From contig CM055097.1 of NCBI GenBank assembly GCA_029204225.1, positions 6,159,676 through 6,223,675 of the forward strand: a DNA stretch of 64,000 bases, read 5' to 3'. Positions 1-64,000 of this stretch are shown piece by piece. The notes below the pieces were generated by a model. That model ran no database searches, was not told where the DNA came from, and worked only from the letters and a program-made list of their open reading frames with translations. The translations under genes were made by a program, and so were the position numbers. Positions within the stretch are counted from its first letter, which is position 1; every line of letters starts with the position of its first letter. The DNA is from Diphasiastrum complanatum. Its lineage: Eukaryota > Streptophyta > Lycopodiopsida > Lycopodiales > Lycopodiaceae.

Positions 1-947
1 TACAGCGACATATCTGATTATTCAAAGATATTTGGATAAATTGGCATCCAGAAACACCAATGGTGAAACGAGTTGTTCAAGGTCTGTGATTATAAAGGTT
101 ACTTTATCTTCCAGGCTCTTAGAATAACAGTAAGCAATCAGATCAGATAGCAACTAGCAAATAGATTCATTAAACAGAATCGAATTGGATAATGATTCCT
201 CTTAATCGAACACAGAGAATTAGTTCATTATCACAAGAAGCAAACAGAACAGAGCATCAAACAAGTTCATTATCTAAACACATAGCTCATTTAGAATTGA
301 AAGAAGTTTTTCTTATGGTTAATCTTAACAGCTTCGGCTAATTCCCTGCACACATTAGTTAGGATTGTCGCTCTCTGGTGACGTCTGAAAATCCAAGTTA
401 GAGTAACTGAAATTCAGTAAGAATGAAATGTATGTGTGACGCAGACAGACAAGTATCGCAAACAGTTACAGATCGTTCTGAGTGTATTCGCTCAATTGAT
501 AAGAAGTAATGATGTAAGAGATGACAGAGGGAAAGAACGCTCAAGCTTATAGGAATTGGCTCTCTTCTCTCTATTGATACTCAAATCTGTACACGTGTAC
601 AATGGCACGAAGTGTCGACCTTATAGGAACGATCACCGGCCTGAGTAACGTTTACCAACCGTTAAGATGTCGGTTGAGATCCACTAATGTGTCTCTATAG
701 AGCGTCGCACAAAACGTCGCGAGTTTTAACTTAAAAATGAATTTACAAGATGCAAATAGGCCTTTACATGAATGTAGGCACTATAGCATATTTACATGTG
801 TAAAAATTGAAATTTTTTACAATATAAAACAATAACCTTGGATAATGTGGGATCATGAGGCTCCATAACGAATCAAAACTCTCTCCTGAATATGACCACA
901 TGCACACTATCACAAACTTAAATATGTATAAAAATCATAAGTTGAAA
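1..947. other. Unassigned non-coding DNA
   Basis: No long open frame, RNA gene or LTR boundary is recognised here. The only structured item seen is a 14-bp palindrome TGTACACGTGTACA at 588-601, a G-box core (CACGTG) flanked by GTAC on both sides. The stretch could be an old transposon remnant, but there is no positive evidence for that. Confidence 0.4.
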
Positions 948-984
948 CATGGATTTTGACGAACATTATTCGTCAAAATCCATG
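948..984. repeat. Perfect inverted repeat (15-bp arms, 7-nt loop)
   Basis: The left arm at 948-962 (CATGGATTTTGACGA) is exactly complementary to the right arm at 970-984, with ACATTAT between them. Such a foldback could be the core of a small MITE or a hairpin in a transcript. No flanking target duplication was identified, so the origin is open. Confidence 0.7.
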
Positions 985-1617
985 CTCTTTCTATCTCTCT
1001 CACACGTAAAAACACATTATGTATTCTCTTTTAAACTCAACACAAATATCAACTGGTGGAGCTTGAATTGAATAGATTATCTAGTCAATTATATATTTCA
1101 CAAATATGGTCCATGAACCAATCTCTTTGTGGATTGGGACGCCACAGAGCAAAGTTTTGTTTAGCATTGCAATCTTGACACCATCAAACTTGAGCTCAAG
1201 GGTTCTCTTATTTCCATTTGCTCATGAACAAACATATTTTATTGCTAAAGTTCCTTTCCATTTAATTTAAGTATGATAAAAAAGACATTATAGCTCGTAC
1301 TTGACAACTTGAGAACAAAATATGCATAGATGTAGCTAGATTTATCTCACATGCATCTAATTTGGATAGTTTGACAAAACCATATTTGGTAGTACATGCA
1401 TGGTATAATACTCTATTTTAGATCAACTTTGTGGTCGATAGTTTTTATTGCTAAAGCTTTTTTTTGAAATATAAGGATAACAAAGTTACTTGCATATTTC
1501 ATAAATTGAACTATGCAAAATTGTGATTTAAACATTTTCAATGTATCTTAGTGATGGCCTTAATTTTTTTTTTCCTAGTAATATCCTGCTCAAATAAGGT
1601 GCTTGGTTTTCTTTCAG

Positions 1618-2791
1618 GAATCTTTGAGATACAAGAAAAAGACAATGTCATTTTGCTTGTTCATGGCAAAGTGGTCAGTGAAGGGGCTGTCCACTCCATT
1701 GATCCTTCTATGAAATGCCACTTTGTCACTCTTGGAGAAAATAGGGTGTCAATTATAGTTGAGAAAGTGATTATGAGCAATGTTTTATTGCCATATTCAA
1801 CTGGTGATGCATCATTGTTGGAAGAGGCAATTGGATCATTTGTCATGTGGGACAAACAAGATATTCGTGCTTCATTTGTGGGCTCAAGTAGTAGCCAAAA
1901 AGATGCTACAAAAAGAAGAGTAACACGTGAAGCATGGGTCAACCAAAAAGCGATTCTTTGGTCCTTGGATCATACAAAAATTGTAGTTGAGGGCTATATC
2001 TTGTTGGCATTCCCCTTTGAGGCTATAGAATTCGAAGAGCTTGGAGATGAACATGTCAATGTCACAATCTCCACAATTCATGCTAACTTGGATAATAATT
2101 TAGCATGTGAAGATAGCAGTTTGGAGAACATAAATGTTCAACTTTTGAGATGGCCAATCACACAAGTTACGTTTGAATATGTTAGTGAACTTTTAGATAC
2201 ATCAGCCTTTGATGGCATAGAATGCCAAAATCAAGATGATATGCATGGTGAGAGAGGTGTCCATGAGATATTGAAAATCATGCAAGAAGATGTTGAGGGG
2301 CCAAAAGACTCTCCAATATGTAAGAAAAAGAAAAAATATAGAATGGTCAATCGACAACCATCACAAAACGACAACATGCTGACACAGTCCAAATTTATGA
2401 TTTTTTGTCCACGGAGAAAATCCATGAAGTTGCTACTAAAATTTGTTGTGATAAGTGTTGCTATCAACATGTCAAGAGAAAACAAATAGAGGAAGTTCGA
2501 CGACAATATTGGGGTCAAACGTCATCAGATCGCATTACTTATGTCTATGACATGTTACTTACTTCACAAAAAAAAAAGGAAAAGAAAAAGAGCATTTTAT
2601 ATAACATTCGAGGGAGACTTGATTTGTGCAAGGGTGTGATGCCACACATTTGTATATTTACTCCAAAATGGCAATATATACTTGGAAATGAGGACATGCG
2701 CTGGACAAATACATATTATGAAATGGCCTATATCATTTTTCGGATGTCATTGTTAAGGACCTATCTTTTACTTAAAGACAAGACCTCCTAA
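1618..2791 (+). pseudogene. Broken transposon-type gene: DUF8039-like domain plus Cys-rich transposase N-terminus
   Basis: Two overlapping plus-strand frames make up this relic. The first runs to 2489. From about 1640 to 1850 it resembles the DUF8039-type domain of plant En/Spm (CACTA)-associated proteins: hydrophobic strand, HGKVVSEGAVHS, then LLPYSTGDASLLEEAIGSFV. A splice acceptor (TTTCTTTCAG) ends at 1617, so the in-frame ATG at 1551 is probably intronic and the exon likely starts at 1618. Near 2400 the frame shifts; the continuation (codons from 2405, no ATG) carries KICCDKCCYQH and RRQYWGQTSSDRITYVYDML. That pattern is known from the N-terminus of a transposase-like family that also includes the pseudogene at 40700-42868. 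Similarity stops near 2620. Family assignment is from memory of motifs, not a search. Confidence 0.5.
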
Positions 2792-3593
2792 AATAAAACG
2801 ACGTCTTTTATATGACATGACTAGATTTGTATCGCCACAATGAACCATCAAATGTACAATGACATGTACTTGTAACTTATACGTTAACTAGAATTTGTAA
2901 ATGGAGTGACGCATCAGGAATTTCAGGTGGTGTGATTGTGTGCTCCGTAGGCTATGAAATGAAGACACACTTCATTCTCACACCATCGAGAGAGAGAGAG
3001 TTTCTGTATTGTGAGATTGGAGAAGTGAATAGAGCGACGAAGGTTATCCTTTCTAATTTATGTTCTCCACACTGCTGAGTGTGAGTGATTTCGAATCTAC
3101 TAGCAATCTCGTGTGCATTACTTAAATCATTCTTTGTTCAACCAGTTAAATAGTTTTTACTGTAGTTTGCAATGTTTACGTAAAGTTGATCTAAAAAACT
3201 GTCTTCAAACTAACTTACCCATCTACATGAATACTTTGTATTCGACATTCGAGTAAAGTATCCCTTGGTGTAATTTTCCACAGTCACTGATAGAGAAGTA
3301 TGTATGCATGTGAAGTGCTAGTCCCTGCCGGAGGAACTGAGTTATTGATCTGTATTCGTGTTAGTAACGAAGATAATTGTTTCTAACATATTCGCGAACT
3401 ATTTGAGTTCTTTAACCATGACTGGACTTTAGTTGTTGAGGACTTCTGTTTAGAACACATTAGTTCAAAAATAAGATTAACTTTTTGTCTGTTCGTACGT
3501 TCTGCATCGAACATAACACAGATCCGTACTGACAACTTAATTAAATAGAGTGTTGTTCATTCGAGCTGCTCTGACAACATTTCATTTGCAGAA
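2792..3593. other. Unassigned spacer, possible old LTR debris
   Basis: No gene is seen. A short GA run lies near 2988-3002. The last five bases (CAGAA, 3589-3593) abut the outer element's 3' LTR and would be its left target duplication, but the matching right copy is lost. Confidence 0.3.
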
Positions 3594-4242
3594 TGTGAAA
3601 GATTTCAGATCCTTAAGACCCAATCTACTTGAATGATCTTTGGTTAGAAAGAGAAATACACTACCAATCTCACCAATGTAGAAAAATCAGCATCTACACA
3701 CAAAATGAGATGCAAACACCAGTAGAACTTGATCAAACTTGAATGAAATGAAAAAGTATTGTTGCTGTCCGTACAAAACTAGCAAGCTACTGTATTTCAC
3801 ACGTGTGGATCCAAAAATAACAAATATAGATCATTCTACACATAGAATTGCAAGCAATCACCAAGATAGTGCACCAATGGATAGTAGAACCCAAGAGAAC
3901 CATGTATAAGCATGAAATGAGATAGAGAAGAGAGAAGAATACTCTCTCCACTAGTTACATCGTTTTATAGCAGGTCCAAACCCTATTTGGCCACTTGGCT
4001 TTTCCACCAAAATGCTAACCCTACTAATTTTGGGTCTAGATTCAATGTACCCAACTATTCAAATTGAATCTACTCAAACTCGCACTCTAACTTTTCCACA
4101 CTTTCAAAAAATATTTACTCAAATGAAATTTAGACTAATGAACTTTGAAAAGTCAACCTCTAAGTCTAAAACAAGTTTTGGCCTCAATATGCCAAATATG
4201 AAAATATTGCAAAATGTGATTAAACTAGTTGAATCTTTCACA
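3594..4242 (-). repeat. 3' LTR of element E (649 bp)
   Basis: It aligns with 14442-14977 and is bounded by TG (3594) and CA (4242), as expected of an LTR. The palindrome CACACGTGTG is at 3798-3807. On the minus (sense) strand TTATAAAA-type promoter sequence lies upstream of the palindrome, which would therefore fall in the transcribed R/U5 part. Confidence 0.88.
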
Positions 4243-4252
4243 CTCCCTCTTC
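4243..4252 (-). promoter_or_regulatory. Polypurine tract of element E
   Basis: On the minus strand this reads GAAGAGGGAG directly against the LTR. The same tract adjoins the 3' LTR of element A (60901-60910). It primes plus-strand DNA synthesis in LTR elements. Confidence 0.75.
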
Positions 4253-5687
4253 AACTAGTTTTAGCATAGATTGATAACACTCCAAGTGAAGTCCTATGCT
4301 TCATGAACAAGTCTTTTCCCAATGCTTTGGTGAAGATATCAGCTACACATTCCCTTGAAGACACATGTTGAAGCTCCACCTCCTTTGCAATGACTTGCTC
4401 CCTCACAAAATGATATTGCATCTCAATATGCTTGCTCTTAGCATAGTTTTTGACCATAGAACTTTGATCCATCATAAGAATGATCTTCTTCTTGAGAATA
4501 GATCTCCTTTTAATGATCATGTAATGCTCAAAATAAAAACAACCATAATTGATATAGAGAATAGTGTCCACTTGGGATGCTTCACTATTTCTTACATCAA
4601 TTTTACATATCAAGATGTAACTAGAACGTGAAGAATCAAATAGGATGTGAATGAAATGATTCCACCATGCTTCCAACTCTGAAATCTCTAAAAAAATACA
4701 GTAAACAATCAATAAATGTGAGTGATCAACTTTTGCTTGTATGTCTCCTCCTCCTTTGTCCTTTGTTGCCATGTATCCACCATGATACTCCATGAATGAG
4801 CTTCCATCTCCATCTTGCCATAAGATACCATCATACCTTGATGACTTGATCATGAATGAGTGACATAATGAACATCCAATAGCTTCATTTCCATCAACAA
4901 AACCAGCCAAGAATGCTAGTACAAATCCAACATCAAAACAATGCTCACCAATGTAGCTAGTTTTACGATATCTTGACAATTTGCACACATCCACATGAAA
5001 ATGCTCAAACATGAGATAGAACAAGTAAAGTAGACTTGAACAACACTTCATTGCTGCTCCTTTTACCTTACTTGAGTCTTTAATATGCTGCAAAAATAGA
5101 TCCATAACATCTTTGCCAATTACCTCTCCTTTGATGCTCTTGACTAGCTCCAGATTGTCAACTTCCCTTTTGACTAGTCGAAGCACTTTGAGATCAACCT
5201 CTTGATCTTTAACTTGACCATCAAAGTAATTGAACAAACTTTGTTTTCTAGATCCATTACTTGATTTTATAGCAAGATAACATCCATCCACTTGCAAAGC
5301 TCCATGTACAAAAGAAGATCCTCCAAAAGATGTTCCACTCTTCATAAGAGATCGATACTCAAGATCCATTGCTTGGATCCACTCCACTTCTTTCCTTGCT
5401 TGATCTACACTTGTAGACTCATCCAAAGAGGTTAGGAAAGCAACATAATTTCCAAAAACTACTTGCTTACCCTTTTGATCATATGTGAGCCTTGAAGGTA
5501 CTTGTCTTTCTCTTGATGTTCTCCTTGGCTTTTGACTTGATGAAGGTCCATCATCACCACCATCCAAAGTAAGATCCTTCTCCTCAACATCAAGAATGTT
5601 AGATCCATTCACTCTACCATCAATCATGCTTGAAGAAACCTTTGGAATGTTCCCCTCATAAAAAATGACATCTCTACCAACAATCAC
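4251..5687 (-). pseudogene. Chimeric Copia frame: linker + ~288-residue unrelated insert + RNase H tail
   Basis: A single uninterrupted minus-strand frame of 478 codons. The first codon is GTG and merely marks the edge of the open frame; an upstream frameshift separates it from integrase. Residues 1-116 match the integrase/RT linker of element A (GRDVIF, SRLTYD, EEWIQAMDLE equivalents) and residues ~405-478 match the RNase H C-terminus (SKHIEMQYHFVREQV, ECVADIFTKALGKDLF). Between them every RT motif (LDVSNAFLNG, YVDD) and the RNase H D/E motifs are absent. Instead there are about 288 residues with no recognised similarity: a charged stretch (KVLRLVKREVDNLELVKSI), a hydrophobic stretch (SSLLYLFYLMFEHFHVDV) and AFLAGFVDGNEAIG. 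The last faintly recalls the LAGLIDADG motif, but the rest does not support that. A 1.4-kb open frame in AT-rich DNA argues that the insert came from coding sequence. Its function is unknown. Confidence 0.7.
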
Positions 5688-6112
5688 TTTATTAGTAGAA
5701 GGAATGTAAACCTTGTAGGTTTACTCACCTCAGTATATCCAACAAAAATACCTTTTCTTGAAGATGGATCCTCCTTGGTCCTATCATCAAGAGTAATGTT
5801 GACATAGCATGTGCATCCAAAGGTTCTTAGAAAGTTGACACTCGGCCTACTCTTGAATAGCATCTCAAAAGGTGTCCTTCCATCCAAAATAGCACTCGGC
5901 CACCTATTGCACAAGAAATTGGCACACAACAAAGCTTGATCCCAAAATGGTTTGTCAAGATTAGCACTTAACCTCATAGTTTTAGCACTTTCACATATTG
6001 TCCTATTCTTCCTTTCAGCCACTCCATTTTATTGTGGGGTCCTTGATGTTGTATACTCCCTCTTGATCCCATGCTCATCACAAAAGGCCTTGAACTTGTT
6101 AGATATGTACTC
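5688..6112 (-). pseudogene. Element E integrase, C-terminal part
   Basis: This continues E's integrase after the F insertion: GEYISNKFKAFCDEHGIK, then NGVAERKNRTICESAK, then FLRTFGCTCYVNITLDD and EDPSSRKGIFVGYTEVSK. The catalytic Glu (in GVAER) is present. A TAA stop (6029-6031, minus strand) replaces a Gln codon just before NGVAERKNR. A one-base deletion near 5717 shifts the frame before the chimeric segment. It would not give a functional integrase. Confidence 0.85.
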
Positions 6113-6117
6113 ACCAC
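6113..6117. repeat. Left target-site duplication of element F (ACCAC)
   Basis: ACCAC here equals 12192-12196 on the other side of F. The duplicated site lies in E's integrase codons for GDNGG. Confidence 0.9.
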
Positions 6118-6799
6118 TATAAAAATTACAGCAAATAAGGATCCTAAAACACTTGAAATGATGAGGGAAACAATAGATTATGATTTCATAAGATTAGCAC
6201 AAGTTGAACCATCAAAATCCATCAAAAATCTATGCTTGAACCTCACTAAATGGCCCAAATCCTTGAAGAAGGCTTCACACGTGTGAAAGTACGGCCTCCC
6301 ACAGTCTGAGTACTGTACACCAGACCTACATTCAATCCTATAATCATTAGTAATCACAAGTACTCAAACAATTATGAACATAGAGAGCAATTGCACCATT
6401 ATGAGAGAAAAAACATGAAATTGCTTGATTGACTTTGGTGAGATATCATCACCTATATATACATGATCCATCACGGTTTTGGGCAGGTATGAGTAGCCCT
6501 AAACCTATCCCTAATGCTAATTTTGGTGGATCTTTCATCCCTACCAAGTTAGGGTTGGAATCTTGGAGATCCCTCAACAATGCAAAAATTACCAAAAATA
6601 GCTCCTATTTTTTCTCCCTTGTATCTAAGCATAATTTGGACTCATTCCAAAGGTTCTAACACTTAGGTATACTTGAGAACATCCTTATGAATGGAATCCT
6701 ATGCTATTTGGCACGTGTGACAAGCCACATCATGACCATCTAACTATTTACAAGTCATATGACCAAAACTAGTCAAGCTAGAATTGTGAATTTTTAACA
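6118..6799 (-). repeat. 3' LTR of element F (682 bp)
   Basis: It matches 11510-12191 with about three differences. One difference is terminal: the element's outermost CA has become TA (plus strand TATAAAAA instead of TGTAAAAA at 6118). Because integration needs CA, that change happened after insertion. The palindrome CACACGTGTG is at 6276-6285. Confidence 0.92.
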
Positions 6800-6813
6800 C
6801 TCCTCCTCACTAT

Positions 6814-7947
6814 CTAGCTTGGTTCAATCATTGCTTTACTAATCACTCCAAGTGATGATCTGAACTTCATAAAAGGTGTCTTTTGAAGTGGTTTAGTAAG
6901 TAGATCAGCTACACATTCATTGCTTGGAACATGCTCCAAAGCAATCTCCTTGGCTTGCACCATTTCTCTCACAAAGTGATGGCATATCTCAATGTGCTTA
7001 GATCTTGCATGGAAGATTGGGTTAGATGCAAGGTGTTGGGCTGATATATTGTCATTGTAGATGATTGGTGCCTCCTCTGAATCCATGATCTTTAGTTCCA
7101 CCAATAATCTCTTGATCCAAAGTACCTCCTTTGTAGTGGTTGTCAAAGCTTTGTACTCGGCCTCGGTTGAAGATAGAGATATAGTTTCTTGCTTTTTTGA
7201 AAGCCATGAAACCACACCTTCTCCTATGAAAGTTGAATAGGCACTTGTTGATTTCCTATCCCTCTTGTCCCCTGCAAAATCTGAATCACTAAATGCATGA
7301 AGGTTAATCACATCTCCTCTATATAGAATCCCAAAATCCAATGTACCCGAGATGTATCTTAGAATCCTCTTAGCCTTTTTCCAATGGATATTCAATGGCT
7401 TTTGCATGGATTGGCTCAACCTACATACACTAAAGCTAAGATCTAGTCTAGTTATAGTGATCCACATTAAGGAACCTATAAGTTGCCTAAACAAAGTGAT
7501 GTCCATGAAGGATCTTTCATCATCTTCATTTGGCACTTTTACATCTTGCTCCATTGGTGTGTCAACACTTTTGCATACTTCCATCTTAAACTTCTTCAAA
7601 AGACTTTGAGCATAGTTTACTTGACTTATAAAGATAAAATCAGACCCTCTAAGTACTTCTATGCCTAAGATGAAGTGAAGACACCCTAGATCTACCATCT
7701 TGAACTCTAAGGATAGATCTATCTTGATTTTTTCAATACCATCAACACTATTTCCACTAATGATGATGTCATCTACATAAATGAGTAAAAGTACAATACC
7801 AACATCATCAAACTTAATGTAAAGAGTGGGATCATATTCACTTTGAACAAAAGAAAGTGAAATAAGATAGCAATGTAGTCTTGAATTCCAAGATCTCGAG
7901 GCTTGCTTCAAGCCATAGATGCTTCTTTGGAGATGGCATACTTTGTT
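6814..7947 (-). pseudogene. Element F pol, RT C-terminus and RNase H
   Basis: This frame continues RT after the in-frame TAG at 7948-7950; the first ATG at 7911 is internal and not a true start. It contains SIYGLKQASRSW, the RT active site LIYVDDIIISG, ITRLDLSFSVCRLSQSMQ (usually TRPDLS), and a complete Copia RNase H: HAFSDSDFAGD, ISLSSTEAEYKAL and YNDNISAQHLA. It ends with LLTKPLQKTPFMKFRSSLGV, typical of the Copia C-terminus. Apart from the upstream lesions the domain looks intact. Confidence 0.88.
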
Positions 7948-9130
7948 CTACATTCCATGCTTGATGAACCCTTGTGGCTGCTCCATATAGATATCCTCTT
8001 CCAAAAAACCATTCAAGAAAGAATTAGAGACATCCATTTGACATAGAATCCATACAAAATGTGATGCAAGTGCAATGATTAGTCTTATTGTGACCATCTT
8101 GGCCACGTTTGCAAAAGGTTCCTCATAGTCTATCCCTCTCTCTTGAGCATAACCTTTTGCAACTAATCTTGCTTTATGTTTGTTAACACTCCCATTTGCA
8201 TTCAACTTAAGCTTGAAGACCCACTTGCATCCTATTACATTCCTTTGAGGTCTCTCAACAAGCAACCAAGTTTCATTCTCAATCAAGGCATCATACTCAT
8301 CCAACATAGCTTTATACCATTCTTTGGAGTTCAATGCATCTTCAACATTAGACGGTTCTTCAAAACTAGATAAAGCATAAGAAGTGGATGATATACCCTC
8401 AACTTGCTGTCCTTTGCCTTGATATGTGAGCCTTGATGGCTCCACTTTTGCCCTTGAAGATCTCCTTGGTGTGATAGGTGGGTTTGGTGCTTGCTCCTCC
8501 ATGAGCTCCTCCTCAAAACCAAGATCTTGCTCCTCGGCCATCTTATTCTTGATTGTTGGAGCACTTGAGCCTTCTTCAAGCATATGCATATGATGTTCAT
8601 CAAAGATGACATCCCTTGAAACAACAAATTTGTTCAAGGATGGGAGATAGACTTTGTAGCCCTTGCTTGAGCTTCCATATCCAAGCATGATCCCTCTTGT
8701 GGAAGATGGATCCTCCTTGGTTCTTGTTTCCAATGGCACATGCACATAACATATACACCCAAAAACTTTCAAGTGATTAAGATTGGGTTTCTTTCCATAC
8801 AACATCTCATATGGAGTTTTGCCTTCAATTGCTTTGCAAGACACCCTATTCATCAAGTAGTTTGCACATACAAGAGACTCACCCCAAAAGGATTTGGGCA
8901 AACAAGCATCTAATCTTAAAGCCTTAGAACATTCACATAATGTTCTATTCCTTCTTTCAGCAACTCCATTTTGTTGAGGAGTGTAAGGACAAGAAGTCTC
9001 TTTCTTGATCCCTTCCTCCTCACAAAAGGCCTTGAACTCATTGGAGATGAATTCTCCACCATTGTCACTTCTAAGAATCTTGATGCTATGATTATGATGC
9101 TTTTCCACAAACAACTTGAACTTTACAAAA
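7948..9130 (-). pseudogene. Element F pol, integrase core to RT N-terminus
   Basis: The frame contains the integrase second Asp and Glu (ILRSDNGGEFIS ... QQNGVAERRNRTLCE), then VFGCICYVHVPLETRTKEDPSS, a basic/acidic linker (PRRSSRAKVEPSRLTY) and the RT start (CKWVFKLKLNANGSVNKHK, QMDVSNSFLNGFLEED). It terminates at a TAG where element A reads on into the RT finger region. A few sites deviate from consensus (EEPFANVAKM for EETFAPVAKM). An out-of-frame deletion of roughly 80-100 bp has removed the stretch that would encode TFIDD...DVF upstream. Confidence 0.85.
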
Positions 9131-10699
9131 GTAACCTCCATTATATTTGGTGCTAGCAATGTGCACATCCGAGTGTATGAGTTCAAGAGGATGAGATGAC
9201 TTTGTGATGGAGTTAGGAAACACCTTCTTATGTGCCTTGGATAAGGCACAAGCTTCACAAACCTTGTCTTCCTTCCCAATAGACCTTGGTAGGCCTAAAG
9301 CATACTCCTCCTTGATCATAGCCTCCATGGAACCCAAGTTGACATGTCCAAGTCTTTTGTGCCATAAAGTAAAGGTAGATATCTTGCTCTTCTCGGCCAA
9401 CATGACAACATTAGTATCCACAAATGCATCCAGCTTATAAAGTTTGCCAAGTCTAGTGCCCTTAGCCACTATCTTACCCTTCTTCTTGATGAAACATTCA
9501 TTTGAAGCAAAGTCAACATTGAAACCATTGTCTACCATTTGGCCAACACTTAGTAGATTCTTTGTTATTGTAGGAATGTACAAAACACCTTCTATGTTGA
9601 TCTTTTTGGAAGATCCTAAGCAAAGGGGAATGCTACCAACTCCTTCAATCTTACAAGCTTCATCATTTGCTGTATAGATAGACTTTATAGGTCCATCATA
9701 AGATAAGAGAGAAGAGAAAACCTCCCTTTTACTAGTCATGTGTGAACTAGCACCCGAGTCAATCCACCAAGGATCTTCTCCTTTGAAGCTTGTTGAAGAA
9801 AATATGGACATCATGAGAGAGTCCTCATGTGAACTCTCCTCCTCCTCCTCTTTGCTCATGTTGGCTTGGCTTTGATCTTGCTTCCTCTTGAAGCATTCCG
9901 AGGCATAATGCCCCATCTTGCTACAATAGTAGCACTTCACCTTTGATTTGTCCTTCTTGACTTTGGTGGTTGATGGAGATGCCTTTGGGGGTCCTTCTTG
10001 ATCCTCAAGCTTTGTAGACTTCTTGAATGTTGATCCTTTGCCTTTGGACTTGCCTTTGCCTTTGGTGAAGAGAGCTTGGTCATCTCCACCTTGGATGGAA
10101 AGCCTATCCATCCTCTCTTGCATTTGGCTCCTTCTTGATTCCTCGGCCATGAGCGTGCCTTGGAGTTCTTCAAGTATGGGTAGCTTACCCATAATTGCAT
10201 ATCCCTGAACCAAATTGTCAAATTCAAAGCTTAGTCCATTCAATATGAGTTGAACAAGCTCTTCATCCTTGATAGGTTCACCTATAAAGGCTAGCTCTTT
10301 GTTCAATTCTTTTACTCTTAGGACAAAAGTATGTGCACTCTCTCCTTTCTTTTGATAGCTTCTATAGATTTGATTCTTCAAAGCTAACATTCTAGTTTGG
10401 TTCTTGGATTCATAGACCTTTTGCAAAGTCTCCCAAGCATCTTGAGCTGAAGTGCAATCTCCTACCTCTCTTAAGAGTTCATTTGCAACATTCATTTTTA
10501 TGCAATGTAGTGCAACATTGCACCTCTTGATGTATTTGGCTTTTTCTTGAGGATGAATAGGTTCACCCTCCTTACCATTTACAATTTCCATCAGATCTTG
10601 TATGATCATGATAGATTCCATTCTAACTTTCCATATGGAATAGTTAGTTTTGTTGAGCCTTTCATTAGTATCCAAAAGATATGCATTTATAGATGCCAT
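9092..10699 (-). pseudogene. Element F gag, protease and integrase N-terminus
   Basis: It starts at a real ATG (10699). Order: Copia gag/UBN2-type domain (NKTNYSIWKVRMESIM, AWETLQKVYESK), a Lys-rich linker, a zinc knuckle CYYCSKMGHYASEC (CX2CX4HX4C), the retropepsin motif DPWWIDSGASSHM, the pre-integrase HHCC finger (LWHKRLGHVN ... CEACALSKAHK), and the first integrase Asp in LIHSDVH. Soon after that the deletion near 9130 throws the frame into a stop at 9092. Gag and protease alone would still be translatable. Confidence 0.88.
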
Positions 10700-11497
10700 C
10701 TAGTCTCCTAATCAAGGACTTGACACAAATGAAGGTTACTTCTATTGATTTGATTGAAGGTCTACCTTATCCCACTTCTTAGGGACCTGAAAATATAAGT
10801 AATAGACTTCCTATAAAGATCTAAGAATGATCTCTAACAAAATCAAATCATAGAATACTAGAAACAATGCACTTGCTTGATTGAAGTAGACAATACTAGT
10901 AGAATTGCCCCTCTTTCTATAAAGAACATTAAAGCTTCCAAATGATCTGATCAAGAGTGAATTTCAGAAACCTAATATACTTCCAAAATCACTTGTAAAA
11001 GATCTAAATGGAACTTAATGAGGATGCAACACAATCTACTATCCAATCACAAGCAAAAAATGATCAAAATTGATGAAAAATTGATCTAATTTGGTGCATA
11101 AGTCAAGCAATGGTTGGACTGAACCTAAATCACTTTAGGAGGTGCCTACTACACCTTAGAACAGCCTTGAAGAGTCCCCAAAACTCTGATCTTCCCTCTC
11201 CTTGAATGCTAGAAAGCCTTCTCTATGAAATCACCTCCAAAACTCGCTTAGAAATCAATGCTTGGAGCAAGCAAAACTTGCTATCTTGGTAATGTGAATT
11301 GAATTCAACTTTGCCTCTGGTTTAGACACCTAAACACCTGCAAATGAAGTCACACAACACCAATCTCCAATGTATTTGACTCACTTTGAGTTCTAGAATC
11401 AATACCAGATGCTAAGATCCAATCTACACAAGATTTAGATCAAAAATTGTGATCAAATCGAATGCAAACCAAGGATTTAGCTCATTTCAGCCTTTAG
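10700..11497 (-). other. Element F untranslated leader
   Basis: About 800 bp between the PBS and the gag ATG, with no significant open frame. It is the packaging leader by position. Confidence 0.7.
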
Positions 11498-11509
11498 GCT
11501 CTGATACCA
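11498..11509 (-). promoter_or_regulatory. Primer binding site of element F
   Basis: The minus strand reads TGGTATCAGAGC directly after the 5' LTR, the standard plant Copia PBS complementary to initiator tRNA-Met. Confidence 0.9.
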
Positions 11510-12191
11510 TGTAAAAATTACAGCAAATAAGGATCCTAAAACACTTGAAATGATGAGGGAAACAATAGATTATGATTTCATAAGATTAGCACAAGTTGAA
11601 CCATCAAAATCCATCAAAAATCTATGCTTGAACCTCACTAAATGGCCCAAATCCTTGAAGAAGGCTTCACACGTGTGAAAGTACGGCCTCCCACAGTCTG
11701 AGTACTGTACACCAGACCTACATTCAATCCTATAATCATTAGTAATCACAAGTACTCAAACAATTATGAACATAGAGAGCAATTGCACCATTATGAGAGA
11801 AAAAACATGAAATTGCTTGATTGATTTTGGTGAGATATCATCACCTATATATACATGATCCATCACGGTTTTGGGCAGGTATGAGTAGCCCTAAACCTAT
11901 CCCTAATGCTAATTTTGGTGGATCTTTCATCCCTACCAAGTTAGGGTTGGAATCTTGGAGATCCCTCAACAATGCAAAAATTACCAAAAATAGCTCCTAT
12001 TTTTTCTCCCTTGTATCTAAGCATAATTTGGACTCATTCCAAAGGTTCTAACACTTAGGTCTACTTGAGAACATCCTTATGAATGGAATCCTATGCTATT
12101 TGGCACGTGTGACAAGCCACATCATGACCATCTAACTATTTACAAGTCATATGACCAAAACTAGTCAAGCTAGAATTGTGAATTTTTAACA
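11510..12191 (-). repeat. 5' LTR of element F (682 bp)
   Basis: TG...CA ends are intact. A TATATATA stretch near 11845-11853 (minus strand) is a plausible TATA box, and CACACGTGTG at 11668-11677 lies downstream of it in the sense direction. Confidence 0.92.
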
Positions 12192-12412
12192 ACCACCATT
12201 GTCACCTCTCAAGCACTTGATCTTTGTGGAAAATTGGTTCTCCCTTGCATTCTTGAACTTGACAAAGACATCATACACTTCGTCCTTGCTCTTTAGTAGA
12301 TAGATCCAACAAAATCTACTAAAATCATCAATGAATCTTACATACATCTTAGCTCCACTATTGCTAATTGTAGTAAATCCATGAATATCCGAATGTACAA
12401 GTTGAAAAGACT
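12192..12412 (-). pseudogene. Element E integrase, N-terminal core
   Basis: The minus strand encodes a Copia integrase core start: HSDIHG-like, then FIDDFSRFCWIYLLKSKDEVYD and KIKCLRGDNGG, cut exactly there by F (TSD 12192-12196). A frameshift and stop near 12413 separate it from the preceding frame. The SDNGG Ser is changed to Gly. Confidence 0.8.
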
Positions 12413-13333
12413 TTATAGATTAGAAATAGATCTAGTATAAGGTAGTCTATGTGACTTAGACAAAGCACAAGACTCACAAGCATGCTTGACATTACTTAAA
12501 GAAATTGGAAGACCAATTACAACCTTCTTCCTTGCCATTACCTCCAATGACTTGAAGTTGAGGTGTCCCATCCTTTTGTGCCAAACCTCTTGAATAGAAA
12601 TTTGTTCCCTTGCAACACATCCAACATCAAGTTTGAACAACTTCCCTTGCCTTTTACCTTTTCCAATCAAGACATCCTTCCTTTTGATCAAACAAGCATC
12701 TCCATCAAACTCCACCTTGAGGCCTTTACTTAGCATTTGACTCACACTAAGTAGATTATTGGTAATAGATGGAATAAACAAGACATCCTCCAAATGAACA
12801 TTTCTATTTGTAGAGAGAGAAATAGGAATTGTGCCAATCCCTTTGATTGCACACTCACCATCATTGGCCGTGTAGATCACCCTCCTGTCATCTCCATATG
12901 CCAACAAATAAGTGAAATACTCTTTGTGAAAGGTCATGTGTGAACTTGCTCCACTATCAATCCACCAAGGATCTAGATCTCCATCATTATCAAGCATACA
13001 TGAAGACATCACAAAAGCATCATCATTTACATCTTGAACATCCAAACCATCCTCATCAAGAGTAAGATTTCCCTGTTTGTCTCCTTGATCTCTCTTCTTC
13101 TTGTAGCACTCACTTGCAAAGTGTCCTTTGATGCCACAATAGAAGCACTTGAGCTTTGAACTATCCTTCTTTTTTCCACTTGAAAAAACATCCACTTGAT
13201 CTTGCCTTTTAGACCACTTATTTTTGGTTTTGCCCTTTGTGAACATAGCATCCTCTTGAAGTGTCGATGTAGATCCACCTCTTGCTTGAAGCCTATATTC
13301 CTCATTGATCAAGATCTCTTGAAGATCCATCAA
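12413..13333 (-). pseudogene. Element E gag C-terminus, protease and HHCC finger
   Basis: One open frame whose 5' edge is a frameshift, not a start. It contains a zinc knuckle CFYCGIKGHFASEC, the retropepsin site WWIDSGASSHM, TANDGECAIKGIGTIPISLS, and the pre-integrase finger VWHKRMGHLNFKSL ... CESCALSKSHRLPYTRSIS. Its closest visible relative is element A. It ends in a stop just before the first integrase Asp. Confidence 0.85.
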
Positions 13334-13856
13334 CTTGGCAAAGTCTTTTGAATAGCAATACTTTGAACAATATTAGAATGAGCATCCAACAAGCCATTAA
13401 GAATCACTTGAATAAGCTCTCCTTCCTTAATGCTTTCATCAATGCAAGCCAACTCACTATTCAATGCTTTCATTCTCAAAACAAAAGTACTTGGACTTTC
13501 TTCATTCTTTTGCAAACAAGAAAAGATTTGTCTTCTTAGAGTTAACACTCTAGAAGTAGACTTGGATTCATAAAGCTTCTTCAATGAATTCCAAGCTTCC
13601 AAAGATGATGTGCACTTACCAACTTCCTTGAGCAGTTCATTGGTAACATTCATCTTTATCATGTGTAGAGCCTCCTTGGCCCTCTTTTCATACCTCAATT
13701 GATCTTGTTGTGTTGCTGGTCTCTCCTCCAAACTACAACAATATCCAAAACATCATTGATCTCAAGAAGTGACTCCATCCTCACTTTCCACAATGAATAG
13801 TTACTTGAGGTAAGTCTATCATTGGCTTCCAACATGACTCCAATTGAGATTGCCAT
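13334..13856 (-). pseudogene. Element E gag N-terminus
   Basis: A good ATG is at 13856, followed by a gag N-terminus like that of element A (ANDRLTSSNYSLWKVRMESL). A one-base loss near 13735 moves the reading frame. The rest (RAKEALHMIKMNVTNELLKEVG, RVLTLRRQIFSCLQK) is in the next frame and stops near 13330. The Copia gag capsid region is recognisable but not translatable in one piece. Confidence 0.82.
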
Positions 13857-14429
13857 GTAGCAATGACCTGATCTTCTCTTTCAACCTGCTTCAATGCACA
13901 AAGCACTCCTTTGAACAACAACAAATGCTTTCAAAAGGAATCACCAAGATTTGAAACTATCTCACAAATTCTCTTCTAGCACTTATCCAAGCAAATCAAC
14001 ACATAGAATCATGGAATCTTGATCAACCTATGATCTATCCTCAATCTAATGACTTTTGCCAATTCCTAAGATTGAAACACACTCAAATGAAGTCCAACAA
14101 CCTCACTATCTAGAGATCCAATCAAAATTAGAGTTTTGACAAAATCACAAAAAATTGACTATTCCAAATCTACATGCAAATGCTAAAAATTTGATATGCA
14201 ATCTATAAGCCACCACTTAGGCTGATCCAATGATCAAAAAATCGGCCAAATCCAGTATGTGACTTCAAAAATCGGAATTGATCAAGTATATTGACCTATT
14301 TAGTGTTTTGATCTACAAAAACAAAAAACTCGATTTTGATGTAGAAACCTCTCTAGCATGCTCTAGACTTCATCTCTTCACCAAATCATTGATAGATCTG
14401 ATTTCCTCCTTCATAACCTGAAACACAAG
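13857..14429 (-). other. Element E untranslated leader
   Basis: 573 bp between PBS and gag ATG, without open frames. Confidence 0.65.
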
Positions 14430-14441
14430 CTCTGATACCAT
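14430..14441 (-). promoter_or_regulatory. Primer binding site of element E
   Basis: The minus strand reads TGGTATCAGAGC, complementary to initiator tRNA-Met, directly next to the LTR. Confidence 0.9.
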
Positions 14442-14977
14442 GTAAAAGATTTCAAATCCTTCAAATCCAATCTACTTGAATGATCTTTGGTTAGAAAGAG
14501 AAATACACTACCAATCTCACCAATGTAGAAAAATCAGCATCTACACACAATATGAGATGCAAACACAATAGAACTTGATCAAACTTGAATGAAATGAAAA
14601 AGTACTGTTGCTATCCGTACAAAACCAGCAAGCTACTATATTTCACACGTGTGGATCCAAAAATAACAAATATAGATCATTCTACACATAGAATTGCAAA
14701 CAATCACCAAGATAGTGCACCAATGGATAGTAGAACCCAAGAGAACCATGTATAAGCATAAAATGAGATAGAGAAGAGAGAAGAATACTCTCTCCACGAG
14801 TTACATCCTTTTATAACAGGTCCAAACCCTATTTGGCCACTTGGCTTTCCCACCAAAATGCTAACCCTACTAATTTTGGGATTCAATGTACCCAACTCTT
14901 CAAATTGAATCTACTCAAACTCGCATTCTAACTTTTCCACACTTTCAAAAAATGTTTATTCAAATGAAATTTAGACT
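14442..14977 (-). repeat. Truncated 5' LTR of element E
   Basis: It aligns with 3594-4242 for about 540 bp and then stops at 14977; the outer ~110 bp of U3 are missing. It carries CACACGTGTG at 14644-14653 and a sense TTATAAAAGG-type TATA near 14811. Gypsy sequence follows immediately. Confidence 0.85.
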
Positions 14978-15022
14978 GACCATTCTTGGCCAAGTGATGT
15001 CGAGAAGTTATTTAAGGTAACT

Positions 15023-15888
15023 ATGAGAAGCAAAAGCTCCTCAAAGCCTGACACGAAAGTATCTTCAAAGAAGAGGAGAAAGTACTTGAAGAAGAAATCT
15101 TCGAACAAGTCAATAACGAAAGAAGATCTTAAAGGTGATCCTGATTATGATTGTGATGCAGCCAAGTTATTCTCAAAGGACATTTCTATAGAAGCGAAAG
15201 ACATTGTTAATACTGAATTGCAGATAGCCGCTGCAGAAAAGAAAGTCATCTTTGAGGAAGGAGACATGGAAATCTCGAAGACAAAACTTTCGGAGGCCAC
15301 TATTGATAAGCCTATCTCGAAAGCGAAGACGAAAGACTATGATATAGTGACTGATATTGGTTCTCTTCATCCCGATATAACTTTTGAACAATTGTTGGCA
15401 GATAACAATTATTACCATAAGCAATTAAAAGGTCTCTCTGCTCCTAAGAAGAAGAAACCAATTTCTCTGTCGGATGTTGGCATATGAGATCTTGGATCAC
15501 CAAAAATTGATGTCACAATTGCTGGATGTCTACTCGAAAAAGTATCGATTGACTCAGGTTTGAGTGTCAACATAATTATGAAGACACTGCCCATGCCTTG
15601 GGTATGACCAATATTCAACCAACCCAAAGAAATATCAAGTTGGGTGATTCGACACGAAGAAAGCCTGTTGGTGAATTGAAGGATGTGACTGTATACATAC
15701 AAGACAAGTCTTTTACAATGAACTTCATTATTATCAAACCACTTGGTTTGTCATCTTACTCTATTTTAATTGGACAACCTTGGCTTTATCAGGCTAATGC
15801 AAGTGTTCACTGGAAGCCTAGAGAACTGAGATTTCAGACTGGCGAGAAAAATAATCATAGTAAGCCAGAAGAACAAATTATTACCTAG
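15023..15888 (+). pseudogene. Gypsy H gag end and retropepsin
   Basis: The frame from 15023 is Lys-rich, then contains DIVTDIGSLHPDITFEQLLA and, after an in-frame TGA at 15485-15487, the protease core VSIDSGLSVNIIMK (catalytic Asp codon at 15551). A frameshift near 15585 moves to the next frame: LGMTNIQPTQRNIKLGD, then MNFIIIKPLGLSSYSILIG and QPWLYQANA. This is the usual plant Gypsy RVP layout with the flap and GQPWL-type ending. The frame edges are not genuine starts. Confidence 0.8.
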
Positions 15889-15918
15889 AGTCGTGACAGA
15901 TATGAGGGCAAAACTCCT

Positions 15919-16860
15919 GTGTCTTATGAGGATTCTTCTTATGATCTTGATATATTCTCTAATGCAGTAAACATCGAGGTAAATTATTTCGAATGCTATG
16001 AGGATAATGATTCATCAGATGATGAAAAAGAATTTTTCGATGTATGCAATGCAGATATTGATGTAAGTGAATCAGAAGCTGCAGACCAGAATTCTAAAAA
16101 TTTTGATTTAGTTGATGAAGATATAGATGACAAATTTGATGAATTTGAACAAGAATTTGGTGATAAAGACCAGAGTGACAACAAGAATAAATCTATGCAG
16201 TCAGTCATACGTGAAATTCATGGCCATACACAGGCAAGTATGACGGAAGGTATAATTTTGTCCGATTCTATAGAGCTAATTGAACTTGCAGCTGGAAAAT
16301 TTGTGCATGTTCTTAAGTCTCTTGGAGAGACAATATTAGCGGAATTTGCCAAGTTATTGAAATAGTACCAAGATGTATTTGCATGGTTGCTCGAAGATTT
16401 AAAGGGAATACCTACTGAATTTGATGAGCACCACATTGATCTTAAAGAAAATGTTGTACCTGTCCGACAGAGGCAATCTCATCTCAATCCAAAAGTACTC
16501 GTTGATGGTAAAATATGAACTCAACAAGCACCTTAAAGCAAGTATTATCTATCTCGTCTTAAGTAGTGAATGGGGGTCTCCCATTGTTGTAGTTCCAAAA
16601 AAGAAAACTGACAAGATTCGAATTTGTCAAGATTTTAGGAAGCTGAATGCTGCTACAAAGAAAGATTACCACCCATTACCCTCACAGATTCCATTCTAGA
16701 CCAGGTCACTGGACAAGAACGTTACAGTTTTTGTGATGGTTTCTTTGGTTACAATCAAGTTGGAGTAAGGAAGGAGGACTGACCGAAGACTAATTTTACT
16801 ACTGATTGGGACACATATGCTTATTGAGCCCAGCGTTTAAAGAATCAATTTTTTTTTTGC
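15919..16860 (+). pseudogene. Gypsy H acidic linker and reverse transcriptase N-terminus
   Basis: A strongly acidic linker (Asp/Glu-rich, ~140 residues) leads through an in-frame TAG (16363-16365) into YQDVFAWLLEDLKGIP and VVPVRQRQSHLNPKV, the classic start of plant Gypsy RT. After a frameshift come SEWGSPIVVVPKKKTDKIR and ICQDFRKLNAATKKDYHPLP. Next, in another frame, are remnants of the YSFCDGFFGYNQV region. RT is lost before the catalytic DD, where unrelated sequence starts near 16861. Confidence 0.82.
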
Positions 16861-16869
16861 AACTCTGCA

Positions 16870-17121
16870 GATTTGGCCTGAAGTGCCTTATTGTTTAATT
16901 TATATACATATGCTTCTTGGGTTGCCTACTGCAGCATTCGCCCAAGTGATTGCGTTTGTTCAAGCAACTTCTTATTGTCTGCCTCGAAAAACTGAACCTT
17001 TGCAGTCAACGTTTCAATCTCTGCTTGCATATCATCTGAAGATTGAAATAACTTATTCATGCCCTGCTGCATGTGCATATTATAAGCATGAATTTTATCC
17101 ACAATTTTCTTTGCTCCAATA
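16870..17121 (-). pseudogene. Coiled-coil ORF fragment
   Basis: The minus strand reads as a heptad-rich, charged helix: KKIVDKIHAYNMHMQQGMNK, then SSDDMQAEIETLTAKVQFFE and NKKLLEQTQSLGRMLQ, one stop, then further helix. It resembles in character the plus-strand coiled-coil remnants at 22330-22730 and 27990-29903. It sits inside Gypsy H next to Copia G. I do not recognise a family; an accessory or gag-like protein of a retroelement is a guess. Confidence 0.45.
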
Positions 17122-17131
17122 GAGAATTGTT

Positions 17132-17220
17132 GATTTGGAAGCTAGGCTTGATATAGATCAAGATCCCAAGCTACTAATCACTCTTTGTGATCATTTGTAG
17201 ATCAAATTCAGTCCTTTACT
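17132..17220 (+). repeat. 89-bp direct repeat, probable 5' LTR tail of element G
   Basis: It matches 19621-19709 with one visible difference. The downstream copy lies at the end of G's 3' LTR, so this copy is most simply the last 89 bp of G's 5' LTR. It is joined directly to internal pol sequence by a deletion that removed PBS, gag, protease and integrase. Confidence 0.6.
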
Positions 17221-17267
17221 CCGAGATTTTAGTGAGTAGAGATGATACTTAAGGTAACTACTACAAG

Positions 17268-19051
17268 TTGAATGAGAACGCCTCTAATCCATCTTATGTC
17301 AAGGATCTTGTAAGGTTTGAGGAGGAGCCTACATGTGATCAAGATCTTGAAGATCCATCTCAAGATCCGAGGACTCCAAGGAGATCTACAAGAAGGAAGG
17401 CCGAGCCCTCAAGGCTCACCTATGTTGACAAAGGTGAACAAAGGGAAGACCTACATTCACTTACCTCTTACACTTTTCTAACTTCTATGTTTGATGAGCC
17501 AAGTTGCTTTGAAGAAGCTATGGAGTCACAAGAATGGAGGGATGCCATGCAAAAGGAGTATGATGCTCTTATGGAGAATCTACATGGAAGCTTGTGGATC
17601 TTCTTCATGCAAGAAATCCACTTGAGTGCAAGTGGATCTATAAATTGAAGTACAATCAAGATGGGAGCATCAACAAACACAAGGCAAGGCTAGTGGCAAA
17701 GGGGTTCTTGCAAACCAAGGGAGTAGATTTTGATAAAACTTTTGCTCCTGGTGCTAAGCTAGTTTCTATAAAGTTGATTATTTCTCTTGCAACTACTTTC
17801 AATTGGCCTCTATTTCAACTTGATGTGACTAATGCATTTCTCAATGGATATTTGGAAGAGGAGATCTTCATGAGGCAACCCGAGGGCTTCATCAAAGAAG
17901 ATCAAGAAGAAAAAGTGTGTTTGTTGCTAAGAAGCCTTTATGGGCTTAAGCAAGCACCTAGAGCTTGGTACTCTAGGTTGAATACTTTCTTGAACTCTAT
18001 TAAATTTATTGCAAGTGCTTATGATCCTTCTTTGTACTTAAGATTCAATGATAGTAAGATCATCATTCTCATTTTGTATATTGATGACATTATCCTTAGT
18101 GGAAATGATCAAAATGGTATACAAGAAGTGAAAGTAGCATTGTATAAAGAGTTTAAGATGGTGGATCTTGGTAATATTCATTTCATATTAGGAATAGAAG
18201 TTTCAAGAGGCAAGGATTTGAGTTTTATTTGTCAATCCAAATATGCTTCTTCTATCTTAGAAAAGTTTGAAATGAAAGATTGTAAAGGAGTAGAAACTCC
18301 TATGGAGCAAAATGTAAAAGTTTCCAATAGTGATGATGAAGCATCCTTTGAGGACATCACACTATATAGGAGACTTGTAGGCTCCTTGATCTATCTTACT
18401 ATAACTAGGCCTGATCTAAGTTATACTGTAGGTAAACTAAGCCAATCTATGCAAAATCCATTGGTTTGTCATTGGAAAAATGCAAAAAGGGTGTTGAGGT
18501 ACATCTCGGCCACCAAGAACTTTGGCATTTTATATGATGGATCTAATCTTGTCTTAAGGGCATATTCGAATGCTGATTTTGTAGGTGATAAGGTGGATAG
18601 GAGGTCCACAAGTGCTTTTGTTACCTTCCTTTGCAATGGCATAGTGTCTTGGCTTTTCAAAAAGCAAGATACTATTTCTCTATCTTCAACCGAATCGGAA
18701 TACAAGGCACTAACATCCACAACAAAGGAGATCCTATGGTTGAAGAGGCTTTTGGTGGAGTTGCAAGTCATGGAGGCCGAGGAGCAGCCAATAATATTTT
18801 GTGACAACCAATCAAGCCAAGCATTAGCAACCAATCCCACATTCCATGCAAGGAGCAAACACATAGAGATTGCTCACCATTTTGTGAGGGAAAAGGTTCA
18901 GGCAAAGGAGATCAAGCTACATCATGTGTCTTTTTCAGATTGCCTTGCTGATCTACTCACTAAAGCCTTGCCAAAGGCTTCATTTATCAAGTTAAGATCA
19001 GCCTTAGGAGTTGTAGATAGATGTCCTATAGTTGTATCATGTAAAAATTGA
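17268..19051 (+). pseudogene. Element G RT and RNase H
   Basis: The frame opens in the integrase/RT linker (RRSTRRKAEPSRLTYVDKGE), then a one-base loss near 17590 moves to a long frame ending at 19051. RT motifs: CKWIYKLKYNQDGSINKHK, FQLDVTNAFLNGYLEEE, SLYGLKQAPRAWYSR, and an active site LYIDDIILSG (Ile for the usual Val). RNase H: RAYSNADFVGD, where the first catalytic Asp of the usual SD-x-D motif is Asn; LSSTESEYKAL; FCDNQSSQALA. The ending LLTKALPKASFIKLRSALGV is typical. The Asn substitution and frameshift make it inactive. Confidence 0.87.
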
Positions 19052-19055
19052 GGAG

Positions 19056-19709
19056 TGTTAGAATTAAGCAATTTTCACATGGTTTTTGATGTATCTTTGA
19101 CATCTATGTGGATCCACATGTGTGAGGACCTGTCCACACGTGTGAAATGACACTTGTAATATTCAGATCCATTTTGATTAGCTTTCATTTGAGTCTAATA
19201 TGACATCTCCTAAATTATAGGAGTTAGGTCCTAGATTGTAGGAATCTAGAAGGTCAAGACAAACCACCAATGGATGATGTGGCAAACTTGATAGATCTTA
19301 TCCAAAGTGGATATGGATGAGTACCATGAGCTGTCCCACACGTGCTGGATGCAGCTTAGAGAGATATTATGATGATTTTGTACTTGATCCATGATGGATC
19401 CATTATTGAGCAAATGATGAGAAACATTGGTTTGTGAAGCAATCTTGTTGTTTACACTCTCTTAAGCACTTTCTTTGTGGATGTATGCTAAGTAAATGTT
19501 AAGTAAACTATTTCTCTGTTATCAGGCCGTACAGTAGCTGTACTTCACACGTGTGAAGCCGTGGGTCATCATTTTTTATTGTTCTTGCTTGGAAACACAA
19601 AGATTGTCAAGTAGAAGCTAGATTTGGAAGCTAGTCTTGATATAGATCAAGATCCCAAGCTACTAATCACTCTTTGTGATCATTTGTAGATCAAATTCAG
19701 TCCTTTACT
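19056..19709 (+). repeat. 3' LTR of element G
   Basis: It begins TGTTAGAATTAAGC right after the PPT. Its exact right end is uncertain, because Gypsy RNase H sequence resumes at about 19710 without a clear CA. It holds two copies of CACACGTGTG (19135-19144, 19546-19555), plus a CCGTACAGTAGCTGTAC inverted motif just before the second. Confidence 0.65.
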
Positions 19710-20086
19710 TTGAAATTCGACAATGTTTTTATATTTCATGTTAATCATTACGCTTTAAAGTATCTTGTTAATAAATCTGATTTATCTAGACGAATAGTCG
19801 CTGAGTTTTGTTGCTCAAAGAGTTCACTTATCAAGTTGAACTTTGTCAAGGAAAGTATCATATTAATGCTGATTATATTTCACGACTTAGTACGGAAAAC
19901 ACTGAAGAACCGTTGAATGATGACTTTCGAGATGAAAATTTATTTGAGATATCTTGTACGAATTCTTTATATTCTAACAATATTATTTATTTTAAGGATC
20001 AGATATATCTCGACGGATATGATTTGAAAAAGAAGACAATATTTCAATATAAGATTGCACCTTATACTATCATTAACAGTGTTTAG
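19710..20086 (+). pseudogene. Gypsy H RNase H
   Basis: Across two frames the sequence reads KFDNVFIFHVNHYALKYLVN, then KSDLSRRIVAEF, and after a shift EFTYQVELCQGKYHINADYI followed by SRLSTENTEEP. This is the C-terminal part of a Gypsy RNase H (HYALKYL and HINADYLSR signatures) and the start of the spacer to integrase. Confidence 0.8.
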
Positions 20087-21200
20087 TATAAGCTTGGTGC
20101 AGATCATCAGCTAAGAAGGTGTCTTGAAGTGGAAGATATTTCAAAGGTTATTCAAGCCTTACATTTTGAAGATGCCGGTGGACATTTTGTTTTAAAAAAT
20201 ACTGTTAATAAGATTTTGACCACCAAGTATTGGTGGCCTACCATGTTTAAGGATGTTTCTGTTTATATTAGATCTTGTGATCCATGCCAGAGTTCTGGAA
20301 AACCAACCAAATCTATGAATTGGCCCTTAACGCCAATCATTCCACTTGCACCATTGAAAAGTAGGGGATTGACTTTGTTGGTCCAATAAAGCCAATTACT
20401 CGACACACAAAGTGTCGATATATTTTGGTTGCAATGGATTATGTAACGAAGAATGTTGAAGCGGAAGCTACGATGTGAAAATTGTCATCGTTTTTCTATT
20501 CAAATCTACTATTACATGTTATGGTTGTCCTCTTGAATTAGTCAGTGATCGTGGTACCCATTTTCTTAATGATACAATCCGACTACTGACTACTTATTTT
20601 CTGATCAAACACAAAAAGACAACCCCTTATAATCCTAAAGCCAATGGATTAACTGAGAGAGCTGATGGAATACTATGTAAGATCCTGAACAAGATTACTA
20701 TTGCACATGCTACAGATTGGGATCAAAAGCTACCTTCAGTGCTCTAGGCATATAGAAATATAGAAAAGATCACAATGAAACAGCCACCTTACTTTCTTAC
20801 ATATGGTATGCATCCAATCTTGCCGATTGAATTCGAGGTGCCTACTTTTCGTATACAAGCACAACGAACAAATAGTGACTATATTAACGAAAGGTTGTTA
20901 ACTATTGAAGAACTATCCGAATTTTGAAACAATTCAAAGGATGTTAAAAAGAAAATACAGGAGGAGCGAAAGAAAAAGCATGATACTCATATCAAAATTG
21001 TTAATTTTAAGGTTGATGATTAGGCTTTGATCTATGACAATCGTCGTCAAATTTTTTTTAGAAAGCTACATATGAGATGGATGGGACCGTACAAGGTCAT
21101 TGAAGTATTTGAAAATGGTTCTGTTCAACTTCAGTCATTAGACAGTGAATTATTGCCGACGCGTATTAACGGTTCCAGACTGAAGAAATATTATCTTTGA
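20087..21200 (+). pseudogene. Gypsy H integrase
   Basis: The HHCC finger is visible (ALHFEDAGGHF ... SVYIRSCDPCQSSGKP). It is followed by [20 protein letters not shown] with MDYVTK (first Asp), VSDRGTHFLND (second Asp), YNPKANGLTERADGILCKIL (Glu), and the C-terminal GPY module MRWMGPYKVIEVFENGSVQL to RLKKYYL. At least four stops or frameshifts interrupt it. It is a clear Ty3/Gypsy integrase remnant. Confidence 0.85.
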
Positions 21201-21723
21201 CAAAGGTTTTCGAGGGGAGGATCTTTTAAGAATCTTTTGAGCACCTTTCGAGAGTCTTTTGATTATCTTTTTGAGAATCTACCTCGAATTTTTCTTTTTC
21301 TTTATCTTGAATTTTTTATTTTAGTTTTATAATTATTCTATTAATTGTTATCTATTATTTTATTCATTAATTATTATTTTTGGATTTAGTGAATCTCTTT
21401 TTATTAAATGTGTAAAAGTACACGTGTTATAAAAGGTCATTCGCATTTATGGTTACACTTATGACCACGTGGAAGACTGCGTAGGCATGATTATTTTTTA
21501 AATTTTAACGGTCATGATTTAACTAAAGATTATCTCTAAGCCGACCGTTTTTATAACAATTGTCAAATCCACATAATCATTGTCTCCACTGTGTTGTTGT
21601 TAAACACTATAATTTTCTCTTTTCATTTTACACTTTCTTTTTACTCTCTTGCTCTCCATCGCTCACTACTTTTGTGCTCGCTACCGTTTTTTTGTCATTC
21701 TGCTATCATTTTCGCTATCAAAA
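21201..21723 (+). other. Likely LTR or UTR of a Gypsy element
   Basis: This follows the Gypsy integrase stop and a GAGGGGAGG polypurine run. TTATAAAAGG near 21428-21437 is a plausible TATA box and is followed by a pyrimidine-rich leader. No second copy is present in the window, so LTR borders cannot be proven. Confidence 0.4.
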
Positions 21724-22730
21724 TGGATGCAACCGCAAGCACCAGTGCAACTACCAACTGAAAAATCTGTGCATCCATTCGACTTGCTTCGATTCAGTCC
21801 TTATTGGATCAATGCAAACTGAGTCATTTGAAAGTGGATCCATCAATCGTGTTGTCAGCATTTCCCAATCCACTGATGCTTCCCTAGCCTCCGCTTTCTC
21901 ACAAGGTTAGTCTGTGACCGTTGGATCCACAATTCCAATCACAGTTGGAAAAGCCACCTCTCCCCCCAGACACTCAAGCTACTTCACCAAATATGCAAGC
22001 GTTTATGGACATGTTTGATGATTCTGATCCTTTGGGGGCACAAGAGATTTTTGTGATGTCTCAGAGCCCTGGACCTTTTGAATTCCAATCCCCTAGAAAA
22101 GGATTCGATCATTTTCATGACACTGCTAATGTTTCAAGATCAAGCAGATCAGGCACAGACTTACCATAAGAGTCACCATGTAGTCAAATCACCAAGGTAG
22201 TTCGACGCCATAGTGCTTGAAGGATATGAAGAAGAACATCTCTTCGAGGAAGAAGAGCCACAAACACTACCTCAACGCCAAATAGAAACGCACTTGCATT
22301 TCATGTTCTTGTTGTTGTTGCCACAACTTCAACACCGATGGATTCTGGTGATGCACTTGGTTTAGTTTCTAACCTTGCCCATGTGATCCAGTCTATGCTG
22401 GATAAGAAAAAAGAAATGGATCAGCAAATAGCTGATTTGGGCTCAGAAAATACTATAATCAGCTAGAAGGTTATCCAGCTGGACCGTGAGCTTAAAATTG
22501 CCAAACAACATGAAAGTCCGAGTCAAAAACGAAGAAAGCCCAACAATCAATCGAAGCTCTAGAAGGCTATGTGACAACTCTTCAAAATACACTAACTATT
22601 GCGTATGATCAAGTGGATCAAGCCATCCAAGACACCAAACAACAAGTATTGTTACTTCAGGGGCAATTGGACATGGATGTGCAAGATCATGAAAGGCTTC
22701 AATGTGAATTGGACCCTTGACCTTTTTGTG
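21724..22730 (+). pseudogene. Decayed coiled-coil/gag-like ORF remnant
   Basis: An ATG at 21724 opens a short frame that breaks quickly. Short frames such as 21921-22169 (Pro/Ser/Asp-rich: DSDPLGAQEIFVMSQSPGPF) follow. From about 22330 the plus strand reads a helical pattern (SNLAHVIQSMLDKKKEMDQQ, then IADLGSENTIIS) with further heptad-like pieces to 22720 (QAIQDTKQQVLLLQGQLDMD). By position it could be the first ORF of a Gypsy-like element. The family is not recognised. Confidence 0.4.
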
Positions 22731-23902
22731 AATGGAGTTGGAAAAATTGATAAGAGATAGGCGCGTACTTGCCCTCTTGTCTCCTCTCTTGGTTTTTTTT
22801 TATTTGTCTTCTTGCTTGTTCTCTCTCTTTATGCTCTCCTCCCTCTTAATCTTGCGATTCCTTTTTGGTTTGCCTTCTTGCTTGCTCTCTCTCTTGCTCT
22901 TGTCCCTTCTCCTCTTGCTCCTCTTCTTCTTTCTCTTGCTCTTATTCCTCCTCTTGCTTTTTCTTCTCTTCTTCTTCCCCTTGTTGCAACCAAATGGTAA
23001 GGAGTAGTGCTTCAAGAATACCATCTCTCTCTTTTTTTTTGTCATCAATTTAGGCTTAGCTTCTAACTAATGGCACTATCTTGTCATGTTTGGAGGAGCA
23101 AAACTGGCTCTCAAGCAATGGACATCTAAGATGATTGTGTGCTAGATTTTGTCTCTCTCTCTCTCTCTCTCTCTTTGTCACGCCCATGACTGGTCTCAAA
23201 TAGCGTGTCCATGCTAGGGATCAATAGACCAACAATCTATAAATAAATTGTGACTAAAAGGGAATTGGGGCCCTTATGTGTACATGGTCATAATTAATGG
23301 TTGTAGGCCTAAACACATGGTGGTGGAGTTGGTATGGGTCTATCAGTGAGTCATTAGAGAACTGAATGACATGGCTAGATAGGGTACAAAGTGTCGTAAA
23401 ATGGTGGTCGTGAACGCAGTGGAGGCTCGGTTGCTCAGAGCGTAGGCGTGTAGGAACAGAAATGCAACAATTAGCCGCAGAAAAATTCAAGTAGAAGAAT
23501 TCATACAGGTTTCGCAAATGAACGATGCAGTAGTGAGACAAAAATTGCACTATGATAAATGTCAATAGTGAGTACAATGGCTTGAAGTAATAACTTCAAC
23601 TTGTTGAGCGTGATAACGCTGGCTACAGATAACTCTGATTGAAAGAGAAATTCCAATTAACACTTACATAGCTTGATTCAGCTAATATAGAGATTTACAA
23701 GAGAGGAAATATCTTACAAGCCTTTAAGGCTATTTATGCCAGTCTTTGCATATGTACAAAAGTTGGTAACTACTTCACCGCCTTTTGGATATTTGGTTGT
23801 CCAGCTGTTTTTTGTTGATATGTTTGGCAGCGTCGGTTTGCCAATGTAGGAAAAATGCGAAAAAGCCAAAAAACCTGAAGGTGTCCGTTAGACTGAAGGT
23901 AT
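22731..23902. other. Low-complexity pyrimidine-rich DNA and unassigned spacer
   Basis: 22785-23040 is extremely C/T-rich; the Leu/Ser-rich translations of this stretch are composition artefacts. The remainder has no gene. The part just left of 23903 probably belongs to the K LTR, but its border is unclear. 23175-23230 weakly resembles 27937-27990, suggesting that K is inserted in another repeat. Confidence 0.45.
23152..23174. repeat. (CT)n microsatellite
   Basis: An uninterrupted CT dinucleotide run of about 23 bp. Confidence 0.85.
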
Positions 23903-24260
23903 GCAAATCCTGAAGACGCCTTTAGATTTAAGACAATGAAGAAGCCGAAGGTGCCTCAAAATGGTTTTAAGACATTCTGGATTTTGTGTCGCATTTTTTG
24001 CAAAGAGACAAAAAAAGTGAAGGTGGTTTAGAAATGGTTTTTAAGTCATTCTGGCCAGTGTGTCGCTTTTTTCGTGAAGGCACGGAAAAAGGGCGAAGAA
24101 GGCAAAAAGCAAAGGTGTCTTAAATCATTTTAAGGCATAAATGGAAAAAAAAAAACTTAAAGGAAAAAAATGTGAAGGTCCGAAATCATGTTGTCGGCCT
24201 TCTGTTTTCAAGATGCTCATTATTTAACGATTTTTAAGGCTAAGCATAAGAAATCTAACA
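23903..24260 (-). repeat. 3' LTR of element K (part)
   Basis: It aligns with 27265-27645 with many differences. It ends CTAACA (sense start TGTTAG) beside a C-run that is the element's G-rich PPT on the minus strand (24261-24268). The left border is not determined; the LTR probably extends further left. Confidence 0.6.
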
Positions 24261-24304
24261 CCCCCCCCTTAATAAGGATCTTGAAAAACTTTTGATCTTC
24301 AGAT

Positions 24305-27241
24305 TTAACATATCGTTAAATCTGAGATGTTGCTCCTTTGATAGAGCCTTTGTGAAGTAATTTGCTGCCATGTAGTTTGTTTTGCAAAAATTAATTCTAC
24401 TTCCTTGCTATGCACTTTCTCTCTAAGGTAATGATGCATGATTTCTATATGTTTGCTTCGAGACTGAAATCGCAGATTGAGAGAAAGTGCTATTTTGTTT
24501 TGATTGTCACAATAGATTGTTGTAGGAAGCGTTTGTGCAAGGTTTAGGTCTGCGAGAAGTTGCCTTAGCCAGATTGCCTCTTTGGTTGCATTTGTGACAG
24601 CTATGTATTCAGATTTCGTTGATGATAATGCAACTGAGGTTTTCGTCATGCTGTTCCATGATTGGGCCTTGGTTGTATAAAAATACAAATCCAGAAACTG
24701 ATTTTCTGATGTCGACATCTGCTGCCCAATCCGCATCTGTGTAGGCTTCAAGGATGTTGGTAGTTTGGTTGCCTCTGTAGCAGATGCTAAGAGTTTTCAT
24801 TGCTTGGATGTACTTCATGACCTTTGTTAGCGTTTTCCAATGAACTAGGCCTAGATTTGACAAGAACTAACTGAGTGTACTGATTGAATATGCAAGGTCT
24901 AGTTGCGTGTAGATCATTGCGTACATCAGTGAGCCGATGATGGATTGAAACAGGTAGTGCTTCATTTCCTCCTTTTTAGCCTCAGTTTGAGGAGATTGTT
25001 CCTTTGATAAACATAGTCTAGGGTCGAGTGGAAAGTGACTTGGTTTGTAGTTGGCCATACCATACGTTTTCAGCACGTTGTTGTGATATCATTGTTGATT
25101 GATAAAAATCAGTCTGCTGGGTCGATCTTGTTGGATTTGGATTTCAAGACAATAGTGGGCTGGACCCATGTCAGTCATCTTGTATTCCTGGGCCAGCATG
25201 CATTTCGTATCCTTCATAAGATTCAGTTTTTTACTAAGAGTGTATCATCTACATAGAGAGTGATGGTGATGAAGTAATCAGATACAGATTCGAGTCTGCC
25301 GAGTTTGGAATAAAACCATTCTCTATTAGAAATGTGTTGATCTTCTGGAACCATGTTTTGGGTGACTGTTTCAGCTCGTAGAGCGGCTTGTGAATTCTGC
25401 ATACAAGGTGTTGTTGCTTGTCGTTGAGTTCGTATCCCTCTGGCTATGTCATACAGATTTCCTCTTCGATGGTTCCATTGAGGAAAGCGGTCTGGACATC
25501 CATCTGATGAACTTCGAGATCTGCTACAGTTGCAAAGGAGAGGAGTAGGCGGATCGAAGCACGTTTGACGACTGGGCTAAAGGTTTCTGAATAATCCAAA
25601 TCTAGAATCTGGGAAAAGCCTTTGGCTACTAGCCTGGCCTTGTAACGATTTAGCCTTCCTTCAGCGTCTTACTTCGTCTTGAATATCCATTTGCATGGAA
25701 TTGGGTTTCGGTCCTTTGGTAGCTCAGTGAGTGTCCATGTTTGATTCTCCAATAGAGAATCAAATTCGGTGTCCATCGCTAATTTCCACTGGTCAGCATC
25801 AGGAGTAGACATCGTCTTAAAAACTGTGTTTGATTCTTGTGTGAAGTAGCAGGCCAGATCATCCATAAATCTGGATGGAGGCTGTCTGGACCTGTTCGAC
25901 CTTCTGGATTGAACTTCGGTCCTGATGTGGGTTGACTCGTTGAGGTTCTGATTCATCATTTGAGTCAGTGTCGGGATTTTGCAGTTGATTCTCTGGATCG
26001 GAATTGACTGGTTGCTCGATCCGTGAGTCGGAATTATCAGCATCTTTCCCTTTGTGGTCGAGAAACTGTCTTCCACGAAAATGACATCTCTACTAGTGAA
26101 TGCCTTCTCGGTATCCAAATTGTAGAGCTTGTTTTCCTTGTGATTTTGGAAATAGCTAATAAAAATTGTTTTCTTGCTCTTTTCATCTAGCTTTCTTCTT
26201 AGATCCTCAAGGATCTGAGCGAAAGTGATGCATCCAAACACTCGAATATGTTTGAGTGATGGTTTTGATCATGTCCACACCTCATAAGGTGTCTTGGCAT
26301 TCAGGGCTTTGGTGATGGATCGATTCTGCAAATAGGCGGCTATAGTAACAGCTTCTGCCTAGAATTTCTTTGGAAGAGAGGCATGGGCCAACATGCTCTT
26401 GGCACTTTCGATGAGTGTCTGATTCTTCCGCTCAGCTACCCCATTGGACTGAGGTGAGTAGTTGGTTGTGTATTGTTGAAGTATCATGTTGGCCTTGCAG
26501 AACTCCTTGAATTCTGTGGAGATGCACTCTCTCCCTCCATCTGTGCGTAGAGCCTTGATCTTCCTCTGGGTCTGGTTTTCTGCAGATGCCTTGAACTTCT
26601 TGAAGAACTTGAATTCTTCGGATTTGTTCTCATATAGTAGATTGCAGTCCTTCGAGAGAAGTCGTCGACGAAGGTTAGGAAATAGAGAACTCCCCCTGTG
26701 GAAACAGTCTGCATCGAGCCACAAATGTCGTTGTATACAAGGTCAAGCATGCCCTTGGATGTATGAACTGAGTCTGAACTGAAGGGACTTCTAGAATGCT
26801 TGCTGATAATACAACTTTCGCATGGAGAAGTTGGCTTGCTGACTGAAGGCAGGTCTTGTGCTAGACTCTGAGCTGACATTTGCTGAATAATGTTGTAGTT
26901 AAGATGGCCAAGTTTGAAATGCCACAACATATCAGTTGATTCAGAAGTGGTTGTGTGAAGAGCTTGACTGTTAGAAGAGTGACAATGGTTGAGTTTGTAT
27001 AGATAGCCGCTTCTTCTTCCGTAGGCTAAAACCTTCTGGAAATTGTCAAAAATTGTGCATCCTTTTGTATCGAATTCGACCCTCCGACCTGAATCGGTGA
27101 TTCTGTTAACTGAGAGCAGATTCTTGTCAAATTTGGGATGTGGAGAACGTTGGACAACAATTTTACCTCACCTCTCTTGAATTCAACTTTGACTATTCCT
27201 TCACCTTTGATTAAATGCGATGAGTTGTCTCCAAGTTGCAC
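24305..27241 (-). pseudogene. Element K pol remnant (protease to RNase H)
   Basis: In minus-strand order: the end of protease (KGEGIVKVEFKRGEVKLLSN), the HHCC finger (LWHFKLGHLNYNIIQQM ... CESCIISKHSR), the integrase core (TFVDDFSRR, ALRTDGGRECISTEFKEF, QSNGVAERKNQTLIESAKSM), the linker (RRSNRSRQPPSRFMDDLACY), RT start (PCKWIFKTK, VHQMDVQTAFLNGTIEEEI) and RNase H (EAYTDADWAADVDIRKSV, SSTKSEYIAVT, YCDNQNKIALS). Each segment sits in its own frame, separated by stops and shifts. The RT active-site region is largely destroyed. Confidence 0.8.
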
Positions 27242-27264
27242 AGCTCGAGAGTGGGTGAACGACT

Positions 27265-27645
27265 TGCAAATCTTGAAGACGCCCTTAGATTTAAGGCAAC
27301 GAAGAAGCCGAAGGTGCCTTAGTTTTAAGGTAGCGAAAAAGACGAAGGTGCCTTAAAATGGTTTTAAGACATTCTGGGTTTTGTGTCACATTTTTTGCAA
27401 AGAGGCGAAGGTGGTCCAGAACTGCTTTTTAAGTCATTCTGGCCAGTGTGTCACTTTTTTGGTGAAGACACGGAAAAAGGGTGAAGAAGGCAAAAAGCAA
27501 AGGTGCCTTAAATCTTTTAAGGCATAAATGGGAAAAAAAACTTAAAGGGAAAAAATGTGAAGGTCCGAAATCATGTTGTCGGCCTTCTATTTTCAAGATG
27601 CTCATTACTTAATGATTTTTAAGGCTGAGCATAAGAAATCTAACA
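27265..27645 (-). repeat. 5' LTR remnant of element K
   Basis: It matches 23903-24260 and contains an extra ~36-bp internal duplication around AAGGTGCCTTA motifs. It joins protease sequence at its left edge without PBS or gag, so a deletion removed the 5' part of the internal region. Confidence 0.6.
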
Positions 27646-27989
27646 CAAAGGTGTCCAGTGAGGTGTCACAATGCACTACTAGTGGTGCATGGGCCTTGGA
27701 GGGTATAAGTATACCTATTGGGCTTTGATACCAATATAAAGTCCTACACACAGGCTACTAGTCTAAGCATACCAATCAAAGCAAGAACACAAGGGAATGG
27801 GTGGTGGATAAACTAGCCCAACCAAACCTAGATCATACAGATCCAGCCCCCAAGCTATGGATCAATCACAGTCATGGAAAGAGGAATCACACTAGCAGGA
27901 TGTAGTACCAATCACAGAATCAAGCATATGAATGTCATATCCATGACGGATCTCGGATAAGGCGTCCACGCAAGGGATCAGTAGAAAAG
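27646..27989. other. Unassigned spacer with a PBS-like site
   Basis: No gene is seen. 27722-27733 is complementary to TGGTATCAAAGC, like the PBS of element B, and may mark another minus-strand LTR border, but no convincing LTR follows. Confidence 0.35.
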
Positions 27990-29903
27990 ACCTTTGATAC
28001 ATTGTTGTCAAAAACCCAGACAACCATTCAACACTTCGTCAATCTGGAAAAGGTCTCAAGGAAGCTTGGAAGTAAGTATGATTCTATATGAGCAGACTTG
28101 ATTCAGAAAGATGAGGAGCTGGTGGTGACTAAGGCTGAGTTGACACACAAAAACGAAAAAACTTGAAGCAGCTCAAGTGGAGCTGTCAGAGAAGAATACA
28201 GTCTTGGAAGAAGCCCAAGGCAGACTTGATGCTACCCTGGATGCACTTGAGGCAATGTAGGAGCAATCCAACAATTTTGAAAACGAAAATGCATTACTCA
28301 AGCAGCAGATCCAGACCCTGCAAGCTTCCCTACAAGAAGAAAGACATGCTCGGACTATTCTGAAAAGTGCAAACAAGGAGTTGAACGACAAACTCAGCAA
28401 AGCAATTGTAGATAAGGAGAGTGCCGAAGCAGGCTAGAAACAATTGCAGGACTCTGTTTCTCAATTGCAAAGTTCTGTAGACATGTTAAGTCAAGGCAAC
28501 AAAATTTATAAGAGATAGGCTGAGGAGACAGTTTTATGGCAAATAAGCACCGAAGTAACACTCGGAGCCTGCATATCTCATGGCAGATACAGGATTGATC
28601 CCGTAGCTTGGAAATGTATTCAAGAAATGATTATCCAGACCTTCCAACTACATTACCTTCAACTACAAATGGCTGCTTACGAAAAACTGAAGGAAGAACT
28701 AGAAGAGATAAAATTGAATGTAAGCCAAATCCAGATTTCTGACAAAGACCCAGTCCAGCAGCAAGATCAAGCAATTCAGACTGATGTACCAGTTGCATCT
28801 ACAGCAAAAAAAACCATCCAAACAAATCAAGTCTTCAGGCAGCTACTAAAAGATCAATTTGTTCATACTTAAGCCGAGGAGACAAACCTAGCAGTTGCCG
28901 AAGCTATACCAGCTGTGCCACAACCTGCAGCACTACCACAAAGCGATATTACACCAGAGGGGACTGAGAAACGAAAGAATAAAATAGTATATTCACTACT
29001 AAGGACAGAATTTCAGACATTCCAACAGGAACTAACCTCTTTTCTTCCGCTTTTTTACAGTCCAGAACTCCAATGGAGAATGGATTACCTTCTTTTACCA
29101 AAACTTTTTGGCTATACTAATCTAAACACTTTTTGGGCCAAGCTAACAATGCACCAGAAAGGTATCCTTGCTCTTGCTATTGTTTAGAATAAGTTCAATG
29201 TGAAAACTAATTATATCCATGTTGTTATAGGATCTTTGTATATATACATCCTAGAATATCTAAAAACGTTTGAAAACAATATTTTTCCTGCTCTGGATGA
29301 GTATCAAAATAAGCTAGACTCAATTAACAATTTTGATGTTAACAAAGTTGTTCCTAGCCCTAATCCAATCCCTCTCAAATTCTCCAGTCGAATATTATTC
29401 TCTGATCTGTGGAAAATCTACATGGATTGGGAAGCAACTATTCTCGTTATTTGGAGGAAGTTAAAGCAAATAATATACTTCGCTCCACTAATCCAATAAC
29501 CAGACCATACCATACTTGCAATTATGTAAATATTGGTTCTCTCATTTTCTATGGCCTTCTCTCCATTCAACAATTGTATATTAAAAAAAAAAATTCCAGA
29601 ATATACATATGTAGCCTCTCACTAATTGTCCCTTCTACTGAGATGTCTGAAATCTTGTCTAAGGATAGTTGGTACACTCATCTTGTAAATAATACATTGA
29701 TCAACAACCCTCTGGCACCAATGGGCAATCGTGGAATGAGAGGTTATCCAAATCTATCTTTCTAGGAAGATTACAATCAGAAAAATAACTACTTCCTTGC
29801 TACAAAAGAGGTGACTCTCGAACAAGTTAATGAAGAAAATGAAACCCGAGCAAAAGCCATTTTTTATAGAAAGCCAGCCAGCAGGAAGCGACAAAGGCGA
29901 ATG
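27990..29903 (+). pseudogene. Long coiled-coil protein remnant M
   Basis: A translated stretch of about 640 codons remains readable despite stops and two frameshifts (near 28158 and 29430). The first ~300 residues are a long coiled coil (VSRKLGSKYDS, VTKAELTHKNEKLEAAQVEL, LLKQQIQTLQASLQEER, KLSKAIVDKESAEAG). They are followed by a Gln/Thr-rich hinge and a more globular C-terminus (FQTFQQELTSFLPLFYSPEL, NYVNIGSLIFYGLLS) ending with a basic tail (KPASRKRQRRM). Five of the in-frame stops are TAG (28258, 28435, 28516, 29185, 29763), one TAA (28870) and one TGA near 28090. No family is recognised. Neighbouring retroelements suggest an accessory ORF of a Gypsy-type element, but a host gene copy is possible. 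Confidence 0.5.
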
Positions 29904-30845
29904 TGAGAAATTTGTTTGCGAGCCGCTGCACAACTGAGGAAGGGGATATGTGGAGCCTCATGATCCCACATTACCAAATTTATAAACTTATTTTTTTTTT
30001 TGTATTTGGAGTTACGCAACTAGTAGGTTATACACAATATATAGCCTGGCAACGCCAACTGAGGAACAAGCTCCTACGATGTCCGAACGCAAGGGCTGTG
30101 ACTCTCAAACCTACACCTTGCCGGTCACAGTCAACAACTCTACCCATATACCGTGTTGCGATGGATGAGACTTATTTTAGATAGTTGCTTTAGCAAACAT
30201 ATACATAGGTCTGTTTAGAAATTTGTATGATGCCTACGCCCCTCTCTAAGCATAGTATAGTTTCCTACAATAAGCAATGAATTGGGATTCGATCTACCCA
30301 ATTGTTTTTTATGTTGCTTTTAGATTTGTGAGTGGTAGTATGATTAGCTAACTCTTGTGGGAATTGACAAAATTTTGACAGTAGGAGCCATTATTGGCTT
30401 TGTGTACAAATTGATGGATCACCTGACCAAGAGAGTGAGGTCATGCCTTACTTTTGATTCCTCTCCAGTAGAATTCGTTTAGATTTTTTGTCATGCTAGA
30501 TGGAAGATGATGCATTATCCATTGCTGCTATTGCATTGTGCTACATTTGGAATGGTTTAGAGCTTAGGGTTTAGGCATGAGCTTAGGGTTTTCAACATGG
30601 ATGTTGATGCCAGGTGAATGACTGGTGTGGAGAGGTACGAACAAGGGGTTGCAGAACAAGACAAACTAGTATATCAAATTGGATATGTATAGAAACAAGA
30701 AAGGAAAGGGCCTTGGCATTGTGAGTAATTAATTTGCATGCTTAGCAAGTTTAGTTTGTACCAATAATCCACATAAGGAATTTCTCACTTCGTTGCGGAG
30801 CCTGTGACAAGCTGTATTCACTGATCAGACACGCATGACTATTGA
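29904..30845. other. Unassigned spacer, possibly leader of element P
   Basis: No coding frame is supported. By position, immediately inside the minus-strand PBS at 30846, it would be leader/internal DNA of element P. Confidence 0.3.
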
Positions 30846-30857
30846 TGCTCTGATACC
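30846..30857 (-). promoter_or_regulatory. Primer binding site of element P
   Basis: The minus strand reads TGGTATCAGAGC, next to an LTR whose outer part resumes on the far side of element C. Confidence 0.7.
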
Positions 30858-30927
30858 ATGTCAACAATCAGATATGCAACATCAAGCGTTCACCATAAGA
30901 AGCTGGAAGAAGAACATGCACTATCAC

Positions 30928-31646
30928 TGTTGAATTTCACACGTGTGGATTGTCCACTACATGTACTTGTGATCTCCTAAGGTGTGTAGATGCACCAAGA
31001 TCAAGACTATCTTTGATTCTATGGCAAAAACACACTACTACATGCATTCAATCACTTCCAACTCTCACTCACACGTGTGGGAAGTATTCAAAAAATAATC
31101 TAAGTAAAAAACAAGCTGCTCTCCTCGGGTAGAGAGAGAAAAAGCATCATGAGCTCTCGAATAGAGAGAGAAAGCTAGAAATCCAATAACTCACAAAATC
31201 CATGAAATCACCAAATCAATTAGATCCAAAATGAGGAGTACAATGATACTAGTAGATCCATGAGCTACCACTATGCTTAACTATGATTGGACCGTACTTT
31301 GTCACCTCTTGATCCTATTGGACCATTGATCCATGCACCTCTTAATTCTATTGGACTATATTCAAGCACACCTCAATTTCCTATTGGACCTCACAAGGTT
31401 CCACCTCTAAATCCTATTGGACCTCTTGGAATTCATCAAACAAAAGCTTTACACTTGTCTACACTCTAATTGGCACGTGTTTAGCCTCTTACTCTATTTT
31501 GGCTCAATAGTGGCATTACAAGTGAAAATGCATAATTTGCCATCTATGCCAAATTTATTCCTATCAACATCCTACACCTAGATGCTTGATGTAAAAAACA
31601 TAAGACCCCTATATCTAACATAGATAATCTTTTTCAATTCTTCACA
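30928..31646 (-). repeat. 3' LTR of element C (719 bp)
   Basis: It starts (sense) TGTGAAGAATTG and ends TTCAACA. It holds CACACGTGTG at 30938-30947 and 31070-31079, and the 33-bp CCAAT array. It lacks a 19-bp segment that the other LTR carries. Confidence 0.92.
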
Positions 31647-31664
31647 CTCCTCCTAAAAAATTAT

Positions 31665-32337
31665 CTATGAAGATTTGAGCATTGATCTTGATATAACTCC
31701 AAGATTAGATCTATGCTTGATAAAAGCACTTTTGCTCAAAGACTTGGTGAGTAGATCGGCAATACAAGAGCACGAGTTCACATGCTCCAAATAGATTTCT
31801 CCTCCAATAAGCTTTTCTCTCACAAAATGGTGAGCCACTTCTATGTGCTTGCTTCTTGCATGAAATATGGGATTATTGGCAAGAGCTTGGGCCGAGATGT
31901 TATCACACTTGATCAATGGTAGATCGTCCTCCTTGATGCACTTTAGCTCCATTAATAACCTCTTGAACCAAACCACTTATTTGGTAGTTGTAGTGAGTGC
32001 TTTGTACTCGGCCTCACATGAAGAGAGAGATATAGTATCTTGCTTTTTGGAAAGCCAAGATATTAGATTGCCTCCAAGAAAGATAGTGTATGCACTAATA
32101 GACTTTCGATCCATCTTGTCACTTGCAAAGTCCGAATCCGAGTAGCCAATAATGGATAGATCTTCACTTTTATAGAGTAGACCATAATCACAAGATGAAG
32201 ATACATATCTTAGAATCCTCTTGGCCATCTTCCAATGATGGATCTTAGGATCTTACATAAATTGACTCAATTTGTGCACACAAAAACTTAGATCGGGCCT
32301 AGTAATGGTAAGCCAAATCAAGGAGCCTACAAGACTC
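31665..32337 (-). pseudogene. Element C RNase H (broken)
   Basis: Two in-frame pieces are separated by a TAA at 31977-31979 where relatives have Glu, and cut upstream by a TAA (32253-32255) in place of Gln. Motifs: IGYSDSDFASDKMDRKS, ISLSSCEAEYKAL, KCDNISAQALA, CIADLLTKSLSKSAF. The catalytic residues themselves are kept. Confidence 0.87.
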
Positions 32338-33006
32338 CTAAAAAGTGATGTCCTCAAAGGATCTTTCATCACCTTTATTAGGATCTTTTACAATTTGCTC
32401 CATTGGAGTATCTATGCTCTTAGAATTTTCCATATGGAATTTTTTCAACATAGAGTGAGCATATCTAGATTGGCATATAAAGACATGATTTTCATAAAAA
32501 TCAATTTCTAGGCCTAGGATGTAATGCATCTCTCCTAGATCTTGCATTTTAAAGTCACATCCAAGTGCTAGCCTGGTTTCATCAACTAGCTTGATACACC
32601 TTCCACAAAGAATAATGTCATCAACATAAATTAGAAGAATGACAATATTGCTATCAACAAACTTTAGATACATGGAAGGATCATAGTCACTAAGAGTAAA
32701 TCCTAGTGAGATAAGAAAAGAATTAAGTCTTGAATACCATGATCTTGGTGCTTGCTTGAGTCCATAAAGACTTTTGAAGAGCAAGCACACTTTGGACTCA
32801 TCCTTGATGAATCCTTGAGGTTGTTCCATATAGATCTCCTCCTCAAGATAACCATTTAGAAAAGCATTGGATACATCTAATTGGAACACCTTCCACTTGA
32901 AAAAACAAGCAAGAGAAATAAGAATTCTTATTGTCACCATCTTTGCAATGGGTGCAAAGGTCTCCTCATAATCAAGACCATGATTTGAGCAAATCCTTTG
33001 GCACAT
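32338..33006 (-). pseudogene. Element C reverse transcriptase
   Basis: A frame set off from upstream pol by a one-base deletion near 32980 and from RNase H by a two-base deletion near 32341. It contains FQLDVSNAFLNGYLEEEIYM, SLYGLKQAPRSWYSRLNSF, the active site LIYVDDIILCG, and MQDLGEMHYILGLEI. Its residues are nearly those of B, so it was a normal RT before the lesions. Confidence 0.88.
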
Positions 33007-34697
33007 AATCTTGCTTTATGCTTGTTGATGGTGCCATCATGATTGAACTTGATCCGAAATACCCACTTGCAACCAATCACATGCTTGTTGGATGGAGGAT
33101 CCACAAGCTCCCAAGTATTGTTGGTGATCAATGCATCATACTCTTGCTTCATGGCATCATACCACTCCTTGGTATTGAGTGCCTCTTGTACATTCTTTGG
33201 CTCTTCATGAGAGACATAAAAAACATAATTAGTGGAATCAAGATCCACTTGTTTGCCTTTGTCAACATATGAGAGCCTCTTAGGCTCGGATCTATCTCTC
33301 ATGGATCTTCTTGGTGAGAAAATCCGAGGAGAGTCTTCTTCAAATATCGACCCCATCACATCATGATTGTCTTCAAAATCAATAATTGATGATGCATCCA
33401 TAGATTTCTTGATCTCGGCCTTTTCAAAAGATGAGTGTTGATCTTCATGAAAGACAACATCTCTACTTTCAATAACTTGAGAATTAGAGAGTATAAAGAC
33501 TCTATAGGCCTTCTTGGTGGATGAGTATCCAACCATGATCCCTTTGCATGCACTAGGATCTTCCTTCTTCCTTGTTTCCAAGGGAATATGGACAAAGCAT
33601 AAGCATCCAAAAACTCTAAGGTGATCAACCTTAGGCTTCTTCAAAAATAAGATTTCATATGGTGACTTTCCTCCAAGAGCTATATGTGGGAGCCTATTGC
33701 AAAGATAATTTGCACAATTAATGGCTTCTCCCCAAACATCTTTGGGCAAAGATGCCTCAATTCTCATAGATTTTGCACATTCACATAGAGATCTATTATT
33801 TCTCTCGGCCACTCCATTTTGAGATGGAGAGTAGGCACAAGAAAACTCTCTTTTAATGCCTTCAAGCTCACAAAAGTCTTGAAATTTATTGGAGATATAT
33901 TCATCACCTTCATCACTTCTAAGAGCTTTAATCTTGAATGAGAATTGCTTCTCTACATAAGCTTTGAAAATAAGGAAATGATCAAACACCATAGATTTTG
34001 AAGCAAGAAGATATATCCAAGTGAATCTTGTGTAATCATCAATGAAAGTAACAAAACAAGTGGCTCCTCCCTTGCTTGTAGTTGATGAGAAATGCACATC
34101 CAAGTGGATTAACTCCAAAGGATGCTTGCTTTTGATAGAAGATCTTGTAAATGGCTTTTTGTGAGATTTAGCAATAGCACAAGCCTCACAAGGCTTGATC
34201 TTCTTGGAGAATGACTTTGGCAAGCCAATAGCTTTGGATTCTTTGATCATAGAGAGCATGGATTTGTAGTTGGGATGTCCCAACCTCCTATGCCATAATT
34301 CCTCCATAGAGAGCTTGTTCACAAGAGCAACATTACAAGCATTCACATACTCATTTGGATCTAGTTTATAGATGCCACCAAATCTAGATCCTAATGCAAG
34401 TATCTCATCATTCTTCTTGATAGTGCAAGTATCAACATTGAATTTTACATCAAGGCCATTATCAAGCAATTGGCCAACATTAATAAGATTCTTGGTAAGC
34501 TTAGGTACATAAAGAACTTTAGAGAGAGAAAGAACTTTAGAGGATGAAAGCTTCAAGGGAATGTTCCCTATGCCTTCAATAGGACATTCGAAATCATTTG
34601 TAGTGTATATTGATTTCTTGACTCCATCATAAGGTGCAATAGAAGAGAAAGAGTCCTTGGAGCTACACATATGTGAAGAGGCTCCACTATCAATATA
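32934..34697 (-). pseudogene. Element C protease end, integrase and RT start
   Basis: It begins after a TGG-to-TGA change (34698-34700) in the Trp just before YIDSGASSH. It then runs open through the HHCC finger (LWHRRLGHPNYKSM ... CEACAIAKSHK), integrase (LIHLDVHF with Leu for Ser, LRSDEGDEYISN where relatives have GGGEY, SQNGVAERNNRSLCE), the linker (SPRRSMRDRSEPKRLSYVDK) and the first RT residues. The TGA separates gag from pol. Confidence 0.87.
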
Positions 34698-35651
34698 TCA
34701 TAGGCCGTCCTTCTTGAAAGGAGTAGATGAGAAACTAGAGACCATAAGAGATCCCTCTCCATCACTTGCAATAGTGTCTTCCTTCTCATTGGTAATGTTG
34801 GCTTGCTTGAGTTGATTCTTCTTCTTGAAGAAATTGGTGGCATAATGACCTTTCTTGCCACAGTAAAAGCACTTGATCTTCCTCTTCTTCTTGAGCTTGG
34901 ATGATGAAGCATTAGAGGAATCATCTTCCTCCTCATCTTTGTCTTTGGATTTGACTTTGTCCTTGCTTGAGGATTGTTGATGTTGGTTCTTGCTCCTCTC
35001 TTTGTGCTTATCCTTGGCAAAAAGAGCTTTGCCATCATTATGAGTGAGAGAAAGCTTGTCCATCCTCAAGAGCTTATACTCTTGTCTTGATTCTTCTGAA
35101 ATTAGCACACTTTGGAGAGCCTCCAAACTTGGTAGCTCCTCCTTAATGGCATAGGAATGGACAAGATTATCAAATTCAGTTCTCAAGCCATTGAGAATGA
35201 CTTGAACTAGCTCATTTTGATTGATGGAATCACCAATACAAGCAAGTTCTCTATGAATATCTTTTACTCTCAAAACATAACTAGATGCACTCTCATCACT
35301 CTTTTGGGTACTTTGAAAGATTTGATTCCTAAGAGTGAGAAGCCTAGAGGTATTCTTAGCCTCATAGATAGTCTTGAGACAATCCCAAGCTTCTTTGGCT
35401 GTCGTACAAGTACCTATCTCCCTCAATATCTCATTAGAGACATTCATCTTAATGTAGTGGAGAGCCATCCTAGCTCTCTTTTTGTATTTTTCGACCTCTT
35501 GAAGAACTTGTGGTTCTTCTTCAAGGCCAAGAACTATGTCCATCACGTCTTGAAGGATCAAGATGGACTCCATCCTCATTTTCCAAATTGAATAGTTTGA
35601 AGTGGTCAATCTTTCACTTGGTTCCAACAAGGATGAACCCATTGATGACAT
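34698..35651 (-). CDS. gag: Element C gag (Copia capsid/nucleocapsid)
   Basis: The first ATG is at 35651 (the open frame extends upstream without ATG). About 317 residues: gag capsid-like region (NYSIWKMRMESILILQDVMD, AWDCLKTIYEAKNTSRLLTL), a Ser/Lys/Asp/Glu-rich linker, then CFYCGKKGHYATNF, a zinc knuckle whose last Cys is Phe. It stops at the TGA just before the protease active site. It could yield gag alone, with nucleic-acid binding probably impaired by the missing Cys. Confidence 0.75.
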   Translation of the reverse strand: MSSMGSSLLEPSERLTTSNYSIWKMRMESILILQDVMDIVLGLEEEPQVLQEVEKYKKRARMALHYIKMNVSNEILREIGTCTTAKEAWDCLKTIYEAKNTSRLLTLRNQIFQSTQKSDESASSYVLRVKDIHRELACIGDSINQNELVQVILNGLRTEFDNLVHSYAIKEELPSLEALQSVLISEESRQEYKLLRMDKLSLTHNDGKALFAKDKHKERSKNQHQQSSSKDKVKSKDKDEEEDDSSNASSSKLKKKRKIKCFYCGKKGHYATNFFKKKNQLKQANITNEKEDTIASDGEGSLMVSSFSSTPFKKDGL

Positions 35652-36395
35652 TTGAAGTGAAGAAAACTCAGATGATGAACAATAAATGTTGTTACACACT
35701 TTCAATAGGATCCAATAATTGAGTACTATCTCCTCCTATGAAAGATCTTACAACAATTTGTGAATTGATTCTCACTAGCTACACAAATCTCTCTAAAACA
35801 AGATCTATTTCACATCAAATGATGGAGTATAGGCAAAGTTAGGATCAAACACTCTTAGCACGTGTGAAATACTCTAAGAAACCAAATTTGACTCAAATAC
35901 AATGATATTGCATGAAACAAAATGGCTAGGATCTCAAAACAGTGCCTAGATCACATATAGATGAGATTGGCAAGCATACAGTTGTGATTTTGGATAAACC
36001 AAGCAATCTCTTGACCAAACCAAATGTGTCCACCCAGGTCTAGGTGCCCTACCTAACCCTCTTCAAAAGCTTATAACTTTTGATTGGCTCAACCAAATGG
36101 AATGAAACTAATTGCATCAAAAACTAGACAAAAATAGCTTCAAAACAAGCTATCAAGCAAGATAAATGGATCAAGCATGAGAGAGAACTTCCAAACTGAA
36201 ATTGGATGTTTCTCACACGTGTCTAAGCACCTGATTCTGTACAGTACCAGTTCAGACCCAATCAATGTCCTTTTGATCTCTTTTGATCCAAGATTGAACA
36301 AGATAGCTAGGAAAATGGGCCTTGACAACTTCTAGCTCAAGATTGATGAAAATTTTTCACTTAGATGGATCAACATGCATGGTAACCTTAGGTAG
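35652..36395 (-). other. Element C untranslated leader
   Basis: 744 bp between PBS and gag, colinear with 46237-46980 of element B. No open frame is supported. Confidence 0.7.
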
Positions 36396-36407
36396 GCTCT
36401 AATACCA
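36396..36407 (-). promoter_or_regulatory. Primer binding site of element C
   Basis: The minus strand reads TGGTATTAGAGC, one base away from the usual TGGTATCAGAGC. Element B instead has TGGTATCAAAGC. Confidence 0.85.
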
Positions 36408-37145
36408 TGTTGAATTTCACACGTGTGGATTGTCCACTACATGTACTTGTGATCTCCTAAGGTGTGTAGATGCACCAAGATCAAGACTAGATTGAGATTC
36501 AAGATCTATCTTTGATTCTATGGCAAAAACACACTACTACATGCATTCAATCACTTCCAAATCTCACTCACACGTGTGGGAAGTATTCAAAAAATAATCT
36601 AAGTAAAAAACAAGCTGCTCTCCTCGGGTAGAGAGAGAAAAAGCATCATGAGCTCTCGAGTAGAGAGAGAAAGCTAGAAATCCAATAACTCACAAAATCC
36701 ATGAAATCACCAAATCAATTAGATCCAAAATGAGGAGTACAATGATACTAGTAGATCCATGAGCTACCACTATGCTTAACTATGATTGGACCGTACTTTG
36801 TCACCTCTTGATCCTATTGGACCATTGATCCATGCACCTCTTAATTCTATTGGACTATATTCAAGCACACCTCAATTTCCTATTGGACCTCACAAGGTTC
36901 CACCTCTAAATCCTATTGGACCTCTTGGAATTCATCAAACAAAAGCTTTACACTTGTCTACACTCTAATTGGGACGTGTTTAGCCTCTTACTCTATTTTG
37001 GCTCAATAGTGGCATTACAAGTGAAAATGCATAATTTGCCATCTATGCCAAATTTATTCCTATCAACATCCTACACCTAGATGCTTGATGTAAAAAACAT
37101 AAGACCCCTATATCTAACATAGATAATCTTTTTCAATTCTTCACA
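36408..37145 (-). repeat. 5' LTR of element C (738 bp)
   Basis: The longer of C's two LTRs, with the 19-bp segment present. Copies of CACACGTGTG lie at 36418-36427 and 36569-36578. Confidence 0.92.
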
Positions 37146-37330
37146 ATCACTCTATCACACTACAACATACTGAATGTAAAATGTACATATAAACCCTGAA
37201 CCTTGATAGAGAGGGAGAACCTAGGAGTAGACTACTAGACTAGCCAACGGTTAGTTACAGCTAGTAATAAAGTACATCGTAAACAGTAACTAAGAAGTGT
37301 AACAATGAAGTTTATCATTGATTTCTAACA

Positions 37331-40212
37331 GAAAGAGTATTGTCAGGCATCCAATACATCTTCTGAATGACACTCAGGTCTTTTTTTTTTTTGGATTTCT
37401 ATTTTCTTGGTAATGCTGACTTTTTGCATTGCTGAAACTGATCTTTGATACTCTTGTTTTTTAGTTCTGCAGATACACACTCCACCTCTTGCTGTTTGGA
37501 ACTGTTTTGTAGTTTTTACTCAACTGATATTTTGCTCATTTGGACTTTTGAGACTATTGGTACTTGTAGAAGCTTATAAACAACTATTTATTTTCTATTT
37601 GGTACTTATAAAAACTTGTGTAAGATATATTTTTGGTACTTTTGGTACTCTATATTATTTTCAAATAACTTTTCTTTTTGTTGTTTGGAGCTCATGGAAC
37701 ATTTTGTACTTCTGGTGTGCAAAAAGTACTGTTGTTTGTTGCTCTTTGGTGCTTTTGATAGTTTTGGCAGTTTTTGAACATTTCTTCAATTTGTTGTTTG
37801 CAACATTTTGGTACTTTTCGATCTACTAGCATTTAGCTGTTTGGTGCTTTTTAATATTTTGGAACTTTTGGACATTGAATGTTTGTGTTGGTACTACTGG
37901 AACTTATCGTGTAACAATTTTGATAATACAGACTACCAATAGGTGCTTTAATACCTCATGTCTCATTTTCATTCTAAAATCATTCAAATTAGTCTATTGA
38001 GATCTATAGTGTGTACCATTTTTATTTTAGAATCTACAACATTTGGTTCTATCTTTTTAGATTTCGTCATATTTGCAGTTTGCACACATTTTGATTTGGT
38101 CTTTTTGGTACTACTTTAGTGTTGTTACACCAATTGGTACTATTTTGTATTACTCCAATTACTCCAATATTACAAATTTTGTACTATTTTGGTACTATTT
38201 TTGTGTTGGTAAAACTCTTGAATACAAAATAATGGTACTACAATAACTTATCATGTACCAATTCTGATTCTCCTGACTACCTAATTAGGTTCTTTTATAG
38301 TAAGTGTCTCATTTTTACTTAAAATCTAGTATATCTTGGCACGACATTGTTTTATACAACATGGTGTATGGGAACAATAACGACACTTCATCAAACCACT
38401 GGAAGTGGTTACCAATCCCAAAGGACATCTACTATTCAATCTTCCTCTGAAATGATTCACATTCATTTTTTGAGAATTCAACAGGTCGCTGCAACTAGAG
38501 TTGACACATTGGAAACCACCACCACAAGCTGATACTCTCACGTCCCCTGGAAGTCCTTGTATTGTTGAAGTAACATATTGTATCCAATGGTGACAATACT
38601 ATTTATACTTCTTGTGACCATGTTTCACGCATAAAACTATTGAATTAAGTACTTTTTTCTTTATATCAATTTGTGTTCGCAGCTCGCATGTAATCCTTTG
38701 TGGTCTTTTTGGTACTATTTTAGTGTTGTTTACCAATTGGTGTAATCTAAGCTTTAGTTACTACCAATTTTACAAGATTTGTACTAACTTTGTAATGTTT
38801 GCGTGTTTCTAAAACTTTTGAGTACCAAAGATTGGTACTATTTGAACCTATCGTGTAACAATTTTGATCCTCCGGGACTACCAATTAAGATTCTTTACTT
38901 TCTACATGTTTAGTACTTTGGTACTATAAGATGTTTTGATACTTTGATACTACCTTTATATGATGCTTTGGTACTACCTGCAAGTACTTTCTACCTTCCT
39001 CAGGTTACTACCTATGTATGATACGTTGGTACTACTTGTATATGATGCTTTAGTACTACCTGCAGGTACTTTCTACCTATAACATGATAAGACTTCTTCA
39101 ATACAGATCTGTGGTAATGAGAATCCTCCTCAAGTTCACTTCGAAAATGTTAACAATGAATTTAATGTAGGAGTTGTTTACCAATTGGTGGATCTAAGCT
39201 TTAGTTACTACCAATTTTACAAGATTTGTACTATTTTTGTAATGTTTGCGTGCTTCTGAAAATGTTAACAATGAGTTTAATGCAAAAGGAATTTTTAAGA
39301 AGTTTCGAGTGAAACAACATTGTATTGAGTTGTGGGTACTAGTTTTACATATTTTGTATTGTTTCGGTACTATTTTTGTGTTGGTGAAACACTTTAATAT
39401 GAAAGATTTGTACTACAAGAACTTATCGTAAACCAATTCCGCTACTGACTACCAAATTAGGTCTTTTATACTAAGTCTTTAAGTTTTATTTTAAAATCTA
39501 CCAAGTAGGTACTATTTAGACTTCTCGTGACCATATTTTACGTATAAAACTACAAACATTAGGTACTTTTTTTTTATATATTTTTATGTTCGCAGCTCGC
39601 ATACAATCCTTTGTGATCTTTCTGGTACTATTTTAGTATTGTTTACCAATTGGTGGAATCTAAGCTTTAAGTACTACCAATTTTACAAAATTTGTACTAT
39701 TTTTATAAGGTTTACGTGTTCCTGAGACTTTAGAGTACCAAAGATTGGTACTATTTGAACCTATTGTGTAACAATTTTGATCCTCCGGGACTACCAATTA
39801 AGATTCTTGTACTTTCTACATGTTTAATACTTTTGTACTATTAGATGTTTTTGTACTTTGGTACTATAAGATGTTTTGGTACTTTAGTCCTACCCGTTGG
39901 TACTTTCTATCGCTCTGGTACTTTGTTGCTAAAAGAAGCTTTTAAACAGCTCTTCGACGTGCACTGAGGGGGTTTGAAATCACTTATGTTGTGTAACACG
40001 ATAAGACTTCTTGAATATAGATCAGTGGTAACGAAAATACTCCACCACTTTGAAGATGTTAACAATGACTTTAATGCAGAAGGAATCTTTAAGAAGTTTC
40101 GAGTGAACCAACACTGTATTGAGCTGAACTAGTGTGTTTCTCAGTGTATCCTGAAATATAATCATAATTTATGACGTGGTTTCAGCAGATTTTGTTAGGG
40201 AGAGCGAGAGCG
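37331..40212 (+). repeat. GGTACT/AGTACC-rich repetitive region
   Basis: No gene is supported. The words TTGGTACTA, GGTACT and AGTACC recur dozens of times on both strands from about 37540. Blocks repeat: 38590-39165 corresponds to 39510-40075 (both contain GTTCGCAGCTCGCAT and CTATTTGAACCTAT), with a third partial copy at 39165-39330. A short peptide-coding piece (NNEFNA, KKFRV, QHCIEL) recurs at 39255 and 40060. The region is upstream of pseudogene J and shares its repeat words with J's internal spacer. Confidence 0.6.
38590..40075 (+). repeat. Imperfect ~0.92-kb tandem duplication
   Basis: Segment 38590-39165 is repeated at 39510-40075 with scattered differences, and 38150-38330 at 39340-39500. 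The ~250 bp at 38335-38590 are present only in the first unit. Offsets of 910-920 bp indicate a tandem duplication followed by loss. Confidence 0.6.

Positions 40213-40258
<46 letters not shown>
40213..40258. repeat. Compound (AT)n(AG)n microsatellite
   Basis: About 12 AT units run directly into about 11 AG units. Confidence 0.85.
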
Positions 40259-40699
40259 TTTGATAGAGTTAAAGATAGTCAATATTCTCGATTCTAGGAA
40301 GGGGTGTAGCCCTTGTTTTTTCCCTGTTGAAGGCATGGTATCATAAACGGTTCTTTGTTGGACTTGAAACATCCACAAGGAAGGTCATGTCGTTGGGGAG
40401 GGAGCATTGTGGTGACATTCTGGAATAGGATACAACCGTATGGTTTGGGAATTTTGACTAACACTCTTCATGCTTTCTTTTTCTCATTTTCTCTCATTTG
40501 ATTCATATTGCTATGAATTTTACAAGTAGATGATGTTTGGTTTAATGTTCAAGTCAGCTTGTATTAACTTATGTGGTAATTCTTAGGCATATTATTATGT
40601 TCTTTTAGTAAGCTGTAAGATTTTAGGCCACAGGTCGAGCTGTTCCAAAGATTCAAAAGGGCTCACCCAGAAGTGTAGATATCTCTTAGATGCTTTGAG

Positions 40700-42868
40700 G
40701 TGTTGAAGCCTTATTTTGTCCGGAAACTAAAGGAACAATACCATATGCAAATGATATATTTTAAGGAGGCGTTTAATCATATGAGACAAAACATGTTTGG
40801 TCATCATGGAAAGGATCATGCCTACACATGTTCCATCTGCTGCAAAATTCAGGAATCGGATATTTGCAAAGCAAACCAATTTGTTTGTCCCAACATCAGC
40901 AATATGTGGAAATCGCTTTTATGTGCAAAGCCTCCTAATTCAGAATACCATGCAAAAAAATGCTTGTTCGGGGACTACAATAAATATAGCATTTGCACAT
41001 TGCCATTATGTCTCTCTGAGACATCAATGGATAGCAGGGAGTTGTCTGTGAATATCTTTACAGACTTTGCATCAGGGTTTGTTGATGAGGGCGGTTTTAT
41101 CAAGAAGTGAAAGAATTTGGTAGTGCAAAGAATGCGGAGCAACGCTTTTGTTGACTTGGTTTCAACACATCTAAAAAACTTCATCAAGCATAACTTTGTG
41201 TTTTGGTGGCAGTCACAACAATTTAAAGACTGCTTGCTGAAATTTCCTTCAGTTTTTGTTGTTTCAGTCATTGACTTTGCAGAGAATTGTTCGTTCAAGA
41301 TGCAGAACGAGATACAGTCCATGCACTGGTGGTCTAATTAGGTCACGATACTTGTGCACATAACGTATGTCAGAAACTTTGCAGGTGCAGCTGAAAAGAC
41401 TCTTTATTTTTACATATCAGACGATAAGCTACATGACACCCTATTCGTACAGCACTGTCTACTGCTGCATGACAATTGGTTGAAAGAAAACAGGTATAAT
41501 CTGAGGTATCATTGGGTGTGGTCAGACGGTGCGGCGTCCCAATTCAAAGCTCTAAGGCCTTTTTTTTTCCGTGACAAGGTATATTTATTGGGGGGTTCTC
41601 ACTATCATTATTATTACTCTATAATTTTCAGGTTTGTTACTTCAGATAGTACTGAATTATAAGACTTTAACTACATAGTCCATCTTGTAGTACCAAAATA
41701 CACTATTCTGGAGTACCAATTTTGGTACTATTTCCCTAATAGATATAGTACCAAAGTAGGACTATACGGGACACTCGAATATAGTACCAAATTGGTAGTA
41801 GATAGGACACTAGGTTTGGAACTACAGATACTGTTTGCAGGCACTGTTTATTACAGCCTACATAAAAATAAAAATCTAACAATTTGTTCGCTTTCTGACC
41901 AGATATTACCACTTGATAGGTCTACAAATGATGCATAATTTTTCTACCTCGGGCCATGGAAAAGACGAGCACAACGGAGCGGGTGCGGTCATCAAGAGAA
42001 CTCTCACTCACAAGGAGTTGAAACCAGATGACTGGCCCTTGAAATGTGCAGCAGATGTGGTCGCATATCTAAAAGAAACATTTAGGCCAAAAGGAGAAGG
42101 TCACAGCTGCAGTACAAGAAGGGTTTCTTAGCTAGTCAACAAGGATGAGGTGCAACGTGATGTGAAATGGGATTGTCAGCACATCACAAGCTCATGCTCG
42201 TTCCATTGTGTTGACGAGTATCCCCAGGATAGTCCACGCTTACTACGATGTTGCACATTGTCATGTTTATGCGATTCATGTATTACAGGGCAATGGAGAA
42301 GATGCAAGAACAAATAGCACATGGAAGAGTAAAAATATTTGTTTATCCAGCCATTGCTAGAATTAGAGGCAACTAGCAGCGACAAAGACAGTGATGTTGG
42401 AGATAATGACAATGCTTATGGATCCATGCCAATGGATAATGACAATAACCTGCCCATGTATGAGGAGAACCCTAATAGTTTGTGTGACTTGTTGTCCACT
42501 GGGGACAATTTTGCGGTCAAAGCAGCAAAGAGGGGAGAGGATTTCAACCTTTTAAATGCACCAAGACTATGTACCAGGAAGCGACAACACAGAAGGATGC
42601 ATGACACAATAGAATTGTTAGAAGAGGGAGAGTAGTTAAAGGCCTATACTATGGCCAAATCGAAGGCATGATAAATATATACAACCTTCTAGACCAGATA
42701 CAGCCGGTAATGATCTATTTACACCTGGTGAGAGCAATTCGGTTTTCCATGGAGCCTATCCCTGGATATCATAACATGTTCCAATTATCCACCGATGTAT
42801 ATGAGAACATATATAACAACATGTTGTACGACGATGACAACAATCAAGAGGACTTGCTTAATGCCTAA
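40700..42868 (+). pseudogene. Transposase-like pseudogene J (DFAEN...SDGAASQFK...GHGK family)
   Basis: A plus-strand relic. The frame from 40700 (GTG edge, no clear start) runs to 41662 with two in-frame stops (TGA 41108, TAG 41339). It is Cys-rich (CSICCKIQESDICKANQFVC), then SVIDFAENCSFKMQNEIQSM, HWWSN, SDDKLHDTLFVQHCLLLHDN, WVWSDGAASQFKA. A probable intron (GT at 41579, AG at 41902, filled with GGTACT words) precedes the next piece: HNFSTSGHGKDEHNGAGAVI and KRTLTHKELKPDDWP. An acidic stretch (SDKDSDVGDNDNA) and a C-terminal block ending NNMLYDDDNNQEDLLNA close it at 42868. The Asp-containing motif series recalls a eukaryotic transposase-like protein family of DDE character. That assignment is from motif memory, and the superfamily is not settled. 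Confidence 0.55.
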
Positions 42869-43913
42869 AATTAGGATGCAAGTAACCTTTGTGCCTTATA
42901 TTGATTCATTTGATACTTTCATAGTACTCGTTTTGAAACTGATGAGTACCAATTTGGTAGTTTGGATCACTTATCTATTAGTATTCTGAATTTGTTATTT
43001 GTAAATTCAGGCTACATTTTTTGGTACTATCAAAGTCTCAATCATAGTGCTTTTGGTATTGACTGAAATTGCCTTTTCCATTTGAAAAACAGGTACTGCT
43101 TGTTTAAAACTCCAAAGTACCTGTTATAAATTACAGATTTTTTGTCCGGTAGTTGAGTACCAAATTTGTTACTATCAAAGTATCAATTTTGTTACATTTG
43201 TAACCATCTGAAATTGCACTTAAGTCTCAAAAACAGATACTTCATGTGGATCTTTAACACTATATCCATATTCAACACCTTTAATACCTCTTCACTCTTA
43301 AGCAAAAACTAAAAACCATCCAAGGAGCACATACTATAACTTTAATAAACTCCACCCATACCATTATTCGTAGATCATGCTGGAATATGCATGTGAACAC
43401 ATACTAGTAATGTTGCAAAGAGCACAAACCCTGACATCAACTTCTCCTACCCTATCTATAACTCAAAAATCATGCTAGAATCTGGTTGTGGACATTTACC
43501 CACAATCACTATAAGAAGAACATGTAGATAATGATGATAGCTAGCGGGAGCTATGATAAGAGACAAATATAGATTGCTTTTTTATTATGTTGTTTATGTT
43601 CAATGTATCCATTGTTTTGAACAAAGATGCTAATATGAATTTGTTTTTTGTGCTACAAGATTAAATTTTAGATTTTTGTAATTCAATTTTTGTTGAAAGT
43701 ATTAACTTGAATTATAGTCCTTTATAATATACGAAACACTTTGAATAATAATTTGACCTCTACGTTCTAAAATTTCACAAAATTAAAAACTCACAAATTG
43801 AATGATCTTTTAAAATTTATTTGGTAGTTTGGAAATTTCATGTTCTTTTGAAAATTTGATATTACTCATGTTTTGATATATCACTTTAATTATGTTTTTC
43901 AGGTTCAAAAGAA
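42869..43913. other. AT-rich spacer
   Basis: No coding frame is supported. GGTACT/AGTACC words continue to about 43260 and then stop. Confidence 0.5.
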
Positions 43914-44350
43914 CAGACAATATGATGATAACATGTATATTATCTTAGATCTAAATGGCATTCTTTTAAAACGATGGGACAAACATCCTGGCTTGAGAAA
44001 TATTCACAAATTTCAAGGAAAGTGGATACAACTACGGTCAAGATTTTATCATTGTTTAAAGTTGGAATTTGGTCAACAATGGCTTACAAAAATATTTTGA
44101 GCATATACTCTTTCATGGAGCATCAAGCTATGCACAAATTACCATTGTTTATGCTATGGGGCAAGGAGAATTGCTATCAACAGAAAGATATGATTAGACT
44201 GGATAAAAAAATGTGATCATTGACTTTAAACCTTGGTGCTTTGTGTGGAAACATTTTTGTTCAGAATTAAATAATTACAATACAATATTAATAGATGACT
44301 CACCATACAAAGCATGTATGAACAGTCCATTCAATTATATCATTTGATGG
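43914..44350 (+). pseudogene. NIF/FCP1-type (HAD) phosphatase domain relic
   Basis: Three separated pieces in different frames match, in order, the NLI-interacting-factor/FCP1 homology domain: YIILDLNGILLKRWDKHPG (the DLNGxL variant of HAD motif I seen in many plant members); LSLFKVGIWSTMAYKNI followed by LPLFMLWGKENCY; and NTILIDDSPYKACMN (motif III, DDSPYK). The intervening RPGL-type segment is degraded. In plants such proteins are thought to be protein phosphatases of the CTD-phosphatase-like class. Frameshifts and lack of flanking exons indicate a pseudogene fragment, perhaps carried by a transposon. Confidence 0.6.
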
Positions 44351-45012
44351 ATATAATGATGACAATTACCTTCGCCAATGATTTGCATTATTTGCAATGT
44401 ACAATATTTATTGTTTTTGACTAAAAATTTCAATTTTTATATTCAGTAATTAAATCTATATTTTTATTAAAGCATAAACATGATCGATCTTCCATGAAAA
44501 AAAAAATACAATCAAGTAAACTATTTGCTCTTTAAATATGAGAATTTTGTTCTATAATCTTGTTAAAGTTGAATATGTCGAAAGCTATGATCTCTAAACA
44601 AACATTTAAATACCAATTTGCATGGACTGCGATTTGTTATAAAATTGATGATTTTATTTTTAATGATACGTGTTGTAAAAAAAAGACATAAATTGCATCC
44701 AATACTAGAAAAAGCAATACAAGAAAATGACGTTTTTCATAAAATTAATTTAGACAAAAATATAGTATCACACAAATATAAATAATAATGCACCATCTTT
44801 GAATGCATTTGTAAACTACAAAATAGTATAAAACTGTCTATATTTAATTTTTTATGAGGGACTGGAAACAAAATGAAACTAAAACGAGTCTCATTTTTAT
44901 TAAACATGTCTTTAGGTTTAATTAAATCCCTACTCATTTATATTTGTGACAAGGCCAACTGCAATCTTGTGATATATGCTCATTGTTTGTGAGAAGGCCA
45001 ACTGCAATTTTG
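44351..45012. other. AT-rich spacer
   Basis: No gene is seen. Near its right end the phrase AAGGCCAACTGCAAT recurs (44951, 44995; a variant at ~45445), indicating short local duplications around the foldback that follows. Confidence 0.4.
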
Positions 45013-45121
45013 TGAAGAGCGAGGCTAGCCATGTAATAATGCACATAGGCATGGATTGGATTTCGCCTAGCTATGTGATCCATGCCTATGTGCATCATTA
45101 CATGGCTAGCCTCGCTCTTCA
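45013..45121. repeat. Long foldback, 44-bp arms, one mismatch
   Basis: The left arm 45013-45056 is complementary to 45078-45121 with a single C/T mismatch (paired as G:U if transcribed from the appropriate strand). The loop is 21 nt (45057-45077). Size and pairing resemble a young MIRNA-type or siRNA hairpin, or a small foldback MITE. No transposon TSD was seen. Confidence 0.65.
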
Positions 45122-45487
45122 GTTCTCCTAAACTAATGAAAACTGAGATTTGCATAATATTCTACTTCTAAATCCAATGGAGGGATTCAAGTTTAAGGTG
45201 TTTTTTTTATTAAAATGCCTAAACATTTTGATCCTTAAAGATTCCTTCTACAATAAGGTCACATGTTACAATTCTCACCATGTGTCATTGGCAAAGTATG
45301 GCATGATATCTCGCAACAAGAAAATAGTGTTACGCTCATATGGTTAAAAGTCATTTATGAATATGATGGTGATCTATGGCAATTCAACCAGGTGTCTCTA
45401 TGTATAGATTCAAGATAGGTCTACATCCCTCATTGTTGGAGCAAGGCCAACTGTAATCTTGTCATGATATCCAAGCCTATTTGTTTT
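45122..45487. other. Unassigned spacer left of element B
   Basis: A short open frame (45150-45347) exists, but nothing supports it as a gene. Confidence 0.4.
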
Positions 45488-46224
45488 TGTGAAGAATTGA
45501 AAAAGATTATCTATGTTAGATATAGGGGTCTTATGTTTTTTACATCAAGCATCTAGGTGTAGGATGTTGATAGGAATAAATTTGGCATAGATGGCAAATT
45601 ATGCATTTCCACTTGTAATGCCACTATTGAGCCAAAATAGAGTAAGAGGCTAAACACTTGCTAATTAGAGTGTAGACAAGTGTAAAGTTTTTGTTTGATG
45701 AATTCCAAGAGGTCCAATAGGATATAGAGGTGGAACCTTGTGAGGTCCAATAGGAAATTGAGGTGTGCTTGAATATAGTCCAATAGAATTAAGAGGTGCA
45801 TAGATCAATGATCCAATAGGATCAAGAGGTGACAAAATGTGGTCCAATCATAGTTAAGCATAGTGGTAGCTCGTGGACCTACTAGTATCATTATACTCCT
45901 CATTTTGAAATCAATTGATTTGGTGATTTCATGGATTTTGTGAGTTTTTGGATTTCTAGATTTCTCTCTCTACCCGAGAGCTCTTGATGCATTTTCTCTC
46001 TCTACCCGAGGAGAGTAGCTTGTTTTTACTTAGATTATTTTTTGAATACTTCCCACACGTGTGAGTGAGAGTTGGAAGTGATTGAATGCATGTAGTAGTG
46101 TGTTTTTGCCATAGGATTCAAGATTGATCTTGAATCTCAATCTAGTCTTGATCTTGGTGCATCTACACACCTTAGGAGATCACAAGTACATGTAGTGGAC
46201 AATCCACACGTGTGAAAATCAACA
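45488..46224 (+). repeat. 5' LTR of element B (737 bp)
   Basis: Bounds TGTGAAGAATTG ... AATCAACA. It is nearly the reverse complement of C's LTRs and includes the 19-bp segment seen in C's 5' LTR. CACACGTGTG is at 46054-46063 and 46205-46214. Confidence 0.92.
45711..45850 (+). promoter_or_regulatory. 33-bp tandem array of CCAAT boxes in the LTR
   Basis: CCAAT occurs at 45714, 45747, 45780, 45813 and 45844, with spacings 33, 33, 33 and 31 bp. Each is embedded in an imperfect repeat GGTCCAATAGGA...GAGGTG. CCAAT boxes bind NF-Y. The array lies upstream of the presumed transcribed part of the LTR, so an enhancer role is plausible. C's LTRs carry the same array. Confidence 0.65.
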
Positions 46225-46236
46225 TGGTATCAAAGC
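46225..46236 (+). promoter_or_regulatory. Primer binding site of element B
   Basis: TGGTATCAAAGC adjoins the LTR; one base differs from the common Copia PBS. Confidence 0.85.
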
Positions 46237-46980
46237 CTACCTAAGGTTACCATGCATTTTGATCCATCTAAGTGAAAAATGTTCATCAATCTTGAGCTAA
46301 AAATTGTCAAGGCCCATTTTCCTAGCTATCTTGTTCAATCTTGGATCAAAAGAGATCAAAAGGACATTGATTGGGTCTGACCTGGTACTGTACGGAATCA
46401 GGTGCTCAGACACGTGTGAGGAACATCCAATTTCAGTTTGGAAGTTCTCTCTCATGTTTGATCCATTTATCTTGCTTGATAGCTTGTTTTGAAGCTATTT
46501 TTGTCTAGTTTCTGTTGCAATCAGTTTCATTCCATTTGGTTGAGCCAATTAAAAGTTATAAGCTTTTGAAGAGGGTTAGGTAGGGCACCTAGACCTGGGT
46601 GGACACATTTGGTTTGGTCAAGAGATTGCTTGGTTGATCCAAAATCACAGTTGTATGCTTGCCAATCTCATCTATATGTGATCTAGGCACTGTTTTGAGA
46701 TCTTAGCCATTTTGTTTCATGCAATATCATTGTATTTGAGTCAAATTTGGTTTCTTAGAGTATTTCACACGTGCTAAGAGTGTTGGATCCTAACTTTGCC
46801 TATACTCCATCATTTGATGTGAAATAGATCTTGTTTTAGAAAGATTTGTGTAGCTAGTGAGAATCAATTCACAAATTGTTGTAAGATCTTTCATAGGAGG
46901 AGATAGTACTCAATTATTGGATCCTATTGAAAGTGTGTAACAACATTTATTGTTCATCATCTGAGTTTTCTTCACTTCAA
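46237..46980 (+). other. Element B untranslated leader
   Basis: 744 bp, no supported frame. The open frame reaches upstream of the first ATG (to 46927) but only with non-ATG codons. Confidence 0.7.
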
Positions 46981-49900
46981 ATGTCTTCAATGGGTTCATC
47001 CTTGTTGGAACCAAGTGAAAGATTGACCACTTCAAATTATTCAATTTGGAAAATGAGGATGGAGTCCATCTTGATCCTTCAAGACGTGATGGACATAGTT
47101 CTTGGCCTTGAAGAAGAACCACAAGTTCTTCAAGAGGTTCAAAAATACAAAAAGAGAGCTAGGATGGCTCTCCACTACATTAAGATGAATGTCTCTAATC
47201 AGATATTGAGGGAGATAGGTACTTGTACAACAGCCAAAGAAGCTTGGAATTGTCTCAAGACTATCTATGAGACTAAGAATACCTCTAGGCTTCTCACTCT
47301 TAGGAATCAAATCTTTCAAAGTAGCCAAAAGAGTGATGAGAGTGCATCTAGTTATGTTTTGAGAGTAAAAGATATTCATAGAGAGCTTGCTTGTATTGGT
47401 GATTCCATCAATCAAAATGAGCTAGTTCAAGTCATTCTCAATGGCTTGAGAACTGAATTTGATAATCTTGTCCAATCCTATGCCATTAAGGAGGAGCTAC
47501 CAAGTTTGGAGGCTCTCCAAAGTGTGCTAATTTCAGAAGAATCAAGACAAGAGTATAAGCTCTTGAGGATGGACAAGCTCTCTCTCACTCATAATGATGG
47601 CAAAGCTCTTTTTGCCAAGGATAAGCACAAAGAGAGGAGCAAGAACCAACATCAACAATCCTCAAGCAAGGACAAAGTCAAATCCAAAGACAAAGATGAG
47701 GAGGAAGATGATTCCTCTAATGCTTCATCATCCAAGCTCAAGAAGAAGAAGAAGATCAAGTGCTTTTACTGTGTCAAGAAAGGTCATTATGCCACCAATT
47801 GCTTCAAGAAGAAGAATCAACTCAAGCAAGCCAATATTACCAATGAGAAGGAAGATACTATTGCAAGTGATGGAGAGGGATCTCTTATGGTCTCTAGTTT
47901 CTCATCTACTCCTTTCAAGAAGGACGGCCTATGGTATATTGATAGTGGAGCCTCTTCACATATGTGTAGCTCCAAGGACTCTTTCTCTTCTATTGCACCT
48001 TATGATGGAGTGAAGAAATCAATATACACTGTAAATGATTTTGAATGTCCTATTGAAGGCATAGGGAACATTCCCTTGAAGCTTGCATCCTCTAAAGTTC
48101 TTTCTCTCTCTAGAGTTCTTTATGTACCTAAGCTTACCAAGAATCTTATTAGTGTTGGCCAATTGCTTGACAATGGCCTTGTTGTAAAATTCAATGTTGA
48201 TACTTGCACTATCAAGAAGAATGATGAGATACTTGCATTAGGATCTAGATTTGGTGGCATCTATAAACTAGATCCAAATGAGTATGTGAATGCTTGTAAT
48301 GTTGCTCTTGTGAACAAGCTCTCTATGGAGGAATTATGGCATAGGAGGTTGGGACATCCCAACTACAAATCCATGCTCTCTATGATCAAAGAATCCAAAG
48401 CTATTGGCTTGCCAAAGTCATTCTCCAAGAAGATCAAGCCTTGTGAGGCTTGTGCTATTGCTAAATCTCACAAAAAGCCATTTACAAGATCTTCTATCAA
48501 AAGCAAGCATCCTTTGGAGTTAATCCACTCGGATGTGCATTTTTCATCAACTACAAGCAAGGGAGGAGCCACTTGTTTTGTTACTTTCATTGATGATTAC
48601 ACAAGATTCACTTGGATATATCTTCTTGCTTCAAAATCTATGGTGTTTGATCATTTCCTTATTTTCAAAGCTTATGTAGAGAAGCAATTCTCATTCAAGA
48701 TTAAAGCTCTTAGAAGTGATGGAGGTGGTGAATATATCTCCAATAAATTTCAAGACTTTTGTGAGCTTGAAGGCATTAAAAGAGAGTTTTCTTGTGCCTA
48801 CTCTCCATCTCAAAATGGAGTGGCCGAGAGAAAGAATAGATCTCTATGTGAATGTGCAAAATCTATGAGAATTGAGGCATCTTTGCCCAAAGATTTTTGG
48901 GGAGAAGCCATTAATTGTGCAAATTATCTTTGCAATAGGCTCCCACATATAGCTCTTGGAGGAAAGTCACCATATGAAATCTTATTTTTGAAGAAGCCTA
49001 AGGTTGATCACCTTAGAGTTTTTGGATGCTTATGCTTTGTCCATATTCCCTTGGAAACAAGGAAGAAGGAAGATCCTAGTGCATGCAAAGGGATCATGGT
49101 TGGATACTCATCCACCAAGAAGGCCTATAGAGTCTTTATACTCTCTACTTCTCAAGTTATTGAAAGTAGAGATGTTGTCTTTCATGAAGATCAACACTCA
49201 TCATTTGAAGAGGCCGAGATCAAGAAATCTATGGATGCATCATCAATTATTGATTTTGAAGACAATCAGGATGTGATGGGGTCGAGATTTGAAGAAGACT
49301 CTCCTCGGATTTTCTCACCAAGAAGATCCATGAGAGATAGATCCGAGCCTAAGAGGCTCTCATATGTTGACAAAGGCAAACAAGTGGATCTTGATTCCAC
49401 TAATTATGTTTTTTATGTCTCTCATGAAGAGCCAAAGAATGTACGAGAGGCACTCAATACCAAGGAGTGGTATGATGCCATGAAGCAAGAGTATGATGCA
49501 TTGATCACCAACAATACTTGGGAGCTTGTGGATCCTCCTTCCAACAAGCATGTGATTGGTTGCAAGTGGGTATTTCGGATCAAGTTCAATCATGATGGCA
49601 CCATCAACAAGCATAAAGCAAGATTATGTGCCAAAGGATTTGCTCAAATTCATGGTCTTGATTATGAGGAGACCTTTGCACCCGTTGCAAAGATGGTGAC
49701 AATAAGAATTCTTATCTCTCTTGCTTGTTTTTTCAAGTGGAAGGTGTTCCAATTAGATGTATCCAATGCTTTTCTAAATGGTTATCTTGAGGAGGAGATC
49801 TATATGGAACAACCTCAAGGATTCATCAAGGATGAGTCCAAAGTGTGCTTGCTCTTCAAAAGTCTTTATGGACTCAAGCAAGCACCAAGATCATGGTATT

Positions 49901-50382
49901 CAAGGCTTAACTCTTTCCTTATCTCACTAGGATTTACTCTTAGTGACTATGATCCTTCCATGTATCTAAAGTTTGTTGATAGCAATATTGTCATTCTTCT
50001 AATTTATGTTGATGACATTATTCTTTGTGGAAGTTGTATCAAGCTAGTTGATGAAACCAAGCTAGCACTTGGATGTGAGTTTAAAATGCAAGATCTAGGA
50101 GAGATACATTACATCCTAGGCCTAGAAATTGATTTTTATGAAAATCATGTCTTTATATGCCAATCTAGATATGCTCACTCTATGTTGAAAAAATTCCATA
50201 TGGAAAATTCTAAGAGCATAGATACTCCAATGGAGCAAATTGTAAAAGATCCTAATAAAGGTGATGAAAGATCCTTTGAGGACATCAAACTTTTTAGGAG
50301 TCTTGTAGGCTCCTTGATTTGGCTTACCATTACTAGGCCCGATCTTAGTTTTTGTGTGCACAAATTGAGTCAATTGCTTTGA
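46981..50382 (+). CDS. gag-pol: Element B Copia gag-pol, truncated before RNase H
   Basis: The ATG at 46981 was chosen as the first Met of the open frame; 1133 residues. Gag capsid region about 1-210; zinc knuckle CFYCVKKGHYATNC at 261-274; protease DSGASS with Asp at 321; HHCC finger about 453-492; integrase Asp 518, Asp 580, Glu 616 (35-residue spacing between the last two); integrase-RT linker to about 850; RT with FQLDVSNAFLNG (Asp 926) and YVDD at 1009-1012. It ends in HKLSQLL, where relatives continue SQFMQDP into RNase H. The last two codons and the stop come from flanking DNA. Without RNase H and a 3' LTR it cannot complete replication by itself. Confidence 0.9.
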   Translation: MSSMGSSLLEPSERLTTSNYSIWKMRMESILILQDVMDIVLGLEEEPQVLQEVQKYKKRARMALHYIKMNVSNQILREIGTCTTAKEAWNCLKTIYETKNTSRLLTLRNQIFQSSQKSDESASSYVLRVKDIHRELACIGDSINQNELVQVILNGLRTEFDNLVQSYAIKEELPSLEALQSVLISEESRQEYKLLRMDKLSLTHNDGKALFAKDKHKERSKNQHQQSSSKDKVKSKDKDEEEDDSSNASSSKLKKKKKIKCFYCVKKGHYATNCFKKKNQLKQANITNEKEDTIASDGEGSLMVSSFSSTPFKKDGLWYIDSGASSHMCSSKDSFSSIAPYDGVKKSIYTVNDFECPIEGIGNIPLKLASSKVLSLSRVLYVPKLTKNLISVGQLLDNGLVVKFNVDTCTIKKNDEILALGSRFGGIYKLDPNEYVNACNVALVNKLSMEELWHRRLGHPNYKSMLSMIKESKAIGLPKSFSKKIKPCEACAIAKSHKKPFTRSSIKSKHPLELIHSDVHFSSTTSKGGATCFVTFIDDYTRFTWIYLLASKSMVFDHFLIFKAYVEKQFSFKIKALRSDGGGEYISNKFQDFCELEGIKREFSCAYSPSQNGVAERKNRSLCECAKSMRIEASLPKDFWGEAINCANYLCNRLPHIALGGKSPYEILFLKKPKVDHLRVFGCLCFVHIPLETRKKEDPSACKGIMVGYSSTKKAYRVFILSTSQVIESRDVVFHEDQHSSFEEAEIKKSMDASSIIDFEDNQDVMGSRFEEDSPRIFSPRRSMRDRSEPKRLSYVDKGKQVDLDSTNYVFYVSHEEPKNVREALNTKEWYDAMKQEYDALITNNTWELVDPPSNKHVIGCKWVFRIKFNHDGTINKHKARLCAKGFAQIHGLDYEETFAPVAKMVTIRILISLACFFKWKVFQLDVSNAFLNGYLEEEIYMEQPQGFIKDESKVCLLFKSLYGLKQAPRSWYSRLNSFLISLGFTLSDYDPSMYLKFVDSNIVILLIYVDDIILCGSCIKLVDETKLALGCEFKMQDLGEIHYILGLEIDFYENHVFICQSRYAHSMLKKFHMENSKSIDTPMEQIVKDPNKGDERSFEDIKLFRSLVGSLIWLTITRPDLSFCVHKLSQLL

Positions 50383-52443
50383 AGGTGTACTCCCAAATAT
50401 CCGGAATCACTCAGAAACCCAGATTCATGTTTCTTCTAACATTCTGAAATGTACTTAATTCTATTTATTTATGGGCTGTTTGTTGTTTTAAAAGCTTGAA
50501 GTTGTTCCTTGTCCTCAACTGCTCAACTTCAATTTATGATAATGTAGGATGCTGCTGGTAGGTGGTGAAAGTACATGATTTCGTAATTCATGAATCACCA
50601 TTGATCAAATTTGTACTTGTCACTGGATTTTATTTTGTCTTTTAACAATAATAGCACTTCATTGCAGAAATCCTCTTGCAGGGCAAAGCTTCAATTGCAT
50701 GAGTGAAAGATCTTTTTTTCTAACAACGCATTTATGTCTGCTTCAAATTGTAGCAAAAACTTAGCATATAGTTACAGCTATTAGCAGATTATTTTTGAGA
50801 AATTCATCTTTGAGTCTTGAACCGGCGCATTTCATGTCATGTTTTTTGTGTGCACTAGAGCAGGGAAAGCAAGAAATTCATCCTTGAGCCTTGAATCGGC
50901 TCATTCTGTATCGTATTTACTGTGTACACTGAAGTAATAAAATCAAGCTCCATCAGCAGCTATGAATCGTAACAACTTGAATAACTTGATATGTGATTGT
51001 CCTTAATTCAGATTTTTCTAGCACAGCAATCTGACATACAAATACAACGATTGTTCCTATGGCTATGAATCTTCTATTCATATTTTCAGAAAGCAACCTG
51101 GCATCTTCTCAATCTTTCTGGATGCTGATTGTTATCCAGGCTCTCCTCATGGCTATCACCGTTTCATTTTTTGATGTACTTCCTTGGACTCCTAGTTCGC
51201 AGAGGAAAAATGTAGCCTCTTTATCAACAAACTCAGATGCTACTACTCGCATTCCGGAAATAGACGTTCCAAGCATACTCTGGAAGATGATTCTATTTAA
51301 TTCTTGTACCATCACCACAATCGAGTTAAAGCACGAAAGACGTTTCTGATTAAGCTGAGCATTATGCTAAATCAAATATGGCAACAAGGAGCTTGAATAA
51401 TGAAGGGCGCAACCTAAGAAAAAGTCGTGTTCGAAATGCATCTTTTATTGTAGAGTTTTCTAAAAAATTTTTGTTAAAGATGAATATGTATCCAGCTAGT
51501 CGTACATGATGTTTCCATAACTTTATTAGTAGACATTTGCATGTAAGAATAACTAAATGTAAGATTCTTATTTTTATTAAATGCAGCAATTTTAGGATGT
51601 TTGGGTCGTATTATCCACGCTTTGTCATTTGCTAAAAGCTTGTGATTATGAAGATCACTAACTAGTTTCTATTCAAGTGCATCTATTTCGCAAGGTTGCA
51701 TCCACAAATGCAAATCATCTAGCAAATTTCTAATTCAACCGCAGAACATCATCGTAGACAATTGCACCAAACATATAGTATTTTTGGTGATAGGCTTCAC
51801 ATTTACAGCAATTGACAAAGCACGGAGCGAGATTAAAATTTGATTTATGAAAACTTTCAGCATGTCAAAACCGTGCCATGTAAGTTTCATTATTATCAAT
51901 CTCAGGAATTTTCTGGCATTTGAACTTTGGATCAAATCATATATATCTTCTCATATGCTAATATTATGTATACTAATGCATGGCACATCATAACAATATT
52001 TCAACCCAAGATGGCACGTGAAAAATTTTCACCTATCATAAAAGATTTATGCTATACATTCTGATTTTCTTTTTGTGAATATCAGGAGTTTCTTTTTAGA
52101 TCTAGATAAAGCTTCCCAATTTTATATTTTAAAGCCACCTTTAAGTAATCCAGTATCTGTAAACAAAACAATGCACTCTTTCATTGAATGGTTTCTTCAA
52201 TTGGATACAAAACTGTTGATATTTGCACTTTCAATGGAAAAAACTTTTTCCAAACAATTGGATATATATATGTTGATCTGCTATCTTGGCAATATTCAAA
52301 CTTAAAAAGATTCTTGAACAAGAAGTTAAATTTTTGGTGTGGAAACAATAAGATTAAAACCCCATAAATGAATTGGATGATTCAAATACAAACGATGAAA
52401 GGACAAAAGCAACTCTGTGCATGAGGACAATATTGAGAACAAT

Positions 52444-52446
<3 letters not shown>
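50376..52446. other. Unassigned AT-rich DNA
   Basis: No gene is supported. The frame at 51059-51349 (96 codons, hydrophobic start) has no recognised motif and no context. The sequence has the look of old untranslated or intronic DNA. Confidence 0.35.

Positions 52447-52514
<68 letters not shown>
52447..52514. repeat. (GA)34 microsatellite
   Basis: 68 bp of perfect GA dinucleotides; the Arg/Glu translation across it is an artefact. Confidence 0.95.
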
Positions 52515-52516
<2 letters not shown>

Positions 52517-55500
52517 TTACTATAGTGATGATGAAATTAGTCTACATAGAGATGAGTTGCAAGATGTATCGGTTGATATCAACATATGAATCTTGTGATT
52601 ATGAATAAACTATATATGTTACAATCCATGAAGCAGCAATCATACATTTTGTTTTTCATGTTTAGCCTCATTAATAAGGCATCTCAAGATGAAAAACGTA
52701 TCCAACATTGAGTACCTTGGTTTGAAACATAGTTTACAAACACATTATCTAAACACCTATTTAATACATTGCACATTGAAATTATTCATGCCACATTTAC
52801 TCATAAATCCTACAATCTACATATTGTTGCAACATACAGACAACCAAATTCTACTATTTCCACGTTTATTGAACAATTAAACATAATACTTAACAACATT
52901 CTCAAAATTGCACCCATGTTCTACTAGGCGACATAAATACTAATACATTAAACATAAACAAAAATTTCCAAAACTTCAATCAGTTATGCATGAACAAAAT
53001 TTACAACTATCCTTTCAACAAGTAACAACAATATATGGCACACAATTTGGACAAACATACAAAATCCAAAAAATTTATCTGGAACTACGTAAACTTATTG
53101 GTCAGATCATTCTCCAATATACTACATGTGTGAATGAAAATAGCCATTAGTTTTTTTTTTCACAATGTACATTTTATTGCATGTTGCAAAGGCAGGGCCC
53201 GATGGCTTGCGACAATGCACTTGTTTTAAATAGATTATATGTTAGGTTGAAAAAAAAGTTTTTTCGCAAGCACTTTTTATCGGTGCTTGCAAAAAATCGA
53301 CAAATAAAAACAGCCCAATTGTCGAAATTCATTTTTTACTCTTCATTTTAGATCTATACGTTTTTTTATGGCTTAAAATCATTTGATTTTAGTTATAATT
53401 CTTAGGTTTTAAAATTTTTAATTTAACCTTTTATCAATTCTATCATACGTCTGTAGGTTTTTAATAAGGTTAGTTTGAAACTTTTTTAGGAGCAAAACCT
53501 TGTATTTAACATAAGTTGAGCCTTGAGGTATGTAGTTACTTGGAGCTGATGGTAGTGAGCATGATTAGCGACATGGCACAACCCACACAGTCAGAGACGT
53601 ACACTCTCTCTCTTTCAGAGACACTCTGTCACACACCGTGCACACAGACACACGCACACTGATATGTGAAAATAATTGCGCTGATTGTCGGGCAATTCTG
53701 TCTTAGAAGCCGATGTCTATATTTGGCTTGTGTTGATGAGCTGCGGGCGCCAACATTGAAGGGCGCAGGACTTTTGCTGAAATGATTGGAGGCTGGAGCC
53801 CGTTTGACAGATCACTACAGAAAGCATGTCAACTCGCAGGACAAGTCATGCTGTCTCTCCATGCTCAACAATCAACAAGCAAGCCTCAATAAAATACAAC
53901 TAAAAACGAGCAGCAGCATGAAATAGAGGTATCTGTCTAAACAGCGTGGATTATTATCATCCAGTGTGATGGCGCGCATCTCTTCAGAGGGGCAAAGAGC
54001 ATCTCTTCTGTTTTTTTACCTTCTGGGTCCTGGGATTGATCATTGCTTTGTAGAGGAACGAGGGGAATGAATGCTCATCTGGTGGGCAGACATAGTCTGC
54101 GCCTTATCGTTGTGATCGCTGTCCTCGTTGTCGGCGTCGTTGTCATTTTGTAGTTTTGGAATCATTGCCTCAGGTGGTTTACTTAATGAGTGCACCCCGG
54201 GGGCACTACCCTTGTAGGGGGCTGGCCCCACTTCATCCAATGGTGAAGAATGGGGTTAAGGGAGAAATAAAATTTCTCTCCTCTTGTTCCGCAGATGGTG
54301 TGAGACTTGTGCCACAGATGCAGGTACTTAATGAGAGCCGCCTGATGTCCTCTGCCCGGCACATTCCATTGCAGTGCTCAAAAAATTCGGCAAAGTATAG
54401 GAATGGAATCGACAATTTTTTCAAAAATAGGTATCATAAAGTACTTGATTTTTTATACAAGCATATAAACTTTTTTATAAGTAAAAATTTTTAAAAATTT
54501 GAGAAGTTCTATGAAATGCAAGTTTTTGAGGACAACTCAAAAGAGGTTTCCCGAGCACTATTTCATTGCGTAATGGGTGCCTTGACTTTTTTCAAATAAT
54601 AAGCAATTTGACTTTGACTGGCCACTCTAGTGCCATGTGGCAGTTGTACGGACGCACATGATAAAAAGCGCAACACCTCCATTTGAAAGAAAGTACATAT
54701 ATATTTTGCTTTTTAATTTGTTCAAAAAATGGGCATAATAGTCACAAGGTATCCATTACTTAAAAGCCATCTCATTTGTGTATATGAGTCATAACCCTGA
54801 GGGCTCAAAATCTGTTCTTGACAAAAACTCCTGTGTAGTAGTTTTCCAAAACCTAAGGTTGAATGCCTATTATTGTACTTAATGGCACGTCGAGTTCAAC
54901 ATAACATTTTAGGTTCTTCAAGATTTACACGTTGGGATCAATTTTTTTAAAAGAAATGTATGGGCAATTAAATTGTCTTAGTAAATGCTTGGTGGCAATG
55001 GTGTAATCCATAAATATATGGAAATTTAAAATTTTATTCTCTCAAACCTTAAAGACTGTAAGGCAAAACCTATAAATGTTTGAATTTTGACATCTAACTT
55101 TTTGTTTGGCCCTCGATGTTTGAGTTGATTATTGCCAGATTCGAGATATTAGTATTTTGGATTTCAAGAGAACACAAGATTGACACTTTAGTTCTTGGGC
55201 TTCCTTTCTCATGCTTGTAACCAAAAGTACACGCGATGCTCAAAAGTTTTTAGTTATACCTTGGGGTTGATGGGTGTAGTTCAAAATCAATCACATTAGT
55301 TGCTAATTAGTCTTGCCTTGTAGCCAAGCATGCATTTTGAAGCTATCCTAGCCTTGCTTGACCAATATTTGTTCATTTTAATTAAATCTTTTCAAAGAAA
55401 AGGCGATTGAAAAATCTTCACGTTGAACATCAAAATGAATAAAAGTTTTTGTGACTAAAGTCCCTTTTATTTTCTACCTTTTACAAATAAAAATTATTAG

Positions 55501-55697
55501 CATGTCTTTCAAAGTAGCTAATAAAGAGTGTGTTGTACTCATTCTGAATGAATCAAGCAAAAAGGTTTCATGATGCAAAGGTCGATTTCACATGGAGCAT
55601 GGAGATGGCCCCATCTTGATTGATGGAAGCCACTTCAAGTGGCCTCTCCCCATTCCACACTGAGTGGGAGTCAGCCCCTAGGTGGCATTGAAAGGTG
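52515..55697. other. Unassigned spacer left of element A
   Basis: No open frame with recognisable content. Two minor structures: a hairpin at 53259-53296, and a GC-rich patch at about 54190-54250 (contains CCCCGGGGGC) that stands out from the AT-rich surroundings. Confidence 0.35.
53259..53296. repeat. Short inverted repeat
   Basis: TTTTTTCGCAAGCAC faces GTGCTTGCAAAAAA across a 9-nt spacer, with one unpaired C. It may be the end-to-end relic of a foldback transposon. Confidence 0.45.
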
Positions 55698-55702
55698 CCA
55701 AC

Positions 55703-56355
55703 TGTGAAAAATTGTCAACTAGTAGTATTTTCCTAACTTGAGATTTTGTAGGCCTATGGCCAAATAAAAGTTAGAGATAGGTTCATACATGTATGTAGAG
55801 GCCCAAAGTATGTGTACACTACTTTTGAGGTCACATTAATTAGAGGAGGTCGAGTGTGGAGCTCTTCTATTGGCTCATAATTTGGTGCATTCCTATTTGA
55901 CCAAATTTCTAGGTATATGGGTAAATCCTATTGGACCCCAATTTTAGCCTATCATAAGACAAGTGGCCAAGAGGCACTATGGCTGCTATAAATAGCCATC
56001 TCCACGAGTATGTACACATCTCATTTTCATTCTATTGAATGAATGTTATGCTCTTTGAAGGTCCATCTTCTTCTCTCTCACTTTTTTGTTCATATCTTGC
56101 ATTCTAGCCACTAGAATTGTGATTTCTTTGTTGCTATGGCTTCACACGTGTGAAATGCAGGTTGTAGGCTCTGAAGTACGGACAGGGACAGCAAGTTTCT
56201 GTTTGTGGAAGCTTATGATCAGATTTTGATGTTTAGTTGATGTTTAGTATGCTTAACATCACAATTTCTATCATTTTTTCAATCTAGATGTGCATAACTT
56301 CCATGGCCAAGATCTTTATGAAACTTTAGCATCTTTTGGATCTGAGTTTTTCACA
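55703..56355 (+). repeat. 5' LTR of element A (653 bp)
   Basis: A TATA box (TATAAATAG, 55987-55995) is well placed. CCAAT/ATTGG words lie upstream of it. The palindrome TTCACACGTGTGAA (core 56143-56152) lies about 150 bp downstream of TATA, so probably in the transcript. Confidence 0.96.
55987..55995 (+). promoter_or_regulatory. TATA box of element A LTR promoter
   Basis: TATAAATAG is a consensus plant TATA box within U3; transcription would start about 30 bp downstream. The same site is at 61195-61203 in the 3' LTR. Confidence 0.7.
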
Positions 56356-56367
56356 TGGTATCAGAGC
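56356..56367 (+). promoter_or_regulatory. Primer binding site of element A
   Basis: TGGTATCAGAGC directly follows the LTR; complementary to the initiator tRNA-Met. Confidence 0.95.
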
Positions 56368-56964
56368 ATTAGGCGGCCAAATGTGCAGGTTTTGCCAGAT
56401 TTAGAAGAGATTTGTGGGCGAGTTTGCTTTTGTAGCATTCCAATCAAGTTTCTAGCTAAAAATCTTGTTGATTTATGTGTAGAAATTGGATCTTTGTGAT
56501 CAAAACATCATTTGTATGCATTTCAATTGAAGTAGGGCGAATTCCCTCTGTACTTATCAGAATAAGGAGACAAAAATTGTTTTGGAAAGAGGGAGATGCA
56601 AGATCCAACAAGATCCTATTAGTTTTCCATTCTAGCATATAGTTTTTTGATTCAATTTCTTGCTTCTTCATGTCAAAAACTTCAAAATTGATGTAACCCT
56701 CTGATTTTCAGTTTGCTGAATGATTCAAGAGTGTATTTCAATCTTAGGAGTGAGGGAAAAGCAAGTATATTGAGGTTTGGTCTTGGTTTGATCAAGAAAT
56801 CATAAAACTAGTGGCTAAAATTAAGGAAAAAGTGAGGAAAAGAGAGAAAAAGTAAGGTTTTAGGTTCCAAATCTTTGTGATTTCTTCTTGTGTTTCATTT
56901 GTTGATTCAAGAGAGTGCTTAGTGCATTGGAACAGGTCAAAGATCAGAGATCAATCATTGCAAC
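56368..56964 (+). other. Element A untranslated leader
   Basis: 597 bp between PBS and the gag-pol ATG; no supported frame. Confidence 0.75.
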
Positions 56965-59900
56965 ATGGCTACAAATGGAGGCTACATGTTGGAAAGCAAT
57001 GATAGGCTTACCTCCCTCAACTATTCTACTTGGAAAGTAAGGATGGAGTCTTTGCTTGAGATGAATGAGTTGATGGATATTGTTGTAGGTGTGGAGGAGA
57101 GACCTTTGGCACCTCAAGAACAATTGAGGTATGACAAGAGGGCAAAGAAAGCCCTTCACATGATCAAGATGAATGTGACAAATGAGCTTATCAAAGAGGT
57201 TGGTAAGTGCACATCATCTAGTGAAGCTTGGGAAGCCTTGAAGAAGGTTTATGAATCCAAGTCTACTTCTAGAGTGTTGACTTTAAGAAGGCAAATCTTT
57301 TCTTGTATGCAAAAGAAGAGTGAGAATGGACATGCTTTTGTTTTGAGAGTTAAAGCATTGAATGATGAGTTAGCATGCATTAATGATGGCATAAATAATG
57401 AGGAGCTTGTTCAAGTGATTCTCAATGGCTTGTTGGATGATCATGCTAATCTTGTTCAAAGTTATGCTATCCAAAAATGTTTACCAAGTGTTGGAGACTT
57501 GCAAGAGGTCTTGTTGGCTGAAGAATTCAGGTTGCAAGCAAGAGTGGGAGCATCTTCTACATCTCAAGGAGGAGAAGAGGAGGCAATGTTCTCTAAAGGC
57601 AAGTTCAAGGGCAAAGGTAAAAGCAATTGGTCTAAAGGGCAAGACCAAGGTGAGCACTCTACTTTTGGCAAAAAGAAGGATAGATCTAAGCTAAAATGTT
57701 TCTATTGTGGAGTCAAAGGGCATTTTGCTAGTGATTGTTTTAAGAAAAAGAGGGATCAAGGGGAAAAGCAAACCAATCTAACTATTGATGAGGGTGGGGA
57801 TGAGCTTCTTTCAAATGATGCTTTTGTTATGTCATCTTGCTTGTTGGCTAATCATGGAGACATTGATCCTTGGTGGATTGATAGTGGAGCCACTTCTCAT
57901 ATGACATATCATAAAGAGTATTTTTCATCTTTAATGGCATTTGATGGTGATAGGAAGGTAATCTATACCGCAAATGATGGTGAGTGTGCAATCAAGGGGA
58001 TTGGCACAATTCCTATTTCACTTTCTACAAATAGGAATATAGAATTGAAAGATGTTTTGCTCATTCCATCCATTACCAAGAACTTACTTAGTGTAAGCCA
58101 AATGCTTGACAAAGGATTCAAAGTTGAGTTTGATGGTGATGCTTGCTTGATCAAAAAGGGGTGTAGTATCATTGCAAAAGGGAAAAGGCAAGGGAAATTG
58201 TTCAAGCTTGATGCATGTGTTGTTGCTAACCAAGTTGGATGCATGGCAAATGAACAAATGTCAATTCAAGAGGTATGGCATAAAAGGATGGGACATCTCA
58301 ACTACAAGGCCTTGGAGGTAATAGCCAAAAAGGAGGTAGTAAGGGGACTTCCCAAGTCTCTTACTTGCTTGAATCATGTTTGTGAAGAATGTGCTTTGTC
58401 TAAATCACATAGATTGCCATATACTAGATCTATATCTAGATCTAAGATGCCTTTTTCTCTCTTGCATTCGGATATTCATGGTGTTACTACAATTAGCAAT
58501 GGAGGTGCTAAGATGTATGTAACTTTCATTGATGATTTTAGTAGATTTTGTTGGGTTTATCTACTAAAGAGCAAGGATGAGGTGTTTGATGTGTTTGTCA
58601 AGTTCAAAGTTGCTATTGAGACTCAATTTACAACCAAAATCAAATGCTTGAGGAGCGACAATGGTGGTGAATACATTTCTAACAAATTCAAAGCCTTTTG
58701 CGATGAGCATGGGATCAAGAGGGAGTACACATGTCCAAGAACACCACAACAAAATGGAGTGGCCGAGAGGAAGAATAGAACCTTGTGTGAGAGTGCAAAG
58801 GCAATGAGATTGAATGCTAATCTTCCTAAACCTTTTTGGAGTGATGCTTTGTTGTGTGCAAATTTCCTATGCAATAGATGGCCAAGTGTTGTATTGGAAG
58901 GAAAAACCCCTTTTGAAGCTTTGTTTGGTACGAAGCCTAATGTCAAGTTTCTAAGAACTTTTGGATGCATTTGCTACTTCAACATTACTCTTGATGATAG
59001 AACTAAGGAGGATCCATCTTCAAGAAAGGGCATTTTTGTTGGTTATAGTGAAGTAAGCAAAGCATATAGGATTTATGTTCCTTCAATCAAGAAAGTGTTC
59101 ACAAGTAGGGATGTCATTTTTGATGAAAGTAACATTCCAAAAGTTGTTTCAAGTGATGATGGTGTTGTTGCAACTAATGTGCTTGATGACAATGGAGTTG
59201 ATGACACATTGGATGTGGATGTTGAAGAAGCCTCTTCAAGTCAAATTCCAAGGAGAACTCCAAGGCATAAAGTGAAACCCTCAAGGCTCACTTATGATGG
59301 CAAAGGTAAGCAAGTGGTGGATGGATCCAACTATGCTTTCCTAACTTCTTTTGATGTACCTTCATGTGTAGATGAAGCAAGGCAAAAAGAGGAATGGATC
59401 CAAGCAATGGATCTTGAGTTTGAAGCACTTATGAAGAACAACACATGGAGATTGGTGGAGCTTCCAAAGGGCAAAAGTGCAATTGGATGCAAATGGATCT
59501 TCAAGGTAAAGACAAATCAAGATGGATCTATCAACAAGTTGAAGGCAAGGTTGGTGGCTAAAGGTTATGCTCAAGAGCATGGCATTGACTATGAGGAAAC
59601 CTTTGCACCCGTGGCAAAGATGGTGAGCATAAGAGTAATCATTTCCCTTGCAACTCTTTATGGATGGGATCTTTGGCAATTAGACATTTCTAATGCTTTC
59701 TTGAATGGTGATCTTGAAGAGGAAGTCTACATGGAGCAACCCGAGAGCTATGTTTCTCATAGCAAGCCTAATCATGTGTGTTTTCTACAAAAAAGTTTGT
59801 ATGGTCTTAAGCAAGCACCAAGGAGTTGGTATGCTAGGCTTAACTCTTTTCTACTTTCTCAAAACTTCACTATGAGTGAGTATGATCATTCACTTTACTT

Positions 59901-60915
59901 TAGAATTAGTGCTAATGATGTTACAATCCTTCTAATTTATGTGGATGACATTATTTTAAGTGGAGGGAACAAGGAAGATATAGAAGATATCAAGAAAGCA
60001 CTAAAAAAGGAATTTGAAGTGCATGATCTTGGTCTTTTGAGCTATATCTTAGGAATAGAAGTAATTAGAACTTCTCAAATCACTTTTATTTCACAAGAGA
60101 AGTATGCTATTTCTATTCTCAATAGATTTCATATGGTAGATGCAAATCCTATTGATACACCTATGGAATCACATGTAAAGCTAACTATAAGAGGTAATGA
60201 AAGATCCTTCGAGGACATTACTCTCTATAGGAAGCTAATAGGTTCTCTTATATATCTAACCATCACAAGACCTGATTTATCTTATTGTGTTGGTAGATTA
60301 AGCCAATTCATGCAAGATCCTAGCATAGAACATTGGAAACTAGGAAAGAGGATCTTGAGATACATCTCGGGAACAAAAGATTTTGGCATTGTTTATAGAG
60401 GCTCATCACCTAACTTATTTGGTTTTTCAGATTCAGATTTTGCAGGAGACCTTATGGATAGAAAATCCATAAATGCACATGCTATTTTCATAGGTGATGG
60501 AGCTATCTCATGGATGTCGAAGAAACAAGCAACTATATCACTTTCTTCTAGTGAGGCCGAGTACAAAGCTTTGACATCATGCACAAAGGAGATGGTGTGG
60601 ATCAAGAGGATGATTATGGAGCTTCATTTGCTGGATTTTTCAGAGAGTCCAATCATCTTTTGTGACAACCTTTCAGCCCAAAGTCTAGCAAGCAATCCGG
60701 TTTTCCATGCAAGGAGCAAACATATCGAGGTGGCTTACCATTTTGTGAGAGAACAAGTGTTGGCAAAAGAGATCAAGCTTGAACATGTCCCATCAAAGGA
60801 ATGTGTGGCTGATATCTTTACCAAAGCATTGGGAAAGGACTTATTTTTCAAGCATAGAACAAGTCTTGGTGTACTTTCTAAATCTATGCTAAAACTAGTT
60901 GAAGAGGGAGTGTGA
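56965..60915 (+). CDS. gag-pol: Element A Copia gag-pol polyprotein
   Basis: An intact single-frame polyprotein of 1316 residues with a good ATG. Gag capsid-like region about 10-200 (NYSTWKVRMESL); zinc knuckle CFYCGVKGHFASDC 245-258; retropepsin DSGAT with Asp 306; pre-integrase finger His 439, His 444, Cys 473, Cys 476; integrase Asp 503, Asp 565, Glu 601 (DX35E); RT with LDISNAFLNG (Asp 907) and YVDD 992-995; RNase H with SDSD 1155-1158, Glu 1197, Asp 1234. All key residues are present, so it should make virus-like particles, reverse-transcribe and integrate element RNA. The last codons run through the PPT, and the TGA stop is formed by the first bases of the 3' LTR. No frameshift separates gag and pol, as is usual for plant Copia. 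Confidence 0.97.
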   Translation: MATNGGYMLESNDRLTSLNYSTWKVRMESLLEMNELMDIVVGVEERPLAPQEQLRYDKRAKKALHMIKMNVTNELIKEVGKCTSSSEAWEALKKVYESKSTSRVLTLRRQIFSCMQKKSENGHAFVLRVKALNDELACINDGINNEELVQVILNGLLDDHANLVQSYAIQKCLPSVGDLQEVLLAEEFRLQARVGASSTSQGGEEEAMFSKGKFKGKGKSNWSKGQDQGEHSTFGKKKDRSKLKCFYCGVKGHFASDCFKKKRDQGEKQTNLTIDEGGDELLSNDAFVMSSCLLANHGDIDPWWIDSGATSHMTYHKEYFSSLMAFDGDRKVIYTANDGECAIKGIGTIPISLSTNRNIELKDVLLIPSITKNLLSVSQMLDKGFKVEFDGDACLIKKGCSIIAKGKRQGKLFKLDACVVANQVGCMANEQMSIQEVWHKRMGHLNYKALEVIAKKEVVRGLPKSLTCLNHVCEECALSKSHRLPYTRSISRSKMPFSLLHSDIHGVTTISNGGAKMYVTFIDDFSRFCWVYLLKSKDEVFDVFVKFKVAIETQFTTKIKCLRSDNGGEYISNKFKAFCDEHGIKREYTCPRTPQQNGVAERKNRTLCESAKAMRLNANLPKPFWSDALLCANFLCNRWPSVVLEGKTPFEALFGTKPNVKFLRTFGCICYFNITLDDRTKEDPSSRKGIFVGYSEVSKAYRIYVPSIKKVFTSRDVIFDESNIPKVVSSDDGVVATNVLDDNGVDDTLDVDVEEASSSQIPRRTPRHKVKPSRLTYDGKGKQVVDGSNYAFLTSFDVPSCVDEARQKEEWIQAMDLEFEALMKNNTWRLVELPKGKSAIGCKWIFKVKTNQDGSINKLKARLVAKGYAQEHGIDYEETFAPVAKMVSIRVIISLATLYGWDLWQLDISNAFLNGDLEEEVYMEQPESYVSHSKPNHVCFLQKSLYGLKQAPRSWYARLNSFLLSQNFTMSEYDHSLYFRISANDVTILLIYVDDIILSGGNKEDIEDIKKALKKEFEVHDLGLLSYILGIEVIRTSQITFISQEKYAISILNRFHMVDANPIDTPMESHVKLTIRGNERSFEDITLYRKLIGSLIYLTITRPDLSYCVGRLSQFMQDPSIEHWKLGKRILRYISGTKDFGIVYRGSSPNLFGFSDSDFAGDLMDRKSINAHAIFIGDGAISWMSKKQATISLSSSEAEYKALTSCTKEMVWIKRMIMELHLLDFSESPIIFCDNLSAQSLASNPVFHARSKHIEVAYHFVREQVLAKEIKLEHVPSKECVADIFTKALGKDLFFKHRTSLGVLSKSMLKLVEEGV
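60901..60910 (+). promoter_or_regulatory. Polypurine tract of element A
   Basis: GAAGAGGGAG lies directly before the 3' LTR and inside the coding frame (codons for the final Glu-Glu-Gly-Val). Confidence 0.85.
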
Positions 60916-61563
60916 AAAATTGTCAACTAGTAGTATTTTCCTAACTTGAGATTTTGTAGGCCTATGGCCAAATAAAAGTTAGAGATAGGTTCATACATGT
61001 ATGTAGAGGCCCAAAGTATGTGTACACTACTTTTGAGGTCACATTAATTAGAGGAGGTCGAGTGTGGAGCTCTTCTATTGGCTCATAATTTGGTGCATTC
61101 CTATTTGACCAAATTTCTAGGTATATGGGTAAATCCTATTGGACCCCAATTTTAGCCTATCATAAGACAAGTGGCCAAGAGGCACTATGGCTGCTATAAA
61201 TAGCCATCTCCACGAGTATGTACACATCTCATTTTCATTCTATTGAATGAATGTTATGCTCTTTGAAGGTCCATCTTCTTCTCTCTCACTTTTTTGTTCA
61301 CATCTTGCATTCTAGCCACTAGAATTGTGATTTCTTTGTTGCTATGGCTTCACACGTGTGAAATGCAGGTTGTAGGCTCTGAAGTACGGACAGGGACAGC
61401 AAGTTTCTGTTTGTGGAAGCTTATGATCAGATTTTGATGTTTAGTTGATGTTTAGTATGCTTAACATCACAATTTCTATCATTTTTTCAATCTAGATGTG
61501 CATAACTTCCATGGCCAAGATCTTTATGAAACTTTAGCATCTTTTGGATCTGAGTTTTTCACA
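60911..61563 (+). repeat. 3' LTR of element A (653 bp)
   Basis: Identical to 55703-56355 except C at 61301. The palindrome core is at 61351-61360. Confidence 0.96.
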
Positions 61564-61568
61564 CCAAC

Positions 61569-62085
61569 CTGGGCAAGTCAAGATGCAAGGGGAATACCTT
61601 AACCTCTCAAGTGGCCCCTCCAATAGAAAAACATATATGCCTTATCGAATTCAAATATATGCATTAAATGCGCTTGACTCCAAAAAAGTGGGTTTCAAGT
61701 TTGGGAATAGGTGCTTATTTTGAGGGCGTACCCACTCTTTTAAGTTAAAGGATAAGTGCCTAATATTTTTAAATGGACTTGGGCCCTTTTCATGTGACTC
61801 GAGCCTAAGAATCAAGTTTTGATGAGAAAGGGTGAAAGTTTTAAAAAGCCTTTGGAGTTTTGTTGCCATGAAATATGCTTCAAAAGGTGAAAACCTCTAC
61901 ACATTTCAACCAAGTCAACCAATTTGAATGTCAATCTAAAATTAAAGTCCCGACAAGTTGAGGATCACCTTGCAAGAGAGTGCCTCTTATGTATCCATGT
62001 CAACATCCCAAAATGAATTTTTTCCACTTAGCCAAAAGAAAAAAATTAAACATCATAAAATAGATTCCTTAGTCGATGGTTAAAG

Positions 62086-62131
<46 letters not shown>

Positions 62132-62456
62132 ATACAAATATTCAAGGCAACAAAACAAAGAGAACTGTCACTCATGAAAACTTAAGCAACTTTCTCCCTA
62201 AAAAAACTTTTTGTGGATTTCCCTTTGTATTTTGCATGTTTGTACTAAGCCCTACATTTTTAGCCCGGGGCAATAAACCCATAAGTTCGAGCATTATAGG
62301 CACAAATGTCTAGTACAATTATCAAAGGATGAAACTCCTTGCTTAAAGTCTTATTGATTCTTAAACTACTAGAATTCCCTTAAACTCCCTAAACCTTTAG
62401 TTTTTAGGCTTAATAGGGTCTCTTTCCAAGGGTTTCACATCGCCTTTAATCCTAGG
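61569..62456. other. Spacer between elements A and D
   Basis: No gene is recognised. It includes a perfect GA microsatellite at 62088-62130. Confidence 0.45.
62088..62130. repeat. (GA)n microsatellite
   Basis: About 21 GA units. Confidence 0.92.
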
Positions 62457-63052
62457 TGTTGAATTCACACATGTGGGACGCCCTACACATGTACTTTTGA
62501 TCTCCTAAGCCCAATAATACCATAAAGATTAGACTAGCATTGATTGACAATAGGAAAGTTGATCATACAAGAAATATTATTGTGCTACAAGCAAGATCTG
62601 TCAACAAAACATGAAACTAAGCACAATAAATGCCTCAACTCGGCTAGAGAGAGAAAATGAAAGTACAAAACTCGAGTAGAGAGAGAGGGCACAAAGAGCT
62701 TGTCTCCAAATTTGCATTACACACAAATTTCATCATCTTCTCAATGAGAGTACATCACATATATATAGATCCATGGACTCTCCTCCTACTTTGAGTTGAA
62801 TTGGAGTTATGAATCCACCTCTCAAGCTATCTAGACTTATTCAGGCCACCTCACATTGTCTAATTGTGCCACCTAATGTGGCATGCAAAGTAAAAATGGC
62901 AATTCCTATGGTAGCTCGAGTTTCTACTTCTACCTACCTTGAATATTTTATTCTAAGATGGGTCTTTACTAAGCCAAAAGAGTTTAATTCATCTTTGGCA
63001 TTTTTAGGACCCCTACTCACAACATTAGATAGATTTGTCCAATATTTTGACA
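62457..63052 (-). repeat. 3' LTR of element D (596 bp)
   Basis: The sense strand begins TGTCAAAATATT and ends GAATTCAACA. The PPT (AGGAGGAG on the minus strand, 63053-63060) adjoins. Where B and C have CACACGTGTG it has CACACATGTG, one G-to-A change. The other LTR lies outside the window. Confidence 0.78.
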
Positions 63053-63070
63053 CTCCTCCTAAAAATATAT

Positions 63071-64000
63071 CTAATGTGGATCAAGCATCGATCTTGAGAT
63101 AAGACCAAGATTAGATCTATGCTTTGAGAAGGCACTTTTGCAAAGTGGCTTTGTGAGAAGATCAGCAATACATGAAGATGTGTCGACGTGTTCCAAGTTG
63201 ATTTCACCTCCAATGAGCTTTTCCCTTACAAAATGGTGTGCCACTTCTATATGCTTGCTTCTTGCATGAAAAATAGGATTGTTTGCAAGAGCTTGGGCCG
63301 ATATGTTGTCACATTTGATCAAGGGAAGATCATCCTCTTTGATGCACTTTAGCTCCATGATTAACCTCTTGATCCAAAGCACCTCTTTAGTTGTTGTAGT
63401 GAGTGCTTTGTACTCGGCCTCACAAGAAGATAGAGATATGGTATCTTGCTTCTTTGAAAGCCAAGACACAAGATTGCCTCCAAGAAAGATAGTATATGCA
63501 TTAATGGACTTTTGATCCATCTTATCACTTGCAAAATCGGAATCCGAATAGCCAACAATGGTTAGATCTTCATTCTTGTACAATAAACCATAATTTTGAG
63601 TAGAAGATACATATCTTAGAACTCTCTTGGCCATCTTCCAATGTTGGATCTTAGGATCTTGCATAAATTGACTCAATTTGTGCACACAATAGCTCAAATC
63701 GGGTCTAGTGATAGTAAGCCAAATTAAAGAGCCTATAAGACTCCTATAAAGTGTGATGTCCTCGAAGGATCTTTCATCACCTTTAATAGGATCTTTTACA
63801 TGTTGCTCCATGGGAATATCTATGACTTTACAATTTTGCATATTGAATTTTCTCAACATAGAAAAGACATATCTAGATTGACAAATAAAAGCATGCTCTT
63901 CATGAAAATCAATCTCAAGGCCTAAAATGTAATGGATCTCTCCTAGATCTTGCATTTTAAATTCTCTTCCTAATGCATCCTTAGTTTCTTGAACTAGCAT
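63071..64000 (-). CDS. pol: Element D pol C-terminus: RT end and RNase H (partial)
   Basis: 309 codons open to the window edge. RT thumb region (MQDLGEIHYILGLEIDF, ITRPDLSYCVHKLSQFMQDP), then an intact Copia RNase H: VGYSDSDFASDKMDQKS, ISLSSCEAEYKAL, KCDNISAQALANNPIF, with the ending CIADLLTKPLCKSAF. The true stop is at 63071, ten bases from the PPT. No lesion is visible in this part, so D may be coding-competent; upstream sequence is needed. Confidence 0.88.
   Translation of the reverse strand: MLVQETKDALGREFKMQDLGEIHYILGLEIDFHEEHAFICQSRYVFSMLRKFNMQNCKVIDIPMEQHVKDPIKGDERSFEDITLYRSLIGSLIWLTITRPDLSYCVHKLSQFMQDPKIQHWKMAKRVLRYVSSTQNYGLLYKNEDLTIVGYSDSDFASDKMDQKSINAYTIFLGGNLVSWLSKKQDTISLSSCEAEYKALTTTTKEVLWIKRLIMELKCIKEDDLPLIKCDNISAQALANNPIFHARSKHIEVAHHFVREKLIGGEINLEHVDTSSCIADLLTKPLCKSAFSKHRSNLGLISRSMLDPH

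What the first reader, a model, noticed from the sequence alone, without database searches (positions are those of the whole stretch)
4251..5687. Copia polyprotein in which RT and most of RNase H are replaced by an unknown in-frame segment
Both flanks align with the intact relative A (its residues ~715-824 and ~1240-1310), but the middle ~288 residues (about 4460-5340) match no Copia domain I know, and the whole 478-codon frame has no stop. In DNA this AT-rich, ~290 random codons would be expected to contain well over ten stops, and the rest of E does carry several lesions. The segment therefore likely came from coding DNA (host transcript or another element) and may have been kept open by recent origin or selection. 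A non-autonomous Copia carrying cargo in place of RT would be unusual.
Basis: partly seen in the sequence, partly recalled or inferred. Interest (0 to 1): 0.75.

Follow-up and report, generated by a model that had tools for sequence, protein, structure and literature searches.

The report
RT-less Copia carrying a shared ORF
A jumping gene that lost its copying enzyme carries an unidentified stretch in that enzyme's place, has spread to about two thousand places in this genome, keeps the stretch almost free of inherited stop signals while its protein sequence drifts, and shares part of it with a second such family.

Summary
In detail: 4251-5720 (minus) is one 489-codon frame of integrase tail, about 300 codons without a Copia domain, and RNase H tail. 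It is not a one-off. The 5' junction occurs at 2,076 places. E is a truncated, nested-into member of a non-autonomous Copia family (649-bp LTRs, gag-protease-integrase) whose RT was replaced. The in-frame RNase H tail is secondary, made by a ~390-bp deletion; longer copies have 58 more codons in the segment. Part of the segment (about 66 residues) is homologous to an uncharacterised ORF that a second, diverged Copia-type family carries directly after its integrase start; so the donor was probably another element. Among copies, inherited gag-protease changes show purifying selection. The segment shows none on amino acids (omega about 1.0), yet inherited stops are depleted only in its coding frame (7 against 21 expected, P = 3e-4; other frames as expected). 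Best reading: a trans-mobilised element supplying Gag/protease, with an RT-replacing segment that must stay translatable. Whether its protein does anything is open. New variant of a known kind; source and function of the ORF unknown.

The parts
4251..5720 (-). Open frame of 489 codons: integrase SH3/linker end, RT-replacing segment, RNase H tail
5349..5720 (-). Copia integrase C-terminal (SH3-like) end and linker
4444..5348 (-). Segment that replaces RT; copies L153-L156 have 55-59 more codons here, in frame
4990..5190 (-). Part homologous to the uncharacterised ORF of L036 (coordinates approximate, transferred from L154)
4837..4840 (-). Place of the in-frame difference (58 codons against L155) from longer-segment copies
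5272..5334 (-). Weak trace of a second Copia linker at the start of the segment
4553..4608 (-). Weak trace of Copia RT C-terminal DNA, in another reading frame
4433..4443 (-). Deletion junction (short repeat, TGCTAAGAGCA in E) that fuses the segment to the RNase H tail in E's subtype
4251..4432 (-). RNase H C-terminal remnant
   Evidence: (like copies)
3594..4242 (-). 3' LTR of E, 649 bp (TGTGAAAGAT...ATCTTTCACA)
14441..14977 (-). 5' LTR of E, truncated in U3; 95% identical to the 3' LTR
14429..14440 (-). Primer-binding site TGGTATCAGAGC (initiator Met tRNA type; assignment recalled)
12197..13860 (-). gag, protease and first part of integrase of E, with lesions
5720..6112 (-). Second part of integrase of E, up to the nested insertion
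6118..12191 (-). Nested LTR retrotransposon that splits E's integrase; target duplication ACCAC at 6113-6117 and 12192-12196

Best explanation
E is a decayed member of a high-copy, non-autonomous Copia family. Its polyprotein keeps gag, protease and integrase but ends in a segment that took the place of RT. Part of the segment is a diverged relative of an uncharacterised ORF that another Copia-type family carries after its integrase start. Shown: structure, shared junctions, copy number, that partial homology, purifying selection on gag-protease, no amino-acid constraint on the segment during the spread of the family, depletion of inherited stops in its frame. Inferred: the RNA is packaged by its own (or shared) Gag and copied by RT supplied in trans from RT-bearing Copia relatives. 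The replacement arose by template switching or recombination with the other family. Stops are purged because an early stop lowers the element's output in cis, most likely through nonsense-mediated decay of its RNA or loss of translation through the frame. E's RNase H fusion is a secondary deletion product.
For: Domains in one natural 1072-codon frame (L007): gag, zinc knuckle (just below cut-off), protease-region barrel, integrase, SH3, no RVT_2; relative A has RVT_2 at E 1e-75. Both LTRs in 8 of 10 fetched stretches, with target duplications readable at L011 and L012. RT-bearing relative L033 (84% identical to L007 in integrase and linker, 88% just upstream, 78% further up) carries an ordinary RT where L007 has the segment. 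2,076 places with the 5' junction, 900 with the short and 1,020 with the long 3' junction, 243 with an RT-bearing linker motif. Segment against the L036 ORF: protein score 80 and 79 for L154 and L155, 0 of 500 shuffles as high, A pieces 27-41. In 28 matched copies, changes shared by 3 or more: gag-protease 14 synonymous to 7 replacement (expected 6.3 to 13.5, P = 6e-4); segment 18 to 55 with 0 stops (expected 17.2, 51.3, 4.5). In 85 copies, stops among changes shared by 2 or more: 7 of 327 against 21.1 expected (P = 2.6e-4); singletons 29 against 29.4; other forward frames 21 against 24.8 and 33 against 33.3. The depletion holds in DNA-ranked copies alone (3 against 8.5) and in half-samples.
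Against: No autonomous partner with the same LTR was found among 6 RT-bearing loci. Mobilisation in trans and the decay mechanism are not tested. The stop test treats variants as independent and includes recurrent mutation; all copies come from one genome and were picked by similarity to E. Shared stops include segment codons 84, 87 and 94, in 4, 5 and 2 of 85 copies, so some stop-bearing lineages may have spread. In the 28-copy subset singleton stops were also few (6 against 12.6), unlike the full set. E's own segment, being shorter and mutated, matches the L036 ORF only at 59, reached by 3 of 500 shuffles. Integrase shows only a weak signal (omega 0.7-0.86, not significant).
Confidence: 0.55

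Rival explanations
1. The segment encodes a fast-evolving accessory protein (for example a counter-defence or Gag-acting factor) that RT-less Copia families acquire and keep; stops are purged because the product matters, while residues turn over.
For: Stops depleted with replacements at the neutral rate. A related ORF sits after the integrase start in a second family, junction spanned by 40 of 40 scored matches (1,472 candidates) at 91-100%, in frames of up to 723 codons. The size differences seen between subtypes keep the frame. In the aligned stretch third codon positions differ most: identical 26 of 33, 22 of 32 and 18 of 31 at positions 1, 2 and 3 (small).
Against: Omega is 1.0, not above; shared changes are spread evenly (chi-square P = 0.94) and no more conservative than expected by BLOSUM62 (z = 0.65). 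No known domain in either family. Single-sequence AlphaFold gave pLDDT 34, uninformative without an alignment.
Confidence: 0.25
2. A host-gene exon captured directly by this element (Bs1-like transduction), now neutral; the frame is open only because capture and burst were recent.
For: The open frame is far beyond chance; capture of host sequence by plant LTR elements is known (PMC13317346, passages seen).
Against: A relative of part of the segment lies in another element family, which fits element-to-element transfer better. No homologue in Pfam, NCBIfam, PHROGs, PDB, viral contigs or plasmids; no plant protein library was available. Drift alone does not give the depletion of inherited stops.
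Confidence: 0.08
3. The segment is largely a scrambled, diverged remnant of Copia pol.
For: Traces at both ends, same strand and collinear, against linker and RT C-terminus of A (E 6e-4 each, lenient scoring; 8e-5 for the second with L154). Whole-segment alignment with A's RT in sense beats all 200 mononucleotide shuffles for three copies and all 200 codon shuffles for E (661 against at most 608) and L007 (669 against at most 607, z 4.7), while gag and integrase of L033 give z of -0.2 and -0.3. RT and segment are of similar length (888 and 905 bp).
Against: With L033's RT, a closer relative, the score falls inside the shuffles (636, largest 640); unrelated windows of A reach 611 against 627-645 for RT windows; with stricter gap costs 31 is reached by shuffles (largest 32). 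A DNA profile of eight RT regions scores the traces at only -1.1 to 2.9 bits, and one of 200 shuffles reached 2.1. The 3' trace is in another frame. Relatives that are 84% identical in integrase keep ordinary RT.
Confidence: 0.1

Closest known systems
Non-autonomous Athila families of Arabidopsis (PMC2410132; abstract and passages seen)
   Same: Pol-less elements whose gag stays under purifying selection; whole families thought to be mobilised in trans; new families made by recombination between families
   Different: Athila is Gypsy (recalled), not Copia; there pol is absent, here integrase stays and RT is replaced by an open segment unconstrained in sequence
TR-GAG elements (PMC8704663; abstract and passages seen)
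   Same: LTR elements coding for Gag without RT; one was seen to transpose
   Different: A single Gag ORF; here gag, protease, integrase and a further ~300-360 codons in one frame
Maize Bs1 (review PMC13317346, passages seen; original papers not held)
   Same: LTR element with captured sequence inside its coding region; lack of its own RT is recalled
   Different: Three host genes are identified as sources in Bs1; low copy number (recalled); here the only relative found is in another element family and places number about 2,000
BARE-2 and Veju template-switch products (PMC13317346, passages seen)
   Same: New LTR element families made by switching between templates
   Different: BARE-2's change is in the LTR; Veju is a TRIM that gained unknown DNA; here pol is altered in frame

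Membership tests
Copia (Ty1-type) LTR retrotransposon | gag-protease-integrase order with integrase upstream of the RT position | tested here: met
   Pfam order on L007 ORF and on A
Copia (Ty1-type) LTR retrotransposon | LTRs with TG..CA ends, PBS, PPT, 5-bp target duplication | tested here: met
   8 of 10 fetched stretches have both LTRs; duplications read at L011 and L012
Autonomous Copia | Copia RT (RVT_2) and RNase H in the polyprotein frame | tested here: not met
   no RVT_2 in L007 or P0001; RNase H behind a stop or in another frame in long copies, truncated in short ones
Trans-mobilised non-autonomous element | An autonomous partner with matching LTR/PBS | tested here: inconclusive
   0 of 6 RT-bearing loci show E's LTR; these loci are fragmentary
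Gag-conserving non-autonomous families (Athila type) | gag under purifying selection in RT-less copies | tested here: met
   (gag-protease, P = 6e-4)
TR-GAG | Single ORF coding only Gag | tested here: not met
   integrase domains and segment in the same frame
Bs1-type host-gene transduction | Captured segment traceable to a host gene | tested here: inconclusive
   no host homologue found; no plant protein library, own-genome searches filled by element copies

The most novel reading that the evidence does not exclude
An uncharacterised ORF is a transferable module of RT-less Copia families: at least two families in this genome carry related versions in the place of pol, passed between families by template switching. 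In E's family selection keeps it translatable while its residues turn over, either because reading through it protects the RNA in cis, or because it encodes a fast-evolving helper protein.
Probability: 0.35. Interest if true: 0.7.

Novelty: new variant of a known kind. Interest (0 to 1): 0.5.

Why it matters
RT-less elements are usually thought to lose coding capacity or to keep Gag alone. Here a family found at about two thousand places keeps a very long frame, of which one part is constrained in sequence (gag-protease) and another only in openness, and the second part is related to an unknown ORF in another family. That separates selection on protein from selection on being translated, and points to an overlooked accessory ORF that travels between non-autonomous retrotransposons.

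Tried and rejected
Segment as simply diverged RT: kept as a rival, with its evidence told there. Inverted, reversed or complemented RT: nothing for E (43, 163 and 200 of 200 shuffles reach the score); for the reverse complement 4 and 2 of 200 shuffles reach it in L007 and L012, z 1.1 against L033; not pursued. Protein homology by Pfam, NCBIfam, PHROGs, PDB, viral contigs and plasmids: nothing convincing; an NCBIfam hit to a DNA polymerase III delta model (E 0.0013, 18 bits, cut-off 656) appeared in L154 only and is taken as chance. Rfam on 3500-15100: no match. Single-sequence AlphaFold: pLDDT 34, not searched further. Finding a source exon in the own genome: the lists are filled by family copies. 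A first selection test on 28 rows gave the same neutral picture for the segment; its flanks were spoiled by truncated copies and are not used. Copies of the second family could not be fetched: the ten region calls were used and the letter sum was nearly spent.

Full report
What is there. On the minus strand, 4251-5720 is a stop-free frame of 489 codons. Its start is the integrase SH3-like end and linker of a Copia polyprotein (window 5516-5331 against A residues 780-841). Its end is the RNase H tail. The 861 bp between have 13, 25, 22, 19 and 24 stops in the other frames; a Markov model expects 18.9 and 0 of 20,000 simulated runs were open. No other Pfam domain and no PDB sequence matches.

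The element. E has a 649-bp 3' LTR at 3594-4242 and a 5' LTR at 14441-14977 cut off in U3; the two are 95% identical. The primer-binding site is TGGTATCAGAGC (initiator Met type recalled). A second LTR element, 6118-12191, with target duplication ACCAC, splits E's integrase.

A family, not a single copy. The segment DNA finds 41 matches at 93-100%, with 40 of 5,806 candidates scored. The protein finds 136 matches, 136 of 16,815 candidates scored. The 5' junction pattern occurs at 2,076 places (up to 3 mismatches; reversed control 0). Ten stretches of about 6.9 kb were fetched. Eight of the ten show both LTRs, 93.6-99.0% identical over 343-647 bp (some cut by the end of the stretch); target duplications can be read at L011 and L012. 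L004 and L011 have internal deletions. L007 has gag, zinc knuckle, protease-region barrel, integrase, SH3 and segment in one 1072-codon frame; A has RVT_2 at E 1e-75 where L007 has none. Frames of up to 1,255 codons are reported around the longer form of the segment.

Later deletions explain E's form. Of six copies examined, four (L003, L004, L007, L009) keep RNase H, 74-83% identical to A. In L004 and L009 it lies whole in a frame other than the segment's, and the long frame stops just before it. In L003 it is in other frames too; in L007 part of it is back in the segment's frame, but behind that stop. The four longer copies L153-L156 show the same stop and frame change. Two of the six (L005, L012) lack about 390 bp between TGCTAGGAGCA-type repeats, which puts the RNase H tail in frame as in E. 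Genome-wide the short 3' junction occurs 900 times and the long one 1,020 times (up to 2 mismatches). Some listed junction pairs lie about 1,073 bp apart instead of about 900; four such copies were fetched. Between fixed motifs E has 299 codons, L153-L156 have 354, 358, 357 and 357, with 1, 0, 0 and 1 stops.

Relatives with RT. 243 places match a linker motif that runs into RT. Six were fetched. The closest, L033, is 84% identical to L007 in integrase and linker, 88% just upstream and 78% further up, and its RT is about 82% identical to A. Its 888 bp of RT stand where L007 has 905 bp of segment. E's LTR is in none of the six.

A relative of the segment in another family. In L036 (turned so that its linker motif is on the plus strand) a gag-protease-integrase start, 44-56% identical to A in pieces, is followed by open stretches at 1120-1644, 1708-2175 and 2317-2526. 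The segment of L154 matches the second one in DNA at 250-368 (67%, E 6e-7) and the DNA just behind at 549-731 (61%, E 6e-4), collinear and in the same phase; 46.8 bits exceeds all 300 codon shuffles (made from L155), whereas the 41.1 bits of L155 is reached by 2 of 300. As protein, L154 and L155 score 80 and 79, in L154 over about 66 residues (29% identity), 0 of 500 shuffles as high; E scores 59, reached by 3 of 500; pieces of A score 27-41; the first and third stretches give no clear signal. The L036 ORF is itself widespread: 150 matches to the second stretch (2,791 candidates, 71-100% identity) and 151 to the first (7,533 candidates). At C13:37929562-37930602 both lie in phase in a reported 453-codon frame, and frames of up to 723 codons occur. 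A 451-bp query across the integrase-ORF junction finds 40 of 40 scored matches (1,472 candidates) covering at least 1-447, at 91-100%, so the junction is a family feature. No domain is known for it. The window and the other loci in hand have no further copy that tblastn finds. The likeliest origin of E's segment is thus a diverged version of this ORF, gained from another Copia-type family; how the rest of the segment arose is open. Whether the second family lacks RT throughout was not tested. Two weak traces at the segment's ends resemble Copia linker and RT.

Selection. Changes were split into those seen in one copy (mostly after insertion) and shared ones (mostly inherited), and compared with the expectation from the mutation spectrum of the same class. 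88 copies carry the segment; 55 have no stop and 40 have neither stop nor indel; 85 remain after removing near-duplicates. Two fetched copies with partial segments (L014, L015) were left out. Segment, shared by 2 or more: 78 synonymous (76.2 expected), 242 replacement (229.7), 7 stops (21.1; P = 2.6e-4). Singletons: 29 stops against 29.4. The other two forward frames: 21 against 24.8 and 33 against 33.3. Shared changes are even along the segment (P = 0.94) and not conservative. The depletion remains in the 26 copies ranked by DNA (3 against 8.5; other frames 10 against 10.3 and 19 against 13.8), in the other 59 (5 against 15.7), in 100 half-samples (mean ratio 0.23, largest 0.41) and without CpG transitions (7 against 21.1).

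Contrast with gag-protease. Gag regions of 36 copies were fetched; 8 of 36 gave no match and were dropped. In 28 copies with both regions, singletons are equally dense (0.25 and 0.26 per bp). Changes shared by 3 or more differ: gag-protease 14 synonymous to 7 replacement (expected 6.3 to 13.5, P = 6e-4), segment 18 to 55 with 0 stops (expected 17.2, 51.3, 4.5). In this subset the segment's singletons also had few stops (6 against 12.6, P = 0.03). Gag-protease replacements, though fewer, are not more conservative by BLOSUM62 (z = 0.3). Integrase, with 20 more regions, gives omega 0.7-0.86, not significant, and 1 stop against 4.8 (P = 0.046).

How it likely works. RT-less copies that spread this far need RT from elsewhere; RT-bearing Copia relatives are present. 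The constraint on gag and protease says that their products matter to the element that encodes them, as reported for pol-less Athila families (PMC2410132, abstract and passages). During the family's spread the segment's residues did not matter measurably, but staying open did. The simplest cause is that an early stop harms the RNA or its translation in cis, for instance by nonsense-mediated decay; this is inferred. The related ORF in a second family makes a fast-evolving helper protein a serious rival.

Status. The kinds are known (non-autonomous LTR elements, gag-conserving families, template-switch chimeras). The combination found here did not appear in the listings of my searches of the held library; most subscription papers are not held, including the Bs1 originals.

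Noticed in passing
L036 (rc coordinates 1120-2526; places): A second high-copy Copia-type family with an uncharacterised ORF directly after the integrase start; diverse copies, long frames, no known domain.
   Followed up: partly
window 56923-60915: Intact Copia ORF of 1,330 codons (element A) with RT; E's LTR has no match near it.
   Followed up: partly
window 46897-50382 and 32338-35735: Two copies of another Copia family on opposite strands; one keeps an 1,161-codon frame, the other is split into several.
   Followed up: no
window 14978-16365: E's 5' LTR stops abruptly at 14977 against a different sequence with open frames rich in lysine, serine and acidic residues on the plus strand.
   Followed up: no
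L030 (G000:C3:54675400-54678500): Two E-type segments in opposite orientation, 15 bp apart.
   Followed up: no
L003-L030, L037-L096: Stops recur at segment codons 84 and 87 in 4 and 5 of 85 copies; recurrent mutation or stop-bearing lineages that still spread.
   Followed up: partly
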